From an uncultured Acetatifactor sp. (GTDB taxonomy: Bacteria; Bacillota; Clostridia; Lachnospirales; Lachnospiraceae): 64,000 bases of DNA. The notes beneath the pieces are model-generated. The model was not told the origin of the DNA. It did not search any database and saw only the letters and a program-made list of their open reading frames with translations. The stretch spans positions 1 to 64,000 of the forward strand of contig CANQEH010000003.1 of NCBI GenBank assembly GCA_947594835.1, written 5' to 3'. Below, piece by piece: positions 1 to 64,000 of the stretch (position 1 is the first letter of the stretch; the number at the start of each line of letters is the position of its first letter). Made by a program: the position numbers and the translations under genes.

Positions 1-248
1 GTGAAATCCGGCCGCAGCGCCAATGTGTTTCCCTCTTTGTCAAAAAATTTGTACAGCTCCCTGCTGGGCGTCGTCCCGATCTGGCTGGAAAACACGTCAA
101 AAAATTCAAAGGTAGGCGTCTGGATATCCTGATAGCCGTAGAGCCGGATGCTCTCATGGAGCTTTCTCTCCACTTGCAGTTTTCTCTCGTATTCCCGCCC
201 GTAGATGTCTCTCACACCTTCGGGGGTGTGCAGCAGTCTCTTGCTCAT
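1..248 (-). CDS. hisZ: ATP phosphoribosyltransferase regulatory subunit / HisRS-like protein (partial, runs off window start)
   Basis: Reverse-strand translation MSKRLLHTPEGVRDIYGREYERKLQVERKLHESIRLYGYQDIQTPTFEFFDVFSSQIGTTPSRELYKFFDKEGNTLALRPDF matches the HisZ/HisS N-terminal pattern; start CAT at 246-248. Confidence 0.8.
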   Translation of the reverse strand, partial: MSKRLLHTPEGVRDIYGREYERKLQVERKLHESIRLYGYQDIQTPTFEFFDVFSSQIGTTPSRELYKFFDKEGNTLALRPDF

Positions 249-391
249 CCCGTCTCCCTTATCCGGCGTTTTCTTCCTGTGGGGCAGCCGCGCCCAATTT
301 GCTTTCTTGCTTTAAAGCATTAACTTGATAATGTGGCAGAGAATTAAATTAAGTGGAGTATACCAGAAACCTTCCCGCCAGTCAAGCCCCC

Positions 392-925
392 TCACCCTCT
401 GTCTTCCAGATCCTTCTGAAGCGCTTCCAGATACGGCACTAAAATCCCGTGCTTTTTGGGGAGAACATAGGCAGGATTCAGCTCCTCATACCGGAAGCTC
501 TTCCTGCCGCCTTCCCTGGCCCGGTTCCAGAAGAACAAGAGCATCTCCAGGGGCAGGTAGTACAGCACGTCCTTATGGGTGTAATAGATCAGGAAAAAGG
601 AAATGCCGCCCTGTTTTTCAAAGGCCTCCATAAACTTCACCTGATGTTCATGGATATTCTGAAGGGCAAAGGTGTCCACGGCGCACTCCTTGGCGTCGAA
701 GCACACGGGATAGCCCTGCACCGCCCCGATGTAGTCCACCGTGCTTTTCTGTTCAAAATAGGCCAGAGTGATCTGGCGGTGTTCCTTATCCATCCGGATG
801 GGCGTGATGGGCGTTGGCACCTTCTGGATCAGCGCAAGCCCCGCCTCCGCATATTTTTCATTGGTGCGGTTGATCATATCCTCCAGGGCAGATCCCCTGA
901 GGCCTCTGGAATTCCATGTCGCCAT
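392..925 (-). CDS. recU: Holliday junction resolvase RecU
   Basis: MATWNSRGLRGSALEDMINRTNEKYAEAGLALIQKVPTPITPIRMD...YFEQKSTVDYIGAVQGYPVCFDAKE is typical RecU. Confidence 0.9.
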   Translation of the reverse strand: MATWNSRGLRGSALEDMINRTNEKYAEAGLALIQKVPTPITPIRMDKEHRQITLAYFEQKSTVDYIGAVQGYPVCFDAKECAVDTFALQNIHEHQVKFMEAFEKQGGISFFLIYYTHKDVLYYLPLEMLLFFWNRAREGGRKSFRYEELNPAYVLPKKHGILVPYLEALQKDLEDRG

Positions 926-1961
926 ATCCTTCCTCCAGATTCAGTTCATTGATGAGACGCCGAAACAGCGCCGGAAGGGGCGCGGTGAAGCTTCGCCCGC
1001 ACAGAGCCTCTCCCACCGGGGGTTTTGTGTCCTCCCGGGGAAATTCCACCCGGAAGGAATGGAGCAGCTGATGGGTAAGCCCGTACTTCTCCTGCAGCAT
1101 CCGATTGAGCGCCTTGTCCCCGTACTTAAAATCCCCGATCAGGGGATGGCCGATGGAGGCCAGATGGGCCCGTATCTGATGGGGCTTCCCGGTGATCAGT
1201 TCCACCTCCAGAAGCGTAAACGCTTCTCCCACCGCCAGAGGCCGGTAAGCCGTCCGGATGGGATCTCCCCGGGAGGCGTCCCCGTCCCGGGACAGCCGCA
1301 CCCGGTTCCGCTTTTCATCCTTTTCCAGATATCCCTGCACCAGGGCGGCCTCCTCCAGGCGGCCTGCGCAGATGGCCAGGTAAAACTTCCGCACCTTCCG
1401 CTCCCGGATGCAGCCGCTCAAGTACTGCAGCCCCGGCAGGGAACGGCCGCAGAGCACAAGCCCCGAGGTATTCCGGTCCAAACGATTGCACACGGAAGGG
1501 CGAAACTCCGTCAGCTCCCGCCCAAAGCCCGGCTCTTTCTCCAGCAGATACCCGATCAGCCATTCATTCAGGCTCAAAGAGCCGTTTTCCGCCTTCTGGG
1601 CCAGTACCCCGGCTGGCTTGTCCAAAAACACCACATGGGCGTCCTCGTACACCACCCGGATCCCCTCCAGGCGTCTGTAAGCCAGCCGGTATTCCCGGAA
1701 AAGCCCCTCCGAAAAGTCAGCCTCCCCGTTTTCCCCATTTCTTCCCCGGAAGGCGGCATAGGTTTCCTCCGAAAAAAAGAAACAGACAATGTCCCCCTGG
1801 GCAAGGATCTCCGGCCCCTGGGCCTTTTTCCCGTTCAAGGTGATGTTTTTCTTTCGCAGCATTTTGTAGAGAAAGCCGCCTCCCGCCTGGGGAAGGTGCT
1901 TGTGGAGAAATTTATCCAGACGCTGTCCGGCCTGATTTGCGCCGATGGTCACAGACTGCAT
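858..1961 (-). CDS. RluA-family pseudouridine synthase
   Basis: S4-like N-terminus plus VCNRLDRNTSGLVLCGRS and GKPHQIRAHLASIGHPLIGDFKYG motifs. Confidence 0.9.
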   Translation of the reverse strand: MQSVTIGANQAGQRLDKFLHKHLPQAGGGFLYKMLRKKNITLNGKKAQGPEILAQGDIVCFFFSEETYAAFRGRNGENGEADFSEGLFREYRLAYRRLEGIRVVYEDAHVVFLDKPAGVLAQKAENGSLSLNEWLIGYLLEKEPGFGRELTEFRPSVCNRLDRNTSGLVLCGRSLPGLQYLSGCIRERKVRKFYLAICAGRLEEAALVQGYLEKDEKRNRVRLSRDGDASRGDPIRTAYRPLAVGEAFTLLEVELITGKPHQIRAHLASIGHPLIGDFKYGDKALNRMLQEKYGLTHQLLHSFRVEFPREDTKPPVGEALCGRSFTAPLPALFRRLINELNLEEGYGDMEFQRPQGICPGGYDQPHQ

Positions 1962-1973
1962 AAGCCCCTCCCC

Positions 1974-2636
1974 TCAGAGCAGGATGCTCTTTAGCGTGGC
2001 CAGGATGGAGGCGGTGGTTTCCCGATCCTCCTCCAGCGCCTCCATCTGCTCCAGACGGGCCATGTACTTGTCCAGATCGGTAAAAATCTTTACGCTCACA
2101 TCTTTGTGTCCGTCCAGCCGCAGATGCTCCTCCAGATGCCGGTAAAATTCCTTCTCTGCAAAATCTTTCTGCTCCGTGTAGCCGCAGACGGTCTTTCCCC
2201 GCACCGCCAGATGGCCCACCTCAAAATTCTTCCGATAGGAAGTAAACACACAGTCGTACAGACCGCACAGGGTCTTACAGTGGGCCGCTATCTGCTCTGC
2301 AGCCTCCTCCCGGAGGCTGTCAAACCGGAAAAACATGATGGTTCCCACCAGGCTCTTGCTGGCGGGTAAAAGCCCCAGCACCGCAACGATGCTGAGCAGG
2401 TTGACCCGGCTTTTGGGATTGGACAGCCCCGCCGCCAGCAGGGAAAAGACGTTGCCCTCCCCGGGGGTGAGCGGAGCCTGCGTCTGGACGATGCCCGCAA
2501 AAAATAGGGCAAGGGGCAGGAAAAAATAGAGCGCCGTGCGAAGCAGCTCATATTTTTTCTGTGTGTCCAGATACCGCCTGGAACCTTTTACCTGCTCTGT
2601 GGTAAACATCCGCCTGATCTGCATATTCCCTCTCAT
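1974..2636 (-). CDS. Hypothetical membrane protein (two N-terminal hydrophobic segments)
   Basis: Intact 220-aa ORF packed between genes on the same strand; no family recognised. Confidence 0.6.
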   Translation of the reverse strand: MRGNMQIRRMFTTEQVKGSRRYLDTQKKYELLRTALYFFLPLALFFAGIVQTQAPLTPGEGNVFSLLAAGLSNPKSRVNLLSIVAVLGLLPASKSLVGTIMFFRFDSLREEAAEQIAAHCKTLCGLYDCVFTSYRKNFEVGHLAVRGKTVCGYTEQKDFAEKEFYRHLEEHLRLDGHKDVSVKIFTDLDKYMARLEQMEALEEDRETTASILATLKSILL

Positions 2637-3424
2637 TCCTCCGCCCCGTCTCTGCGGTCATCTGCCGGGAGAAGCGCAAGCCCCTGTAAGAGCAGGCCGT
2701 GGGGAATGAGCTTCGTCAGGGCGTAGAAGGCCTTGATGGGCAGGGAATACACGGACACAGGCCTTTTGTAAAGGGAATCCCTGAGCGCCTGCTCCACCAC
2801 GTCCGCCGCCTCCACCAGAAACCACTTCTTCACAGCCAGCACGGTGCCGTCTTTCTCCGCGATGTCAAAAAAGGGCGTGTCCACCGGCCCGGGGCAGACG
2901 CTGGTCACATAGACGCCCCTTCCCTTTAACTCGGCCCCCAGCGCCCTGGAAAAGCTGTGCACATAAGCCTTGCTGGCCGCGTACACCGCAAAGCCCGGCT
3001 GGGGCATAAAGGCCGCGCTGGAAGCCATCTGGATGATCCGGCTGCCCCTTCTCATAAAGGGGAGCAGCCGATAGGTCACTTCCGTCAGGGCCTCGCAGTT
3101 TAACCGCACCATACCCAGAGTCTGCTCCCTGTCCAGCCGGTCAAAGGGGCCCATCACGCCGTAGCCAGCGCCGTTTACCAGGATCCGTATCACAGCCTCC
3201 CTTTCCCGCAGGGCCTGCTCCAGTTCACAGAGCTTTTCCTTGTCCGTCACGTCCATGGCAAAAATCCTGGCCCGATGGCGCAGAGCAGCCGCCACTTCCT
3301 TTAACCGCTCTCCGCTCCTGGCCACCAGCCAGAACTCGTCCACCCTGTCAAATCCCTTGTCCATCTGCAGGGCAAATTCCATTCCAATTCCGGAGGACGC
3401 CCCGGTGATCACGATGACATTCAT
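2633..3424 (-). CDS. SDR-family oxidoreductase
   Basis: ITGASSGIGMEFA, NGAGYGVMG and YAASKAYVHSFS motifs. Confidence 0.9.
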   Translation of the reverse strand: MNVIVITGASSGIGMEFALQMDKGFDRVDEFWLVARSGERLKEVAAALRHRARIFAMDVTDKEKLCELEQALREREAVIRILVNGAGYGVMGPFDRLDREQTLGMVRLNCEALTEVTYRLLPFMRRGSRIIQMASSAAFMPQPGFAVYAASKAYVHSFSRALGAELKGRGVYVTSVCPGPVDTPFFDIAEKDGTVLAVKKWFLVEAADVVEQALRDSLYKRPVSVYSLPIKAFYALTKLIPHGLLLQGLALLPADDRRDGAEE

Positions 3425-3446
3425 ACAAAAATACCTCCCTTCCCTT

Positions 3447-4106
3447 TCAGGGCATCAGCCCGTAAAAATCCTCGATAAAATAATCCGCCAGCGCCCGCTT
3501 TTCCTCCCTCTGGGGGTAGGAATAGGGGTCGTCCACGGCGCAGACCCTCATTCCGGCGCTCTTTCCCGCCTGGATGCCCGGCAGGATATCCTCAAACACC
3601 AGACACTGGGCAGGATCTGCCTGGAGCTTCCCGGCCACCGCCAGATAAATGTCCGGTGCCGGCTTGCCCCGCTCTACGTCGCATCCCGTCATGATACAGC
3701 TAAAATATTCCTTTAAGCCGTGCACCCGGGCGATATTCTCCACCAGCTCCCTGGAATTGCTGGTGGCGATGCCAAGCTGGATGCCCTCCGCCCTGCAGGC
3801 TTTCAGAAACTCCAAAGCCCCGGGCTTGAGCGGCACTTCCTCCGCGTATTTATCCCAGGCCATCCGATTCCAGTCCGCCTTGATCTGTTCCAGCGGATCC
3901 GGCAGGGAGAAAAACTCCTTGAAATACACCGCCGTCTCGTGGAAGCTCATGCCCTCGATGTTTGCCTGCAGATCCTGCGGCATCGGGATTCCGAACCGCC
4001 CCAGGTATTCTATATCGATGGCTCTCCACAGCCACATAGAGTCCACCAGGGAGCCGTCCAGATCAAAGATCACCGTCCGAATCCCCTCCATCATCTCATG
4101 CCTCAC
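3447..4106 (-). CDS. HAD-family hydrolase/phosphatase
   Basis: VIFDLDGSLVDS, GIATSNS, GKPAPDIYL and VFEDILPGIQAGKSAGM motifs. Confidence 0.9.
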   Translation of the reverse strand: MRHEMMEGIRTVIFDLDGSLVDSMWLWRAIDIEYLGRFGIPMPQDLQANIEGMSFHETAVYFKEFFSLPDPLEQIKADWNRMAWDKYAEEVPLKPGALEFLKACRAEGIQLGIATSNSRELVENIARVHGLKEYFSCIMTGCDVERGKPAPDIYLAVAGKLQADPAQCLVFEDILPGIQAGKSAGMRVCAVDDPYSYPQREEKRALADYFIEDFYGLMP

Positions 4107-4794
4107 GCAGCCTTTCCACCTCCTCGTCTGTCAGTTCCCGGTACGCCCCCGCAGGCAGGGCGTCGTCCAGCGATATCCCGCCGAAAGCCACCCGCTTTAA
4201 CGCCGTCACCTGGTTGTCCACCGCTTCCAGCATCCGCTTCACCTGATGGTATTTCCCCTCCCGGATCGTGATGCGCAGACTGCCGTCCTCTAAAAGCGCC
4301 GCCTCTGCAGGCAGAGTGGGACGTTTTTCCCCGATATCCACCCCCTGCTCTAACGCCTGCAGCTCCTCCGGGGTGGGGGGACGTCTGACCTGCGCCAGAT
4401 AGGTCTTGTCCACATGGCGCTTCGGGGACAAGAGCCTGTGGGCCAGCCCGCCGTCATTGGTAAGGAGCAGAAACCCTTCTGTGTCCTTGTCCAGCCGTCC
4501 CACGGGAAAGAGATCGTCCCGCTTCTTTTCCCCCAATAGGTCCACCACCGTCCGCTCCCTGTCGTCCCTGGTGGCCGAGACCACACCTTTCGGCTTGTTG
4601 AGCATATAGTAGTGATATCTCTGGCCGGAGAGCACTTCTCCCCGGAAAGCCACCTGGTCTGTGCCCTCCGACACGTCCTGCCCGGGCCCTTCCGCCAAAG
4701 ATCCGTTTACCGCCACGAGCCCCTGACGGATATAGGCTTTCACCTGGCTTCTGGTGCCGACGCCCGCCTGGCTTAAATATCTGTCCAAACGCAT
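4096..4794 (-). CDS. RsuA/RluB-family rRNA pseudouridine synthase
   Basis: S4 domain MRLDRYLSQAGVGTRSQVKAYI; LFPVGRLDKDTEGFLLLTNDG; EGKYHQVKRML. Confidence 0.9.
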   Translation of the reverse strand: MRLDRYLSQAGVGTRSQVKAYIRQGLVAVNGSLAEGPGQDVSEGTDQVAFRGEVLSGQRYHYYMLNKPKGVVSATRDDRERTVVDLLGEKKRDDLFPVGRLDKDTEGFLLLTNDGGLAHRLLSPKRHVDKTYLAQVRRPPTPEELQALEQGVDIGEKRPTLPAEAALLEDGSLRITIREGKYHQVKRMLEAVDNQVTALKRVAFGGISLDDALPAGAYRELTDEEVERLREA

Positions 4795-4852
4795 AACCCC
4801 GTCTTCTCCTCATATATTGTCACAAGAGACGATCCCCAAGGATCTGCAAGCG

Positions 4853-5776
4853 ATGCTCACTGTATTTTTGGTGCTGTTTACAGCCTGTATCCTGACCCAC
4901 CCGGCCTTAAGCCTCCATTACGCTGCGCTGGGGCTGACCCTCTGGGCCAAAAACATGGTGCCCGCCCTCTTTCCCTTTCTGGTGCTCTCCAGCGTGATGG
5001 TGGGGATGGGCCTCACGGAAAAAGCCTCCATGGTGGTCTATCCCGTCCTGTCCCCGCTGTTTCGGGTGCGGAAAAACGTCTGCTACGGGATGCTTCTGGG
5101 CTTTCTCTGCGGCTTTCCCATGGGGGCAAAGGTGACGGCCCAGCTTTTGGAAAAGGGAAAAATCACCCCCGGGGAAGGCGCCTATCTCCTGGCCTTCTGC
5201 AACAATATCGGCCCTGTGTACTTCTTAAGCTTTGTGCTACCCCTCCTGGGGCGAAACCGCACGGCGCCCTATCTGTTCGGGATGTACGGTATCCCGCTCC
5301 TCTACGGGCTCCTTTTGCGCTATACCGCCTGCCGGGATTTAAGTGCCGGTGACCCTCTGCCCCCGCCCCGTCCCCAGCTTCAGGTGTGCGCCTCCCAGGG
5401 CAGCCGTCTTTTAGAGGAGCTGGACAGCGCCATCCACTCCGCCGCCCAGAGCATGGTGACGCTTGGCGGCTATATGGTGCTGTTTAATCTCTTAAACCTC
5501 ATCCCTCAGGTGCTGACAGGCCGCCCCGTCCCCCTGCTTGCCCCGCTTTTAGAGATCACCGGAGGTCTTGGGATGCTGCGGGATACCAGGCCCCTCTACA
5601 GCCTGTTAGCCGTATCCTTCGGCGGCCTCTCCTGTATGGCCCAGACCTATAGTTGCATCCGCTCCACAGGCCTTTCCATGCGCCGCTATGTGTTCCACAG
5701 GCTCTTTCTTTTGGGACTCACCGGGATATTTTACTTTCTCTGGTTCCTGCTTGTGCCGGAATCCTTCCTCCGCTGA
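4853..5776 (+). CDS. YlbJ-like / nucleoside-recognition-domain sporulation membrane protein
   Basis: Polytopic protein with LFPFLVLSSVM, GFLCGFPMGAK and FCNNIGPVY; start chosen at MLTVFLVLF. Confidence 0.65.
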   Translation: MLTVFLVLFTACILTHPALSLHYAALGLTLWAKNMVPALFPFLVLSSVMVGMGLTEKASMVVYPVLSPLFRVRKNVCYGMLLGFLCGFPMGAKVTAQLLEKGKITPGEGAYLLAFCNNIGPVYFLSFVLPLLGRNRTAPYLFGMYGIPLLYGLLLRYTACRDLSAGDPLPPPRPQLQVCASQGSRLLEELDSAIHSAAQSMVTLGGYMVLFNLLNLIPQVLTGRPVPLLAPLLEITGGLGMLRDTRPLYSLLAVSFGGLSCMAQTYSCIRSTGLSMRRYVFHRLFLLGLTGIFYFLWFLLVPESFLR

Positions 5777-7158
5777 CGCCGCTTCCTGCGCCCATGCGCG
5801 GCAATCAGCTGGGAGAAAAGGATGACAGAGAGAAGAACTGCCGCCGCGGCCAGGCACAGCTTCAAAAATGTGCCCACACTGACCTCCTCTGGCGCTTCCT
5901 CTCCTGCGGGCGCTGCCTCCCTGGCTGGCCCCGCTTCCCCTTCCCCCACAGGCTCCAGGCTGTTTGTCCCCTCCGGGGCCGGATTTTGGGCCTCCCCCGC
6001 TGTCTCCACCGCCTCCGGTCCAGGCGTCTCAAAGGCCTGTGGGCTTATGTATGGCGCGCTCTCCGTGTACAGGTCGTACAGGTTATAGGCCCGCAGGATC
6101 ACCTGGGGCGTGGCGCCGGAAGGGATCTCAAGCTGCAGAGGGAAGGTGTCCGTATAACTGCCCGTCAGGGCGTCGCTTCCCGGCCAGGGCTCCCGGCTGC
6201 TGTATGTCTGCCCGCCGTCCAGGCTGTAGGAATAGTACAAAAGCGGGGTGTCGTAATCTGCCCCGGACACCAGAAAGGACAGGCTTCCCGCCCCGTAATC
6301 CGCCTCCAGAAAGGAGAGTTCACAGATCTCCGGCGGCGTCTCGTCCCGCACTGTGAGGGGCTGGGGAATGTCCGCCCTGGCCTGTGCCAGGCTGTATCCG
6401 GAATAGTCCACTCCCAGCGCGCTGCTTGTGAGTCCGAAATACTGAGCCGCCGCCTCCGCGTCCATCCGCCCGAAGGCCTCCAGTTTTTCCCTGGTATCGC
6501 AGTACCCCTGATCCCTGGCCTCGTCCACATGGCAGTGCTCGATGATCACCGCCGGTACGCCCACCGCCTCAGACTCCCGGATGATGCCGTAATAGTTATC
6601 CCCGTTGTCCAAAAACCTGGTCTTGATGCCGCGGATGAAAAGCCCCTCCTGCCGCAGCATGGGCAGGAGCGCCTGGCCGTACTGGTAGCCGTAGCCGTTA
6701 AAGGGCGCGAACCCGGAAACCCACACCTCCGAGCCGAAAAGCTCATGGTTCTCCGAGGCATTGTAATGGATGCTGAAGAGGAAATCCGCCTCTACGGAGG
6801 CCGCGAACGCCGCCCGCTCTGCCAGGCTCATATCCTGATCCTCCGTCCTGGTCAGATAGACCTCTACGCCGTCATACTGCATCAGCTCCCGGCACATGGC
6901 CATGGCGGTGATGTAATCCATCTCCTTCTCCAGACAGCTGCCTTCCTTGGTGCCCTCGTTTTCCCCGCCGTGGCCCGGGTCAATGACCACGACCAGCTTT
7001 TCGCCCACGTCCTGCAGCCGCTCCGCGGCCTGCACAGGCAGAGGGCAGAAAACCGTAAACAGGGCGGCGGCGAGAGCAAAAAAACCGGCTCCCTTGCGAA
7101 AACCGGTCTGTTGTTTTCCTATCCTGTTTTTGTGTTCCATTCTCCTTCTCATGACCAA
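5731..7158 (-). CDS. N-acetylmuramoyl-L-alanine amidase (Amidase_3) with signal peptide and C-terminal transmembrane anchor
   Basis: VVVIDPGHGGENEG, FSIHYNASEN and IIEHCHVDE motifs; C-terminal FLKLCLAAAAVLLSVILFSQ followed by a basic tail. Confidence 0.85.
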   Translation of the reverse strand: MVMRRRMEHKNRIGKQQTGFRKGAGFFALAAALFTVFCPLPVQAAERLQDVGEKLVVVIDPGHGGENEGTKEGSCLEKEMDYITAMAMCRELMQYDGVEVYLTRTEDQDMSLAERAAFAASVEADFLFSIHYNASENHELFGSEVWVSGFAPFNGYGYQYGQALLPMLRQEGLFIRGIKTRFLDNGDNYYGIIRESEAVGVPAVIIEHCHVDEARDQGYCDTREKLEAFGRMDAEAAAQYFGLTSSALGVDYSGYSLAQARADIPQPLTVRDETPPEICELSFLEADYGAGSLSFLVSGADYDTPLLYYSYSLDGGQTYSSREPWPGSDALTGSYTDTFPLQLEIPSGATPQVILRAYNLYDLYTESAPYISPQAFETPGPEAVETAGEAQNPAPEGTNSLEPVGEGEAGPAREAAPAGEEAPEEVSVGTFLKLCLAAAAVLLSVILFSQLIAAHGRRKRRQRRKDSGTSRNQRK

Positions 7159-7164
7159 ACCCTG

Positions 7165-7776
7165 TCAGATAATGTCCAGACTGCCTTCCTCTCCCTCGTC
7201 GGCCAGGGGCAGGGACTCCAAGTCCTCGTCGCCGGGGTGCAGCGACCGGCGGTTCGACTGGATCAGCTCCTTGTACTGGTTCAGGGAACCCACCAGCGTG
7301 CTGAAATTGGCGTTGGAAGCCTGCAGGGCGGACAGAATGATGGATTCCAACTCCGCCAGCCTGTCTTCGGTGTACTGGGCCGCCTGCATCCTCAGCTCAT
7401 TGGCCTCCATGGTGGCCTTGTCCAGAATATCCTGGGCCTGCTGGGCCGCCTGGGTCACCACGATGTTTGCCTGCTCATAGGCCTGCTGCATGATCTCATG
7501 TTCGCTGATTAACTCGTTGGTGTGGATGGTGGCCTCGTTGATCAGCGCTTCCGCCTTGGCCCTGGCGTCGTTTAAGATGGCCTCCTTGTTGCTGATGATC
7601 TTCTGATAGCGCTTGATCTCGTCCGGGGTCTTCATGCGCAGCTCCCGGAGCAGCTCGTCGATCTCGTCCTTGTTGACGATGATCTCGGAATTGGACATGA
7701 ACTTGGGCTTACAATTCTCGATGTACTCCTCTAATTCGTCGATTAGTTGCTCGATTCTGCTGCTCATGGGCGTCAC
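7165..7776 (-). CDS. Coiled-coil protein (ATP synthase subunit H / DivIVA-like annotation class)
   Basis: Long Ala/Glu/Gln-rich helical sequence following a short N-terminal domain. Confidence 0.55.
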   Translation of the reverse strand: MTPMSSRIEQLIDELEEYIENCKPKFMSNSEIIVNKDEIDELLRELRMKTPDEIKRYQKIISNKEAILNDARAKAEALINEATIHTNELISEHEIMQQAYEQANIVVTQAAQQAQDILDKATMEANELRMQAAQYTEDRLAELESIILSALQASNANFSTLVGSLNQYKELIQSNRRSLHPGDEDLESLPLADEGEEGSLDII

Positions 7777-7783
7777 TCCTTTT

Positions 7784-8269
7784 TCAGGCCTTCTGATACT
7801 TTTTAAACATCATTTCTGCCACAAAGTCCGGCACACATTGGCTGATATCGCCGCCGAAGCTGGCAATTTCCTTCACGCTGGAGGAACTGAGGTAGGCGTA
7901 CTCCAGGCTGGTGGTCAGAAACATCGTATCCAGCTTTTCGTCAGACAGCTTCCGATTGGTCTGGGCAATCTGCAGCTCATACTCGAAATCCGTGATGGCC
8001 CGCAGCCCCCTGACTGCGATGTGCAGATCCCGCTCGGCGGCATAGTTGATGAGCAGCCCGCTGAAGCTGTCCACCTCCACGTTGGGAAGATCCTTTGTGG
8101 CCTCCTTTAGTATCTTAACACGTTCCTCCACAGAAAACAACGGGGTCTTCTCTTTATTGTTCAAAACGCTTACGATCAGCACGTCAAATATCTGGGAAGC
8201 CCGGCGTATGATGTCCAGATGGCCGTAGGTCATCGGGTCAAAACTGCCGGGATATACCGCTCTTTTCAT
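7784..8269 (-). CDS. coaD: Phosphopantetheine adenylyltransferase
   Basis: [25 protein letters not shown] and [24 protein letters not shown]. Confidence 0.96.
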
Positions 8270-8299
8270 CTCCTTGTCACCGCGCCTTTCCTGTCATTT

Positions 8300-8875
8300 T
8301 CAAAAACTCTCCTGTTCCCCTGCCGGACATCCCCGCCGCAGAAACAGATGTCTGTTGGTCTTGTAGCGCTTTTCCCGCTCCAGGGAAAGCGAAATCTCCC
8401 CCAGAAAGGAAAAATCCGTGTCCAGGGCCGACTCCACCACGATGAGCGTCTCATCCGTCACACAGGGCGCTGCCGCCAATGCCTCCAGCACCCTTCTCTC
8501 CTGGCCCGCCCGGTAGGGCGGATCCAGAAAGACCACATCCACCGTCTTTTCCGGCAGAGTGTCAAGCGCTGCCGCCGCATCCTGGCGGAGCACCACCGCC
8601 CGCTGTGCAAGCTTTGTAAACTCCAGATTCTGCCGGATACACTCTAATGCCTTTGCCCCGGTTTCCACAAAATACGCCCTTTTTGCCCCCCGGCTTAAGG
8701 CTTCGATGCCGATTGCGCCGCTGCCGCTGAAAAGATCCACAAACACGGCCCCCGCAAGATAGGGCTGCAGCATATTAAACAGCGTCTCCTTGATGCGGTC
8801 CGTGGTTGGCCTGGTGTCCATGCCCTGGGGGGCCTTCAATGGCAGGCTCCGGGCTGTTCCGGCGATCACTCTCAT
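8300..8875 (-). CDS. rsmD: 16S rRNA (guanine966-N2)-methyltransferase RsmD
   Basis: MRVIAGTARSLPLKAPQGMDTRPTTDRIKETLFN, DLFSGSGAIGIEALSRGA and VFLDPPY. Confidence 0.95.
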   Translation of the reverse strand: MRVIAGTARSLPLKAPQGMDTRPTTDRIKETLFNMLQPYLAGAVFVDLFSGSGAIGIEALSRGAKRAYFVETGAKALECIRQNLEFTKLAQRAVVLRQDAAAALDTLPEKTVDVVFLDPPYRAGQERRVLEALAAAPCVTDETLIVVESALDTDFSFLGEISLSLEREKRYKTNRHLFLRRGCPAGEQESF

Positions 8876-8918
8876 TTTTTTAAATCTCCATTTCCGCGCT
8901 GCCCTGTGCGCAGGCCGC

Positions 8919-11159
8919 CTATCCTTTCAGCTTCGTGCCCCTCGTGTCCCGTCTGCCGGGCTTTAGGTTGTCCAGGACGATCTCCCTGCCCTTGTACTCG
9001 GCGACGGCGCCGGGCATGGCCTTCGTGTAGTAGACGTGCTCCACCGCATCCTTCTGGCCCAGCTTCATGCCCCTCACACCGATGGCTCCCTTTTTCTTTT
9101 CGGGGATCTCTTCCACGGAAAAGCGCAGGAAGTATCCCTCTTTCGTCTGAAGCACCACGGTACGCTGATCCAGAAGCGCGGCCACCTCCACCAGCACATC
9201 CCCCTCCGCCAGCTTGGTGGCGGCCACTGTGCGCTTGGACACGTCAAATTCGCCGCCGTCCACCAGCTTGACCATGGACTGGGCGGTGACAAACACCACC
9301 TGCCGCAGGTTTAACTCCATCTGGCTGGTCACATAAATTACCTGTTCCTTCTCGGAATCGTAGTTGCTGATATTGTCCAGGGGCGTCCCCTTGTCCCGGA
9401 ACCGGCCGAAGGGGATATCCGTGGCCTTTATGGTGTGAAGCTGCCCCTTGTCGGTAAAGACGCAGACCTTTCCCGTGTTCCTGCAGAAAAAGGCAAAGCG
9501 GTTTTCCGCCTGGGCCGCCTCCCTGTTCCGCTCATAGGCGGCGGTGTCCACGGCCCTGATATAGCCGAAGCGGTCAACCAGAACGCATATGTCGGTCTCC
9601 TCCACCTCTTTCTCCCGGTAGACGGCCTCCTGGGCGTTCTCGATGGCGGTGCGCCGCTTTCTCCCGAACGCCTTCTTGTACTCCTCCAGCTCGTTGATGA
9701 GCACCTGGGCCATGGAATCCCGCCGCTCCAGAATATCCTCATAGCGGTAGATATTGGCCATGGTCTCCTCGTGCTCGGCGATTAAGGCTTCGATCTCCAG
9801 GCCGATCAGCTTATACAGACGCATCTCCAGGATGGCGTTGGCCTGCTTTTCCGTAAACAAAAGCTGGGCGGCCATGATGCTGGACTCTTTGGTCTTGAAC
9901 CGAATGCCCTCCGTCTTTCCCTCCACCAGACAGGCCTTTGCCATGTTCCTGTCCCTGGAGCCCCGGAGGATCTCGATGATCAGGTCGATGACGTTGCAGG
10001 CTTTGATGAGCCCCTCCTGGATCTCCTTCCGCTCCAGCTCCTTTGCAAGAAGGTTGGAATATTTCCGGGTCGCCACCTGATACTGGAAGTCCGCATTGGC
10101 CTTCAGAATCTGCCGCAGACCCATGGTCTCCGGCCTGCCGTCGCAGATCGCCAGCATATTCACCCCGAAGGTGTCCTCCAGGCGGGTCTTCTTGTACAGC
10201 AGATTGACGAAATTCTCCGCATCCGCGTCTTTCTTTAACTCGATGACAATGCGGATCCCCTCCTTGGAGGACTGGTTGGAGATGTCCACGATGTCCTGCG
10301 TCTTTTTCGACTCTGCAAGGGCCGCCACATCGGAGAGGAACTTGGCGATGCCGCTGCCGATCATGGTGTAGGGGATCTCCGTGATGACCACGCTCGTCCG
10401 GCCCCCCTTGCCGCTCTCAAACTCCACCTTCCCCCGCAGCTTCACCTTCCCCGTGCCGGTCTCGTAGATCTCCTCCAGCTCGTCCTTGTTGGTGACAATG
10501 CCGCCGGTGGGGAAATCCGGCCCCTTGATATACCGCATCAGCTCCCGGGTAGAGAGGTTTTCGTTGAGCAGGAAGGCCTTCATGGCGTCGATGACCTCTC
10601 CCAGGTTATGAGGCGGCGTGCTGGTGGCCATTCCCACCGCAATGCCCTCCGAACCGTTCACCAGAAAATTTGGAATTTTGGCCGGAAGCACTTCCGGCTC
10701 CTTCTCCGTCTGGTCAAAGTTGGGCAAAAAGTCCACCACATCCTTGTCCAAATCTGCCAGAAAGGCCTCCTGCGCCACCCTGGCAAGCCTTGCCTCGGTG
10801 TAACGCATGGCCGCGGCGCCGTCCCCCTCGATGTTTCCGAAGTTCCCGTGGCCGTCCACCAGAACAAGGCCTTTTTTAAAATCCTGGCTCATCACCACCA
10901 GGGAGTCGTAGATGGAGCTGTCCCCGTGGGGATGGTATTTACCCATGGTATCACCCACGATGCGGGCGCTCTTCCGATAGGGCCTGTCATAGCGGATGCC
11001 CAGCTCATACATATCGTAGAGCACCCTGCGCTGCACCGGCTTTAAACCGTCCCGCACGTCCGGCAGGGCCCTGGCAATGATCACGCTCATGGCATAGTCG
11101 ATGAATGCCTTCTGCATCTCCTCGGAATATTCGGTTTTGATGATCCTGTTGTCGTCCAT
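8919..11159 (-). CDS. parC: Type IIA topoisomerase subunit A, topoisomerase IV-like (ParC)
   Basis: YAMSVIIARALPDVRDGLKPVQRRVLYDM and GNFGNIEGDGAAAMRYTEARL; no GyrA-box (QRRGGKG) seen, favouring ParC over GyrA. Confidence 0.8.
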   Translation of the reverse strand: MDDNRIIKTEYSEEMQKAFIDYAMSVIIARALPDVRDGLKPVQRRVLYDMYELGIRYDRPYRKSARIVGDTMGKYHPHGDSSIYDSLVVMSQDFKKGLVLVDGHGNFGNIEGDGAAAMRYTEARLARVAQEAFLADLDKDVVDFLPNFDQTEKEPEVLPAKIPNFLVNGSEGIAVGMATSTPPHNLGEVIDAMKAFLLNENLSTRELMRYIKGPDFPTGGIVTNKDELEEIYETGTGKVKLRGKVEFESGKGGRTSVVITEIPYTMIGSGIAKFLSDVAALAESKKTQDIVDISNQSSKEGIRIVIELKKDADAENFVNLLYKKTRLEDTFGVNMLAICDGRPETMGLRQILKANADFQYQVATRKYSNLLAKELERKEIQEGLIKACNVIDLIIEILRGSRDRNMAKACLVEGKTEGIRFKTKESSIMAAQLLFTEKQANAILEMRLYKLIGLEIEALIAEHEETMANIYRYEDILERRDSMAQVLINELEEYKKAFGRKRRTAIENAQEAVYREKEVEETDICVLVDRFGYIRAVDTAAYERNREAAQAENRFAFFCRNTGKVCVFTDKGQLHTIKATDIPFGRFRDKGTPLDNISNYDSEKEQVIYVTSQMELNLRQVVFVTAQSMVKLVDGGEFDVSKRTVAATKLAEGDVLVEVAALLDQRTVVLQTKEGYFLRFSVEEIPEKKKGAIGVRGMKLGQKDAVEHVYYTKAMPGAVAEYKGREIVLDNLKPGRRDTRGTKLKG

Positions 11160-11197
11160 GTCCGTCCCGTTTCCCTTTTCGATGTATCCGCCCTGCT

Positions 11198-13126
11198 TTA
11201 AGCCTGCAGATCCAGTTCCGCGTCATGGGCGTGGTCATAGATGAAGGCTTTCCGGGGCGGCACCTCCGTCCCCATGAGCAACTCCGTCACCTCGCTGGCC
11301 ATGCGGGCGTCCTCGATCTCCACCAGCTTCATGCGGCGGGTCTCGGGGTTCAGCGTCGTCTCCCAGAGCTGCTGCGCATCCATCTCCCCCAGCCCTTTGT
11401 AGCGCTGTAAGGTAAAAGCGCCCTTGTGGCTCTTTTTGTACCTCTCCAGCGCCTTGTCATCGTAGAGATACTCCTCTTTTCCCTTGGCAGGCATGGCCTT
11501 GTACAGAGGGGGCATGGCGATATAGACGTGTCCCTCAAAGATCAGCTCCGGCATGAAGCGGTAAAACAGGGTGAGCAGCAAGGTGGAGATATGGGCGCCG
11601 TCCACGTCTGCATCCGCCATGATCACGATCTTGTCATAGCGCAGTTTGGAAATGTCAAAATCGTTTCCGTACCCTTCCGAAAACCCGCAGCCGAAGGCGT
11701 TGATCATGGTCTTGATCTCCGCGTTTGCCAGCACCTTGTCAATGCTCGCCTTCTCCACGTTTAAAATCTTTCCCCGGATGGGCAGGATGGCCTGGTACAT
11801 CCGGTTCCTGGCCGTCTTGGCGCTGCCCCCCGCGGAGTCTCCCTCCACGATGAAAATCTCGCACTTTGAGGGATCTTTGGACTCACAGTTGGCCAGCTTT
11901 CCGTTAGAGTCAAAGGAAAATTTCTGCTTGGTTAAGAGGTTGGTCTTTGCCCGCTCCTCGGTCTTTCGGATCTTGGCCGCCTTCTCCGCACAGCCGATGA
12001 TATTTTTTAAGGTCTCCAGGTTTCTGTCAAAGAAACGGACGACCTCCTCCCCGGTGACCTTGCTGACCACCTTCGCCGCGTCCTGATTGTCCAGCTTGGT
12101 CTTGGTCTGTCCCTCAAACCTGGGATCCGGGTGTTTGATGGAAACCACCGCCGTCATGCCGTTGCGCACGTCGGCGCCGGTGAAGTTCACGTCCTTTTCC
12201 TTTAAGATGCCAAGCTCCCTGGCGTAGGTGTTGATCACGTTTGTAAACATGGTCTTAAACCCGGTCAGGTGGGTGCCTCCCTCGGAGTTATAGATATTGT
12301 TGCAAAATCCCAGCACATTTTCATGAAATTCATTGACATACTGGAATGCCACCTCCACGGAGATTCCCTCGCTCTCGCCGGAGAAATAGACCACGTCGCT
12401 GACCGCTTCCTGGGACTTGTTCATGTCCTTGATAAACCCTGTGATGCCCTCCGGCTCGTGAAAGGTCACACGCTCCGGCTCCTCTCTGCGCATATCCTGA
12501 AAGTGGATCGTCAGGCTGGGGTTTAAGTATGCGGTCTCGTGGAGCCTGCTCTTTACGTCGTCCTCTTTAAACCGGGTTTTGTCAAAGATGGTGTCGTCCG
12601 GCAGGAAATTGATCGTGGTGCCGGTCTCCCTGGTCTTGCCCACCACCGGCAGAAGACCGTTTTCCAGCTCCACGGTGGGATTCCCACGCTCATAGCGGTC
12701 CTCATAGAGAAAGCCCCCTGTCTTAACCCGGACGGTCAGGCGGGCGGAAAGGGCGTTCACCACGGAGGAGCCCACGCCGTGAAGGCCGCCGCTGGTCTTA
12801 TAAGCGCCGTTTTCAAACTTGCCCCCGGCGTGAAGGGTGGTAAAGACCAGCCGCTCTGCGCTGACGCCTTTTTCGTGCATCCCCACGGGAATCCCGCGGC
12901 CGTTGTCGGAGACGGTGGCCGATCCATCCTTTTCCAGGGTGACGGTGATGGTGTCGCAGAACCCTGCCAGATGTTCGTCCACGGAATTGTCCACGATCTC
13001 ATAGATCAAATGGTTGAGACCCTTGGTGGAGACGCTGCCGATGTACATACCGGGGCGTTTCCGCACGGCCTCCAGCCCCTCCAGCACCAGAATACTGGAA
13101 GCGTCATAATTGTTTGCTTTTTCCAT
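11198..13126 (-). CDS. parE: Type IIA topoisomerase subunit B, topoisomerase IV-like (ParE)
   Basis: VLEGLEAVRKRPGMYIGS, IVDNSVDEHLAGFCD and EGDSAGGSAKTARNR; start chosen at MEKANNYDASS. Confidence 0.82.
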   Translation of the reverse strand: MEKANNYDASSILVLEGLEAVRKRPGMYIGSVSTKGLNHLIYEIVDNSVDEHLAGFCDTITVTLEKDGSATVSDNGRGIPVGMHEKGVSAERLVFTTLHAGGKFENGAYKTSGGLHGVGSSVVNALSARLTVRVKTGGFLYEDRYERGNPTVELENGLLPVVGKTRETGTTINFLPDDTIFDKTRFKEDDVKSRLHETAYLNPSLTIHFQDMRREEPERVTFHEPEGITGFIKDMNKSQEAVSDVVYFSGESEGISVEVAFQYVNEFHENVLGFCNNIYNSEGGTHLTGFKTMFTNVINTYARELGILKEKDVNFTGADVRNGMTAVVSIKHPDPRFEGQTKTKLDNQDAAKVVSKVTGEEVVRFFDRNLETLKNIIGCAEKAAKIRKTEERAKTNLLTKQKFSFDSNGKLANCESKDPSKCEIFIVEGDSAGGSAKTARNRMYQAILPIRGKILNVEKASIDKVLANAEIKTMINAFGCGFSEGYGNDFDISKLRYDKIVIMADADVDGAHISTLLLTLFYRFMPELIFEGHVYIAMPPLYKAMPAKGKEEYLYDDKALERYKKSHKGAFTLQRYKGLGEMDAQQLWETTLNPETRRMKLVEIEDARMASEVTELLMGTEVPPRKAFIYDHAHDAELDLQA

Positions 13127-13208
13127 TGAGGAGTGCTCTCCTTGCTGTTTACATCCAAATTCCAGATCCAAAGGAAGACGCCCGGCGCTTCCTGTCATGA
13201 ATAAGGTC

Positions 13209-13238
13209 ATTTTACCACAGATATTGTGGTTTGTCCAA
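13209..13238 (-). promoter_or_regulatory. Candidate sigma-A promoter upstream of the parE-like gene
   Basis: Minus strand TTGGAC - 18 nt - TAAAAT. Confidence 0.4.
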
Positions 13239-13307
13239 GAGAAAATACCAGATCATGTTCGGTTCATGTTCCGTTGTTTGGAAGTTTTCAGATTCCCAAA
13301 ATCATTT

Positions 13308-13349
13308 GGCCCGGCTGTCTTGGGAAACAGGACGACCGGGCCTTTTTTT
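13308..13349 (+). terminator. Intrinsic-terminator-like hairpin on the plus strand
   Basis: GGCCCGG ... CCGGGCC followed by TTTTTTT. Confidence 0.6.
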
Positions 13350-13375
13350 CAGATTGTCCAGAAGCTTTTTCTTCT

Positions 13376-14704
13376 TTACTGCTTGCTTTCTTGCTTTATT
13401 TCTCTCTTTGCCGCTTTCTTCCATCCCTTCCCCGCAGAGGAAAGTCCCGGAAAACGCCATTCCCGCCCGATCATGGGAATCAGACAGCAGGAAATGCCTA
13501 AAACCGTCAGGCCCCAGTTGCGATGGCTGAACAAGTCGTGTATGTAGGTGTGGTTTTTGGCAAACAGCCCCCACAACAGGGGGTATCCGGCAAGCAGCAG
13601 AAAGCTTGCGCTTACCGGCCACGCTTTCCACCGCGTTTTGCTCAGCCATAGCAGAAGGAAGCAGACGCCTGCAAATACCAGCGCCGCCGTCCATATCCTG
13701 TTGCTCTCCAGGTACAGCGACAGCTTTGTATACACGTCCCATCCGGTAATTTCCCGCTCAAAGGCGACATTGCCGGTGCGCACTCTGATGGAATTGACGG
13801 CGTCCGGAATCACATTTTCCCCGGTAATCCAGGACGCAAGCTGCCATTTTGCAAACCACATACCTGCATATCCCAGCGCCCACAGAAGCGGGTACAAAAG
13901 CATATGGCCAAATATGTCTGCGCATTTTGTGCCTTCGGAAATATTTTCCTCCCCGGCAAGGATGAGCCAGAAAGCCAAAGGCAGCCCCAACGTCACCACC
14001 GGATACGTCAGCAGGTCGAAATAACTGGCCGCCATCCCCACCGCCATAAAAAACAGCCAAAGATGTTCCTGCCATCTCTTTTTGCTGTAAAAAGCAAGAA
14101 AAAGAATCCCTGCGGCAGAAGCCATGTGATATACGGCAGAATTTTGCAGGGAACTTGCAATTGTCCCAGGCGTCAAAAAACATACAAACAGCAGATAGGG
14201 AAACAGATACCGTCGCTTTTTCCTGTGTTCCAGCAAAATTCCGGTAAGCAGCACGCTTCCCATCACCACCAGCCAGTTCAACTGGCGGATCTCCCCCAGA
14301 TTCAAAAACAGTAAAAGCGGCTTTAAGACGACCAGATATCCATGCCAGTATCTGGGATAGGCATGGGTCGTATATCCGCCCTCTTCCTCCAGAGTCAGGA
14401 TTGCACAGGACTCCGGCAAACTCAGACCATTGATGACATTGTAATAGTTATACATGGCCTTTTCAGCCAGACCGATCTTTGGATTATCATAAGCGGCGGT
14501 CAGAAGCATCAGGGAATCTGTGTGATTATCCAGATTGGTATGGGGAGAATACGGGAGCATCCGCCAATAGGTGCCCTCCATCCGAAGCACTTCCCCGCTC
14601 TCCTGGGCGTGTCTCCTGATCTTTCCCATGGGAAGCAGATACGCACAGAACAGAAGCGCCGCCCCCAGGCATACAATCCCCAAAAAACAGCCCCCCGTGA
14701 GCAA
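13376..14704 (-). CDS. Polytopic membrane protein, possibly GT-C-like (TTG start if the ORF is taken as given)
   Basis: 442-aa ORF with many hydrophobic segments; start codon in the supplied ORF is TTG. Confidence 0.6.
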   Translation of the reverse strand: MLTGGCFLGIVCLGAALLFCAYLLPMGKIRRHAQESGEVLRMEGTYWRMLPYSPHTNLDNHTDSLMLLTAAYDNPKIGLAEKAMYNYYNVINGLSLPESCAILTLEEEGGYTTHAYPRYWHGYLVVLKPLLLFLNLGEIRQLNWLVVMGSVLLTGILLEHRKKRRYLFPYLLFVCFLTPGTIASSLQNSAVYHMASAAGILFLAFYSKKRWQEHLWLFFMAVGMAASYFDLLTYPVVTLGLPLAFWLILAGEENISEGTKCADIFGHMLLYPLLWALGYAGMWFAKWQLASWITGENVIPDAVNSIRVRTGNVAFEREITGWDVYTKLSLYLESNRIWTAALVFAGVCFLLLWLSKTRWKAWPVSASFLLLAGYPLLWGLFAKNHTYIHDLFSHRNWGLTVLGISCCLIPMIGREWRFPGLSSAGKGWKKAAKREIKQESKQ

Positions 14705-14856
14705 CAGTTTCTTTCCTACCCCCCCAGAAATCCTTTGTCAGCCCGAAGCCACACTGCCTTGTCCTCCTTTTTCCGTTCTCTTTTTGTTCTTTTTTGTTCT
14801 TCTTTATTCTTTTTTCTTCTTTCGTTCTCTTCCCCGCTCTCTGTTTCGTCCTTCCC

Positions 14857-15753
14857 TCACATCCGCTCCGGGATTTTCCGGCAGCAGGCAAGGGCCAGGG
14901 AACCGGGGCCGATGTGACAGGCCACGCTTAAGGACAGCGGGTCGATTCGGATGTCATAGCCCGGAAAGATCTGCCGGATTTCCTCCCGGTAGCTCTCCGC
15001 CGCCTCCCGGTTTGCGGAATGGGCGATCTCCAGCCAGACCTGTTTCTCCCCCGTGAAGCCGCCGAAGCGGTTTTCTATGTCGTTTTTGATGGCGTTCATC
15101 ATAATGCTCCTGCCCTGATTTGCGGTGCGGGCTTTGGCGAATGCGTCCAGTTTTTCCCCCTGGATCTGCAGCACGGGCTTTAACTTTAAGATCGTGCCCA
15201 ACGCAGCCGCAGCCGGAGTGATCCGCCCGCCCTTTTTCAGATAGTACAGGGTATCCAGCATGATATAGATGCTGCTGTTGAATTTATCCGCCTCCAGATA
15301 GGCCTTGATCTCCGCCGCGCTTTTCCCGTGTTCCGCCAGGGTCATCGCGTCCAGAACAGACTGCCTCTGGGTGACGGAAATGCGCTGGTTGTCCACCACC
15401 TGCACCCTCCCGCCGTACTCCTCGGAGAGCATGGCGGCGCTCTGGCAGGAGCCGGACAAACCGCTGCTCATGGGGATATGTACCAGTTCGTCGTATTCCT
15501 CCAGAATCGCATCCCACATCTTTAACACCGAATCGGGAGACGGCTGGCTGGTGCTGATACTGGCCCCGGCGGTGAGACGCTCGTAAAACTCCTCCTGGGT
15601 GAGGCTGATGTCTTCATAAAATGTCTCCCCGTCGATCATAAAGGGCATGGGCAGCACAAATACCCCCAGTTCTTTTGCGGCAGCCTGCGTGATCCCGCTG
15701 TTGCTGTCCGTCATGATGGCAACTTTTGACATGATGGAACCAAACCTTTCCAC
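14857..15753 (-). CDS. DegV family (fatty-acid-binding) protein
   Basis: VAIMTDSNSGITQAAAKELGVFVLPMPFMIDGETFYED, ISTSQPSPDSV and IPMSSGLSGSCQSA. Confidence 0.93.
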   Translation of the reverse strand: MERFGSIMSKVAIMTDSNSGITQAAAKELGVFVLPMPFMIDGETFYEDISLTQEEFYERLTAGASISTSQPSPDSVLKMWDAILEEYDELVHIPMSSGLSGSCQSAAMLSEEYGGRVQVVDNQRISVTQRQSVLDAMTLAEHGKSAAEIKAYLEADKFNSSIYIMLDTLYYLKKGGRITPAAAALGTILKLKPVLQIQGEKLDAFAKARTANQGRSIMMNAIKNDIENRFGGFTGEKQVWLEIAHSANREAAESYREEIRQIFPGYDIRIDPLSLSVACHIGPGSLALACCRKIPERM

Positions 15754-15833
15754 AGCCTTTTTCAGGCCGTTCCCTTCTCTTTCCCTGTGCGGCGGACAAA
15801 CGCCGCCGGAGACATATAATATTTATTTTAACG

Positions 15834-17891
15834 TCATATGGTGCGAAAGTCAACCGCATTCGCGGCCTGCTGCGACAGATGGCGCTTTAAGGGGATGTGG
15901 CAGGGGTCTGACAGTTCAGGATCCCTGCACATCAGCTCCTCTACCGCCGTAGACGCATCTTTCAGCACGGCGGCGTCCGCGTAGATATCCCCCACCCGGA
16001 AGGAAAAATCGCCGCTCTGGCGCAGGCCGAACAGTTCCCCGGGGCCTCTCAGCTTCAGATCCTCCGAGGCGATGTGAAAGCCGTCGTTGGAATGGTTTAA
16101 AATCTGCAGCCGCTCCATGGTTGCCTTCTCCTGGGAAGCACTCACAAAAATACAGTAGCTCTGGTGCTGCCCCCGGCCCACCCGCCCCCGCAGCTGGTGG
16201 AGCTGGGCAAGGCCGAAACGCTCCGCGTTCTCCACCATCATCACCGTGGCGTTTGGCACATTGATCCCAACCTCGATGACGGTGGTGGATACCAGCACGT
16301 CGATGGAATGTGCGGCAAAGGCCTCCATAATGGACGTTTTGTCCGCAGGCCGCATCTTCCCGTGCAGATAAGCCACCTGTACGCTGGGCGGCAGTACGCT
16401 TCTTAATTTCTCCGCGTAGTCCACCACGTTCTCCAGCTCCTCCATCTCCCCTGCCTCCACCTGGGGACAGATCACATAAACCTGCCTGCCCTGGGCCACC
16501 TGCGCCTCGATGAACTGATAGGCCTTGGGGCGGTAGGAGGTATCCACCACACAGTTTTTGATGGGCAGCCTGCCCTGGGGCAGCTCGTCTACCACGGAAA
16601 GGTTTAAGTCGCCGTAGAGGAGGATGGCCAGCGTCCTGGGGATGGGGGTTGCGCTCATCACCAGAATGTGCGGGATATCCCCTTTCTTTGCCAGGGTTTC
16701 CCGCTGGCGCACGCCGAAGCGGTGCTGCTCGTCGGTGACCACCAGCCCCAGGGCGCGGTACTGTACCTTCTCCTGGATCAGCGCGTGGGTGCCGATGATG
16801 AGATTTGCCTCCCCGGAAGCGATCTTTTCATAGGCCTCCCGCTTTTCCCTGGCGGTCATAGAGCCCACCAGGAGCACAGGCTGAAAGCAGAGGCCGTACT
16901 TTTTCACATACTCCGCCACTGTCTCAAAGTGCTGGACGGCCAGCACCTCCGTGGGCGCCATGAGCGCCCCCTGAAACCCGTTTGCCGCCGTCATTAAAAG
17001 GGCCAGCAGCGCCAGAATGGTCTTGCCGGAGCCCACATCCCCCTGAATCAGCCGGTTCATGCACACCGGGCCGCCTAAGTCGTCCTTGATCTCCTGCCAG
17101 ACTTTCTTCTGTGCCCCGGTCAGGGGAAAGGGCAGCTTTTCCAAAAACCGCACCGTATCCGCCGTCTCCATCATCGGGAAATGGTTTTCCAGCTTCTCTC
17201 CCGCCTGGCGGTTCTGTCTCAAAAGATACAGGAAAGAAAAAAATTCGTCGAACACCAGCCGTTTCCGGGCCAGCAGAAGCTCCTCCCTGCTCTCCGGGAA
17301 ATGCAGGGTTTCCACCGACTGCGGCTCCGGCATCAGACTGTATCGTTCCAGCATCCAGGCGGGATAATATTCCTCCTCCCACTGGTACTGGGCAAGGGCC
17401 TGCTTTACCGCTTTCTGCACCGCATGGTTGGTGAGCCCCTTCGTAAGGGCGTAGCGGGGAATCAGACGGTTCATCTGCTGCCTGTATTCCTCCAGGGCAA
17501 AAAGCCTGGGTTGTTCCATCCGCTTTGTCGTGCCCGCGCCCTGCACCAGCCCCCGGAAGAGATAATATCCCCCGGGCTTTAACACCTTTTTTAAAAATGG
17601 CATATTGAAAAAGGTAAGCTGTAAAACGCCGGTATCGTCCGCCAGAGTGACGTTTAAAATGTGCAGCCTGCGGATCCTTTTCTCGCCCGCAACCCCCCGC
17701 ATGACTCCGTGGACGGCGCAGACCTTTCCGGGCAGCGCCTCCCCGATCTTCACCGGCTCCTCATAGATCTCATAGTCCCTGGGATAATGGGAAAGCAGCT
17801 CGCCTGCACTGCGGATATCCAGTTTTTCAAAGAGCTTCCCGGTCTTTTCCCCCACGCCCTTTAACTGAAGGACGGATGTGTTTTTGTCCAT
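15834..17891 (-). CDS. recG: ATP-dependent DNA helicase RecG
   Basis: RLIQGDVGSGKT, DEQHRFGVRQRE, VMSATPIPRTLA and LHQLRGRVGRG motifs; start chosen at MDKNTSVLQLKG. Confidence 0.95.
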   Translation of the reverse strand: MDKNTSVLQLKGVGEKTGKLFEKLDIRSAGELLSHYPRDYEIYEEPVKIGEALPGKVCAVHGVMRGVAGEKRIRRLHILNVTLADDTGVLQLTFFNMPFLKKVLKPGGYYLFRGLVQGAGTTKRMEQPRLFALEEYRQQMNRLIPRYALTKGLTNHAVQKAVKQALAQYQWEEEYYPAWMLERYSLMPEPQSVETLHFPESREELLLARKRLVFDEFFSFLYLLRQNRQAGEKLENHFPMMETADTVRFLEKLPFPLTGAQKKVWQEIKDDLGGPVCMNRLIQGDVGSGKTILALLALLMTAANGFQGALMAPTEVLAVQHFETVAEYVKKYGLCFQPVLLVGSMTAREKREAYEKIASGEANLIIGTHALIQEKVQYRALGLVVTDEQHRFGVRQRETLAKKGDIPHILVMSATPIPRTLAILLYGDLNLSVVDELPQGRLPIKNCVVDTSYRPKAYQFIEAQVAQGRQVYVICPQVEAGEMEELENVVDYAEKLRSVLPPSVQVAYLHGKMRPADKTSIMEAFAAHSIDVLVSTTVIEVGINVPNATVMMVENAERFGLAQLHQLRGRVGRGQHQSYCIFVSASQEKATMERLQILNHSNDGFHIASEDLKLRGPGELFGLRQSGDFSFRVGDIYADAAVLKDASTAVEELMCRDPELSDPCHIPLKRHLSQQAANAVDFRTI

Positions 17892-18035
17892 CGCTGCCAC
17901 TGTCCTCCCTGTCATAACAGCAACATAAGAAAAAAGAACCTGCCCTATCAGAATTTCTCCTTTAGACAGGCTCTTTGCCGCTTCCGTTCTGCCAGATCAC
18001 GGTCATCCGCAAAAAGAAGCTTTTTTATTCCATCG

Positions 18036-19694
18036 TCATTCCACGGACATCACATAATAGTAAATGGGCTGTCCCCCGTACTGCAGCTCCACGTCGCAGT
18101 CCGCGTACTTTTCCGCGATCCGCGTGCCGAAAGCCTCCGCGTCCTCGGGCTTTACGTCCTCGCCGTAGTAGATGCTGATCAGCTCCGCATCCTCCGTGAC
18201 CAACCCCTCTATGGTCTCCAGGGCCACCTGCTCCAGGGCGGCGCCCACGGCGATGAGGCCCTTGTCACCGATGCCCATAAAGTCGTCTTTCTTGATCTCC
18301 ATATCGTCGATGACCGTGTCGCGCACCGCGTAGGTCACCTCCCCGGTGCTCACCGTGCCGATCTCCCGGAGCATATTCCCCTCGTTTTCATCCGCAGACA
18401 GCTCCGGCACAAAATTGATCACCGCCGTAATGCCCTGGGGAATGGTCTTTGTGGGGATCACCAGCAGATCCTTCTCCGTCACCAGTTCCGCCGCCTGGTT
18501 GGCCGCCAGGATGATATTTTTGTTGTTGGGCAAAAGGAACACCGTCCTGGCGTTGACTTTCTCCACGGCGTCCAGAATGTCCGCCGTGCTGGGATTCATG
18601 GTCTGGCCGCCCTCGATGATGTAATCCACGCCCAGGCTCTTGAAGATCTCGCTCATGCCCTGCCCTGCGGAAACCGCGATAAAGCCAAAATCCTTGGGAG
18701 GCTCCGCCCTGCGTTCCTCCTTCTGTTTCTGTTCGGCCGCAAACAGCTTCTCCTGATGCTCCAGGCGCATATTGTCAATCTTTAAGTTGGAAAGCTCGCC
18801 GTACATCAATGCCTTCTGGATGGCCATTCCCGGGTCATTGGTATGTACATGAACCTTGACAATGTCGTCCTCCGCCACACATACGATAGAATCCCCGATG
18901 GATTCCAGATATTTCTTAAAATCTATCTCCTGCTTGACGTTAAAGAGCTTGCCCAGCAGGATGATAAATTCCGTGCAGTAACCAAACTTGATGTCCACGG
19001 CCTCCTGGGCGCCCCGGGAGGAAGCCCCCGTCCCCCGGCTTTCCATCCCCTCGAGATCCAGGGTGACCTCCTTGCCGAGATAAGCGTCGTAAAAGCCGGT
19101 GATGACCTCCACCAACCCCTGTCCGCCGGAATCCACCACTCCGGCCTGCTTTAACACAGGCAGCATCTCCGGCGTCTGGCTTAAGACATATTTCGCGTGT
19201 CCGATCACCGTCCCCAGATAGGTCTCCATATCCTCCACGCCCTCGTCCACCAGTTCCCGGCCTTTCTCGGCGATGCCCCTGGCAACGGTGAGAATCGTCC
19301 CCTCCTTGGGCTTCATCACGGCTTTGTACGCCGTCTCCACGGCCTTTTCAAAGGCCTCTGCCATGATGGGCACGGTGACGGCTTCCTCCCCCTTGATGCG
19401 CTTGGTAAATCCCCGGAAGATCTGGGATAAGATCACGCCGGAGTTTCCCCTGGCCCCCCGCAGGGAACCGCCGGAAATGGCCTTGCATACCGCTTCCATG
19501 CCGGGGTTATCCCCCAGGGCCATCACTTCCTTTGCGGCGGCCATAATGGTCATGGTCATATTGGTGCCCGTGTCCCCATCCGGCACGGGAAACACGTTCA
19601 GTTCATTGATCCACTCTTTTTTATTCTCCAGATTCTTTGCGCCGGCTAAGAACATCTTTGCAAGCATCTTAGCGTCGATTTGTTGTAAACCCAC
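18036..19694 (-). CDS. DAK2 domain-containing (FakA/YloV-like) protein
   Basis: NVFPVPDGDTGTNMTMT, GSLRGARGNSGVILSQIFRGF and VVDSGGQGLVEVI. Confidence 0.92.
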   Translation of the reverse strand: MGLQQIDAKMLAKMFLAGAKNLENKKEWINELNVFPVPDGDTGTNMTMTIMAAAKEVMALGDNPGMEAVCKAISGGSLRGARGNSGVILSQIFRGFTKRIKGEEAVTVPIMAEAFEKAVETAYKAVMKPKEGTILTVARGIAEKGRELVDEGVEDMETYLGTVIGHAKYVLSQTPEMLPVLKQAGVVDSGGQGLVEVITGFYDAYLGKEVTLDLEGMESRGTGASSRGAQEAVDIKFGYCTEFIILLGKLFNVKQEIDFKKYLESIGDSIVCVAEDDIVKVHVHTNDPGMAIQKALMYGELSNLKIDNMRLEHQEKLFAAEQKQKEERRAEPPKDFGFIAVSAGQGMSEIFKSLGVDYIIEGGQTMNPSTADILDAVEKVNARTVFLLPNNKNIILAANQAAELVTEKDLLVIPTKTIPQGITAVINFVPELSADENEGNMLREIGTVSTGEVTYAVRDTVIDDMEIKKDDFMGIGDKGLIAVGAALEQVALETIEGLVTEDAELISIYYGEDVKPEDAEAFGTRIAEKYADCDVELQYGGQPIYYYVMSVE

Positions 19695-19706
19695 GATCTG
19701 TCCTCC

Positions 19707-20066
19707 TTAATCAATCACTCTGACACCATCTACATAGATGTTGATTTTTTTAATCTCAATACCGGCAAACTCCTCTACTTTGTACTTCACATTGCTGATC
19801 AGATTGTCTGCCACAGCCAGGATGCTCACGCCGTAAGAGACGATGACATGAAAATCCAGAACCAGTTGGTTGTTGTCCAAAGTCACGCTGATGCCCCTGG
19901 TAATGCTGTCTTTTTTGAGCAGGCGAACCAGACCGTCCTTCACGCTGACCCCGGCCATCCCCACAATACCGAAACACTCTACCGCCACGCTGCCTGCGTA
20001 CTGAGCGATGACTTCGTTGGCGATCATAATCTTCCCCAGATGGGTATTCATAGAAGAACCTTTCAT
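19707..20066 (-). CDS. Asp23/Gls24 family envelope stress response protein
   Basis: GKIMIANEVIAQYAGSVAVECFGIVGMA and VSYGVSILAVADNLISNVKYKVEEFAG; SD-like GAAAGG before the start. Confidence 0.9.
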   Translation of the reverse strand: MKGSSMNTHLGKIMIANEVIAQYAGSVAVECFGIVGMAGVSVKDGLVRLLKKDSITRGISVTLDNNQLVLDFHVIVSYGVSILAVADNLISNVKYKVEEFAGIEIKKINIYVDGVRVID

Positions 20067-20283
20067 AGTGATACCTTTCCTTTCGCATGACATTGGCCGC
20101 GCCTGTTTCCAAAGCTGCACCCATATAATACTACCATCTTTCCCCAAAAAAGGAAACATGAAAAGTTAAATTTAAAAAAAGAATTTTTTTGCTTGCTTTT
20201 TTGTGCCGTTTCTGGTAGTATATCAATGTTGCGGGCAAGTGCCTAGTATATTTGTGAGACGGACAGGTCGAGGAGGTGTCAAA

Positions 20284-20469
20284 ATGGCGAAGTGTGATAT
20301 TTGCGGCAAGGGCGTTCATTTCGGGAACAATGTAAGCCATTCTCATAGAAGAAGCAATGCAATCTGGAACTCTAACGTAAAGCGCGTAAAGTGCAAGGTA
20401 AACGGTGGGGCCAAGCGGATGCACGTCTGCACCGGCTGCCTGAAATCCGGCAGAGTGGAAAGAGCTTAA
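20284..20469 (+). CDS. rpmB: 50S ribosomal protein L28 (zinc-ribbon, Cys+ form)
   Basis: MAKCDICGKGVHFGNNVSHSHRRSNAIWNSNVKRVKCKVNGGAKRMHVCTGCLKSGRVERA. Confidence 0.97.
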   Translation: MAKCDICGKGVHFGNNVSHSHRRSNAIWNSNVKRVKCKVNGGAKRMHVCTGCLKSGRVERA

Positions 20470-20490
20470 GCTGCTGTTTTGAACGGACGA

Positions 20491-20518
20491 AAAGAGTAGG
20501 GAAACCTACTCTTTTTTC
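20491..20518 (+). terminator. Intrinsic terminator of rpmB
   Basis: AAAGAGTAGG-GAAA-CCTACTCTTT followed by a T-run. Confidence 0.85.
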
Positions 20519-20623
20519 ATTCTCTCTGATTCTTTCTGCTCTCTTTCAAGCCGTTTTGAAAAGGGTTCTCAGTTTCTCTGCTCTTTCACTTTCCCGGCTT
20601 AGCGCCTCGGTTTTTGGAAAGGA

Positions 20624-21157
20624 TTATTCCTCCCTGCTCTTTCGGCGCAGATATTCCCGGTTGATGCTCTGGGCCAGCTCCACGTCCCCAAACAGGTTGT
20701 CCGGGTGGAAAATCTTCACCAGATCCCTGTATCGCTTGCGCAGGGCCAGCGGATTGTTGGTGCCCCTGAACAAAAGCCGCACGGACTCCTCCACCAGCGG
20801 GGCGCCCGAGGGCTCGTCCCACCCCGCCCGGTTCAGACGCTCCTCCATGAGGCGCTTCTGGCGCTCAAAAGCCTGCCTGTCCTCATCCAGCTTTCGGAAA
20901 CCGTCCTGGAGGATCGCCAGCTTTTTTTCAAAAAAGATCCTCTCCTCCTTCAGCCTCTGCCGCTCCATCACCGTGCGCCGGTTTAACTCGTCCAGTTCTT
21001 TGCGCAGCTGCACCCGCTCGTTTAAAAATTTCTCCTGGGAGGCATTCAGTTCCCGGCGGGCGTTTTCCAGCCGGATATTCTCCTGGAAAAGCCACAGCTT
21101 GGCTTTCTTCAGTTCCTCTGCATCTTCCGCATTGCCGATTTCTTCCCAATCAATCAT
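20624..21157 (-). CDS. Coiled-coil protein with C-terminal J-domain-like segment
   Basis: NNPLALRKRYRDLVKIFHPDNLFGDVELAQSINREY resembles a J-domain core (HPD). Confidence 0.65.
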   Translation of the reverse strand: MIDWEEIGNAEDAEELKKAKLWLFQENIRLENARRELNASQEKFLNERVQLRKELDELNRRTVMERQRLKEERIFFEKKLAILQDGFRKLDEDRQAFERQKRLMEERLNRAGWDEPSGAPLVEESVRLLFRGTNNPLALRKRYRDLVKIFHPDNLFGDVELAQSINREYLRRKSREE

Positions 21158-21224
21158 CGAAACAACCTTTCCCTCCGCAGGCTGCCGGACAACGTCCTCC
21201 CGCCGTTATCCCAGAGGCCGGGCG

Positions 21225-21365
21225 TCAGTCGCTGCACATACAGTGATATCCCACAAAGAGCAGCAGTGCAATGATGAGGATCCCCGCCAGACGGTTGTGC
21301 GTGATCAGCATTAACAGCATCCCGATGGCGATCAGGAAAGCCACAAGGCCAATAAGCTTTTTCAT
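21225..21365 (-). CDS. 46-aa hydrophobic small protein
   Basis: MKKLIGLVAFLIAIGMLLMLITHNRLAGILIIALLLFVGYHCMCSD; below the size cutoff of the supplied ORF track. Confidence 0.55.
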   Translation of the reverse strand: MKKLIGLVAFLIAIGMLLMLITHNRLAGILIIALLLFVGYHCMCSD

Positions 21366-21421
21366 GGCGCTCCGACATTGTGCTTTCCTCTATCATATGC
21401 ACTGCCCCTGTTTTTCTTGAA

Positions 21422-21841
21422 TTACTCCCCGGAAGGCTCCCCCTCCCCGGGGAAGGCGATATCCACCACTTCCGCGTCGGACATTTCCGCCTTATCCTTT
21501 GGCTTGGTAAACTTTTCCACCAGATCCGGAATCATATCCAGAACCTTGGTCACCACATCCTGATTCTTGATGTTCACCAGCTTGGTGCTGCCGTCCTTGA
21601 TGACAATGACCGCGCTGGGGGTCATCTTACCGCCCAGGCCTCCTGCGCCGGAGGAAGAGTGCTTTTCGCCGTTTGCGCCTGCCCCCGCTCCCACGCCGAA
21701 GCTGACGTCCACCAGGGGCAGGATGATGGTATCGCCCACCTGGGTGGCCTCTCCCACCACGGTCTTTGTGGAGAGCACGGTGTCCATGCCCGTAAGCAGC
21801 GCCTCTACCACTCCCTGAAACTGATTCTCCTTATCTGCCAT
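21422..21841 (-). CDS. YtfJ/GerW-family sporulation protein
   Basis: MADKENQFQGVVEALLTGMDTVLSTKTVVGEATQVGDTIILPLVDVSFGVGAGAG. Confidence 0.88.
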   Translation of the reverse strand: MADKENQFQGVVEALLTGMDTVLSTKTVVGEATQVGDTIILPLVDVSFGVGAGAGANGEKHSSSGAGGLGGKMTPSAVIVIKDGSTKLVNIKNQDVVTKVLDMIPDLVEKFTKPKDKAEMSDAEVVDIAFPGEGEPSGE

Positions 21842-22934
21842 TCTTTCCTCCATTTCCGCGCTTTCCTGCGCCAGCAAACAGTTTGTTTTTGAATTTCCAC
21901 AGCCGTTTGTCCAAAAGGACGCCCAGTATATTTCTGGCAAACGCCGCCACCGTCATATGGCCTGCGGCTGAAAATTCCGCCTCGAACACTGCCTGTTCAA
22001 AATCCGGCAGCACCGTCACGCCTGGCCCGAGTAGGGGCTGGAACATCCCGTAAACGCCAAAGGCATACCCTGTGGTGTCCGGGGCGCCGGTGCCAAACCG
22101 CACCCGGGCGTTCAGCTTTCTGGGCCGTATGGACTTTAAGATCCTCCACAGCCGCTTTTTTATGTGGGAAAAAAGTTCCCTGGTCTCCCGCTCCTGCAAA
22201 AGAGCCCCGTAATAGGATATATTCTGCCAAATCCCTCTTATTTTATCATAGAAGCCGCAGATTGTGTACTGCAACTTCTTTCTTTTTTCAGACAGCCAGG
22301 AGGCCCCGCCGCCTGGCATTTTCTCTCCTGCCCCGGCCTCTTCCCCGAAAGGAGACGCTTCCGTTTCGCTGTCAGGGGCTTTCCCACCGTCCTGTCCGGC
22401 GCTTTCCTGCTGCGCCGCGTCCGATGTTTCGCTTCCAGGCTGCTGTCTGGTTTCCGATGTTTCGCCGCCTGTCTTTTCACCCTCTGGCGCACCCTCGTCC
22501 TGTCCGGCGCTTCCCTGCTGCGCCGCGTCCGATGTTTCGCTTCCAGGCTGCTGTCTGGTTTCCGGCGTTTCGCCCCCTGCCTTTCCGCTCTCCGGCGCTC
22601 CGCCGTCCTGTCCGGCGCTTCCCTGCTGCGCCGCGTCCGGCGTTCGTCCGCCTGCCTGTTTTCCCTTCCTGCCGCCGTCTAAGGAAAAAATCGTCATCCA
22701 GAGGAATTTCACCCCGTTCTGCCCCTGGGCCGGGTAGGCGTAATGCAGACGGAACAGCCCAAACAGCCAGAAGGCATTCACAAAAGCCGTCACGTCTTTT
22801 CCCTGCGCACGCCCGGACGCCCGGTAAGCCACCGGGAAAAACAGCACAAGCAAAAGCACGGCCAGCGCCAGTCCAAGCACAAGGAGCAGACCGATCCCAA
22901 GCACAGCCAGGATCTGCAATATCACGTCCAGCAT
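21831..22934 (-). CDS. DUF2953-like membrane-anchored protein with internal low-complexity repeats
   Basis: N-terminal TM MLDVILQILAVLGIGLLLVLGLALAVLLLVLFFP, repeat linker, C-terminal RVRFGTGAPDTTGYAFGVYGMFQPLLG; lies upstream of ytfJ-like gene as is common in Clostridia. Confidence 0.75.
   Translation of the reverse strand: MLDVILQILAVLGIGLLLVLGLALAVLLLVLFFPVAYRASGRAQGKDVTAFVNAFWLFGLFRLHYAYPAQGQNGVKFLWMTIFSLDGGRKGKQAGGRTPDAAQQGSAGQDGGAPESGKAGGETPETRQQPGSETSDAAQQGSAGQDEGAPEGEKTGGETSETRQQPGSETSDAAQQESAGQDGGKAPDSETEASPFGEEAGAGEKMPGGGASWLSEKRKKLQYTICGFYDKIRGIWQNISYYGALLQERETRELFSHIKKRLWRILKSIRPRKLNARVRFGTGAPDTTGYAFGVYGMFQPLLGPGVTVLPDFEQAVFEAEFSAAGHMTVAAFARNILGVLLDKRLWKFKNKLFAGAGKRGNGGKNGR
22400..22645. 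repeat. 108-bp (36-aa) in-frame tandem repeat, about 2.3 copies
   Basis: GCTTYCCTGCTGCGCCGCGTCC begins at 22401, 22509 and 22617, exactly 108 bp apart. Confidence 0.85.
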
Positions 22935-23296
22935 AACAAATACTCCTTCAGCGCGCAGTCTCCCCGCTCCCGCAGGCACTCCTTCACCATCTGTTCCACC
23001 AGCCCCACCGCTTCCTCCCGGCTGCCCGCAATCCCCACCACATAAAGCGGGTTCTTTTGGTAATAGCGCTGTGCCAGCTGCCTTGCCTCAAAAATGTCCA
23101 GCTGGTCGGAAGGGTTTTTCGAGAGGGTGATGAGCACGACGCCTGTAAGCAGCGGTTTCCCCTCCAGTTTCCTTTTCATCTTATCCAGTTTTTTTGTGTT
23201 GATGCTCTCTCCCAGATAAAGTCTTGGGTGATAGGTAATGGAAACGGCCATATCCCCGTCCTTTCCATCCAAACTCGCATATGGCAATGCAATCAA
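22922..23296 (-). CDS. Hypothetical protein (start may be 23251)
   Basis: Intact ORF directly upstream of the DUF2953-like gene, same strand. Confidence 0.6.
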   Translation of the reverse strand: MIALPYASLDGKDGDMAVSITYHPRLYLGESINTKKLDKMKRKLEGKPLLTGVVLITLSKNPSDQLDIFEARQLAQRYYQKNPLYVVGIAGSREEAVGLVEQMVKECLRERGDCALKEYLLCWT

Positions 23297-23405
23297 AAAC
23301 GCCCTATGTAACCCATCCTATCACATTTTGCCAAAGGGGGCAATGGATTTTCACACCCATCCCTCCGCCCCCGGAAACAGATAGCGAAGAAATGTGAGAA
23401 AAAGA

Positions 23406-23433
23406 TTGACATTTCGACCTGTTTACTTATACT
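23406..23433 (+). promoter_or_regulatory. Sigma-A-type promoter for the HD-GYP gene
   Basis: TTGACA - 16 nt - TATACT, followed by GGGAGG SD at about 23451. Confidence 0.75.
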
Positions 23434-23463
23434 GGATATGAAAAGAAATTGGGAGGAATTGCG

Positions 23464-24516
23464 ATGAAATCTGTGGCCAGAATGGAATTACAGCCGGGAA
23501 TGACCCTGGGCGAGGACGTAACCTATCAGGATACCACGCTCTTTTGTGCCGGAACCGTCCTGACGCAGAATATCATTGACCGCCTGAAGCGCTACTCCAT
23601 CATGTGCGTCACCGTCATGGAGGACATTGACCTCGCCGTCACACACTACCAGCGGCTGCGCTGTTTAGGGGATTTCAAGGCTTTCGAGCAGAAGCACGCA
23701 CAAAGCCTGGCCAGATACAAGCAGCTGATCTTAAACTTTGCCAATTCCGGCGCGCCCATCCCTTCCGGGGCGCTTCTGGACATTTACCAGGAAATGCGCT
23801 CTACCTACGCAAGCGGCGCCGTCCTTCTGGATTACCTGTACAATCTGATTCCCAACGAGGACGAACTGACCTTCAACCACTGCTTAAACTCCGCCCTGCT
23901 GGCCGGCGTTTTCGCCGAGTGGGGCGATATGCCAGAGGCAGAGCAGACAAACCTGATCCTCTGCGGCTTCTACTATGACATCGGCAAGATCAAGCTCCCC
24001 TATGAGCTGCTCTGGAAACCAGACAGACTCACCCAGACGGAATTTGAAATCGTCAAGAACCATCCCGCCCTGGGTTGGGCCATGCTGGGCAACACGGGGC
24101 TGGATCCCCGCATCCAGGAAGCGGTGCTGATGCACCACGAGAGGATGGACGGCAGCGGCTATCCCATGCAGTTAAAGGGATCGGAGATCAATCATTACGC
24201 CCGCTATATCGGGCTGATCGACACCTATATCGCCATGGCCTCCCCCAGACCCCATCGCAGCGCCCTCACGCCGCTGCAGATTCTGGGGCATCTGGAAAGC
24301 GATATGGCAAAATACGACGCAGCCCTTCTGATGCCTTTGATGAGGCGCATTGCAGACGCACAGATCGGCTTCTGCGTCCAGCTAAGTGACGAGTCCGTCT
24401 GGGAGGTGCTGATTATCCATCCCGACCGCCTCTCCCGCCCCATCCTGAAAAACGAAGACTCCCAGATCCTGAATCTGAAGGAACGCCCGGATCTGGAAAT
24501 TTTGAAAATGATATGA
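23464..24516 (+). CDS. HD-GYP domain protein with substituted HD motif
   Basis: HHERMDGSGYP and GLIDTYIAMASPRPHR retained; canonical HDIGK reads YDIGK. Confidence 0.85.
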   Translation: MKSVARMELQPGMTLGEDVTYQDTTLFCAGTVLTQNIIDRLKRYSIMCVTVMEDIDLAVTHYQRLRCLGDFKAFEQKHAQSLARYKQLILNFANSGAPIPSGALLDIYQEMRSTYASGAVLLDYLYNLIPNEDELTFNHCLNSALLAGVFAEWGDMPEAEQTNLILCGFYYDIGKIKLPYELLWKPDRLTQTEFEIVKNHPALGWAMLGNTGLDPRIQEAVLMHHERMDGSGYPMQLKGSEINHYARYIGLIDTYIAMASPRPHRSALTPLQILGHLESDMAKYDAALLMPLMRRIADAQIGFCVQLSDESVWEVLIIHPDRLSRPILKNEDSQILNLKERPDLEILKMI

Positions 24517-24536
24517 TCCCCGCCCGGCGCTTTCTT

Positions 24537-25997
24537 TCATTCCGGGCTTTCGGATTGCGCCTCCTCCTTAAAATAGCCGTCAAAGATCCGACGGGCCATG
24601 GGCACCGCGTAATCGCCGCCGCTGCCTGCGCCCTCCACGATGATTGTGACGCAGACCCTGGGATCCTCCACCGGCGCAAAGCCTGTAAACCAGGCGTGGC
24701 TGTCCCCTTTTACATTGTTGTACTCCGCGGAACCGGTCTTTCCCGCCGCGGTGTATTCCCTGCCCGAAAGACGGCTGGCCGTCCCGGACGCTACCACCTC
24801 TGTCATCAGCCCCTTTAAGACGTCGGCTTCCTCCTCGGACATCACCCGCCCGTAAGTCTGGGATCTGAAGGTTTTCACCTTTCCTCCCTCCGCGCTCTCC
24901 ACCCGGTCCAGCACATAGGGCTCCATCATCACGCCGCCGTTTGCAATGGCAGCGGTGATCATGTTCAGATGAAGGGGCGTGATCTGGGTTTTCCCCTGGC
25001 CGATGGAAGCCTGCATCATCTCGCTGTCCGTCATCTCCTCCGAGATGGGCGCGGTGCTCCTCTTGCTGGCAAACTCCGTGGGAAGCGCCCTGTCAAAGAG
25101 AAGCTGCTCCAGGGTCTCCTGAAACGCCTCCCTGTCAAGGCTCATGCCGATATCGGCAAAGGCGGAATTGCAGGACTTTGCAAACGCGCGGGTAAAGTCT
25201 ACCTTGCCGTGGCTGCTCCCGTGATAGCAGTGGATGCTGCCCGCATCCGTCTGGTAGGAACCGCTGCAGGAGAAGGAATAATCCTGATAAGTGTCCGGAT
25301 TTTGGCGGATGTAGGCCAGGGCCGTCAGGATCTTAAAGGTGGAGCCCGGCGGATACAGCCCCTGGGTCGCCCGGTTCAACAGCACGGAGCTGTCCGAATC
25401 CTCCAGAAGATCGTCCCAGATGGCGCCGATCTCGTTTGGGTCAAAATCCGGGTGGGACACCATGGCCAGCACCTTCCCCGTCTTTACCTCCGTAACGATC
25501 ACCGCCCCCTTGTAGACGTTCAGCTGTTCCCCCGCAATCTTCTGCAGCTCCACATCCAGCGTGGTATACACATTGTCGCCGGGATTTTTTACCCCCGCCA
25601 TATCGTTGGCCGCCTTGCTGCCCAGCGGGATGCTCGTGTTGATCAGGTAATAGTTGGCGGCATCCTCCACTCCCATCCGCCCCTGTGTGGCGTAGCCAAC
25701 GATGTGGGAAAAGAGTTCCCCATAGGGATACACCCTGGTTTCGTCCTGCCCCGCCCCCAGCACGGTCTGGGCCAGCACGTCCCCGTCCCGGGAGTAGATC
25801 GTCCCCCGGTAGTTCTGGGATAGCAGGATTTCCTGTCTGGAATTGTAGCTGTTGTCCACCATCTCCTGCCTGCCGGTGGCCACAAAACGGGTCATATACC
25901 AGATCATCGCAGCAAACAGAAGGGTGAAAATGACGCCGCTTACAAGAATTTCCCTGCGGTTATCCCTGCGGGGCGTCCTCTTTTTTCTCTCTTCCAC
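24537..25997 (-). CDS. Penicillin-binding protein (class B, transpeptidase)
   Basis: PPGSTFKILT, KSCNSAFAD and AGKTGSAEY motifs; N-terminal TM. Confidence 0.93.
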   Translation of the reverse strand: MEERKKRTPRRDNRREILVSGVIFTLLFAAMIWYMTRFVATGRQEMVDNSYNSRQEILLSQNYRGTIYSRDGDVLAQTVLGAGQDETRVYPYGELFSHIVGYATQGRMGVEDAANYYLINTSIPLGSKAANDMAGVKNPGDNVYTTLDVELQKIAGEQLNVYKGAVIVTEVKTGKVLAMVSHPDFDPNEIGAIWDDLLEDSDSSVLLNRATQGLYPPGSTFKILTALAYIRQNPDTYQDYSFSCSGSYQTDAGSIHCYHGSSHGKVDFTRAFAKSCNSAFADIGMSLDREAFQETLEQLLFDRALPTEFASKRSTAPISEEMTDSEMMQASIGQGKTQITPLHLNMITAAIANGGVMMEPYVLDRVESAEGGKVKTFRSQTYGRVMSEEEADVLKGLMTEVVASGTASRLSGREYTAAGKTGSAEYNNVKGDSHAWFTGFAPVEDPRVCVTIIVEGAGSGGDYAVPMARRIFDGYFKEEAQSESPE

Positions 25998-27321
25998 CGC
26001 TCTTACCTCCTTCCTGCTGTCTCAGCCGGATATAGATCCCCTGTATGATAAAGAACATAATCATCGTGGTCATGACCGAACTGCCCCCATAGCTGATAAA
26101 GGGCAGGGTAACCCCAGTCAGCGGGATAAATTTGATGCCGCCGCCGATGGTGAGGAAGACCTGGAAGATGTAAAGGATGCCGATGCCGTACACCACCAGC
26201 TGGTAAAACCTGTCCTTGATGCGGGCGGCTATGCCCAGCATGGTCAGGAACAGATTCACCTCCAAAAGCAGGATACAGATGCCAAACAGCGCCCCCAGCT
26301 CCTCGCACACTGACGAGAAGACAAAATCCTCCATCACGTTTGGAATATCGTCCGGGCTGCCCTGCAAAAGCCCCATGCCAAACCAGCTTCCGGTGCCGAT
26401 GGCAAACAGGGACTGGGTGACGGAGTAGCCCAGGTTATCCAAGTAGCCCCAGGGATCCCGCCAGGCCAGTACACGGCTTCTCACATGGGCAAACAGCCGG
26501 TACGCCACACAGGCGGCGCCGCTCCCCCCGGCAAGCCCCAGGAGCAGATACAGATAGTTCCCGGAGGCCAGAAACACCATAAACACATATCCCACAAAGA
26601 AGATGACGGCGCTTCCCAGATCCCTTGAGAGAACCAGAATGATCACATGGACGCCCGCTAAAGCCGCCGTAACCGCCACCCTGCCCAGGGATGCCTTCTC
26701 CCAGAGGGCTCCCGCCAGGAAAAACACAAACAGGGGCTTGACAAATTCCGAGGGCTGGAAGGTGACCTGTCCAATCGCCGTGGCGATGGTAAAGGTGATC
26801 TTTGCGCCGTAGGTGACCTGGCTTAAGATCAGGACGCCCAGAAGCATAGCGATCCCGACCCCGGCATAAGCCCAGGTCAGCTTTTTGAAAAACCGGATCC
26901 GGGAAAACAGATAGGGGATCAGAAGGCCGATCATCAGGGAGAGCAGCAGGATGATGTACTGGCGCACCGCCCGGCCAAAGGACAGCCGCGCGATCATGCA
27001 CAGCCCGATCCCCATCAGCATACAGGAGCCGCTTAAGAGCTGTCTGTTTGCCGTCTCATAGATCAGGGGCACCATCACCGCCACCGCCAGCAGGAAGATC
27101 TGGGCGAACGCATAGAAGTACACATACTCCATTTTCCCGCTGACCACCGTGAGGTTTAAGTAGCACAAAAACTGTATCAGGAAAATACACGCGCACTGCC
27201 CCGCGTAAAGCCCCCTGGAGTCCTCCCGTCTGCGGGACAGCCCCAGAAAGCCAAGCAGGGTATAGATGGCCATACACCCGGTGAGGGCATATTTGGAAAG
27301 TTCTGTGATATACTGGTGCAT
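25960..27321 (-). CDS. FtsW/RodA/SpoVE family protein
   Basis: Polytopic protein; FQPSEFVKPLFVFFLA and LPFISYGGSSVMTTM motifs. Confidence 0.93.
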   Translation of the reverse strand: MHQYITELSKYALTGCMAIYTLLGFLGLSRRREDSRGLYAGQCACIFLIQFLCYLNLTVVSGKMEYVYFYAFAQIFLLAVAVMVPLIYETANRQLLSGSCMLMGIGLCMIARLSFGRAVRQYIILLLSLMIGLLIPYLFSRIRFFKKLTWAYAGVGIAMLLGVLILSQVTYGAKITFTIATAIGQVTFQPSEFVKPLFVFFLAGALWEKASLGRVAVTAALAGVHVIILVLSRDLGSAVIFFVGYVFMVFLASGNYLYLLLGLAGGSGAACVAYRLFAHVRSRVLAWRDPWGYLDNLGYSVTQSLFAIGTGSWFGMGLLQGSPDDIPNVMEDFVFSSVCEELGALFGICILLLEVNLFLTMLGIAARIKDRFYQLVVYGIGILYIFQVFLTIGGGIKFIPLTGVTLPFISYGGSSVMTTMIMFFIIQGIYIRLRQQEGGKSGGREKKEDAPQG

Positions 27322-27342
27322 CCTGTTTCTCCTTAGCGGCGT

Positions 27343-29661
27343 CTACTCTACGCCGCGCTTTTCCAGTCCGCTTGTATAATTTGTCTCTGGCAGGGCCTCC
27401 CCCAGCCAGAAGCTTTTCAGCACCTGCTCTGTCTCTCTGCCCGTCTCCAGGGTAAAGTCCAGGCGCAGATCGCAAAGTCCCCGCCACCTCTTTTCTCCCT
27501 CCGGCAGCGCAAAGGGCAGGCTGTTGTAGATCAGGTTCGTACAGTGCAGGCAGTTTGTCCGCACCGGGAAGGTCTTCCGATAGCGGTCCGTGAGCAGGCC
27601 AATCCCGCCCTGTCCCGCCTGACAGCCCTGTGACGTCTTTTTTACGCAGTTTGCAGTAACCATCATGGGAATCCTGCTGTAAAGGATTTTTTCAAAACGG
27701 CCCTTCCACCGTCCCGCGGCCCCCTCCAGCAGACTGCGCTGCTCGGAAGCCTTCAGCTCATAGGGCAGGCAGAAACCCTCTGCCAGCGCCGAGAGGACTT
27801 CTGCCGACCCGCTGTTCCACACATAAATCCCTGCGTCCGTGCGCAGCTTTGACCGGATCCCCCGCTCCCACAGGGCGCCCAGACCATCTACCGAGCGGGC
27901 CAGAAACCCGGCTCCGCCCCTTTCCTCCGCGATCCGGCAGAGGTTTTCCAGATACGCCCTCTCCGATCTGCGGAACACATATGGCATGGCAAGAAAGGGT
28001 TCTGCCTCCAGCTGCCTGATCTGTTTCCAGGGCGCAAGCGTCTCCTTTTCCCGCTCCGTCACCAGATCGCCGTCCAGATAAACCCTGGCCAGCCGGATGG
28101 AGCGCTGCCCGCAGGACAAAAAGACCCGCACAAGGGCCTCCAGCTGCTCCAGGGTAGTGACAGACACGGCCCATGTTGTCTGTTGACCAATATGGTCATC
28201 GCCTAACTTCCCATCATGTTGGGTCTTCAAGTCTTCTTCCGTCCAAAAATCCCCATATTTCCAAGGGAATCCAGGCTCTCTAAACTGCCCTGTATTCTCC
28301 GTTGACTTAGTTGGTCGTTTTTCTACTTCTGTTGTTGACTGGATTGGTCTATCTTCTCTCCTATCCAACAGTTCCTTTTCCAGCGCCTGGACAGCCTGTC
28401 TGCGCAGCTCATTGATCCCCTTCAAGGGGTAAAAAGCATCCTGACTTAACTGAAACTTCATGGAAGATACCTCAAAGGGGCTGTCTCCCAGTCTGCCCAG
28501 CTGTTTTTTCAGATCCGCCTCCGTCACGGGATTTTTCAGAGCGGCCTGAACCGGGACGCCCACCGCCCTGCCGCAGGCCTTTCCCCGCCGCAGAGTGACG
28601 CAGGCAGGCATTCCAATGAGAAATTCCGCCTCTATCTCCACGGGCAGGCGGGGACGTTCTTCCAGATGCTGTCTGCGGATCTCTGTCAGCACTGCGCTTT
28701 CTGTGGCGCGGTAGGCAGGGCTGTCTACCGTGATCATCTGACGCCCGTTTTTCTGAAAATAATACCCCTCCTGGGTCTCACTGCGGATGTAAAGGGAATT
28801 GAGGCGTTTCTCATCCTCCGAATCCACCCGGTACGCCTCCCTTGCCCCCTCTTTCCCCAGCTTCTGCAAAAGATCCTGATATCTTTCAATATATTTCCGA
28901 TAGATGGCGGTAACGCCGGCGGCATACTCCGGCTTTTTCATCCTTCCCTCGATCTTAAAGGAATCGATGCCTGCCTCCAAAAGAAGCGGCAGACACCCGA
29001 TGGTGCACAGATCCTTCATGCTCAGCAGATAGGAGGTCTTCCCATTTGCCTGATAGGGCAGTCTGCAGGGCTGGGCGCACCTGCCCCGGTTGCCACTGCG
29101 GCCTCCCAGAATACTGCTAAAGAGGCACTGGCCTGAATAACAGTAACACATGGCGCCGTGGACGAAGGTCTCCAGCTCCAGCCCGGTCTCCTCCTTCATG
29201 GCGATGATTTCCGCAAGGCTTAACTCCCTGGCGGGCACGATCCGGCTGACTCCCATCTCTTTTAACAGCGCCGCCCCGGAGCCGGAACACACGCTCATCT
29301 GTGTGCTGGCGTGGAGGGGCAGACCCGGGAACCGCTCCCGCACCCGGCGCAAAACTCCCAGATCCTGTACGATCACCCCGTCTAGTCCCGCCTCACAGTA
29401 AGGCGTCAGGTACGCCTCCAGCTCCTCCAGTTCTTTTTCTTTCAGCAGCGTATTCACCGCAAGGTAAACCTTTACCCCGAACAGCCTCGCATATCGGATG
29501 CACTCCACCAGTTCTTCCTGGGTAAAATTTTCCGCGTATGCCCTGGCCCCAAACCGGCTCCCGCCCAGATAGACTGCGTCTGCGCCTGCGTGCACCGCCC
29601 CGTAAAACCCTTCGGGGCTGCCCGCAGGCGAAAGCAGCTCCACCCTGCCCTTTTCTCTCAT
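27343..29661 (-). CDS. U32 family peptidase, long form with C-terminal extension
   Basis: VELLSPAGSPEGFYGAVHAGADAVYLGG, FVHGAMCYCYSGQCLFSSILGGRSGNRGRCAQPCR and DSFKIEGRMKKPEY. Confidence 0.93.
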   Translation of the reverse strand: MREKGRVELLSPAGSPEGFYGAVHAGADAVYLGGSRFGARAYAENFTQEELVECIRYARLFGVKVYLAVNTLLKEKELEELEAYLTPYCEAGLDGVIVQDLGVLRRVRERFPGLPLHASTQMSVCSGSGAALLKEMGVSRIVPARELSLAEIIAMKEETGLELETFVHGAMCYCYSGQCLFSSILGGRSGNRGRCAQPCRLPYQANGKTSYLLSMKDLCTIGCLPLLLEAGIDSFKIEGRMKKPEYAAGVTAIYRKYIERYQDLLQKLGKEGAREAYRVDSEDEKRLNSLYIRSETQEGYYFQKNGRQMITVDSPAYRATESAVLTEIRRQHLEERPRLPVEIEAEFLIGMPACVTLRRGKACGRAVGVPVQAALKNPVTEADLKKQLGRLGDSPFEVSSMKFQLSQDAFYPLKGINELRRQAVQALEKELLDRREDRPIQSTTEVEKRPTKSTENTGQFREPGFPWKYGDFWTEEDLKTQHDGKLGDDHIGQQTTWAVSVTTLEQLEALVRVFLSCGQRSIRLARVYLDGDLVTEREKETLAPWKQIRQLEAEPFLAMPYVFRRSERAYLENLCRIAEERGGAGFLARSVDGLGALWERGIRSKLRTDAGIYVWNSGSAEVLSALAEGFCLPYELKASEQRSLLEGAAGRWKGRFEKILYSRIPMMVTANCVKKTSQGCQAGQGGIGLLTDRYRKTFPVRTNCLHCTNLIYNSLPFALPEGEKRWRGLCDLRLDFTLETGRETEQVLKSFWLGEALPETNYTSGLEKRGVE

Positions 29662-29779
29662 GCCCCGGCTCCCTTCCTGTCCCTGCCTGTTCCTTCCTGT
29701 CGCTTCCCTTTTTATCCCCCTCTCCCCATGGGATACGGCGGGATAAGAAAAGCTGTCCGAATCCGGGCAGCCTTTCACG

Positions 29780-30181
29780 TCATTTCTTTTTTAACTCTGT
29801 CTCCAACTGCACGATCTTTTTGGCGTCGTTGTCCCGATCCTTCTGCAGGCCCTTGATCTGTTCCTCAACGCTTTCCAGCTTGATCTGGGCCGATATCAGC
29901 TCGTGCTTGAGATCGTAAAGCTCTTTTTCCTTGGCCTGCAGTTCCTCCTCCAGGAGGGAAATCTGCTTTTTCGCCTTGAAATAATCGTCCGCGATATTCA
30001 GCTGCAGGAGAACCCCCTGGGTGTCCATGGGCTGGCGGCGGAAACTGTCCACCTTGTTGTACTCGTTTAATTTATTGTTGATATAGGAGGCAACCTTCTG
30101 CAGGTATTCCTCGCTCTCATAGCCGCTGAGCGTAAAAACTTTTCCGCCAATGATGACTTCTGTATCTGTTTTGGAAGGCAT
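29780..30181 (-). CDS. zapA: Cell division protein ZapA
   Basis: TEVIIGGKVFTLSGYESEEYLQKVASYINNKLNEY plus C-terminal coiled coil. Confidence 0.88.
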   Translation of the reverse strand: MPSKTDTEVIIGGKVFTLSGYESEEYLQKVASYINNKLNEYNKVDSFRRQPMDTQGVLLQLNIADDYFKAKKQISLLEEELQAKEKELYDLKHELISAQIKLESVEEQIKGLQKDRDNDAKKIVQLETELKKK

Positions 30182-30272
30182 AGCTGCACTCCTCCTGTAT
30201 CTGACATTCACCAGGGCCAGACGGCCCTCTCATACAGTATAGCTCAATTCCTGACCGCAGGCAAGCAAAAGT

Positions 30273-31265
30273 TCAAAGCCCCAGGCCTAAGTGATGGTAG
30301 GCAAAGTCCGTCACCACCCGCCCCCTGGGCGTCCGGTTGATCAGACCGTTTTTCAGAAGATAGGGCTCGTACACGTCCTCGATGGTGCCCGCATCCTCCC
30401 CGATGGCCGCCGCCAGTGTGTCAAGCCCCACGGGGCCGCCGTCAAATTTTTCAATCATGGTGCGCAGAATATTTCGGTCGATGTGATCCAGCCCCAGCTT
30501 GTCCACATCCATCAGATCCAGCGCCGTGGTGGCCACTTCCTCGGTGATGACGCCGTCGTACTTGACCTGGGCAAAGTCCCGCACCCGCTTTAAGATGCGG
30601 TTGGCAAGCCGGGGCGTCCCCCTGCTGCGCTTCGCCATCTCCAGCGCGCCCCCCGCTTCCATCTCCACTTCCAGCACCCTGGCGGAATGCAGGATAATCT
30701 GTTCCAGCTCCTCCACCGTGTAAAACTCCATGTGATAGATCATGCCGAACCGGTCCCGCAGGGGCGCTGTGAGAAGTCCCGCCCTGGTGGTGGCCCCAAC
30801 CAGGGTAAACCGGGGCAGATCCAGCCGCACGGAGCGGGCCGTGGAACCCTTCCCGATCATGATGTCAATGCAGTAGTCCTCCATGGCCGGATAGAGCACT
30901 TCCTCCACCTGGCGGTTGAGCCGGTGGATCTCGTCCACAAAGAGCAGATCCCCTTCCTCCAGATTGTTTAAAATCGCCGCCATCTCCCCGGGTTTTTCGA
31001 TGGCAGGGCCGCTGGTGACCTTTAAATGCACGCCCATCTCATTGGCGATAATGCCCGCCAGCGTGGTCTTCCCCAGGCCGGGCGGACCGTAAAAGAGCAC
31101 ATGATCCAACGCCTCTTCCCGCTGTTTTGCGGCTTCAATATAAATCTTTAAATTTTCCTTTACCTTGGACTGACCGATGTAATCGTCCAGCTTCTGGGGG
31201 CGGAGAGAACCCTCTATCCGCACGTCTTCTTCCGTCAGACTGGTCTCTATCATTCTCCTGGACAT
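30273..31265 (-). CDS. ruvB: Holliday junction DNA helicase RuvB
   Basis: [33 protein letters not shown] and [12 protein letters not shown] motifs. Confidence 0.97.
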
Positions 31266-31295
31266 GGCCGGATGATTCCTTTCTCAAAGGGTTTC

Positions 31296-31907
31296 TCAAA
31301 ACAAAAACTTCAAAGCCGCCTTTAACACGGCCCCGGTCTCCATCTCTTCCAGATCCGGGATGGCGTTCACCGCTTTTGCGGCCTCCGCCTGCCCGTAGCC
31401 CAGAGACACCAGCGCCTCCACCGCCTCCTGTTTTTTCAGGCTGTCCCCCACCGGCTGCAGGGATTTCTGATAAGCGGCGGCCTCTCTGCCGATCAGGGCG
31501 TCGTCTATCTCCAGCTTCCCCTTCAGCTCTAAGATCAGGCGCTCCGCCGTCTTCGTCCCCACCCCCGGCGCCTTGGCGATGGATTTGGCATCCCCCGTCA
31601 TAATGGCAAACCGCAGGGAATCCGCGTCCAGGACGGACAGGATGGAAAGCGCCCCCTTGGGGCCGATGCCGCTCACCGTGATGCACTTTTTAAAAATCTC
31701 CAGATCGTTTCTGGAGAGAAAGCCGTACAGCCAGAAGGCGTCTTCCCGGACGCTTGTGTAGGTGTAGAGCTTCACCTGCTCTCCCACTCCCGGCAGCCTG
31801 GCTGCGGTATCGGCGGAAATCTTCACGTTCATCCCCACGCCGCCCACATCCACCACCACGTTGTCCGGGGCGATATCCTCTACAATGCCGTTTACATATG
31901 CGATCAT
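31296..31907 (-). CDS. ruvA: Holliday junction DNA helicase RuvA
   Basis: MIAYVNGIVEDIAPDNVVVDVGGVGMNVKIS and APGVGTKTAERLILELKGKL. Confidence 0.96.
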   Translation of the reverse strand: MIAYVNGIVEDIAPDNVVVDVGGVGMNVKISADTAARLPGVGEQVKLYTYTSVREDAFWLYGFLSRNDLEIFKKCITVSGIGPKGALSILSVLDADSLRFAIMTGDAKSIAKAPGVGTKTAERLILELKGKLEIDDALIGREAAAYQKSLQPVGDSLKKQEAVEALVSLGYGQAEAAKAVNAIPDLEEMETGAVLKAALKFLF

Positions 31908-31956
31908 GCCGTCTCCCTTTCCCTTCGGTCGGTTTTTGTTCTGTCAGAAACCAATT

Positions 31957-33336
31957 TCAGTTGCTTTTGCGTAGCAGCTTCCGATACACCGCCGCGAAAC
32001 ACAAAAGATGGGCCAAAAAGGTCAGCGCCCAGCTGATCGGGTAGGAAATATAGAGACATTCCAGCGTGGGGATCTGCCGGAACACGGTGTAGATCCACAC
32101 CACCCGAAACAGGCAGGCTCCCGTCAGGGACACGATCGTGGGCAGGATGGAATACCCCATGCCGCGCAGGGCGCCCACCATCACATCCATGGTGCCGCAC
32201 AGAAAATAGGGGACACAGATGTATGACATCCGCAAAATGCCATAGCGGATCACTTCCGGATCCGTGGAGTAGATCTTTAAGAGCTGGCCGGAGGCAAGAT
32301 AAGCGCCATTGCCCAGAAGCAGGCCAACCGCCGTCACAAGCCCTAAACAGATCGCCGTGGCCTTTCCCACCCTCCTGTACTTCATGGCGCCGTAATTCTG
32401 GCCGGTAAAGCTGATGCAGGCCTGGTGGAAGGCGTTCATCGCCGTGTACACAAATCCCTCGATGTTACTGGCCGCCGTGTTCCCAGCCATCACAATGGAG
32501 CCGAAGCCGTTGACGGAGGACTGGATCAACACGTTGGAGATGGAAAACAAAGCGCCCTGCAGGCCCGCGGGCACACCGATCTGAACCATTTTAAGCAGTT
32601 TATCCCTGGAGATCTTCATGTCATGTAACACCAGCTGATAGGCACTGTCCGTACAGACCAGACACCGCACCACCATTCCGGCGGAGATGACCTGTGAAAT
32701 GACGGTGGCAATGGCCACTCCGGCCACTCCCATGTGGAACACGATGACAAGGAACAGGTTTAAAACCACATTCACGACTCCGGCGATCAGCAGGTAATAC
32801 AGGGGCCGCTTGGTATCCCCCACCGCCCGCAGCACCGCGCTGCCGAAATTGTAGACCATCATAAAGGGCATCCCGGCAAAATAAATGCGCATATAGAGCA
32901 CGGAAAGGGAGAGCACATCCTCCGGGGTCTCCATCATGGCAAGGGCGGGCCGGGACACAAAAAAGCCCACGAAGATCAGAATCAAGCCGCTTACCGCCGC
33001 CGTGAGCACCGCCGTCTGCACCATGCTCCTAAGCTCCTCTTTCTTCCCGGCTCCGTAATACCGCGCCACCAGCACGTTGGCGCCCACGGACAGGCCGATG
33101 AAGAGATTGACGATCAAATTGGTGAGGGAGCTGGTGGCGCCCACCGCCGCCAGGGACCGGCTCCCCGCAAAGCGCCCCACCACCACGATATCTGCCGCAT
33201 TGAACAAAAGCTGCAGGATCCCGGAGAGCATCAGGGGGATATAAAAGAGCAGGATCTTCCCAAACAGAGGGCCGCTGCACATATCTATCTCATATTTTTT
33301 CGCTTCCTGTCTCTTTCCCTGCTTCTGTGTTTCCAC
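31957..33336 (-). CDS. MATE family efflux transporter
   Basis: PLMLSGILQLLFNAADIVVVGRFAGSRSLAAVGATSSLTNLIVNLFIGLSVGANVLVARYYGA. Confidence 0.93.
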   Translation of the reverse strand: METQKQGKRQEAKKYEIDMCSGPLFGKILLFYIPLMLSGILQLLFNAADIVVVGRFAGSRSLAAVGATSSLTNLIVNLFIGLSVGANVLVARYYGAGKKEELRSMVQTAVLTAAVSGLILIFVGFFVSRPALAMMETPEDVLSLSVLYMRIYFAGMPFMMVYNFGSAVLRAVGDTKRPLYYLLIAGVVNVVLNLFLVIVFHMGVAGVAIATVISQVISAGMVVRCLVCTDSAYQLVLHDMKISRDKLLKMVQIGVPAGLQGALFSISNVLIQSSVNGFGSIVMAGNTAASNIEGFVYTAMNAFHQACISFTGQNYGAMKYRRVGKATAICLGLVTAVGLLLGNGAYLASGQLLKIYSTDPEVIRYGILRMSYICVPYFLCGTMDVMVGALRGMGYSILPTIVSLTGACLFRVVWIYTVFRQIPTLECLYISYPISWALTFLAHLLCFAAVYRKLLRKSN

Positions 33337-33358
33337 TGCGCTTTCTCCCTGCCTGTCT

Positions 33359-33844
33359 TTACTGATTGTTGATGTAATTGATCAGCCCCTCCGAGGCGAT
33401 GATCTTCTGCATAAATTCCGGGAATGCCTGCCCCTGGAAGCTGGTACCCCGGGTGATGTCCCTGATGATCCCTGTGTCAAAGTCGATCTCCACCTCGTCT
33501 CCCGCCTGGATGCCCCTGCTGGCCTCCGGGCACTCGATGATGGGAAGGCCGATGTTGATGGCGTTGCGATAAAAGATACGGGCAAAGGTCTCCGCGATCA
33601 CGCAGCTTACGCCCGCGGCCTTGATGGCAATGGGGGCGTGCTCCCTGGAAGAGCCGCAGCCGAAGTTTTTCCTGGCCACGATGATATCCCCCTTTTTCAC
33701 CTTCCTGACAAAGTCTTTGTCGATGTCCTCCATGCAGTGCGCCGCCAGCTCGCCCGGGTCGGACGTATTTAAGTATCTGGCAGGGATGATCACATCCGTG
33801 TCCACATTGTCGCCGTATTGAAAAACCGTTCCTTTTGCGTTCAT
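33359..33844 (-). CDS. leuD: 3-isopropylmalate dehydratase small subunit
   Basis: [29 protein letters not shown] and [15 protein letters not shown]. Confidence 0.95.
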
Positions 33845-33905
33845 TTTTTCCTCTCATTCTGCCGCTTTGGCGGCTCTTGCGCCTGCTTTTTCCGCTCTAT
33901 CCCAC

Positions 33906-35177
33906 TCACGCCAGGCTCTCAGGCCCGCAGAGCACGCCCATTACCGCGCTGGCCGCCGCCACGGCGGGGCTTGCCAGATAGATTTCGGAAGTCACATGGC
34001 CCATCCGTCCCACGAAATTGCGGTTTGTGGTGGAGACACAGCGCTCCCCTTCCGCCAGAATGCCCATATAGCCGCCCAGGCAGGGGCCGCAGGTGGGCGT
34101 GCTGACCACGGCGCCCGCCTGAATAAAGGTCTTTAACAGCCCTTCCTCCATGGCCTGCAGATAGATGGCCTGGGTGGCGGGGATCACGATGCAGCGCATC
34201 CCTTCCGCCACATGACGGCCTTTCAGCACTTCGGCCGCCGTGCGCAGATCTTCCAGTCTTCCGTTCGTGCAGGAACCGATGACCACCTGGTCTATGGCGA
34301 TGGGCTCCATGCCTGCGATTTCATCTATGGTGTGGGTGTTCTCCGGCAGATGAGGGAAAGCCACCGTGGGGCGCAGGGCGCTTAAATCGATGGTATACTC
34401 CGCCTCATAGACCGCGTCCGGATCCGCCTCGTAGATCCGGTACGGCCTCCTGGAGTGTTCCTCCATATACTGCTTCGCCGTTTCATCCACCGGGAAAATG
34501 CCGTTTTTCCCGCCGGCCTCGATGGCCATGTTGGCGATGGTAAACCGATCGTCCATGGTGAGATGGGCGATGCCGTCCCCCGTAAATTCCATGGACTGAT
34601 ACAAAGCCCCGTCCACGCCGATCATCCCGATGATGTGCAGGATCACGTCCTTGCCGCTCACCCATCTGGAAGGCTTGCCCGTCAGGCAAAACCGAATGGC
34701 GGAAGGCACCTTGAACCAGGCCTTCCCGGTGGCCATGCCCGCAGCCATATCCGTGCTGCCCACCCCGGTGGAAAACGCGCCCAGGGCGCCGTAGGTACAG
34801 GTGTGGGAATCCGCGCCGATGATCACATCCCCCGCCACGGTAAGGCCCTTCTCCGGCAGAAGGGCGTGCTCAATGCCCATCTGGCCCACCTCAAAGTAAT
34901 TGGTGATCTCATTTTTTCTGGCAAATTCCCTGACGCATTTGCAGTGCTCCGCAGACTTGATATCCTTGTTTGGCACAAAGTGATCCGGCACCAGGGCAAT
35001 CTTGTCCTTGTCAAACACTCCGCTCTTTTTGAATTTGTCCATCTCCTTGATGGCCACGGGGCTGGTGATATCGTTTCCCAGCACAAGGTCTAAGTCGGCC
35101 TCGATCAGCTGTCCGGCCTCCACCTTCTCAAGCCCTGCGGCCCTGGCCAGGATCTTCTGTGTCATTGTCATTCCCAT
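33906..35177 (-). CDS. leuC: 3-isopropylmalate dehydratase large subunit
   Basis: [58 protein letters not shown] and [12 protein letters not shown]. Confidence 0.95.
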
Positions 35178-35235
35178 ATCGTCTGTTTCCTTTCTTTGAG
35201 CGCAGCCTGCCCTCTGCACGCTGTAAGCGGATTTC

Positions 35236-35271
35236 AAAAACTGTCAGGGCCAGAAGCTTCTGGCCCTGACA
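35236..35271 (-). terminator. Intrinsic-terminator-like perfect palindrome between the GH31 gene and leuC
   Basis: TGTCAGGGCCAGAAGCTTCTGGCCCTGACA (30-bp perfect palindrome), followed by GTTTTTG in the minus direction. Confidence 0.7.
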
Positions 35272-35282
35272 AAGACATTTTA

Positions 35283-37628
35283 TCATATGCTTTCGGTTTG
35301 TTCAAATAAAACTTCTAAGGAAACCCGATCCTGCTCCAAAAACAGCACCGTATCCCGTTCTTCCCTTTGGAAGGAAGCCCCTTTTACGGAGCGGAAATGG
35401 CAGTTGACAAAGCGCACCCGGCAGCCTGCTCCCCCTTGTACCCAGCCCAGGATCCCGTCCCGGTTTCTCTCCAGCCGGATCTGCATCAGAAGCTCCCCCT
35501 CCTGGAACACCTCCGCCTCCGCCTGTCCCGTCAGCGCAAACACCTGAAACTCCACATTCCCGGCAAAGGCCTGATCTGCCCTCTCCACAGCGATTCCCGT
35601 GGGCAGGATGCTGTTGCCGCGCACCCACAGCGGGACAGACAGATAACCGTGTTCTTCCCGCCGGAAGGCCCCGCCCTGTACCGTCTCCCGCGTCAGGTAA
35701 TTCACCCATGTCCCACCGGGCAGATAGTACTCCGCGATCCCCTCCTCGTTGAAGATGGGCGCCGCCAGCAGCCGTCCGCCCAGCATATACTGCCTGTCCA
35801 GATAGCCGCAGACGGGATCCTTTTCAAACTCCAGGATCATGCTGCGCATCATCGGCACGCCGTTTCTGGCAGTCTCTACGGCGCAGCAGTACAGATAGGG
35901 CAGAAGCTCCAGCTTCAGCCGGGTAAAAAAGCGGACCACCTCCACCGCCTCCTGGCCATACGCCCAGGGCACGCGGTAGGACGTGCTGCCGTGAAGACGG
36001 CTGTGAGTGGACAAAAGCCCGAAGGCCGCCCATCTCTTGTACACGTCAGGGGTGGAAGTGCTCTCAAAGCCCCCGATGTCATGGCTCCAGAAGCCGAAGC
36101 CGCTGCTTGTCAGCGACAGCCCGCCCCGCAGGCTCTCCGCCATGGCGCCGTAGTCCGACCAGCAGTCCCCGCCCCAGTGCACGGGAAACTTCTGGCCTCC
36201 GGCCGTGGCCGAGCGGGCAAACAGGACGGCTTCCCCTTCTCCCCGCTTTTTCTTTAGCACTTCAAAGACCGTCTTGTTGTAGAGATAGGAGTAATAATTG
36301 TGCATTTTCACGGGGTCTGACCCGTCCCAATAGACGCAGTCCGTGGGGATCCGCTCGCCGAAATCGGTCTTAAAGCAGTCCACGCCCATCTCAAGAAGTT
36401 CTTCCAGCTTCCGCGCATACCAGCCTGCGGCCTGCGGGTTGGTAAAGTCCACAATGGCCAGGCCCGGCTGCCACATATCCCACTGCCAGACGCTGCCGTC
36501 GGGGCGCTTTAGGAAAAACCCTTTCTCCATCCCCTCGTCGAACAGGGCCGATTCCTGCCCGATATAGGGGTTGATCCAGACGCAGACCCGGATTCCCTTT
36601 GCCCTGATGCGGGAGAGCATCCCCTCCGGATCCGGGAAGACCCGCTCGTCCCAGAGAAAATCCGTCCAGTGAAACTCCCGCATCCAACAGCAGTCGAAGT
36701 GAAAGACCGACAGCGGAATCCCCCGTTTCTCCATCCCGTCGATGAATCCCATGACCGTTTTTTCATCGTAGTCAGTGGTAAAAGAGGTGGACAGCCACAG
36801 CCCGAACGTCCACTGGGGAGGCAGGGCCGGTTTCCCCGTCAGATCCGTGTAGCGCATCAGCGCTTCCTTCATGGTGGGGCCGTTGAAGAAAAAGTAGTCC
36901 AGGCTCTCCCCCGGCACACAGAAGGCCACTTTCCCCGCCTGTTCCGTGCCCACCTCAAACTCTGCCCTCTCCGGGTGGTTGACGAAGACGCCGTAGCCCT
37001 TCCCGGACAGATAAAAGGGGATATTCTTATAGGACTGTTCCGTGCTGGTTCCCCCGTCCTCGTTCCAGATTGCCACGGACTGGCCGTTTTTGACAAAGGG
37101 GGTAAAACGCTCCCCCAGCCCGTAGATCAGCTCTCCCACCGACAGGGAAAGCTGCTGCACCATATAGGCCTGGCCGCCCCTGTCATAGGCCGGCCCCTTC
37201 CAGTCTTCCTTGACATAACAAAGATCCCTGTCCCCGCTTTTTGCAAGCAGCCTGCCCTCCCGCTCGTAGCGCATGGCCCAGTTTTCCCGGTCAATGACAA
37301 GGCTTAAGCTCCCGCTTTTTACCGTGATATGCTCTTTTGTCTCCTCGCACTCCAGCGGCGTCCCCTCGTCCAGGGCAAGCTCAAAATCCGGGCCCTTTGG
37401 CACGGCTCCCTTGTGGTGGTAAGCCCGCACCCGGATCACCTCCGGCGCAGGGGCGCTGATGCAGACGGTCAGATTGATCCCGCCCAGCGTATCCCCCTTC
37501 CTCTCAATACGGGAGGTCGGCGCGCACAGGATAACCTGCGTCCCCGTCTTTCTCACCTCATAGACCTGCCTGGGGGAAAAGCAGCCGATCCCCTCCCGGT
37601 ACAGCCAACAGCCGTTATGAAATTTCAT
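35283..37628 (-). CDS. yicI: GH31 alpha-glucosidase family, alpha-xylosidase (YicI/XylS-like)
   Basis: MKFHNGCWLYREGIGCFSPRQVYEV, VDCFKTDFGERIP and HWGGDCWSDYGAMAESLRGGLSLTSSGFGFWSHDIGGF. Confidence 0.9.
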   Translation of the reverse strand: MKFHNGCWLYREGIGCFSPRQVYEVRKTGTQVILCAPTSRIERKGDTLGGINLTVCISAPAPEVIRVRAYHHKGAVPKGPDFELALDEGTPLECEETKEHITVKSGSLSLVIDRENWAMRYEREGRLLAKSGDRDLCYVKEDWKGPAYDRGGQAYMVQQLSLSVGELIYGLGERFTPFVKNGQSVAIWNEDGGTSTEQSYKNIPFYLSGKGYGVFVNHPERAEFEVGTEQAGKVAFCVPGESLDYFFFNGPTMKEALMRYTDLTGKPALPPQWTFGLWLSTSFTTDYDEKTVMGFIDGMEKRGIPLSVFHFDCCWMREFHWTDFLWDERVFPDPEGMLSRIRAKGIRVCVWINPYIGQESALFDEGMEKGFFLKRPDGSVWQWDMWQPGLAIVDFTNPQAAGWYARKLEELLEMGVDCFKTDFGERIPTDCVYWDGSDPVKMHNYYSYLYNKTVFEVLKKKRGEGEAVLFARSATAGGQKFPVHWGGDCWSDYGAMAESLRGGLSLTSSGFGFWSHDIGGFESTSTPDVYKRWAAFGLLSTHSRLHGSTSYRVPWAYGQEAVEVVRFFTRLKLELLPYLYCCAVETARNGVPMMRSMILEFEKDPVCGYLDRQYMLGGRLLAAPIFNEEGIAEYYLPGGTWVNYLTRETVQGGAFRREEHGYLSVPLWVRGNSILPTGIAVERADQAFAGNVEFQVFALTGQAEAEVFQEGELLMQIRLERNRDGILGWVQGGAGCRVRFVNCHFRSVKGASFQREERDTVLFLEQDRVSLEVLFEQTESI

Positions 37629-37654
37629 CTCTGCCTCCTTTTTCCTGCGTTCCT

Positions 37655-39088
37655 CTAGTCTTCCGTAAACGAATAAAAAGCGGGCTTGGGCTGGTAGCGC
37701 TCGTCAAACAAAAGCGGACACTGGGGCAGCCCCGTGGTATTGCCGCCTCCTACGTTGGAGCGGCTCTGGAGCCAGGAATAGTGATCCACTGTGCCCCAGA
37801 AGGTGATGCCGGTGATGTGGATGCCTTCCTTCTTGTTCTTATCCTTTAACGTCCAGTAGAGCAGATGGTAGCGCTTTGCCTGGTTTTCGTATTCCTCTTC
37901 CTTCTTCTCGGGGCTGCCGTCATAGCCGTCGCTGGCCCTTAGGTCAAACTCTGTGATCTGCACATTTCCCACCACCTCTGCGTACTGTTCCACAGAGGAG
38001 GCAAAGGCGGCCCATTCCGGGGAATCCATGCCGTAGTGCCCCTGCATCCCCATGCCGTCGATGCGGGTTCCCTCCCCGGGCGCCCCTTCCAGCGCCTTTA
38101 CCGCCGAGAGCAGTTCTAAAATCCCCTCCCGTTTTTTCTCCATACACTCGTTATAATCGTTGTAATACAGCTCCAGCTGGGCCGGGGCGTACTTGTTGGC
38201 ATAGCGGAAGGCGTTCAGGATATACTCGTTGCTCTGATAGACCTTCCACCAGCTGGAATTGCTGCCATGGGTGTCCTGGCTTAAGGGTTCGTCCGGGTTT
38301 TCGCTGTCGGTGCGGTAGGTGCCGGTGCTGTCGCTGACGGCCTCATTCACCACGTCCCAGCCGTAAAACATCCCCTTGTATTTGCTCTCCTCCCCGGTAA
38401 AATGGGTCAGCATGGTGCGGATGTACCACTCCAGCCGTTTGTCCATGGTCTCCTTGTCCACATAGTCCTTGTCCTTGTCATAGTCCACATGGAAAAACCA
38501 CTCCGGCGTCTGGGAGTGCCACACCAGCACATGGCCCCGCATCATGATGGGGTCGTCCGGGTGTTTCTGATTAAAGGCGAGCACTTTGTCTAAGATCTTC
38601 TCCGCCCTGGAATAGTCCAGCTTCGGCACCAGGATGGTCTCGCCGTTTAACTCTGCTTCCTCCGTCTGGGGGCATTTTGCGTTGCTGTAACCAAACATGG
38701 CGTCGGGCTTTAACTCATTGCCTATGGTCAGCGCATTAAAGTGGGTGGTGATGATCTCCCACAGCCTCTGATCCCGGCATTCCCCCAGGGTGATGGCCGT
38801 GCCCACCCGGCAGCCCAGGGCCTCCCCCACCTTTTCTTTTAAAATCGGCATCTCGTCTTTCTCCTCTCCCTGCTGTGGGCCGGAGTCCGCCTCCTGCCCC
38901 TGATCCTGCGCCGTCTGCTGTCCTGACTCCTCCTGTTTTTCAGGCTCCGGCGTACTTAGCTGCGAGATGCTCTGCTGCGCCGCAGGGCTTTCTTCCGCCT
39001 CCATTGCTCCTCCTGCCCCGGCGCATCCTGTAAGCAGCAGCCCCGCCGCCAACAGCCCCGCCAGACCCTTTCCAAACCGCTCTCTCAT
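37655..39088 (-). CDS. GH10 endo-1,4-beta-xylanase, lipoprotein
   Basis: Lipobox LLLTGC; MMRGHVLVWHSQTPEWFF; GWDVVNEAVSD (acid/base); VQITEFDLR (nucleophile). Confidence 0.93.
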   Translation of the reverse strand: MRERFGKGLAGLLAAGLLLTGCAGAGGAMEAEESPAAQQSISQLSTPEPEKQEESGQQTAQDQGQEADSGPQQGEEKDEMPILKEKVGEALGCRVGTAITLGECRDQRLWEIITTHFNALTIGNELKPDAMFGYSNAKCPQTEEAELNGETILVPKLDYSRAEKILDKVLAFNQKHPDDPIMMRGHVLVWHSQTPEWFFHVDYDKDKDYVDKETMDKRLEWYIRTMLTHFTGEESKYKGMFYGWDVVNEAVSDSTGTYRTDSENPDEPLSQDTHGSNSSWWKVYQSNEYILNAFRYANKYAPAQLELYYNDYNECMEKKREGILELLSAVKALEGAPGEGTRIDGMGMQGHYGMDSPEWAAFASSVEQYAEVVGNVQITEFDLRASDGYDGSPEKKEEEYENQAKRYHLLYWTLKDKNKKEGIHITGITFWGTVDHYSWLQSRSNVGGGNTTGLPQCPLLFDERYQPKPAFYSFTED

Positions 39089-39155
39089 GTTCCGCTTTCT
39101 CTCCTCTCCTTTGACTTTTCCGCTTCCACTGTCCTTTTTACCCATTTTTCAACTA

Positions 39156-39184
39156 TTGCGCTTTTCCTGAAATCGTACTAAAAT
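39156..39184 (+). promoter_or_regulatory. Candidate promoter of the araC-family gene
   Basis: TTGCGC - 17 nt - TAAAAT. Confidence 0.55.
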
Positions 39185-39213
39185 AGAAATACAGGAAAAG
39201 GGGATACAGGACA

Positions 39214-40161
39214 ATGACAGTAAGACCCAATGATTTCTACAGCAAAAACAGTGACTTTACCGGCAAACGGGTGGTAAACGCAGATATCCAGGAGATCGTG
39301 GACTTCCACGCCAGTTCCGCTGTGCGCATCTGGTGCAACGAGCAGTCCGACAGCTTTCCCGCCCACTGGCACTCAGCCCTTGAGATCATCCTGCCCATGG
39401 AGGAATGGTATGACGCCGTCGTGGGAAAGGAACAGTTCCATCTCGTCCCAGGCGATATCCTGTTTATCCCACCCAGGGCGATGCACGCCCTCACAGCGCC
39501 CGACACCGGAATGCGCTTCGTCTTTCTGTTTGACATATCCCCTCTCTCTGCCCTGCCCGGCTTTTCGTCCCTTCAGCCCGTGCTCTCCTCCCCCCTGCAC
39601 ATCACAAGATGCAGCCATCCCCACATTTACGAGGATACCTATCAGGATATGGTGCGGATGCGCAACGAATATTTTGGCAGTGAGGAATTTGCAGAGCTCA
39701 CCGTCTTTTCCCTGCTGTTGGGCGTCCTGATCCGTCTGGGCACCGACTCCTTAAGAGGACGGGAGTTTTCCCTGGGCGCCCGGCCCAACAAACAGCGGGA
39801 ATATTTTGTCAAATTCAACGACGTCCTCTCCTATATCAACGACCACTACAAGGAGGACTGCCGGCTGGAAGACATCGCCGCCGCTTACGGCTTCAGCAAG
39901 TATCATTTTGCCCGGCTGTTCCGCCAGTACACCGGCTTTACATTCTGTTCCTACCTCTTACATCTGCGCATCCTGGCCGCCCAGGAGCTTCTGTCAAGGC
40001 CAGAGCTCTCCATCACGGAGATTGCCATGCAGTCCGGCTTCTCCAGCATCTCCACCTTCAACCGTGTCTTCCGCCAGCAGGTGAACTGCTCCCCCACCGA
40101 ATACCGGGAAAAGCGCAGGCCCTCTGCCGTCAGCGCTTTGCCTCATAGCGAAAATCCTTAA
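39214..40161 (+). CDS. AraC family transcriptional regulator
   Basis: Cupin-like N-terminus; two C-terminal HTHs (CRLEDIAAAYGFSKYHFARLFRQYTGFTF; SITEIAMQSGFSSISTFNRVFRQQVNCSPTEYR). Confidence 0.95.
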   Translation: MTVRPNDFYSKNSDFTGKRVVNADIQEIVDFHASSAVRIWCNEQSDSFPAHWHSALEIILPMEEWYDAVVGKEQFHLVPGDILFIPPRAMHALTAPDTGMRFVFLFDISPLSALPGFSSLQPVLSSPLHITRCSHPHIYEDTYQDMVRMRNEYFGSEEFAELTVFSLLLGVLIRLGTDSLRGREFSLGARPNKQREYFVKFNDVLSYINDHYKEDCRLEDIAAAYGFSKYHFARLFRQYTGFTFCSYLLHLRILAAQELLSRPELSITEIAMQSGFSSISTFNRVFRQQVNCSPTEYREKRRPSAVSALPHSENP

Positions 40162-41713
40162 ACACGGCGGATCCGCCCGCTTTTCTGGTGGCGTAGACGG
40201 CCAGCCCGCAGCGGCAGCCAGTGAAATGATCCAGCCCGAAATACAGGGCGTGCCGGGGGCCGATCCGTTTCCATCGTTTCCCCTCCCCAGGTTCCAGATA
40301 GGAAAAAGAAACCTGGTCCGTCCCGCCCGAAAAATCAGCTTCCATCTTAAGCCTTACAGAGGGCTGGGCAAGCCTTACCCTTCCGGCCACTTTCCCGGGG
40401 AGATAGTCGTTTGCCCCCGCCCGGAGATCTTTGTCCTCCTTAAGCCGCTGGATCATCACCAGGTCATACCGCCCGCACTGTTTTGTCACCGCAGCCATGG
40501 CGTAACAGCCCTGCAGGGCGCACAGCCCCGCAAAGTCCCCCTCGTTCAGTTCCCCGGCCTCTACGGTCACCTCTACCGCCGTGGCGGGCATCCTAAGCCG
40601 CTGGGTCAGCGTGTTCACCGCCTGGGTCACGTTGCTGCAGATCTTCCCGGTGATGATGCGCAGTCCTCCCTCCGGAAGAACCGACCAGAGCAGAGGATCC
40701 GGCTCATGGTTCCACTGCCACTGTTTCTTGAGCACGCACAGTCCCTCCGGGCCCGTCTGGTAAGAAAAACTGTCCGAAACATACAGGGGCTCATACACAT
40801 AAGATGGCCTGTTGTCCCGGACAAAAAAGGTCTCCGGGACTTTCCCCTTACATCCAAACACCGGGAAGTGGTCTTTCCACTCCACAGGAACCAGAACTGG
40901 CACCCGCCCCACAGCGCCATGATCCTGCAGCAGGATGCTGTACCACTGCCCGTCGCCTGCCTGCACGATCCCACCCTGGGCCACGCCGCAGTTTGCAAAC
41001 CCAAGGTCGTCGTCCAGGACGGTCCCGCCCGAAAACTCCCCCTCCAGGGAGTCGCTGGAAAAGCACATCTGCGTCCGCCTGCCGTGCCCCGCCCTGGGCC
41101 AGTGGATGGTAAACAGGTAATACCGCCCGTCTATCTTATAGAAATGGGCTCCCTCGTGTCCTAAAAAAACGTCGTCCTTCTCCGTCAGCAGCTTCCTGGC
41201 AAATCCGCCCTCCTTGAACCCGGTCAGATCCGGTTTCAGCTGCCGGATCCAGATCTCACTGTTTCCATAGACTAAAAACACCCTTCCGTCGTCCTCAAAA
41301 AACAGGGAGCCGTCATGGAGATAGGCTTCGATACAGGTTTTCTTCCAGGGGCCTTCCACCTTTTCCGACGTATAAAAGAAAGTCCTGCCGCTTGCCCTGG
41401 CCGCAAAGCTCACAAAGAAACGCCCCTCATGGAAGCGCATGGAGCCTGCCCACATTCCGCAGCCATAGCCGCTTTTCTCGCCGTCCAGACAGGCTTCCTG
41501 CCCGTCAAAGGAATCGAACACATAGGAGGCCGTCTCCCAGTTCACCAGATCGTAGGAGCGCAGGATCTGCGCCCCCGGCAGAAAGTGCATGGTGGTGCTG
41601 AGCATATAATAGATATCCCCCACCCGGATCACTTCCGGATCTGGAAAATCCGCCCCGATCAAGGGCCTCCTGCCCATCACAGCCACCGTCCCGCCCTGTC
41701 CTGTCCGCTCCAT
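40130..41713 (-). CDS. GH43 family glycoside hydrolase (beta-xylosidase/arabinofuranosidase-like), no signal peptide
   Basis: IGADFPDPEVIRVGDIYYMLSTTMHFLPGAQILRSYDLVNWE; LGHEGAHFYKIDGRYYL; C-terminal beta-sandwich-like region. Confidence 0.9.
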   Translation of the reverse strand: MERTGQGGTVAVMGRRPLIGADFPDPEVIRVGDIYYMLSTTMHFLPGAQILRSYDLVNWETASYVFDSFDGQEACLDGEKSGYGCGMWAGSMRFHEGRFFVSFAARASGRTFFYTSEKVEGPWKKTCIEAYLHDGSLFFEDDGRVFLVYGNSEIWIRQLKPDLTGFKEGGFARKLLTEKDDVFLGHEGAHFYKIDGRYYLFTIHWPRAGHGRRTQMCFSSDSLEGEFSGGTVLDDDLGFANCGVAQGGIVQAGDGQWYSILLQDHGAVGRVPVLVPVEWKDHFPVFGCKGKVPETFFVRDNRPSYVYEPLYVSDSFSYQTGPEGLCVLKKQWQWNHEPDPLLWSVLPEGGLRIITGKICSNVTQAVNTLTQRLRMPATAVEVTVEAGELNEGDFAGLCALQGCYAMAAVTKQCGRYDLVMIQRLKEDKDLRAGANDYLPGKVAGRVRLAQPSVRLKMEADFSGGTDQVSFSYLEPGEGKRWKRIGPRHALYFGLDHFTGCRCGLAVYATRKAGGSAVFKDFRYEAKR

Positions 41714-41788
41714 GTCCGCTCCGTTTCCGCGCCGTCTTGTGCGCAAGCTCATTGGCCACCTCCGGCCCACAGACGCCCTTTGTCCCGC

Positions 41789-42754
41789 TCACCGCCCGGT
41801 TCGGGCCTTCCTGTCTGCGCTGGCCCGCTCCAGCCGTTTTTGTAACTTCTCCTGGACAAACGTCCGCTCCCCGTCCCGCACCAGAAAATACAGATAAGAA
41901 TCCAGCACAAAGGAAAGCGGCATCCCCCGCCCGGCAATCTTGAAATTGACGAACCCTCTGTCGATGTAGCTTCCGATCTCCTCGTTGGAGATAAACGCAG
42001 GCCGCTTCCTGCACTCCTCAAAATTCCGCTCCTTCGTCTGGTTCGGGCAGGGGAAGGGGACGCTCACGTCAAATTCCAGCTGCAGGCGGGACTGCTGTTC
42101 ATAGTGCTCCGCCCGCTTTGGACATCCCGGAAAGCACACCTCGTTGACCAGGATCTCCACCCTGTCCGCCTGGGCCGCGGCTGCCTCCAGGGCCGCCTGG
42201 TCATGGTTTAAGTCATAGTCCAGCACCACCAGGCGGTAATCCTTCCCAAGCTCCTCTAACAGCCCCTCCACCCTGTCGATCCGCTTCGTGGTGGAGGAGA
42301 TGAGCGGAAAGCGCGGGTACTGTCTTCTGAGATATTCTTCCAGAACCGGCGCATTGACCAGAGCCTGGTTCAGCCCATTGTCCGCAAGACGCATAATCAG
42401 GTTGCAGTAGGTGTCCGAGAGGTGCTTTTCTTCCAGCAGGGAATTGGTCCAGGTAAACCGCACCGGCACGCCTCTTGTGTTGTACTGCTTTAACATCGCC
42501 TGGATGTCCTGTTTGCCCGAAATCCCGAACACCACCCGCCCGCCATTCCAGATGGCGCCGGGAAATGTCCCGTAGACGGATCCCACCCGGTAGCCGCTTC
42601 GGAATTTCTCCGGGTATTCCTTCATCAGATCCAGAACGGCCACATTCAAAGAGAAATAATAGCAAAATCCCGGCAGATGCCAGAACACTTCCTTTTCTTC
42701 CATCACATTCTCCCTTCCGGCCCGTTTCGCCTCTGCAAAGCCAAAGCCTCCCAA
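41789..42754 (-). CDS. U32-like protein of unknown function, paralog 2 (start may be internal)
   Basis: WNGGR, ADNGLNQALVNAPVLEEYLR, LVNEVCFPGCPKRAEHYE and GFVNFKIAGRG; shares many blocks with the 42776-43726 protein. Confidence 0.7.
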   Translation of the reverse strand: MGGFGFAEAKRAGRENVMEEKEVFWHLPGFCYYFSLNVAVLDLMKEYPEKFRSGYRVGSVYGTFPGAIWNGGRVVFGISGKQDIQAMLKQYNTRGVPVRFTWTNSLLEEKHLSDTYCNLIMRLADNGLNQALVNAPVLEEYLRRQYPRFPLISSTTKRIDRVEGLLEELGKDYRLVVLDYDLNHDQAALEAAAAQADRVEILVNEVCFPGCPKRAEHYEQQSRLQLEFDVSVPFPCPNQTKERNFEECRKRPAFISNEEIGSYIDRGFVNFKIAGRGMPLSFVLDSYLYFLVRDGERTFVQEKLQKRLERASADRKARTGR

Positions 42755-42775
42755 ACACTTTCTCTTCCCAGAGCC

Positions 42776-43726
42776 TTACGGCCACTTGGAAGGCCTGGGC
42801 CGGTTCACCGTGATCACCTTGTTGGCCGCCAGGTTGTTGAGCAGCAGGATCCTGGCCTGCCCCTGGTACTGGGGCCTGATCAGATAATGGCAGTAGGTCT
42901 CCACCAGGGAGAACAGGTTGGCCGTCCTGCCCTCGATCTTAAAATTGTAAAAGCCCATGGGCAGATACTTTTCGTAGATATCTTCCGGCGAAATGTAGGT
43001 CTCGTATCCCTGGATCGTGTGGATGCAGTTGTACTCCCCGTACTCGCAGTACCAGTGCTCCAGAGGAATCTGTTTGTCCGGGGGCATCTTGCGGTTCTTC
43101 AGCATGATGCGCTGGTTTTTCGCAATATTCTCATAATGCTTTCCCCTCCTGGGACAGCCGGGCACGCACAGCGTGTTCACTAAAAGCTCACATCTGCCCT
43201 TGTCCTCTATTTTTTCCAGCTCCTCAAACTGGTTATTGAAGTTATAGTCCAGCACCACCAGATAATAATCTTTTTCCAGCTCCCGGTTCACCAGATCTAC
43301 GTCCCGGATCTCCTTGCAGGTAGAGCTGTTGATCTTAAAGCCCGGGTAGTTCTTCCGGATGTATTGCTCCAGCAGAGGCGAAAAGATCATGACCTCGTTC
43401 ATGCCGTTGTCCGCTGCCCGCATACAGAAATTACAGTAAGGATCCAGAAGATCCTCCTCATTTAACAGCATATTGGTATAGGTGTACCTCACCGGGATCC
43501 CTTTGGCGTTGATGTTCCGGATCACATTCTCGATATATGCCGCATCGCACTGGTCATAGTTGGAGGGTCTTCCGCCGTTCCAGAGGGACATGGGAAATTC
43601 TCCGAAAAAGGAGGCGATACGGATCCCCTCCCGGAAATATTCCGGCTTCTGCTCCATCAGACTAAGCACCAGCATATTCAAGGGATAGTTCTGCCTTAAC
43701 CCCGGCAGATGAAATCTGACTTCCAT
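42776..43726 (-). CDS. U32-like protein of unknown function, paralog 1
   Basis: WNGGR, YCNFCMRAADNGMNEVMIFSPLLEQYIR, LVNTLCVPGCPRRGKHYE and GFYNFKIEGR. Confidence 0.75.
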   Translation of the reverse strand: MEVRFHLPGLRQNYPLNMLVLSLMEQKPEYFREGIRIASFFGEFPMSLWNGGRPSNYDQCDAAYIENVIRNINAKGIPVRYTYTNMLLNEEDLLDPYCNFCMRAADNGMNEVMIFSPLLEQYIRKNYPGFKINSSTCKEIRDVDLVNRELEKDYYLVVLDYNFNNQFEELEKIEDKGRCELLVNTLCVPGCPRRGKHYENIAKNQRIMLKNRKMPPDKQIPLEHWYCEYGEYNCIHTIQGYETYISPEDIYEKYLPMGFYNFKIEGRTANLFSLVETYCHYLIRPQYQGQARILLLNNLAANKVITVNRPRPSKWP

Positions 43727-43761
43727 ACGCTTCTCCTCCTAAACGCTGCCATCTGGCGGCG

Positions 43762-45063
43762 CTACTCCTGCGCAGCATACTCCACCAGGGCGTCCGCCAC
43801 CTCCGGCGAATACCAGGTCAGGTTGTTCCTGTCAAAGATCCCGAAGCACTCCCCGTCCCCTTCGTAAATGCCGTTGTCCCACCAGACGCACTTGATCTGG
43901 TATTGGTTCATGGCGCCCAGATACCCTTCCAGCCATCTGACCACATCCTCTGTGTTTCCTTTGTTCACCGCGCCAAATTCCGTCACGATCACCGGCATCC
44001 CCTTTGCGATGAACTGGGACTGGATCTGCCGTAAATTGGTGTCCAGGTCTTTCTGGAGGCTTCCGTCCCAGACGGACACATGGCCTTCTCCCTCAAAGGT
44101 AAACACATAGGGGGTGTAAAGGTGGAGGGCCACCGCGATGTTAGGGTCGTCATAACGCTTCAGGTCCCGCATGGCCGCCAGGGAAGCGTTGTTTCCGTAG
44201 GTACAGAGGATCAGGCATCTCGTGGCGTTTTCGCCTCCGGTGGCCCTGACTGCATCGAGAAAGACGCCGTTTAAGCGGTTGACGGCTCCCCGTTCGTTTG
44301 GCGTCCCGCCGCTCCACTCCCCGGCGCTGCCCTGGGTGCGGGGCTCGTTCATCCCCTCAAAGAGCAGATGGCTGTCCCGGTCTTTGAAACGCTCTGCGAT
44401 CTGGGTCCAGATGGCCTTCAGTTCTTCCGCCGTCTGATCCAGATCCTCCTCGTCCAGGCTGAGCCAGTAATTTGTCTCGTGGTGGGTGTCCAGAATCACA
44501 TACATCCCGTCCTCCAGGCAGTAATCCACCACTTCCTCCACCCTGTCCAGCCACGCTTCGTCGATGAGGTAATCCGGCCCGCTTCCCAGATGTTCCCCCC
44601 AGGTCACAGGGATCCGCACTGTGTTGATCCCCTGGGCCGCTATGGCGTCTATCATCTCCTTTGTGGTCTCGGGGTTTCCCCAGTAGGTCTCCGAAGCCAG
44701 GGTATTGCCCGCCCCGTGGGCGTCCAGGGTATTCCCCAGGTTCCACCCCACCGTCATACCGGCCAGAAGCTCAAACACCCCGGATCTGTCCGGCTGGGCA
44801 GGTTCTGCAGACGCCTGGGCAGGCGCGCCTATCTTCTCCGGCGCATCCTCCTGTGCCACCGGGGCGCTCTCCGTATCTTTGCTGTCCTTGGGGGTGCCTT
44901 CCTCCCCGGCCCCGCTGTCTGCCAAAGGCGCAGGGGACGCCGTCTGGGTTTCGCCCTCCGCTTCCGCACCCGTCGTCCCGCAGCCTGTGCCCCCCAGCAC
45001 AACTGCCGCTGCAAGCGCTGCCGCCCCCAGCCTTTTCAAACGTTTCTGCCTCTTATTCTCCAT
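43762..45063 (-). CDS. GH5 endoglucanase-like lipoprotein
   Basis: Lipobox VVLGGTGC; MTVGWNLGNTLDA; FEGMNEPR; VIVTEFGAVNKG; CVWWDNG. Confidence 0.92.
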   Translation of the reverse strand: MENKRQKRLKRLGAAALAAAVVLGGTGCGTTGAEAEGETQTASPAPLADSGAGEEGTPKDSKDTESAPVAQEDAPEKIGAPAQASAEPAQPDRSGVFELLAGMTVGWNLGNTLDAHGAGNTLASETYWGNPETTKEMIDAIAAQGINTVRIPVTWGEHLGSGPDYLIDEAWLDRVEEVVDYCLEDGMYVILDTHHETNYWLSLDEEDLDQTAEELKAIWTQIAERFKDRDSHLLFEGMNEPRTQGSAGEWSGGTPNERGAVNRLNGVFLDAVRATGGENATRCLILCTYGNNASLAAMRDLKRYDDPNIAVALHLYTPYVFTFEGEGHVSVWDGSLQKDLDTNLRQIQSQFIAKGMPVIVTEFGAVNKGNTEDVVRWLEGYLGAMNQYQIKCVWWDNGIYEGDGECFGIFDRNNLTWYSPEVADALVEYAAQE

Positions 45064-45142
45064 CCCGCTGCACCTCTCAAAATCTACAAAATGCAAGGGG
45101 CAGCGCCCGGAAAACACCGCCCCATTGCGTTTTTCAAGTATC

Positions 45143-46639
45143 TTACTTCTGGTTTGCCTTGTCGATATAATTCTTCCAGCTCTCCCGGATCGCCTCTACG
45201 TTCGCGGAGACGTCGCAACCGGAATAGAACTGATACAGGAACGGGTCGCCGGTATCCAGATCGGGAATGATGCCGTGGTAGGTAATCATACCTTTCTCCA
45301 TCATCATCGCCGCGGTCTCGTCCACCGCGCGGGTATCCCTGAACCCTGCGTAGTAGTTGCTCTTCCAGCCCTCGTAGTCCTCATAGCCCGGAATGTCGTC
45401 GGTGTAGAGGTTCCATGCGAACGCCAGCTTCCACGCCTTGTCTGCGTCATAGCAGCCGGGGATCGCCACCGGGTTGTTTGCAAAGCAGTTGATGTAGTCG
45501 CTCATCTGAGGCCCCTTAGGGAACATCACGAAGCCGAAATCATCTTCCATGTCCTGCAGGTAGTTTCCGGGCGTACCTGCATACCCGTCATCTACCATAA
45601 ACACCGCCATGCCGTTGCGGAATGCCTCCTTGTAGTAATCCCACTGGGCTTCCTCCGGATAGGGCAGCGTGTAATTGTCCATAATGTCAACGCTGAACTG
45701 AAGGCCTTCGATGGTCTCGGGATCCTCTACCCTGTAAGTAAATTTGCCCGACGCGTCCTTGCCCACCAGCTCGCCGCCGTTGGAATAAACGCACGCCAGA
45801 ACCATGGTGGAATTGTTCTGGGTGGTTCCGTAGATATCGATCGCACCGTCGTTGTTGGTATCCCTCTGCACCTGCTCCATCAGCTCGGTCCACTTATCCC
45901 AGGTCCAGTCCCCGCTGGCCTGCAGGTCATAGATGGACTCGGGGTCGATCTGCGCCTCGTTCAGCAGCCGCTTATTAAAGTAAACGCCTGTGCGGGGCTC
46001 GGGGTCACCCGCATACATACAGTAGATGGAATCGCCGTAGGAATACTGCTCATGCAGCATATTCTTGGTAAATTTCTCCTGGGAGAAATCCAGGCAGTCC
46101 AGGGTGGCCAGGTCATACATCAGCCCGCTCGCCATGGCGGAAGTGATCGCCGGGTCGTCCCGCAGGATGAAGATGTAGTTGTTGCCGTCGTCCCCGGTAG
46201 TGCAGTAGTCCACATAGTCCTGAGGCGTGGAACCCCAGTCGGAGATGGCCTGCTGTTTGATGGTAAAGTTGTATGTCTCCTGAATCCAGTCGCGGTACTC
46301 GTCCCTTGCCTCCTCGTAGTCGTTGGTGGGTTCCGCCGGATCTCCCGACCACCAGTCGCGGATGATGATCTCCATGCCGCCCAAGTCGTATGCCTCTCCG
46401 GTAGCGGGATCCGTGATCACGGTGTACCCGCCGACGGCGTCCTCGCCGTCCTCCTCTGCCGTCTGGCCTTCAGACGTATCCTGCCCTGCGCCCTGGTCCG
46501 TGGTTCCGGCGCCGGGATCCGTGGTCTGGGAACCCTGGTCGGCAGGCGTCTGGCCGCCGTTTCCGCAGCCTGCCATCCCCATGGTCATCACAGTGGCCAT
46601 GGATGCTGCCAATAACCTGTTCAATACTTTTCTTTTCAT
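45143..46639 (-). CDS. Extracellular solute-binding lipoprotein (CUT1-type), SBP1
   Basis: Lipobox MTMGMAGCGNGG; family-1 SBP-like organisation; adjacent permeases. Confidence 0.88.
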   Translation of the reverse strand: MKRKVLNRLLAASMATVMTMGMAGCGNGGQTPADQGSQTTDPGAGTTDQGAGQDTSEGQTAEEDGEDAVGGYTVITDPATGEAYDLGGMEIIIRDWWSGDPAEPTNDYEEARDEYRDWIQETYNFTIKQQAISDWGSTPQDYVDYCTTGDDGNNYIFILRDDPAITSAMASGLMYDLATLDCLDFSQEKFTKNMLHEQYSYGDSIYCMYAGDPEPRTGVYFNKRLLNEAQIDPESIYDLQASGDWTWDKWTELMEQVQRDTNNDGAIDIYGTTQNNSTMVLACVYSNGGELVGKDASGKFTYRVEDPETIEGLQFSVDIMDNYTLPYPEEAQWDYYKEAFRNGMAVFMVDDGYAGTPGNYLQDMEDDFGFVMFPKGPQMSDYINCFANNPVAIPGCYDADKAWKLAFAWNLYTDDIPGYEDYEGWKSNYYAGFRDTRAVDETAAMMMEKGMITYHGIIPDLDTGDPFLYQFYSGCDVSANVEAIRESWKNYIDKANQK

Positions 46640-46665
46640 TTTTTCCTCCTTTTTTCTATAAATCA

Positions 46666-46712
46666 CTGCCGGAAGCAGCCGATAGGGATTTTTCCGGGCG
46701 CTGCGCCGGCAG
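46666..46712. other. Stem-loop between permease gene and SBP1 gene
   Basis: CTGCCGGaAGCAGC ... GCTGCgCCGGCAG, about 13-bp imperfect stem. Confidence 0.6.
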
Positions 46713-46744
46713 GGATCCTAGCTTTTTGTCAGGGCAGAACCGCC

Positions 46745-47752
46745 CTACATCTTGATACCCGTGCTGCTCAGGCTCTCCACAAAGCCCTTCTGGGCGAACA
46801 GATACAGGACGATGAGCGGCATGATAATCATCAGCGTCCCGGTGGACACAATACAGTTGGAATATGCCAAAGACACCGTCGTGGTGGTGCCCATCAGCCT
46901 CTGGATATAAGCGCCCAGGGTGTCCGACAGCCTGGCCAGGGATGTGCTCACCAGGCTCTGGCTGCCCAGAAACAGCTTGGAGTAAAACCCGTCCGTCCAC
47001 TGCCATACGAAGGCAAACAGGAAACAGGACGTCAGAATGGGCTTTGCGTCAGGCAGCATGATGCGGACAAAGGTTCTCAGCGTGCCGCAGCCGTCCACAT
47101 AGGCCGCCTCCTCCAGTTCCTTGGGAATCGTGCGGAAAAACTGCCGGATCATGTAGATGTACAGGCCGTTTTTCAATCCCATGCACCCGGCACTCATCAT
47201 GTAATAGGGAAGCACGGAGCCCCTGAGATTGATCGTCTCCCCGGTGAGCAGCTTGAAGATCCCAAGGATGTCAAAAAACCGAAAGTGCAGGTGCAGTGAA
47301 GTGGAAATGGTCTGGGGCGGGATCAGAATCACCAGCATCACGCAGGCAAACCAGAATTTCTTAAAAGGAAATTCAAACCTGGCAAACCCGTATCCCACTA
47401 ACGTTGCCACCGCCACCTGCAGGATGGCTATCGTCAGGGAGATGACAAAGGAATTGACGATGCTCTTGCTGTAATTCATCAGCTGTGCCGCCAGCAGATA
47501 ATTCTGGGTGGTAAAATGCTCCGGCACCGAGATCACGATGGGATTGTACAGATCGCTCTCCGTCATGAAGCTCACCGAGATCTTGCTCAGGAGAGGCTGC
47601 AGGATCATAAAGCACATACCAAACAGCAGGATGAACCGGCAGATGCTGCCGCCGTAGGAAAGGATCTCTTTTTTCAGCAGATACCCGCCCGACTGCCTGT
47701 TGCGCTCCCAGAAACCGGCGTATTTTTTTGTCTTTCCCTTCTCCTTACTCAT
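46745..47752 (-). CDS. Carbohydrate ABC transporter permease (MalG-like), pair 1
   Basis: EEAAYVDGCGTLRTFVRIMLPDAKPIL matches the EAA motif. Confidence 0.92.
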   Translation of the reverse strand: MSKEKGKTKKYAGFWERNRQSGGYLLKKEILSYGGSICRFILLFGMCFMILQPLLSKISVSFMTESDLYNPIVISVPEHFTTQNYLLAAQLMNYSKSIVNSFVISLTIAILQVAVATLVGYGFARFEFPFKKFWFACVMLVILIPPQTISTSLHLHFRFFDILGIFKLLTGETINLRGSVLPYYMMSAGCMGLKNGLYIYMIRQFFRTIPKELEEAAYVDGCGTLRTFVRIMLPDAKPILTSCFLFAFVWQWTDGFYSKLFLGSQSLVSTSLARLSDTLGAYIQRLMGTTTTVSLAYSNCIVSTGTLMIIMPLIVLYLFAQKGFVESLSSTGIKM

Positions 47753-48653
47753 AGTAGTAAACCCCTTTCGAGATGATGAGAGAACTTACGCCCACAAGCG
47801 CCATCACGATCAGGAAATAGATCCAGGACATGGCGGAGGCAAAGCCGTAGTTGAGCTGTCCGGTCATGACCGTTGTGATCTTGTCGATGACCTCATTGTC
47901 GGATCTCATGCAGAAATCCACAACGGTGTAAACCCAGTTGACCAGAAACAGGGAGCTGATCATGGGGAAGGTAATCTTCCAGAGACTCTCCCACTTGGTG
48001 CACCCTTCGATCTCCGCCGCTTCGTACATACTGGCCGAGATGGTCTGCAGGCCCGAGAGGAAGATGATGATCTGGATACCGGAGGCGATGGCCACGTCGT
48101 AAATATTGTCGATCACCTGAAAGACCTCCTCGAAGGCCCTGGTGCCCACTCCCGCTGTGCGCAGGATCTCCTCCAGGGTTTCCGTGATGCTGATGTTCTG
48201 GGTGGTCTCCTCGATGGCTACCTGCAGGTTCGCCATCAGCGCATTGTCCGTCTCCAGTCCTAAGATCACGCCGGAGGAGAGAATCACGGGGAGAAAGAAG
48301 ATCGCCCGCACCAGCGCCCGGCCCTTAAACTTCTGGTTTAAGATCAGCGCCACAAAGAAGCTGAACACCATGATCGCAAAGGAATTGATCACCATCCGCC
48401 CCAGTTCCTCCGTCAACAGGCGCGTGAATTCCGGATCGATCCGGAATGCCTGTATGTAGTTGTCAATCCCCGCCGGGTGGAGCACAAAGATCCCGGAACC
48501 GATCTCCACCTGGCAGAAGCTCATGTACAAAGACTGTATGAACGGCTGGATCATAAATACCAAAAAGCCGATGATAAACGGTGAGATGAACAGGTATCCC
48601 GATATCGCCTTCCGTCTCTGAAGGCCCGCCAATTTGTTCTTCTGTCTTGCCAT
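47745..48653 (-). CDS. Sugar ABC transporter permease (MalF-like), pair 1
   Basis: MYEAAEIEGCTKWESLWKITFPMISSLF matches the EAA motif. Confidence 0.92.
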   Translation of the reverse strand: MARQKNKLAGLQRRKAISGYLFISPFIIGFLVFMIQPFIQSLYMSFCQVEIGSGIFVLHPAGIDNYIQAFRIDPEFTRLLTEELGRMVINSFAIMVFSFFVALILNQKFKGRALVRAIFFLPVILSSGVILGLETDNALMANLQVAIEETTQNISITETLEEILRTAGVGTRAFEEVFQVIDNIYDVAIASGIQIIIFLSGLQTISASMYEAAEIEGCTKWESLWKITFPMISSLFLVNWVYTVVDFCMRSDNEVIDKITTVMTGQLNYGFASAMSWIYFLIVMALVGVSSLIISKGVYYYE

Positions 48654-48681
48654 AACCACAACCCTTTCCACACCTTTTGCG

Positions 48682-51273
48682 TCACCGGACTACCATGTAA
48701 TCCCTGGCCGGAACCGTCCCGCCCTCCGGCGTTTCGGCGTCCTCATAACTGTAGTTCACATAGACTTTCGTCCCGTCCTCATACACAGTGCAGGAAACCT
48801 CCGGCCCGATCTTCTCATGCCCCGTCATCTTCTGGCCGAACACATGGCCCAGCTGTGCGTCATATCTGTTGTAGATCTCCATCATCCTGTCGTGCCATGC
48901 GGCAAAGTCAGAGGCGTAATACTCGGTATAAAGCGTCTTCTGCAGGGCAAAGGCCGTCTCCCGCATGAGGGAGAAATTCAGCCCGGCGCCGTACTCCGCC
49001 GCCAGCAGGATCCGCTCCTGGGTGTCCCCGGTGTTCACCGGCGCCCCGGTGTAGTCCACATAGCCGTGGATGGCCATCTGGTAAAAGGGGACAAAGTCGT
49101 CCACAATGGTGTACTCGCTTCCTCTTAAGTCCATATCGGTGATGATGTCGCAGTAAGGCATGGCGTAATCGTTGCCCATGTTCACCATCACTTTCCTGCC
49201 CGCATCCGCCATGGCTTTGAGCTGTTCGACCTGGCGGTAAAGCGTGTTCTGGCGACTGGAGGGTTTCTTGCGGTAATAGTCCGAGGAGAGATCCATCCCC
49301 GTGTCCCGCAGGGCCACTCCCGTCCCATAGGTTCCGGCGGCATCGGACAAATTCTGTGCCATCTCAAGGGCCAGATCCGTGTGCAGCAGATAGTAGCTGT
49401 CGATGCCCTCCCTGGCCGCATACGTCACGTCGCTGTAGACGAACAGCTCCGCCCTCTCCTTGCTCAGGAACTTGGCCGCGTCGGTAAAGGAATTAAAGCC
49501 GTTTAACAGATTGCTGTCGTACTCATACTGGGTCACGCCCTCCAGATACAGATCCACTCCCAGGTCCTGGGCCGCCTGGGCCAGCTCCTTCAGCCCCTTT
49601 TTCCCTCCCAGGGAAGAAATCGGCCTGACGGAGTTTAAAATCTTCTGGTTCACGCCCCCGTTGCACCACCCGGTGAGCTTCACGGAAATGTTATCCATCC
49701 CCTCCTGCTTTAACTGCCCGATCATATCCGCCGCCTCCGCAAAGGAGGTCAGCTTTAACGGCCTTGACACCGGCACGCCCAGAATCTGTTTCACCTTGTC
49801 TACCGCGCCCACAATCTCCAGCGCCACCGGCGTTCCCTCCTCTTCCCGCAGGGACAGGTAGCCGTCGTACTGATCCAGCAGGTATTCCCGATAGGCTGCC
49901 GCCATATCGGCGTAGCTGCCGGAGTCCACGAAACGGTATCTCTGGATCAGCGTCTCGTCGGGCAGGTCTTCCAGATACACATAGATATCGCTGTTTGCAA
50001 TGTCTCCCACCTCATATTTTTCGCGGACACAGATACTGTAAAGCGCGTTTGCGTAGTTATAGCTGTTGTTGTGGCCACTTACATCCGCCCGGATGGAGGC
50101 GTAGGGCGCCCCTTCCTCCAGAATGCACAGGAAGGAATCGTCCGCCACAGAGATGCCGAAGGTGTTAAAGTAAGTCCTGGTATCATGAACCACGGCCTCT
50201 CTGGACAGCGCCATATCCCATCCGTACACATTGGCGTAGTAACCGTTCTGGGAGAGCTTCCCATTGTTAAACCTGATGATTGCGCCGCCGCCCTCGGGAA
50301 CCAGGAGATAGCCCTCGTCCTGTCCGTCCCCCGCCCCGAAGTAAGGCAGGATGGACAGCGTGTAAATGGGATACTCCTCCTTGTACTCAAGCTCCCCCAG
50401 GGGGAGTTCCACCACCAGATCCTTTCCATCCAGCCGGTAGATCATGTTCATATTGAACACAGGCTTGTCGGAAGTACTCTGGGAGTGGTCAAGCTCCTTG
50501 TCCGCGGCGTAAGCTTCCAGCGTATAGCCTGCGGCCTCGAAATATTCCTCCATTTTCTTCTTTACGCTGTCGCTGGCATTGTCCCGCAGCACATAGATGA
50601 CTTCCGTCTCCAGAATGGGATAATTGAGAAGAAGCTGCTCTTTGTCGTCCTTTTTCCCCAGTTTGTTGATGTCATACTTTTTATAGTACTGCTTTACCAT
50701 GTTGAGCGCGGTCTTATCCATGGAAGCGGTCCAATCGTCGAACTGGGTCTGCGTGGTCACCGGGGGAATCAGAAACTCCTTTGCCGTATCCCCCACAGAA
50801 TAGTTGACCCGGACGTAGTCCTCCCCCGTCTCGATCTCGTAGATACCGTTTTTGATGCTGTAATCATAGTTGTTGTACTGGGTCTCCAGTCCCGCCGTCA
50901 CGCTGTAACTCATGGACAGCGTGGACATGAGCTTCCCCTTCTCCGAAGTCAGGGCGATGGGATCGTCCGCGCCGCCCTCCGGGTTGGAATACCAGACCTT
51001 GCCCGTCTCCTTCACTTCCACGCTAAACTGCGTGGTGGTCGGATCCATGGTAAACTTTAACTGATCGTTCTCCATCACGATGGGTTCGGAAGATCCCTCG
51101 TAGGCGTTGATCTTCACGATCTCCTCCGGCTCGGTCTCGTTTTTATAATTGAGGATCACAAACACAAAAGCTGCGATGACCGCCAGAAGTATGACGGGGA
51201 CGATCAGGCTCTTTGCCCTGCGGGCTGCGGCAGCTTTCCACTCTGCCCTTCTCACTGATTTTTCTTTTTTCAT
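48682..51273 (-). CDS. DUF5696-like large exported/membrane-anchored protein
   Basis: N-terminal TM SLIVPVILLAVIAAFVFVILNY; 860+ aa; family guessed from size, architecture and ABC-cluster context. Confidence 0.65.
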   Translation of the reverse strand: MKKEKSVRRAEWKAAAARRAKSLIVPVILLAVIAAFVFVILNYKNETEPEEIVKINAYEGSSEPIVMENDQLKFTMDPTTTQFSVEVKETGKVWYSNPEGGADDPIALTSEKGKLMSTLSMSYSVTAGLETQYNNYDYSIKNGIYEIETGEDYVRVNYSVGDTAKEFLIPPVTTQTQFDDWTASMDKTALNMVKQYYKKYDINKLGKKDDKEQLLLNYPILETEVIYVLRDNASDSVKKKMEEYFEAAGYTLEAYAADKELDHSQSTSDKPVFNMNMIYRLDGKDLVVELPLGELEYKEEYPIYTLSILPYFGAGDGQDEGYLLVPEGGGAIIRFNNGKLSQNGYYANVYGWDMALSREAVVHDTRTYFNTFGISVADDSFLCILEEGAPYASIRADVSGHNNSYNYANALYSICVREKYEVGDIANSDIYVYLEDLPDETLIQRYRFVDSGSYADMAAAYREYLLDQYDGYLSLREEEGTPVALEIVGAVDKVKQILGVPVSRPLKLTSFAEAADMIGQLKQEGMDNISVKLTGWCNGGVNQKILNSVRPISSLGGKKGLKELAQAAQDLGVDLYLEGVTQYEYDSNLLNGFNSFTDAAKFLSKERAELFVYSDVTYAAREGIDSYYLLHTDLALEMAQNLSDAAGTYGTGVALRDTGMDLSSDYYRKKPSSRQNTLYRQVEQLKAMADAGRKVMVNMGNDYAMPYCDIITDMDLRGSEYTIVDDFVPFYQMAIHGYVDYTGAPVNTGDTQERILLAAEYGAGLNFSLMRETAFALQKTLYTEYYASDFAAWHDRMMEIYNRYDAQLGHVFGQKMTGHEKIGPEVSCTVYEDGTKVYVNYSYEDAETPEGGTVPARDYMVVR

Positions 51274-51302
51274 GGTCACTACCATCCTTTACGCTAACGG
51301 GC

Positions 51303-51959
51303 TCATAGCCGGAACATGATCTCCCTGGCCAGGGAGATGAAGTATGCCACGCCCTGTGTGATCATACTGAAAAACAGCATCAGCAGAAATACCATCACCA
51401 GCATCGCAATCAGGCTGACGAACATAAACAGAAGGTTCTTCGACATCTTAAACTCATGGATCTGCGCCATGGCCGCCACGATCAGCAGGGCGGCCCACAC
51501 CAGGGAGACCGCGCTTAAGGCCGAATAGAACTCCGCCTCATCCACCGTCACGAAATTGCTGAACACCATAAGCGGCAACTGTATCAGTGGATAGGGGGTC
51601 AGCGCATAGCAGGTGGCCATATAGACCTGCCCCAGGCGCCCCTTCCCGTCAAACAGCGTCGTCAGCGCCCAGTTGCCCACCACAAACAGCATCAGCGGGA
51701 AAAGCACGCTGGCCAGGTACAGGAAGATGTTTAACTCCTCCCAGTACACGTTTAAGAAGATGAAACTGGTGTAGCGCAGCTTCATCACCCGCACCATAAG
51801 CGTCAGGATCAGGATCGTGTTCGCCGCCGCGTAGGATCCCCTCCTCTCGTGGGTTAAGTCCCAGAAGCCGTCCAGAGGGTGGGTGATGCAGTACAGCGCA
51901 AACTTTAGTGACCCGAAATAATGTTGATAGGTTTCTTTCTTTTTCAGTGCAGCAATCAT
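51303..51959 (-). CDS. Yip1-family-like membrane protein
   Basis: Polytopic; HPLDGFWDLTHERRGSYAAANTILILT near N-terminus; multiple TM segments. Confidence 0.7.
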   Translation of the reverse strand: MIAALKKKETYQHYFGSLKFALYCITHPLDGFWDLTHERRGSYAAANTILILTLMVRVMKLRYTSFIFLNVYWEELNIFLYLASVLFPLMLFVVGNWALTTLFDGKGRLGQVYMATCYALTPYPLIQLPLMVFSNFVTVDEAEFYSALSAVSLVWAALLIVAAMAQIHEFKMSKNLLFMFVSLIAMLVMVFLLMLFFSMITQGVAYFISLAREIMFRL

Positions 51960-51975
51960 ACCGGCCTCCGTTTAT

Positions 51976-53478
51976 CTAGGTTCTGAAGATATCTGCGCTA
52001 TCGATCTCACGGCGGATCTCCCTGATCCTGCCGATGGACAGAGGGATCAGAAAGACTGCCAGCAGCACCAGGATGATGGCCACGATGTGATCCTCCACCC
52101 ACTCCTTGCGGTACTGTTTGTAAGCCTTGGAGTAGTTGTCCGCGTCGTACTTCAGTTCAAAGTAATCCATGGCTTCCCGGTATCTCTCCTGCCTTAGCAG
52201 CGACCGCCCGATGCCGATATAGGCCAGATCGTAATTTCCATCCAGCTCCATGACCTTTTCCCAGGACTGCCCGGAAGCGACGTAATCGCCGTCGTCAAAC
52301 TGCTCTACGGCCTCGTAGATCAGGGAGCCGAACTGGGTGGGCACAAACAGGGTGATGCTGCTGTCCAGGGAATCCAGCACCAAAAGGTCGTGCCCCATGT
52401 GTTCGATGGCGGCTGGCTGCCGGAAAAATCCGTTGACATTGCCGTTTCCGCCAAAGGCGAACACCATCTTGCCCTGGTCGTCGTAGCCGAAGAGACGCCC
52501 CCTGTTTTTGTCCAGACAGACGTAGATATCATTGTCCAGCACCGTCACGTCCGTAAAGAGCGATGTGCCGGAATAACCGCCGCCCTCGCCCCAGTACAGG
52601 TCGCCGTACACCGGCCATTCCCCGTTCTGGACAAGGATGTTGCTTCCCATCAGGTTCAGCTTGCGGACCGGCTCCGCCGTCTTTGCCCGCAGGTCGTCCT
52701 CGGTGACATTGTCCGTGACCGTGTAGATGAAGCCCTCACGGTCCATGTAGAGATTGTCATACTCCGTGGGGACAAACGCCTCCATCTGCGCCCTCTGTTC
52801 CTGGGTGGCAAACTTTTTCCAGAGGTAATCCGTAAAGTCGTAGGTCACCGGGGTCGCCCCCACAAACCCGGAGAAGACGCCGTCGTTTTCATATTTTACC
52901 AGACCCTTGTTGATCCCTGTCGCGATGCAGTAGACCCGCCCCGCCGTGTCCACCGCGATCTTGCTGGGCTGGAACGCGCTCTTTTCATCCAGGGAGGAAT
53001 CCACCGGCCTGTCAAACTGCATCAGATACGTCAGATCCTGATCCAGCTTTAAGATCCTCGCGTTTCCCTTGTCGGCGATGAAAAGATCCCCCTCCTCGGA
53101 CACCGCCAGGTCGCTGGGGGAAGAAAAGGTATTGTTTCCCTCGCCGCCCCGGAACCCGTCGATGACGCGCACCAGTTCAAACTGCTCCGTCCCCGTCCTC
53201 TCCAGCTGGATGATCCTGTTGTTGCCCGTGTCACAGATGTAGACCATGTCGTCTTTTACGAACATCCCCTCCGGACTTTTCAGGTTTAAGTCAAGCCCCA
53301 GATCCGCCGCCGTAAAGACCTTGCAGACCGAGTAGGCGTCCGGCGAATCCTGCACGTCGCCCCACCAGTCGTAATTGTATGTATAGCTCCTGTCTGCGGC
53401 ACAGACCTCCATGGCCGGCGCCAGCACGGCGGACAGCCCAATTGTCAGGGCAAGCATCCCTTTGATCGTCTTTTTCAT
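51976..53478 (-). CDS. NHL/six-bladed beta-propeller protein with TPR-like segment and C-terminal transmembrane anchor
   Basis: Signal peptide; CDTGNNRIIQLE and FIADKGNARILKLD NHL-like repeats; TPR-like RSLLRQERYREAMDYF; C-terminal TM. Confidence 0.8.
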   Translation of the reverse strand: MKKTIKGMLALTIGLSAVLAPAMEVCAADRSYTYNYDWWGDVQDSPDAYSVCKVFTAADLGLDLNLKSPEGMFVKDDMVYICDTGNNRIIQLERTGTEQFELVRVIDGFRGGEGNNTFSSPSDLAVSEEGDLFIADKGNARILKLDQDLTYLMQFDRPVDSSLDEKSAFQPSKIAVDTAGRVYCIATGINKGLVKYENDGVFSGFVGATPVTYDFTDYLWKKFATQEQRAQMEAFVPTEYDNLYMDREGFIYTVTDNVTEDDLRAKTAEPVRKLNLMGSNILVQNGEWPVYGDLYWGEGGGYSGTSLFTDVTVLDNDIYVCLDKNRGRLFGYDDQGKMVFAFGGNGNVNGFFRQPAAIEHMGHDLLVLDSLDSSITLFVPTQFGSLIYEAVEQFDDGDYVASGQSWEKVMELDGNYDLAYIGIGRSLLRQERYREAMDYFELKYDADNYSKAYKQYRKEWVEDHIVAIILVLLAVFLIPLSIGRIREIRREIDSADIFRT

Positions 53479-53496
53479 AGGCCACCTCATTCCCTG

Positions 53497-54405
53497 TCAG
53501 TCCTTCAGTCCGGAGCTTGCCATGGTTTCCAGGATCTGGCTCTCGGAGAAGATGAATATCGCGATGGGGACTATCATCAGAACGACTAACACCGCCGCCC
53601 CCTGTCCGGTTCTGGCAATCCCGCCGCTCTGGATCTGCTGCATGGCGTACACAAGGGTCTTCTTCTCCTCCGAGTAGATGAAAGTGGCCGCCTTATTGTT
53701 CCACAGCCCCTGCACCGAGAAGATGATCAGCGTCATCCACGCAGGCTTCACATTCGGCATCACGATGGTGCGGAAAACCCTCCACTCGTTTGCGCCGTCA
53801 ATCTTGGCCGCCTCGATCAGGGAGGTGGGAAGCCCTTCCATGAACTGCTTCATGAGGAACAGCCCCATGGGCGCCGCAAAGCCCGGCACGACGATGGCCC
53901 AGTAGGTGTCGATCCATCCCAGCTTGTTTAAGATCATATAGTTGGGGATCTGGGTCACATAGCCGGTGAACATCATGGCCACCGTCACCAGATGGAAGAA
54001 GGTCTTCCCCCCGGGAAAGTCGTATTTCGCCAGCACGAAAGCGCCCATGGAGGCCACGATCAGATGCCCCGCTGTGCCCACAAAGGTGATAAACACCGTG
54101 TTGAACAGGTATCTGGAAAAGGTGACCCAGGATTTCCCCATGGTCACGAACAGGTCGAAAAAGTTATCCAGGGTCGGATTCTGCGCCAGGATCTTGGGCG
54201 GGAACTTAAACAGCTCATCCAAGGGCTTCAGCGCGCTGCTGACGGCATACACCAGCGGGAACACCATGACCACAGCCACCAGGAAAAGAAACAGGTACAG
54301 GAAAAAATCCCCGGCGATGGAACGGTTCGGTTTCCTCCTCTTGATCAGCTTCTTGTGATAGATTGCTACTGTTTCCGCGTTCTGTTGATTCTTCCTTCTG
54401 TCCAT
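53497..54405 (-). CDS. Carbohydrate ABC transporter permease (MalG-like), pair 2
   Basis: LIEAAKIDGANEWRVFRTIVMPNVKPAW EAA motif. Confidence 0.92.
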   Translation of the reverse strand: MDRRKNQQNAETVAIYHKKLIKRRKPNRSIAGDFFLYLFLFLVAVVMVFPLVYAVSSALKPLDELFKFPPKILAQNPTLDNFFDLFVTMGKSWVTFSRYLFNTVFITFVGTAGHLIVASMGAFVLAKYDFPGGKTFFHLVTVAMMFTGYVTQIPNYMILNKLGWIDTYWAIVVPGFAAPMGLFLMKQFMEGLPTSLIEAAKIDGANEWRVFRTIVMPNVKPAWMTLIIFSVQGLWNNKAATFIYSEEKKTLVYAMQQIQSGGIARTGQGAAVLVVLMIVPIAIFIFSESQILETMASSGLKD

Positions 54406-54406
54406 A

Positions 54407-55345
54407 TCAGGTTCCCACTCTCCTCAACAAACTTTGTATGGCCTTATTGCACAGGATCATAATGAGGAACAATATCGTCGCGATGGCGCAGGCGTAACCC
54501 ATCTCAAAACGGGTAAATCCGTAGTCGAACAGGTGGGTGACGATGGTGCGCGCCGCATAGTCCGTACTGGGGTATCCGCAGAGGGCCATGGTCACATCGC
54601 AGACGCCGAAGGCCTGGGTGATAGACATCACCGCGCCGAACATCAGCATGGGCTTCATGTTGGGGAGGGTGATGTACCACAGCTCCTGCCACCTGTTCTT
54701 GATGCCGTCCATATATCCGGCCTCAAACTGGGAGCGGTCCACGCCCTGCAGCCCGGCTACAAAGGAGAGGAACCCTGTGCCCAGGCTCATCCACAGGATG
54801 ACCAGCATACAAATCGGCAGCATATAGGTCGGATTGATGAACCAGAGGATCGGCGTGTCAATGATACCCAGGTTCATCAGAAACGCATTCACATATCCGT
54901 AGGCGTCTCCCCTGAAGAACACGGAAAAGATCACGAAACAGTTTCCCGCAATGGAGGGAGCGTAAAACACCACCACCGCCACGCTGCGCACCCAGCGGGG
55001 CAGCTCGTTGATCAGCCAGGCGAACAGGAAGGACATGATATACCCCAGGGGGCCCGTCACCAGCGCGATCAGGAAAGTATTCTTGATACTGATCAAGAAG
55101 ATATCGTCCTCTAAAAGCAGGCTGATGTAATTCTTCAGGCCAATGAACTTTGGCGGCTCCAGAATATTGTAATAGGTAAAGCTGAAAAAGATGGAGGCCA
55201 CCACCGGCGCAATGTAAAACAGGGTAAACAGCAGGGCGTAGGGCAGAAGAAAGAGATAACACATCTTGCTCCGCTTCGCCTTTTTCCACGCCACCTTCAT
55301 ATTGTGCCTGCGCAGAACGAGGTATTTTTTGATGTATTCTTTCAT
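54407..55345 (-). CDS. Sugar ABC transporter permease (MalF-like), pair 2
   Basis: Six-TM MalF/LplB-like protein; FEAGYMDGIKNRWQELWYITLPNMKPML EAA-like motif. Confidence 0.92.
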   Translation of the reverse strand: MKEYIKKYLVLRRHNMKVAWKKAKRSKMCYLFLLPYALLFTLFYIAPVVASIFFSFTYYNILEPPKFIGLKNYISLLLEDDIFLISIKNTFLIALVTGPLGYIMSFLFAWLINELPRWVRSVAVVVFYAPSIAGNCFVIFSVFFRGDAYGYVNAFLMNLGIIDTPILWFINPTYMLPICMLVILWMSLGTGFLSFVAGLQGVDRSQFEAGYMDGIKNRWQELWYITLPNMKPMLMFGAVMSITQAFGVCDVTMALCGYPSTDYAARTIVTHLFDYGFTRFEMGYACAIATILFLIMILCNKAIQSLLRRVGT

Positions 55346-55355
55346 GCTCCACCCC

Positions 55356-58301
55356 CTATTCTTCCACCGGCAGGCCGAACTCAATGCGTTTCTTGGTCAG
55401 CTCGTCGTTGATGGTGACAGCGTAATCTATGATCGTCTCCCGGGCGTCTACCTTTTCGTTGATGACCTTCCGGATGGCGTTCGTAATATGGCGGCCGGTG
55501 TAATACCCGCCGGGCACCTCCCGGATGCCCACAGTCTGCTGCCACTGGGCGTCCAGCACGGCAATGTCGTCAGCGCTCCAGGAAAGCTGTACGAAAGCGT
55601 CCTTGTTGGCCGTCGCATACCGGGCGGAGGATCCAAGAAGCGCCTCGATCTCCCGTCCGAAGCGGACCTGGGTCTCAGGCTGCGCCCACCACTTCATAAA
55701 CTCCCAGGAGTCGTTCCGCAGGGACTCATCCGGCGTTGCGATCATCATGGTGGCGCTCCCCGTGATAAAGTCAGACCTGTCGATATAGGTCTCCCCGTTT
55801 TCGTCCGTGTACTCCGTGCCGGGTATCAGGGTGAAATCCCACAGGCCCCGGATCTCGGGAGCCGACACCATCAGCGTGTTGTAGGTGGAGTATGCCGAAA
55901 TGCCAATGGGCATCTCCCCCGAGCGGAAACGGCTGACAAAATCATAGATGGTTGGCAGACCGTAGTCGTTAAAGTATCTCACATAATCCTTAAAGGCCCT
56001 GACGCCGGCTTCGTCGTCCACCGTGGTGCGGGTGCCCTGCTCGGTGTACATATCGCCGCCGTACTGGTACAGCAGGGTGAAATACAGCGACAGATCCGGC
56101 GTGTTGGAGGCGATGGCCGTGGAGGCCGTAGCGGTGGCGCTGCTTCCCGCCGCCGTGGGAATGCCGATGGACAAGTTGTTGCCCTGGATGGTGGGAAGCA
56201 TCTCGATCATCTCCTGCCAGGTCTGAGGCACCTTAAGCTCCAGCTCCTCCAGCACATCCTTGCGGTAGAACATTACATTAAAGGTCTGGGTCTCCGGAAT
56301 CGCATAGATGTGCCCGTCCAGCCTGTACTGCTCGTATGAGCTCTCGGTGTAATGGGACAGCACCTCCTCCCAGCCCTCAAACTGGGTCAGATCCTCCGCA
56401 GCGTTTCGCAGGGCGTAGTTGACCGGCTGGTCGGCGCCCACAGAGAGCACCACGTTGGGGCCCCTGCCCGCCAGCACTGCGTTGAGCAGCGCCCCGGGAT
56501 CCACCACCTCCACGTTTACCTTCACCCCGCTCTGCGGCGTAAAGGTATCGTCCACCATGGACTTTAAGATGGTGCCCTGGTCGCGGCCTGTGAGGATCCA
56601 CACCTTGACGATGTCGTCCTCCCCTTCGTCATACACATCCCCCACCGCGTTATAGTCCACCACAAAGGAAGCGGCAAAGGACTTCGCCTCATGCCATGCC
56701 CTGGACAGGATCCCTGCCCTGTCCTTCTCGGGCTTGACGTCCGGGCTGCAGATCTGGATATAGTCGATGTCCAGCTTCGTCTCGCTTAAATTGAGCGCCG
56801 CCGTCCCCAGCGCAGTGATATTGTCCTTGAAGGTGGTAAACTCCAGCGTGATCTTCTGGGGCTTTTCGCAGAACCGCTCCAGCTGCTGGGCCACCGTCTG
56901 GGCGGAGGCGATGTTGTCGGCCTTCTGCCCGCTGTACGCCACCATGTCGTCCACGATCTTGAACAGCCGCTTGGCCTCCAGATCCATGGCCTCCATCACT
57001 TCCGGGTAATTCTTCTCAATGTAATAGTCCCGGTATCTGTCGGGCGTAGCTCCCGTGTAGATCAGCACCTTCCGGTAGATCTGGTTTAAGCGGAAGGTGG
57101 AATCCTCCAGCGCCTCCAGAATCTCGCCCACCCCTCCCAGGGTGGCTTCCAGGCGGATAGTATGGGCCCCGGCCGTCAGATAAAACCGATAGGGATCCCC
57201 CTCCTCATCCGCCAGGGTCATGCAGTCCCAGTCATTGCTGTAAGCAAAGGCGATCTCTTCCATCTCCTGGAAAGGAACTTCCCCGTCGAGATACACCCTC
57301 CGGCTGGACACCACGCCTCTGGAATAATTCTGGCGTCCCTTTATCATGATGTTGTAGAAGCCGTCCTGTGGCACCTCAAATTCCCATTCGATCCACTGGC
57401 CCGCGCTCCTCCACGCATCGCCGCCCACATAGTTTAAGACGGTTGCCATCACGCTGTTTGGCTGGGTGGTGGGGGAAGAACGGTCATATTTTGCATAGAG
57501 GGAAGATTCCGAGCGGTAAGTGGACTCCTCTCCCTGGACGATTTCGGAAAATCCTGTCACCTCCCCGGCAGAAGGCTGGGCCGCAAGGTACTCCTCATAG
57601 CCCGGCAGGTTCACAACGCCCCGCAGTGCAAGCTCTCTCAGCACCAGAGGCTCATTTTCTCCCACCAGGGTGATCTCGTTGGACCCCTTCTCCAGATAGA
57701 ACAGATACGGCTCGGCCACATACCCCATATCGTCCCGGAAATATGCTTTCTGCCAGTCGAAGGCCTCCACCTGGGTGGGACGGATCTGGTTTCCCTGGTT
57801 GTCGGTTCTCACCGGGCCGCCGTCGGTCCATATCCGGGTAAAGGTGATGTTGTTCGCCCCGTCAAAGGGAAGCTCCCCGTTGATGTATACCGAGCGCTCC
57901 GCCGAAACGCCTCTGGACTCGGGCGCGAGATATTCCATATAGAGGTTGTAAAAGCCGCTCTCCGGCACATCTACTTTCCAGGTGATCTCCGAGCCCGACT
58001 CTGTGTAGAGCGCCTTCTGGGCCCCGGCGTAATCGGTGTACACTTCCGCCCCGTCCGCCTGGGCGTAGCCAAACAGGTCGATCTCCACATCCCGGGCGGG
58101 GCAGGCCGCGCCTTCATGGGCCAGCAGATACCGGCTGTAAGTGCCCTGCCGCTCCATGCCCTCCACTTCCGCGTTCAGATCCACGCCTTCATATTTTTCA
58201 TGAAAGTCTTCCACATCCGACCGCAGAAACAAAAATATGACTGCCGCCACCGCCAGCCCGATTGCCGCCCCGATAAGGATTTTTTGGGTAGAATTTTTCA
58301 T
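55356..58301 (-). CDS. Very large extracellular solute-binding protein (SBP2) with two N-terminal CBM-like domains
   Basis: C-terminal SBP-like region (YAIPETQTFNVMFYRKDVLEELELKVPQTWQEMIEML); duplicated N-terminal beta-rich blocks; N-terminal TM without lipobox Cys. Confidence 0.85.
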   Translation of the reverse strand: MKNSTQKILIGAAIGLAVAAVIFLFLRSDVEDFHEKYEGVDLNAEVEGMERQGTYSRYLLAHEGAACPARDVEIDLFGYAQADGAEVYTDYAGAQKALYTESGSEITWKVDVPESGFYNLYMEYLAPESRGVSAERSVYINGELPFDGANNITFTRIWTDGGPVRTDNQGNQIRPTQVEAFDWQKAYFRDDMGYVAEPYLFYLEKGSNEITLVGENEPLVLRELALRGVVNLPGYEEYLAAQPSAGEVTGFSEIVQGEESTYRSESSLYAKYDRSSPTTQPNSVMATVLNYVGGDAWRSAGQWIEWEFEVPQDGFYNIMIKGRQNYSRGVVSSRRVYLDGEVPFQEMEEIAFAYSNDWDCMTLADEEGDPYRFYLTAGAHTIRLEATLGGVGEILEALEDSTFRLNQIYRKVLIYTGATPDRYRDYYIEKNYPEVMEAMDLEAKRLFKIVDDMVAYSGQKADNIASAQTVAQQLERFCEKPQKITLEFTTFKDNITALGTAALNLSETKLDIDYIQICSPDVKPEKDRAGILSRAWHEAKSFAASFVVDYNAVGDVYDEGEDDIVKVWILTGRDQGTILKSMVDDTFTPQSGVKVNVEVVDPGALLNAVLAGRGPNVVLSVGADQPVNYALRNAAEDLTQFEGWEEVLSHYTESSYEQYRLDGHIYAIPETQTFNVMFYRKDVLEELELKVPQTWQEMIEMLPTIQGNNLSIGIPTAAGSSATATASTAIASNTPDLSLYFTLLYQYGGDMYTEQGTRTTVDDEAGVRAFKDYVRYFNDYGLPTIYDFVSRFRSGEMPIGISAYSTYNTLMVSAPEIRGLWDFTLIPGTEYTDENGETYIDRSDFITGSATMMIATPDESLRNDSWEFMKWWAQPETQVRFGREIEALLGSSARYATANKDAFVQLSWSADDIAVLDAQWQQTVGIREVPGGYYTGRHITNAIRKVINEKVDARETIIDYAVTINDELTKKRIEFGLPVEE

Positions 58302-58374
58302 AAATGCCTCCAAACGTCAGATGTCAATGTATAATTCGTATAGAAAGTGCTTCCCAATACCCGCTTACAAGTGC

Positions 58375-58404
58375 ATAATACACAATTTCTACCCCCCCGT
58401 GCAA
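58375..58404 (-). promoter_or_regulatory. Candidate promoter of the SBP2-led operon with a G7 tract in the spacer
   Basis: Minus strand TTGCAC - GGGGGGGTAGAAATTGTG (18 nt) - TATTAT. Confidence 0.4.
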
Positions 58405-58502
58405 CTTATCCGTTGCTATTGACTCATCATTCTTTGCGCTTTTTTGACCTGTCCCGCACATTTTTCTGGAAAGCGGGCTGTTTTTCCTCTCCCCAGGACA
58501 GA

Positions 58503-58537
58503 AAAAAGCCCGGCAGCTTCACGCTGCCAGGCTTTTT
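58503..58537 (-). terminator. Intrinsic terminator of the two-component operon
   Basis: Minus strand AGCCTGGCAGC-loop-GCTGCCGGGCT followed by a T-run. Confidence 0.8.
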
Positions 58538-58552
58538 CCTGTCTTTATCCGC

Positions 58553-60844
58553 CTATCGGTTTAACGTCCACACCGTGGACGCTTTGAACAAATCCCCGTC
58601 CAGCTCGATTTCCAGCCGCCCGCCCTGCACCTCCATAAAGCTTTTGGCGATGGCAAGCCCCAGGCCGCTTCCCTCCGTGTTGCGGGAGGCGTCTCCCCGC
58701 ACAAACCGCTCCGTCAGCTCTGCGCTGTCTACGGTCAGCTCCTGTTCAGAAATATTCTTAATGACAATGACAAATGTGTCATCTTTCTGAAAGCCGTTTA
58801 CATAAACCCGGGTGCCCTTCATGGCGTACTTGGCCACATTGGAAAACAGGTTCTCGTAGATGCGGTACGTCTTCTGGCTGTCCAGGGAAAGCACCAGCTT
58901 CTCCCGGCCCAGATCCACCCGCACGTCCAGCCCTGCGCCCGAGAATTTATCCTGCATCTCAAAGCACACCTGCTTTAACAGGCTGACCAGGTCTACCGGC
59001 ATGGGATTTAAGGTCACATTCCCGGAATTGGCCTTGCTCACCTCAAAGAGATCCTCAATGAGGGCCTTTAAGCGGAGGGACTTCTGCTCCATGACCGCCA
59101 GATACTCCCCGCGCTTTTCCTCCGCAAGCTCCGGGTCCTTCAACAGGCCCACATAGGTGATGATGGCGGTGAGGGGCGTCTTTAGGTCGTGGGAGACGTT
59201 GGTGATCAGCTCCGCCTTCATCCGCTGGCTCTTTACCTCCTCCTCCACCGCCTTCCGGAACCCTTTCTGGAGCTTTTCGATCTGGGGCCGGAAGGACTCA
59301 AACACGCCCATGTCCCCGGAAATCTCCACGTCCAGATTTCCCTCCGCAATCTCGTCTATGGCCTTGTGCAAAATGCCGTAGCGCTTCTGCAGCTCTCCCA
59401 CATACCGCTTTAAAAACACATACAAAAGCAGGGAGTAGATTGCGATCAGCACGGGCCCAAACATCCAGGTGAGGCAGATGAGCGCCAGAAGCAGCCCGTT
59501 TGCGCCGACCAGCCGCCTGATCTTTCGCAGGCTGTTCTGGGTCAGGTCGATATGGGTCAGTTCCAGATACTGCTCCCTGCCCTTCCGATACAGGCGCGCG
59601 CATCCACGACACAACAGGCTGCGCTCCCGCAGATACCCCGCCAGCCCAAGCTGGCGCAGGGCCCGCAGGCAGACGCCCAGATACCAGGCTGCGAAGAAAA
59701 ACGCCGTATAGATGAGCAGATTGACGCCGGCATTCACGACCTCGATCACGAAGCCGCCGGACTGTTTGGAAAACAATTCCCCCAGCCAGGCCAGCATTCT
59801 GCGGCTTGCAGAAAAGGCCGCCAGCTCAGCCGCCGCTTCCGAGAGCGGCAGGTACAGGAAGGCGAAACAAAACGCCGCTTCCGCGCTGAGTCTGCAGAGA
59901 GCAGTCTCCTGCCAGGGCCGGAAGCCGCCCAGGGGCAGAAAGAGCCCGGACAGGAATACAGCCAGGATAAACAGCGCCATCAGGGCCGACATCCCCGTTT
60001 CCCGATACGACGCCAGGCCGCTTCTGTCATACGCCGCATAGTAGCGCATCTCTCCCTCCCGCTCCCAGACGGAAAAATCGCGCACACCCAGATCATAAGA
60101 GCAGATGTCGTTTACCTGCCACTCTCTGTCTGACGCGGCATAGGTCACCGTGCAGTCCACAGGGCCCTTCACACTGCCCGCAAAGACGTCCTCCAGCCGC
60201 AGCGTGGTCTGGGCGGCCTGCTGGGCCATCCTGTAAAGCACGTCTGTGTCCTGGCCCACCAGTTCCTGCCCCACCGTCACGTTTCCGTTGCTGTCAAAGG
60301 TAAAGCTGATGAGCAGACGGCTTGACGCTTTTAAGTTTTTCAAGGCCTCCTGGGACAGATTGGTCACGGAATACCCGGTCTTATCGTCTGTGATCTGATA
60401 GCCGTAACAATTGTTTAAGACTGCCAAGCCGTCTTCCATCTCGGAAAACACATTTTTAAAATCAGTGCGATGCGCGGTGGCGATTTCCGCCGCCTGCTCT
60501 GCCCCTAAGCCTTCCTCCACCAGGCCCGCCTGCATCTCCTCCCAGGAGCTGCCGTAGAGCTTCTGATAGTCCAGGGAAGTCCCGTTCTCCTGATTATAGA
60601 GCTGCCGGTACAGGAGGTAGGTATTCTGATAGAGCCATCCCATGTTTTCCGGCGTTTCCAGAATGCTCTGCCTCGTCTGAAGCACTTCCCTGTGAAAAAA
60701 TCCGAAGCTTGCCGCAAAGCAGCACGCCGCCGCCAGGCTCACCCAGAGCCCCAGGATGACCCAGCGCCGTCTCTCCTTCCTTGCTTTCTTTTCCTGTTGT
60801 TCCATCAGTTCCACACCTTTCTGCGCCGTCATGCTTTTCTTCAC
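58553..60844 (-). CDS. Sensor histidine kinase (VanS-like), multi-TM (start 60805 or 60832 also possible)
   Basis: NVSHDLKTPLTAIITYVGLLKD H-box; GSGLGLAIAKSFMEVQGG G-box. Confidence 0.92.
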   Translation of the reverse strand: MKKSMTAQKGVELMEQQEKKARKERRRWVILGLWVSLAAACCFAASFGFFHREVLQTRQSILETPENMGWLYQNTYLLYRQLYNQENGTSLDYQKLYGSSWEEMQAGLVEEGLGAEQAAEIATAHRTDFKNVFSEMEDGLAVLNNCYGYQITDDKTGYSVTNLSQEALKNLKASSRLLISFTFDSNGNVTVGQELVGQDTDVLYRMAQQAAQTTLRLEDVFAGSVKGPVDCTVTYAASDREWQVNDICSYDLGVRDFSVWEREGEMRYYAAYDRSGLASYRETGMSALMALFILAVFLSGLFLPLGGFRPWQETALCRLSAEAAFCFAFLYLPLSEAAAELAAFSASRRMLAWLGELFSKQSGGFVIEVVNAGVNLLIYTAFFFAAWYLGVCLRALRQLGLAGYLRERSLLCRGCARLYRKGREQYLELTHIDLTQNSLRKIRRLVGANGLLLALICLTWMFGPVLIAIYSLLLYVFLKRYVGELQKRYGILHKAIDEIAEGNLDVEISGDMGVFESFRPQIEKLQKGFRKAVEEEVKSQRMKAELITNVSHDLKTPLTAIITYVGLLKDPELAEEKRGEYLAVMEQKSLRLKALIEDLFEVSKANSGNVTLNPMPVDLVSLLKQVCFEMQDKFSGAGLDVRVDLGREKLVLSLDSQKTYRIYENLFSNVAKYAMKGTRVYVNGFQKDDTFVIVIKNISEQELTVDSAELTERFVRGDASRNTEGSGLGLAIAKSFMEVQGGRLEIELDGDLFKASTVWTLNR

Positions 60845-61563
60845 TGCCTGTCAATCTTATACCCGACGCCCCAGACAACTTTTAAGTACTTGGGATTTTT
60901 CGGATCCAGTTCAATCTTCTCCCGGATGTTCCTGACGTGCACCATGATGGTGTCCGTGTTCACCGCCTTCTCATTCCAGACCCGCTCGTAAATCTCGTCC
61001 GCCGAAAACACCCTGCCTGGATTCTTGATCAGAAGCTGCACGATCTTAAACTCCATGGGCGTGAGCTTCACAGGCTCCGCGTCCACCCACACCTCCACCG
61101 TGTCCTCGTTTAACTCCAGGCCGCCGATTCGGTAGACGTGCTCCTGGGGCGCCCTGTCCTTCACGGCGGACAGATACCTGGCGTAGCGTCTTAAGTGGGA
61201 ATTGACCCGGGCCAGCAGCTCCAGCGGGGTGAAGGGCTTTGTCACATAGTCGTCCGCCCCCATGTTTAACCCCATGATCTTATCCACCTCCTCGGACTTT
61301 GCCGAGAGCATGATCACGGGAAAGTCCTGATCCGACGCCCGCAGCTTCATCAGCATGGTCACGCCGTCCATCACCGGCATCATGATGTCCACGATGGCCA
61401 GATGCGGCTTCACCCGTCTCGCCTCCTCCAGCCCCTCTTTTCCATTGGCGGCCTGGAACACTTCATAGCCCTGGTTTTTCAGGTAGATCTCCACGCCCTC
61501 CCGGATCTCCTTGTCGTCCTCCACCACCAAAATACGGTATTTTTCCTCCATAACCTTCCTCAT
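60841..61563 (-). CDS. OmpR/VanR-like response regulator
   Basis: ILVVEDDKEIREG; AIVDIMMPVMDG; GADDYVTKPFTPLELLARV; winged-helix C-terminus. Confidence 0.95.
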   Translation of the reverse strand: MRKVMEEKYRILVVEDDKEIREGVEIYLKNQGYEVFQAANGKEGLEEARRVKPHLAIVDIMMPVMDGVTMLMKLRASDQDFPVIMLSAKSEEVDKIMGLNMGADDYVTKPFTPLELLARVNSHLRRYARYLSAVKDRAPQEHVYRIGGLELNEDTVEVWVDAEPVKLTPMEFKIVQLLIKNPGRVFSADEIYERVWNEKAVNTDTIMVHVRNIREKIELDPKNPKYLKVVWGVGYKIDRQ

Positions 61564-61590
61564 TTCCGCGACTGATTTCGCATCTGCCCG

Positions 61591-62865
61591 TTAAAGCGCC
61601 GGCGTCCGCTGGCCTCTCCCAGGTTCTTTTTGCCCTTCCGCGGCCTGATGCCTGCTTTGGACAATTCTATTATATGTGTGCAGCGCCTGGGTGGCAATGA
61701 TTTCTTCCCGGTAGCAAAGAGCCGTCTCAAGGGCGTTCTGGGAAAGCTGGCCTGCGTCATAGGCCCCTTCTACAAAATCCCGCAGCATCCCGGCGTAGGC
61801 CTGTTTCTCCTGGCCGCACAAAAGCCCGTTGCAGCCATGCCGCACCAGATCCGACACGCCGGAAGCCTCCAGCGCCAGCACCGGCGTCCCCCCGGCAAAG
61901 GCCTCCAACACCACAATCCCCTGGGTCTCCGTCTGGGAGGCGAACAAAAAGGCGTCCGCCGCGGCGAAGTAGGCGGCGATCTCATGGTTTTCCACCCCGC
62001 CAATAAACTCTGCCATATCCTCAAGGCCCAGCTTCTGCGCCAGCTGTCTGTACCGGGGAAGCTCCGGCCCGTCGCCCACAAGCAGCATTTTAAATTCCTT
62101 TCCTGTGAGCCCCCGGGCCAGGGCCAGGCTCTCCAGCAAAAACGCCACATTCTTCTCATGGCTCATCCGGGAGACGGTCAGAAAGAGCGTCTTTCCCACA
62201 GCGCCGTACTTTTCCCGCAGCGCCCGCTTTTTCTCCTCATCCGCTTCAAACTGCTCCCCGGACAGCCCTGTGGGCAGGACGCCCACCCGGTCTTTTGGGA
62301 TGCGCAGAACCTGATTCAGATACCGCTCCATGCCCGCCGTGGGGGCAAACACAAAGTCGCAGGATTTCAAAAAGGTGCGCAGGTAGGCGGGCAGCAGCTT
62401 TTCCTTCAAAAGATGCAGGCAGTCCCCGGAGAGCCGCGCCGCTCTTTTTCCCTCTCCCCGGGCCATTCGCTCCAGGGCCGCCACGCCCTTTCCATAGCTC
62501 AAATACTGCTCATAGCGGGTATGGTAGGTAAACACCAGCGGGATGTCGTACTTTTTTGACAGATAGGCCGCCGTCCTGCCGATGAGCACGGGATGGTGGA
62601 CGTGGATCAGGTCAAAGGAGCGCCGCTTAAACTCCCGCTCGATCCGCCAGTCCAGGGGATTGGGCAGAACGATCCCGCCGATAAAGCGCTGGGTGAGCGC
62701 AGCGTAGCGGAACACGTCTTCCTCCGTTTCCTGACGGTCGTAGGTGGGCGCAAACACGGTGACGGAATGTCCCAGGGCTCTCAGCCCCTGCGCCAGCCGC
62801 TCAATGGAGATGGGCACGCCTCCCACAAAGGGTTTGTAGTTGTTTGTCATAAGCGCTATGTTCAT
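61591..62865 (-). CDS. GT4-family glycosyltransferase (diacylglycerol glucosyltransferase-like)
   Basis: MNIALMTNNYKPFVGGVPISIERLAQGLRALGHSVTVFAP; FLFASQTETQGIVVLEAFAGGTPVLAL; SD AGAGGAAAA before start. Confidence 0.92.
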   Translation of the reverse strand: MNIALMTNNYKPFVGGVPISIERLAQGLRALGHSVTVFAPTYDRQETEEDVFRYAALTQRFIGGIVLPNPLDWRIEREFKRRSFDLIHVHHPVLIGRTAAYLSKKYDIPLVFTYHTRYEQYLSYGKGVAALERMARGEGKRAARLSGDCLHLLKEKLLPAYLRTFLKSCDFVFAPTAGMERYLNQVLRIPKDRVGVLPTGLSGEQFEADEEKKRALREKYGAVGKTLFLTVSRMSHEKNVAFLLESLALARGLTGKEFKMLLVGDGPELPRYRQLAQKLGLEDMAEFIGGVENHEIAAYFAAADAFLFASQTETQGIVVLEAFAGGTPVLALEASGVSDLVRHGCNGLLCGQEKQAYAGMLRDFVEGAYDAGQLSQNALETALCYREEIIATQALHTYNRIVQSRHQAAEGQKEPGRGQRTPAL

Positions 62866-62888
62866 GGCAATTTTCCTCTTTTGTCCTT

Positions 62889-63404
62889 TCATCCTGCCCC
62901 CAGCAGGGCAAACACCCGGTCTCCCATCAGATATCCGGCTCCCACAAACACCAGGTTCCACAAAAAGATCCCCAGGGCAGAGCTTATGATATAAGACCGG
63001 AGCGGCATTTTCAGCACGCCCGCGGGAATGGACACCAGGGTGCGCACCATGGGCAGGAGCTTTGCGCAGAAAACGCCAAGGGCCCCTTTCTCCTGCACCC
63101 AGGCCATATTTTTTTCTACGCCCTGGCGGTGTCTGGGAAACCGTTTCAGGTAGGCCCCCAGGAACAGTTCCCCGCCGTGGAAGCCCAGGGCATACAGCGC
63201 CAGGCTGCCTAAAAGCCCCGCCGCCACCGTCAAAAGCATCACCGCCAGAAAGCTGATGTTTCCTCTGGCCGCCATCACCCCGGACAGGGGCATGATGACG
63301 CCTGCAGGAAATCCGGGCAGGTTTAAGTATTCCAACAGGACGATGGCGAAAATGGCGATGGCGCCGTATCGGGTGAAGCAGGAGGTCAGGGTTGTTATGT
63401 CCAT
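62889..63404 (-). CDS. DedA family membrane protein
   Basis: LEYLNLPGFPAGVIMPLSGVMAARG; VFCAKLLPMVRTLVSIPAGVLKMPLRSY. Confidence 0.9.
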   Translation of the reverse strand: MDITTLTSCFTRYGAIAIFAIVLLEYLNLPGFPAGVIMPLSGVMAARGNISFLAVMLLTVAAGLLGSLALYALGFHGGELFLGAYLKRFPRHRQGVEKNMAWVQEKGALGVFCAKLLPMVRTLVSIPAGVLKMPLRSYIISSALGIFLWNLVFVGAGYLMGDRVFALLGAG

Positions 63405-63530
63405 GGTCGGGGGTGCCTTTCTTTTAGTTTTTGTTTCTTGAAAAGGAGTATAACCATAAAATCAAAAGGGAAGGTACAGATAAATCAAAAGATTTTTGAA
63501 AGAAAGGGGAAAGAAAAGTAAAACTGGGGG

Positions 63531-63633
63531 CGCAGGCTTCGCTTCGCTGGCCTGCGAGGGAGGCGAAAGTTGGGAGTTTTTGCGGGGGAGGATTGGAAGG
63601 ATGGAGACGCAGGCTTCGCTTCGCTGGCCTGCG
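63531..63633. repeat. Two identical 26-bp imperfectly palindromic (REP-like) repeats, 77 bp apart
   Basis: CGCAGGCTTCGCTTCGCTGGCCTGCG at 63531-63556 and 63608-63633; each has CGCAGGC/GCCTGCG arms. Confidence 0.85.
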
Positions 63634-63657
63634 GGGGAGGAAAGTTACGGCAGAGTA

Positions 63658-63684
63658 CGCCGGGAGAAAAGGAATCTCCCGGCG
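63658..63684. repeat. 10-bp perfect-stem hairpin
   Basis: CGCCGGGAGA-AAAGGAA-TCTCCCGGCG. Confidence 0.85.
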
Positions 63685-63699
63685 GTCGCTTTGCTCCTC

Positions 63700-63764
63700 A
63701 AGGTGAAACAAGAAGCGCCCCTCATTCAAGCAAGCTTGATGAGGGGCGCTTCTTGTTTCACCTT
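63700..63764. repeat. 26-bp perfect-stem hairpin next to the ilvC 3' end
   Basis: AAGGTGAAACAAGAAGCGCCCCTCAT (63700-63725) with its exact reverse complement at 63739-63764, 13-nt loop. Confidence 0.9.
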
Positions 63765-63780
63765 GACTCTGCCTGATCCG

Positions 63781-64000
63781 TCAATTGTTGATCAGTTTGT
63801 CTTCTTCGTTGTTCCAGCTGTAGAGTTTTCTGATCTCTTCGCCTACCTTCTCGGAGGGGTGTTCGCTGGCAAGTTTTCTCATGGCCTTAAAGTGCACCTG
63901 TTTTCCGGCGGGGGACATATCCAGCAGGAACTCTTTTGCAAAGGTGCCGTCCTGGATGTCGCTTAAGATCTTCTTCATGGCCTTCTTGGTGTCCTCGGTG
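63781..64000 (-). CDS. ilvC: Ketol-acid reductoisomerase, C-terminal part (runs off window end)
   Basis: TEDTKKAMKKILSDIQDGTFAKEFLLDMSPAGKQVHFKAMRKLASEHPSEKVGEEIRKLYSW. Confidence 0.88.
   Translation of the reverse strand, partial: TEDTKKAMKKILSDIQDGTFAKEFLLDMSPAGKQVHFKAMRKLASEHPSEKVGEEIRKLYSWNNEEDKLINN

Follow-up and report, generated by a model that had tools for sequence, protein, structure and literature searches.

A compact array of nine minus-strand genes in the 64-kb window (the whole stretch of DNA that was analyzed) encodes two CUT1 permease pairs (MalF1-MalG1 and MalF2-MalG2), two solute-binding proteins (SBP1 and SBP2), and a trio made up of an NHL-repeat protein, a Yip1-family protein, and a DUF5696 protein. 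Sequence comparisons across genomes give good support for these nine genes being one conserved, co-inherited unit; conserved linkage of this kind shows a shared function, which is not proof of a complex. The whole set is probably one undescribed fiber-uptake machine, and our best explanation, in which we place moderate confidence, is a double CUT1 importer with a shared ATPase and an NHL-Yip1/DUF5696 module that handles glycan at the membrane.

In such a machine, the nine genes would give a single multi-subunit ABC transporter for oligosaccharides. SBP2, anchored by a transmembrane helix and carrying two carbohydrate-binding-like domains, would partner MalF2-MalG2, the lipoprotein SBP1 would partner MalF1-MalG1, and the genome's sole MalK-type ATPase may serve both pairs. 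NHL and Yip1 would function as one membrane protein, with the propeller and TPR outside and a bundle within the membrane, and could form with the membrane-anchored DUF5696 protein an extracytoplasmic glycan-handling module whose closest tie is to MalF1-MalG1. DUF5696 would most likely bind and present decorated glycan chains rather than cut them. The xyloglucan and xylan oligosaccharides would be freed outside by GH5 and GH10, and their breakdown would be completed in the cell by GH31 and GH43.

The gene array and its transporter components

The nine genes follow one another in the order SBP2-MalF2-MalG2-NHL-Yip1-DUF5696-MalF1-MalG1-SBP1 as intact ORFs, with intergenic spacings between -29 and +78 bp. 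SBP2 is set apart from the histidine kinase gene upstream by a terminator-like hairpin. An earlier note on this DNA had named these genes, their order, and their strand, and all of them are present with Pfam support; the end it gave for SBP2 (58301) is the ATG at codon 5 of an ORF that starts with TTG at 58313, whereas the GH5 gene lies just outside its bounds. The array does extend from SBP2 to GH5, as that note had claimed, but it continues unbroken past GH5 through two U32-like genes to the GH43 gene at 40130.

Table 1 Positions and assignments of the cassette genes and neighboring features in the window.
Feature	Position	Strand	Assignment
SBP2	55356..58313	-	SBP_bac_8, E 6e-24 (Pfam)
MalF2	54407..55384	-	CUT1 permease, BPD_transp_1; EAA loop EAGYMDG
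MalG2	53497..54405	-	CUT1 permease, BPD_transp_1; EAA loop EAAKIDG
NHL protein	51976..53490	-	NHL repeats, E 4e-12 (Pfam)
Yip1-family polytopic membrane protein	51303..51959	-	Yip1, E 2e-11 (Pfam)
DUF5696 (PF18952) protein	48682..51285	-	E 2e-192, 641 bits (Pfam)
MalF1	47745..48671	-	CUT1 permease, BPD_transp_1; EAA loop EAAEIEG
MalG1	46745..47752	-	CUT1 permease, BPD_transp_1; EAA loop EAAYVDG
SBP1	45143..46666	-	Lipoprotein; SBP_bac_1, E 2e-7 (Pfam)
GH5 endoglucanase	43762..45117	-	GH5, E 2e-69 (Pfam)
U32-peptidase-like protein	42776..43726	-	Match under cut-off, E 0.0085
Second U32-peptidase-like protein	41789..42754	-	Match under cut-off, E 0.033
GH43	40130..41770	-	With beta-xylosidase C-terminal domain
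AraC-type regulator, divergent	39214..40161	+	
GH10 xylanase	37655..39145	-	Lipobox-like LLLTGC
GH31	35283..37628	-	E. coli YicI nearest, E 1e-265 and better
Terminator-like hairpin	58512..58546 (bounds approximate)		Between histidine kinase gene and SBP2

The claim of two full permease pairs and two solute-binding proteins was borne out. All four permeases carry an EAA loop, and the identity of MalF1 with MalF2 and of MalG1 with MalG2 is only ~20%, indicating that there really are two distinct pairs. According to Pfam, both SBP1 and SBP2 have a family-1 solute-binding domain (SBP_bac_1/8). SBP2 (~981-985 aa) consists of an N-terminal transmembrane segment, two N-terminal CBM35/golvesin-like stretches, a linker, and the C-terminal SBP_bac_8/1 domain; a search of this protein for a lipobox found none. 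SBP1, which varies more than any other cassette protein, has an arabino-oligosaccharide-binding protein as its nearest solved relative (6rjy, E 6e-10). The cluster had also been said to encode no ATPase, and indeed no ABC ATPase domain was found within the window; the whole assembly has one MalK-type (OB_MalK) ATPase, on a different contig, and from this count we infer that both permease pairs use it.

Conservation and surroundings of the cassette

We surveyed DUF5696 at 140 loci from Lachnospiraceae, other Bacillota, and Treponema. NHL and Yip1 genes, separate or fused, adjoin DUF5696 at all 140 wherever flanking DNA exists, and both permease pairs plus SBP2 are present at 97, a strongly positive result for the synteny of trio and permeases on which the proposal in the earlier note depended. 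The full nine-gene set occurs in the same order and on the same strand at 58 of the 80 named-genome loci; where these have more than 9 kb of upstream sequence, all five upstream genes are found (58 of 58), and where they have more than 5.5 kb downstream, all downstream genes are found in 65 of 66. Forty further DUF5696 loci, many just 25-30% identical, all contain NHL and Yip1, and 34 show the canonical order with SBP2-MalF2-MalG2. Starting from NHL-Yip1, we looked at 20 further loci in multicopy genomes, and the cluster includes DUF5696 at every one of them (20/20).

Among 300 Bacillota genomes, over-cut-off DUF5696 and cassette-type Yip1 share one distribution: both are present in the identical 26 genomes and absent from the remaining 274. 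Weak DUF5696 matches elsewhere (E 1e-11 to 1e-3) cover only part of the model and were left out as members. Full-length SBP2 is found in those 26 genomes and in two with the gene at a contig end. The cassette, present in many Firmicutes and in certain spirochetes, is often multicopy, with eight or more copies in some genomes and eight divergent cassettes in one. Subunit divergence is correlated over the 97 complete cassettes (Spearman 0.90-0.96, in part reflecting shared species history) and over the eight paralogous cassettes of one genome (Spearman 0.64-0.88; such mirror-tree values are likewise partly due to shared species history).

These patterns bear on whether the array simply holds two ordinary, separate CUT1 importers, e.g. 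for two different oligosaccharides, co-located in a hemicellulose locus with a trio that is incidental or serves one of them. Each pair does have its own solute-binding protein and intact EAA loops, SBP1 is variable, and at four loci (L143, L147, L210, and L227) NHL-Yip1, DUF5696, MalF1, MalG1, and SBP1 occur without adjacent SBP2-MalF2-MalG2; the second pair may therefore be an importer in its own right that usually accompanies the rest. Nevertheless, 97 complete cassettes, an order kept across two phyla, eight paralogous copies in one genome, and the identical distribution of DUF5696 and Yip1 exceed mere co-location, and wherever flanking DNA was available, NHL-Yip1/DUF5696 always had CUT1 permease genes nearby; we consider separate importers unlikely. 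The universal core is NHL-Yip1, DUF5696, and MalF1-MalG1. The trio, which had been proposed to couple the two importers as a surface complex for glycan capture, processing, or sensing, thus belongs to the same conserved unit as the permeases, and two of its three members have large extracytoplasmic domains, but the reduced loci mean that coupling cannot be its only role.

The enzymes encoded next to the cassettes change from locus to locus. They include GH10, GH43, GH115, an esterase, and GH5, as well as GH26, GH130, GH53, GH35, pectate lyase, alginate lyase, and GH106, matching xylan, mannan, galactan, pectin, or alginate, which indicates that the unit is not tied to one glycan. In the window, GH5 is nearest to 4w84, an endoglucanase specific for xyloglucan (E 2e-131), and, from its LGGTGC motif, is likely a lipoprotein; no hydrophobic signal stretch was found in GH43, and no N-terminal signal is apparent in GH31. 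Judging from the neighboring enzymes alone, the cargo here is probably hemicellulose oligosaccharides of xyloglucan and xylan. Bpr_I0182 of Butyrivibrio proteoclasticus, a xylan-specific solute-binding protein (PMC5217386), was dropped as expression evidence because its 63 kDa fits neither SBP1 nor SBP2 and it has no cassette placement.

The NHL, Yip1, and DUF5696 proteins

The NHL protein has a hydrophobic N-terminal signal, NHL repeats, and a C-terminal transmembrane segment, and a TPR-like stretch was scored in its homologs. Yip1 (PF04893) of the window scores 44.5 bits against a curated cut-off of 28.6, and its AlphaFold2 model (pLDDT 87) gave no match with E below 1 against the PDB. At 40 diverse loci, NHL and Yip1 are separate in 20 and one fused protein in 20, as confirmed by Pfam. 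A membrane protein with its NHL propeller and TPR on the outer side, encoded near AraC or histidine kinase genes (AraC genes stand next to many cassettes), could also suit a surface sensor in which NHL-Yip1 and DUF5696 signal oligosaccharides to the local regulators. However, no cytoplasmic output domain is recognized by Pfam in NHL, Yip1, or DUF5696, and the adjoining regulators differ by locus (AraC, LacI, or kinase), making a sensor highly improbable.

The DUF5696 protein scores far above the curated Pfam cut-off of 25.6 bits (Table 1). It is predicted to have an N-terminal transmembrane anchor followed by an extracytoplasmic beta domain and a TIM barrel of GH129/GH101/GH36 type. Foldseek matched its AlphaFold2 model (pLDDT 89) in the PDB to DagB (2e-31), NagBb (8e-26), and GH101 (2e-16), so that the model has the N-terminal beta domain plus TIM barrel of a DagB-like glycosidase; the profile match to DagB is weak yet significant (E 2e-14), and Glyco_hydro_129 gave no match among 20 proteins (Pfam, E up to 1). 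A GW.(N)GG-type motif past strand 2 aligns with NagBb GWAQPG. With hhalign, the C-terminal domain alone aligned to a bona fide GH129 protein, hence the catalytic-site comparison is based on HMMER alignments and manual inspection near strand 4. A 2,554-aa DUF5696 ORF in L222 was rejected as an artefact of masked sequence.

In this comparison, the GH129 catalytic acids (NagBb D330, D435, and the Glu on the next strand) are not conserved across the DUF5696 family, the strand 4 alignment being ambiguous by one residue. As modeled, the family is therefore an alpha-glycosidase fold lacking conserved GH101/GH129 catalytic acids, which makes binding and presenting glycan chains likelier than cutting them. 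The protein might still be an enzyme, as D661 is largely kept and other catalytic residues are possible, as in DagB. It could then be an active surface alpha-glycosidase of a new family, trimming alpha-linked side groups before the importers take the core and the product. Its fold and extramembrane position would suit this role, D661 is kept in 69 of 81 cassette-type orthologs (close relatives of the window protein), and DagB, the nearest solved relative, is active though without one of two NagBb catalytic residues (PMC5698469). Against this, 41 diverse members have an acid at 659-662 in 24 cases and at 700-705 in 21, but acids at both the D435-like and the Glu-like site in just 10. The position that aligns with NagBb D330, 546, is non-acidic in the window and variable in the family, and M703 occupies roughly the site of the GH129 Glu. 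A single bond specificity would also fit poorly with neighbors that are CAZymes for very different glycans, and we regard the glycosidase role as doubtful.

Relation to known systems

DagB (ZGAL_3152, PDB 5opq/8rzk) is a GH129-like alpha-1,3-(3,6-anhydro)-D-galactosidase, a catalytic homodimer for which four residues were demonstrated to be essential (PMC5698469). DUF5696 resembles it in overall fold across most of the protein but is membrane-anchored, linked to importers, and without a conserved acid dyad. It likewise shares the barrel fold of NagBb, a GH129 alpha-N-acetylgalactosaminidase, and of the GH101 endo-alpha-N-acetylgalactosaminidases, but differs at the D330 position and in the missing Pfam match. 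XuaABC of Ruminiclostridium cellulolyticum, one of the CUT1 oligosaccharide importers that rely on a shared MsmK/MalK-type ATPase, was described with one solute-binding protein and one permease pair (PMC9675976). Both it and the cassette combine a solute-binding protein and two EAA-loop permeases with hemicellulose enzymes alongside and no ATPase in the cluster, and the cassette, like XuaABC, would import decorated oligosaccharides; the cassette differs in having two pairs, two solute-binding proteins, and NHL, Yip1, and DUF5696 conserved as a single unit. In the open-licence literature we found no description of DUF5696, of Yip1-NHL, of a link between Yip1 and ABC or solute-binding proteins, or of two-importer xylan operons in Lachnospiraceae.

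SusC/SusD-type polysaccharide utilization loci of Bacteroidota have a conserved uptake core that recurs within a genome, each time flanked by different CAZymes. The cassette is similarly repeated within a genome among changing CAZymes, but uses ABC importers and membrane anchors instead of a TonB-dependent channel. Tentatively, Gram-positive bacteria and Treponema could have in this cassette a previously undescribed machine for glycan import, adaptable to different substrates and SusCD-like in role, in which an NHL-Yip1 membrane scaffold and a glycosidase-fold, glycan-presenting DUF5696 would hold two CUT1 channels together, large decorated chains would be imported, and genomes would multiply the whole cassette for new diets.

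Complex fiber fragments enter Gram-positive gut and rumen bacteria mainly via CUT1 importers, for which the usual model has one binding protein and two permeases. If true, a double importer encoded by nine genes, three of them for uncharacterized subunits, and found in ~9% of the sampled Bacillota genomes and in Treponema would alter this model. It would place DUF5696 and the bacterial Yip1/NHL pair in a functional context for the first time and may provide a marker for predicting which fibers Lachnospiraceae and rumen bacteria use, and how large decorated oligosaccharides get to the importer would become directly testable.

Gene array and its conservation

The ORF list and the Pfam and NCBIfam scans bore out the minus-strand order proposed in the earlier note (see the table), with intergenic distances of -29 to +78 bp; upstream of SBP2 lies a terminator-like hairpin. 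Both permease pairs were confirmed, with EAA loops retained in all 4 permeases and a pair-to-pair identity of only ~20%. The claim that no ATPase is encoded also stood, as ATPase domains numbered zero within the window; the assembly has a single MalK-type ATPase, on another contig, and 46 permease-family matches. SBP2, the NHL-repeat protein, and DUF5696 are all membrane-anchored, and SBP1 carries a lipobox.

Features in the window and at cassette loci (L numbers) of other genomes
Feature	Location	Description
Cassette, minus strand	window ~45143-58313	SBP2, MalF2, MalG2, NHL-repeat, Yip1-family, DUF5696, MalF1, MalG1, SBP1
Following genes, minus strand		GH5, two U32-peptidase-like, GH43
U32-peptidase-like tandem pair	window 41789-43726	scores below Pfam cut-off; homologs adjoin the cassette in 13 named loci
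HlyD-like trio, examples (~18 more similar)	L078:15271-21244; L085:16527-22581; L074:16405-22381	HlyD-like membrane-fusion protein (~365 aa); 717-aa protein without confident Pfam match; FtsX/MacB-like permease (~933 aa)
Tandem SBP1-like genes	L142:10525-16000 (genome G163)	at least 4, after the cassette
Masked sequence (N)	L222:1-6069	spurious long ORFs
Treponema/Spirochaetaceae loci	L107, L116, L117, L120, L123, L126, L129, L134, L135, L136, L138	

An alignment-based scan using one genome per species yielded at least 80 named loci. Among the 80 listed, 58 have all nine genes in identical order and strand, the remainder being mostly cut by contig ends. The five upstream genes were complete in 58/58 listed loci whose upstream flank exceeded 9 kb, and the downstream genes in 65/66 whose downstream flank was long enough. 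The hosts are Lachnospiraceae (Acetatifactor, Roseburia, Butyrivibrio, Lachnotalea), Christensenellaceae, other Clostridia and, for eleven listed loci, Treponema/Spirochaetaceae. The presence of the cassette in the latter, which possess an outer membrane, suggests that it has moved from one phylum to another and exists in a periplasmic form.

The distant sample comprised 40 DUF5696 loci, either paralogous or from other families of Bacillota, many of them only 25-30% identical to the window protein. NHL and Yip1 were present in all 40, as separate proteins in 20 and as a single fusion in 20, whose NHL-TPR-Yip1 architecture was verified by Pfam. By our count, 34 of the 40 keep the canonical order including SBP2-MalF2-MalG2; in the others, modules are shuffled (L154), SBP2-MalF2-MalG2 is not adjacent (L143, L146, L147), MalG2 is displaced (L162), or the upstream part of the region taken is not clear (L157, counted as non-canonical). 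DUF5696 lay in the same cluster at 20/20 further NHL-Yip1 loci from genomes with at least 8 copies. Synteny of the three middle genes with the permeases, the check proposed in the earlier note, held at named and distant loci, a few distant ones having no adjacent second importer. Such reduced loci point to MalF1-MalG1 as the primary partner of the trio. Five genomes of 2-3 Mb (G100, G122, G142, G196, G226) each hold eight to at least ten NHL-Yip1/DUF5696 modules, some with no adjoining second importer.

A survey of 300 Bacillota genomes placed DUF5696 (scoring over its cut-off) and Yip1 of the cassette type (E below 1e-38) in an identical set of 26 (Fisher p = 5e-38, inflated by relatedness); full-length SBP2 was present in these and in two more, whose copy lies at the end of a contig. 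Seven subunits showed correlated pairwise divergences, at 0.90-0.96 across 97 complete cassettes and at 0.64-0.88 among eight cassettes of one genome. From this co-occurrence and correlated divergence, the cassette is inherited and duplicated as a whole unit.

The HlyD-like trio, itself conserved, comes after the cassette in ~21 Lachnospiraceae loci and may constitute an exporter associated with the importer. The tandem in G163 looks as if a single permease pair served several binding proteins.

The accessory proteins

From its N-terminal signal, the NHL protein runs through NHL repeats and a TPR-like stretch to a TM segment at the C-terminus. Since Yip1 follows NHL and fusion is frequent, the two very likely function as a single protein. 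Polar residues conserved in Yip1 include N96, E141, H168, E213, and R217; comparison of its model with solved structures found nothing similar.

A DUF5696 profile search of the PDB retrieved GH129-type enzymes, and the AlphaFold2 model (pLDDT 89) matched the GH129-like DagB (E 2e-31), the GH129 enzyme NagBb (8e-26), GH101 (2e-16), and also GH36. The counterpart of NagBb D330 varies and in the window is N546. That of D435, identified in NagBb (PMC5698469), falls near residues 660-661, with an acid within 659-662 in 24/41 diverse members; that of the GH129 Glu falls near 703 (Met in the window), with an acid within 700-705 in 21/41. Both sites are acidic in 10/41. Among the 41, we found no family-wide catalytic-acid-like barrel residue save E764, always acidic and on a helix in the model. 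Enzymatic activity is conceivable, especially in the subgroup to which the window protein belongs, where D661 is retained in 69/81 members. We favor binding and presentation of glycan rather than cleavage, since no dyad is conserved and many glycans are served by this one subunit.

Cargo and proposed mechanism

Close relatives of the window have a xylan theme in their flanking enzymes (GH10, GH43, GH115, esterase, GH5). In the window, GH5 is nearest to a xyloglucan endoglucanase, GH10 carries a lipobox, and GH31 is nearest to YicI; with GH43, these neighbors suggest xyloglucan and xylan fragments as cargo. The cassette is not tied to a single glycan, because flanking enzymes differ around distant paralogs (GH26/GH130; GH53/GH35/GH42; pectate lyase and GH106; alginate lyase). 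All such substrates are putative assignments from neighboring genes only.

Surface endo-enzymes would set decorated oligosaccharides free, and SBP1, SBP2, and the DUF5696/NHL-Yip1 module, perhaps as a complex coupling both importers, would gather these and offer them to two CUT1 channels driven by a common MalK-type ATPase. Cytoplasmic exo-enzymes would complete the breakdown. In a search covering openly available papers, DUF5696 did not come up and the nine-gene cassette was nowhere described. The cassette is probably a CUT1 importer equipped with a conserved accessory module.
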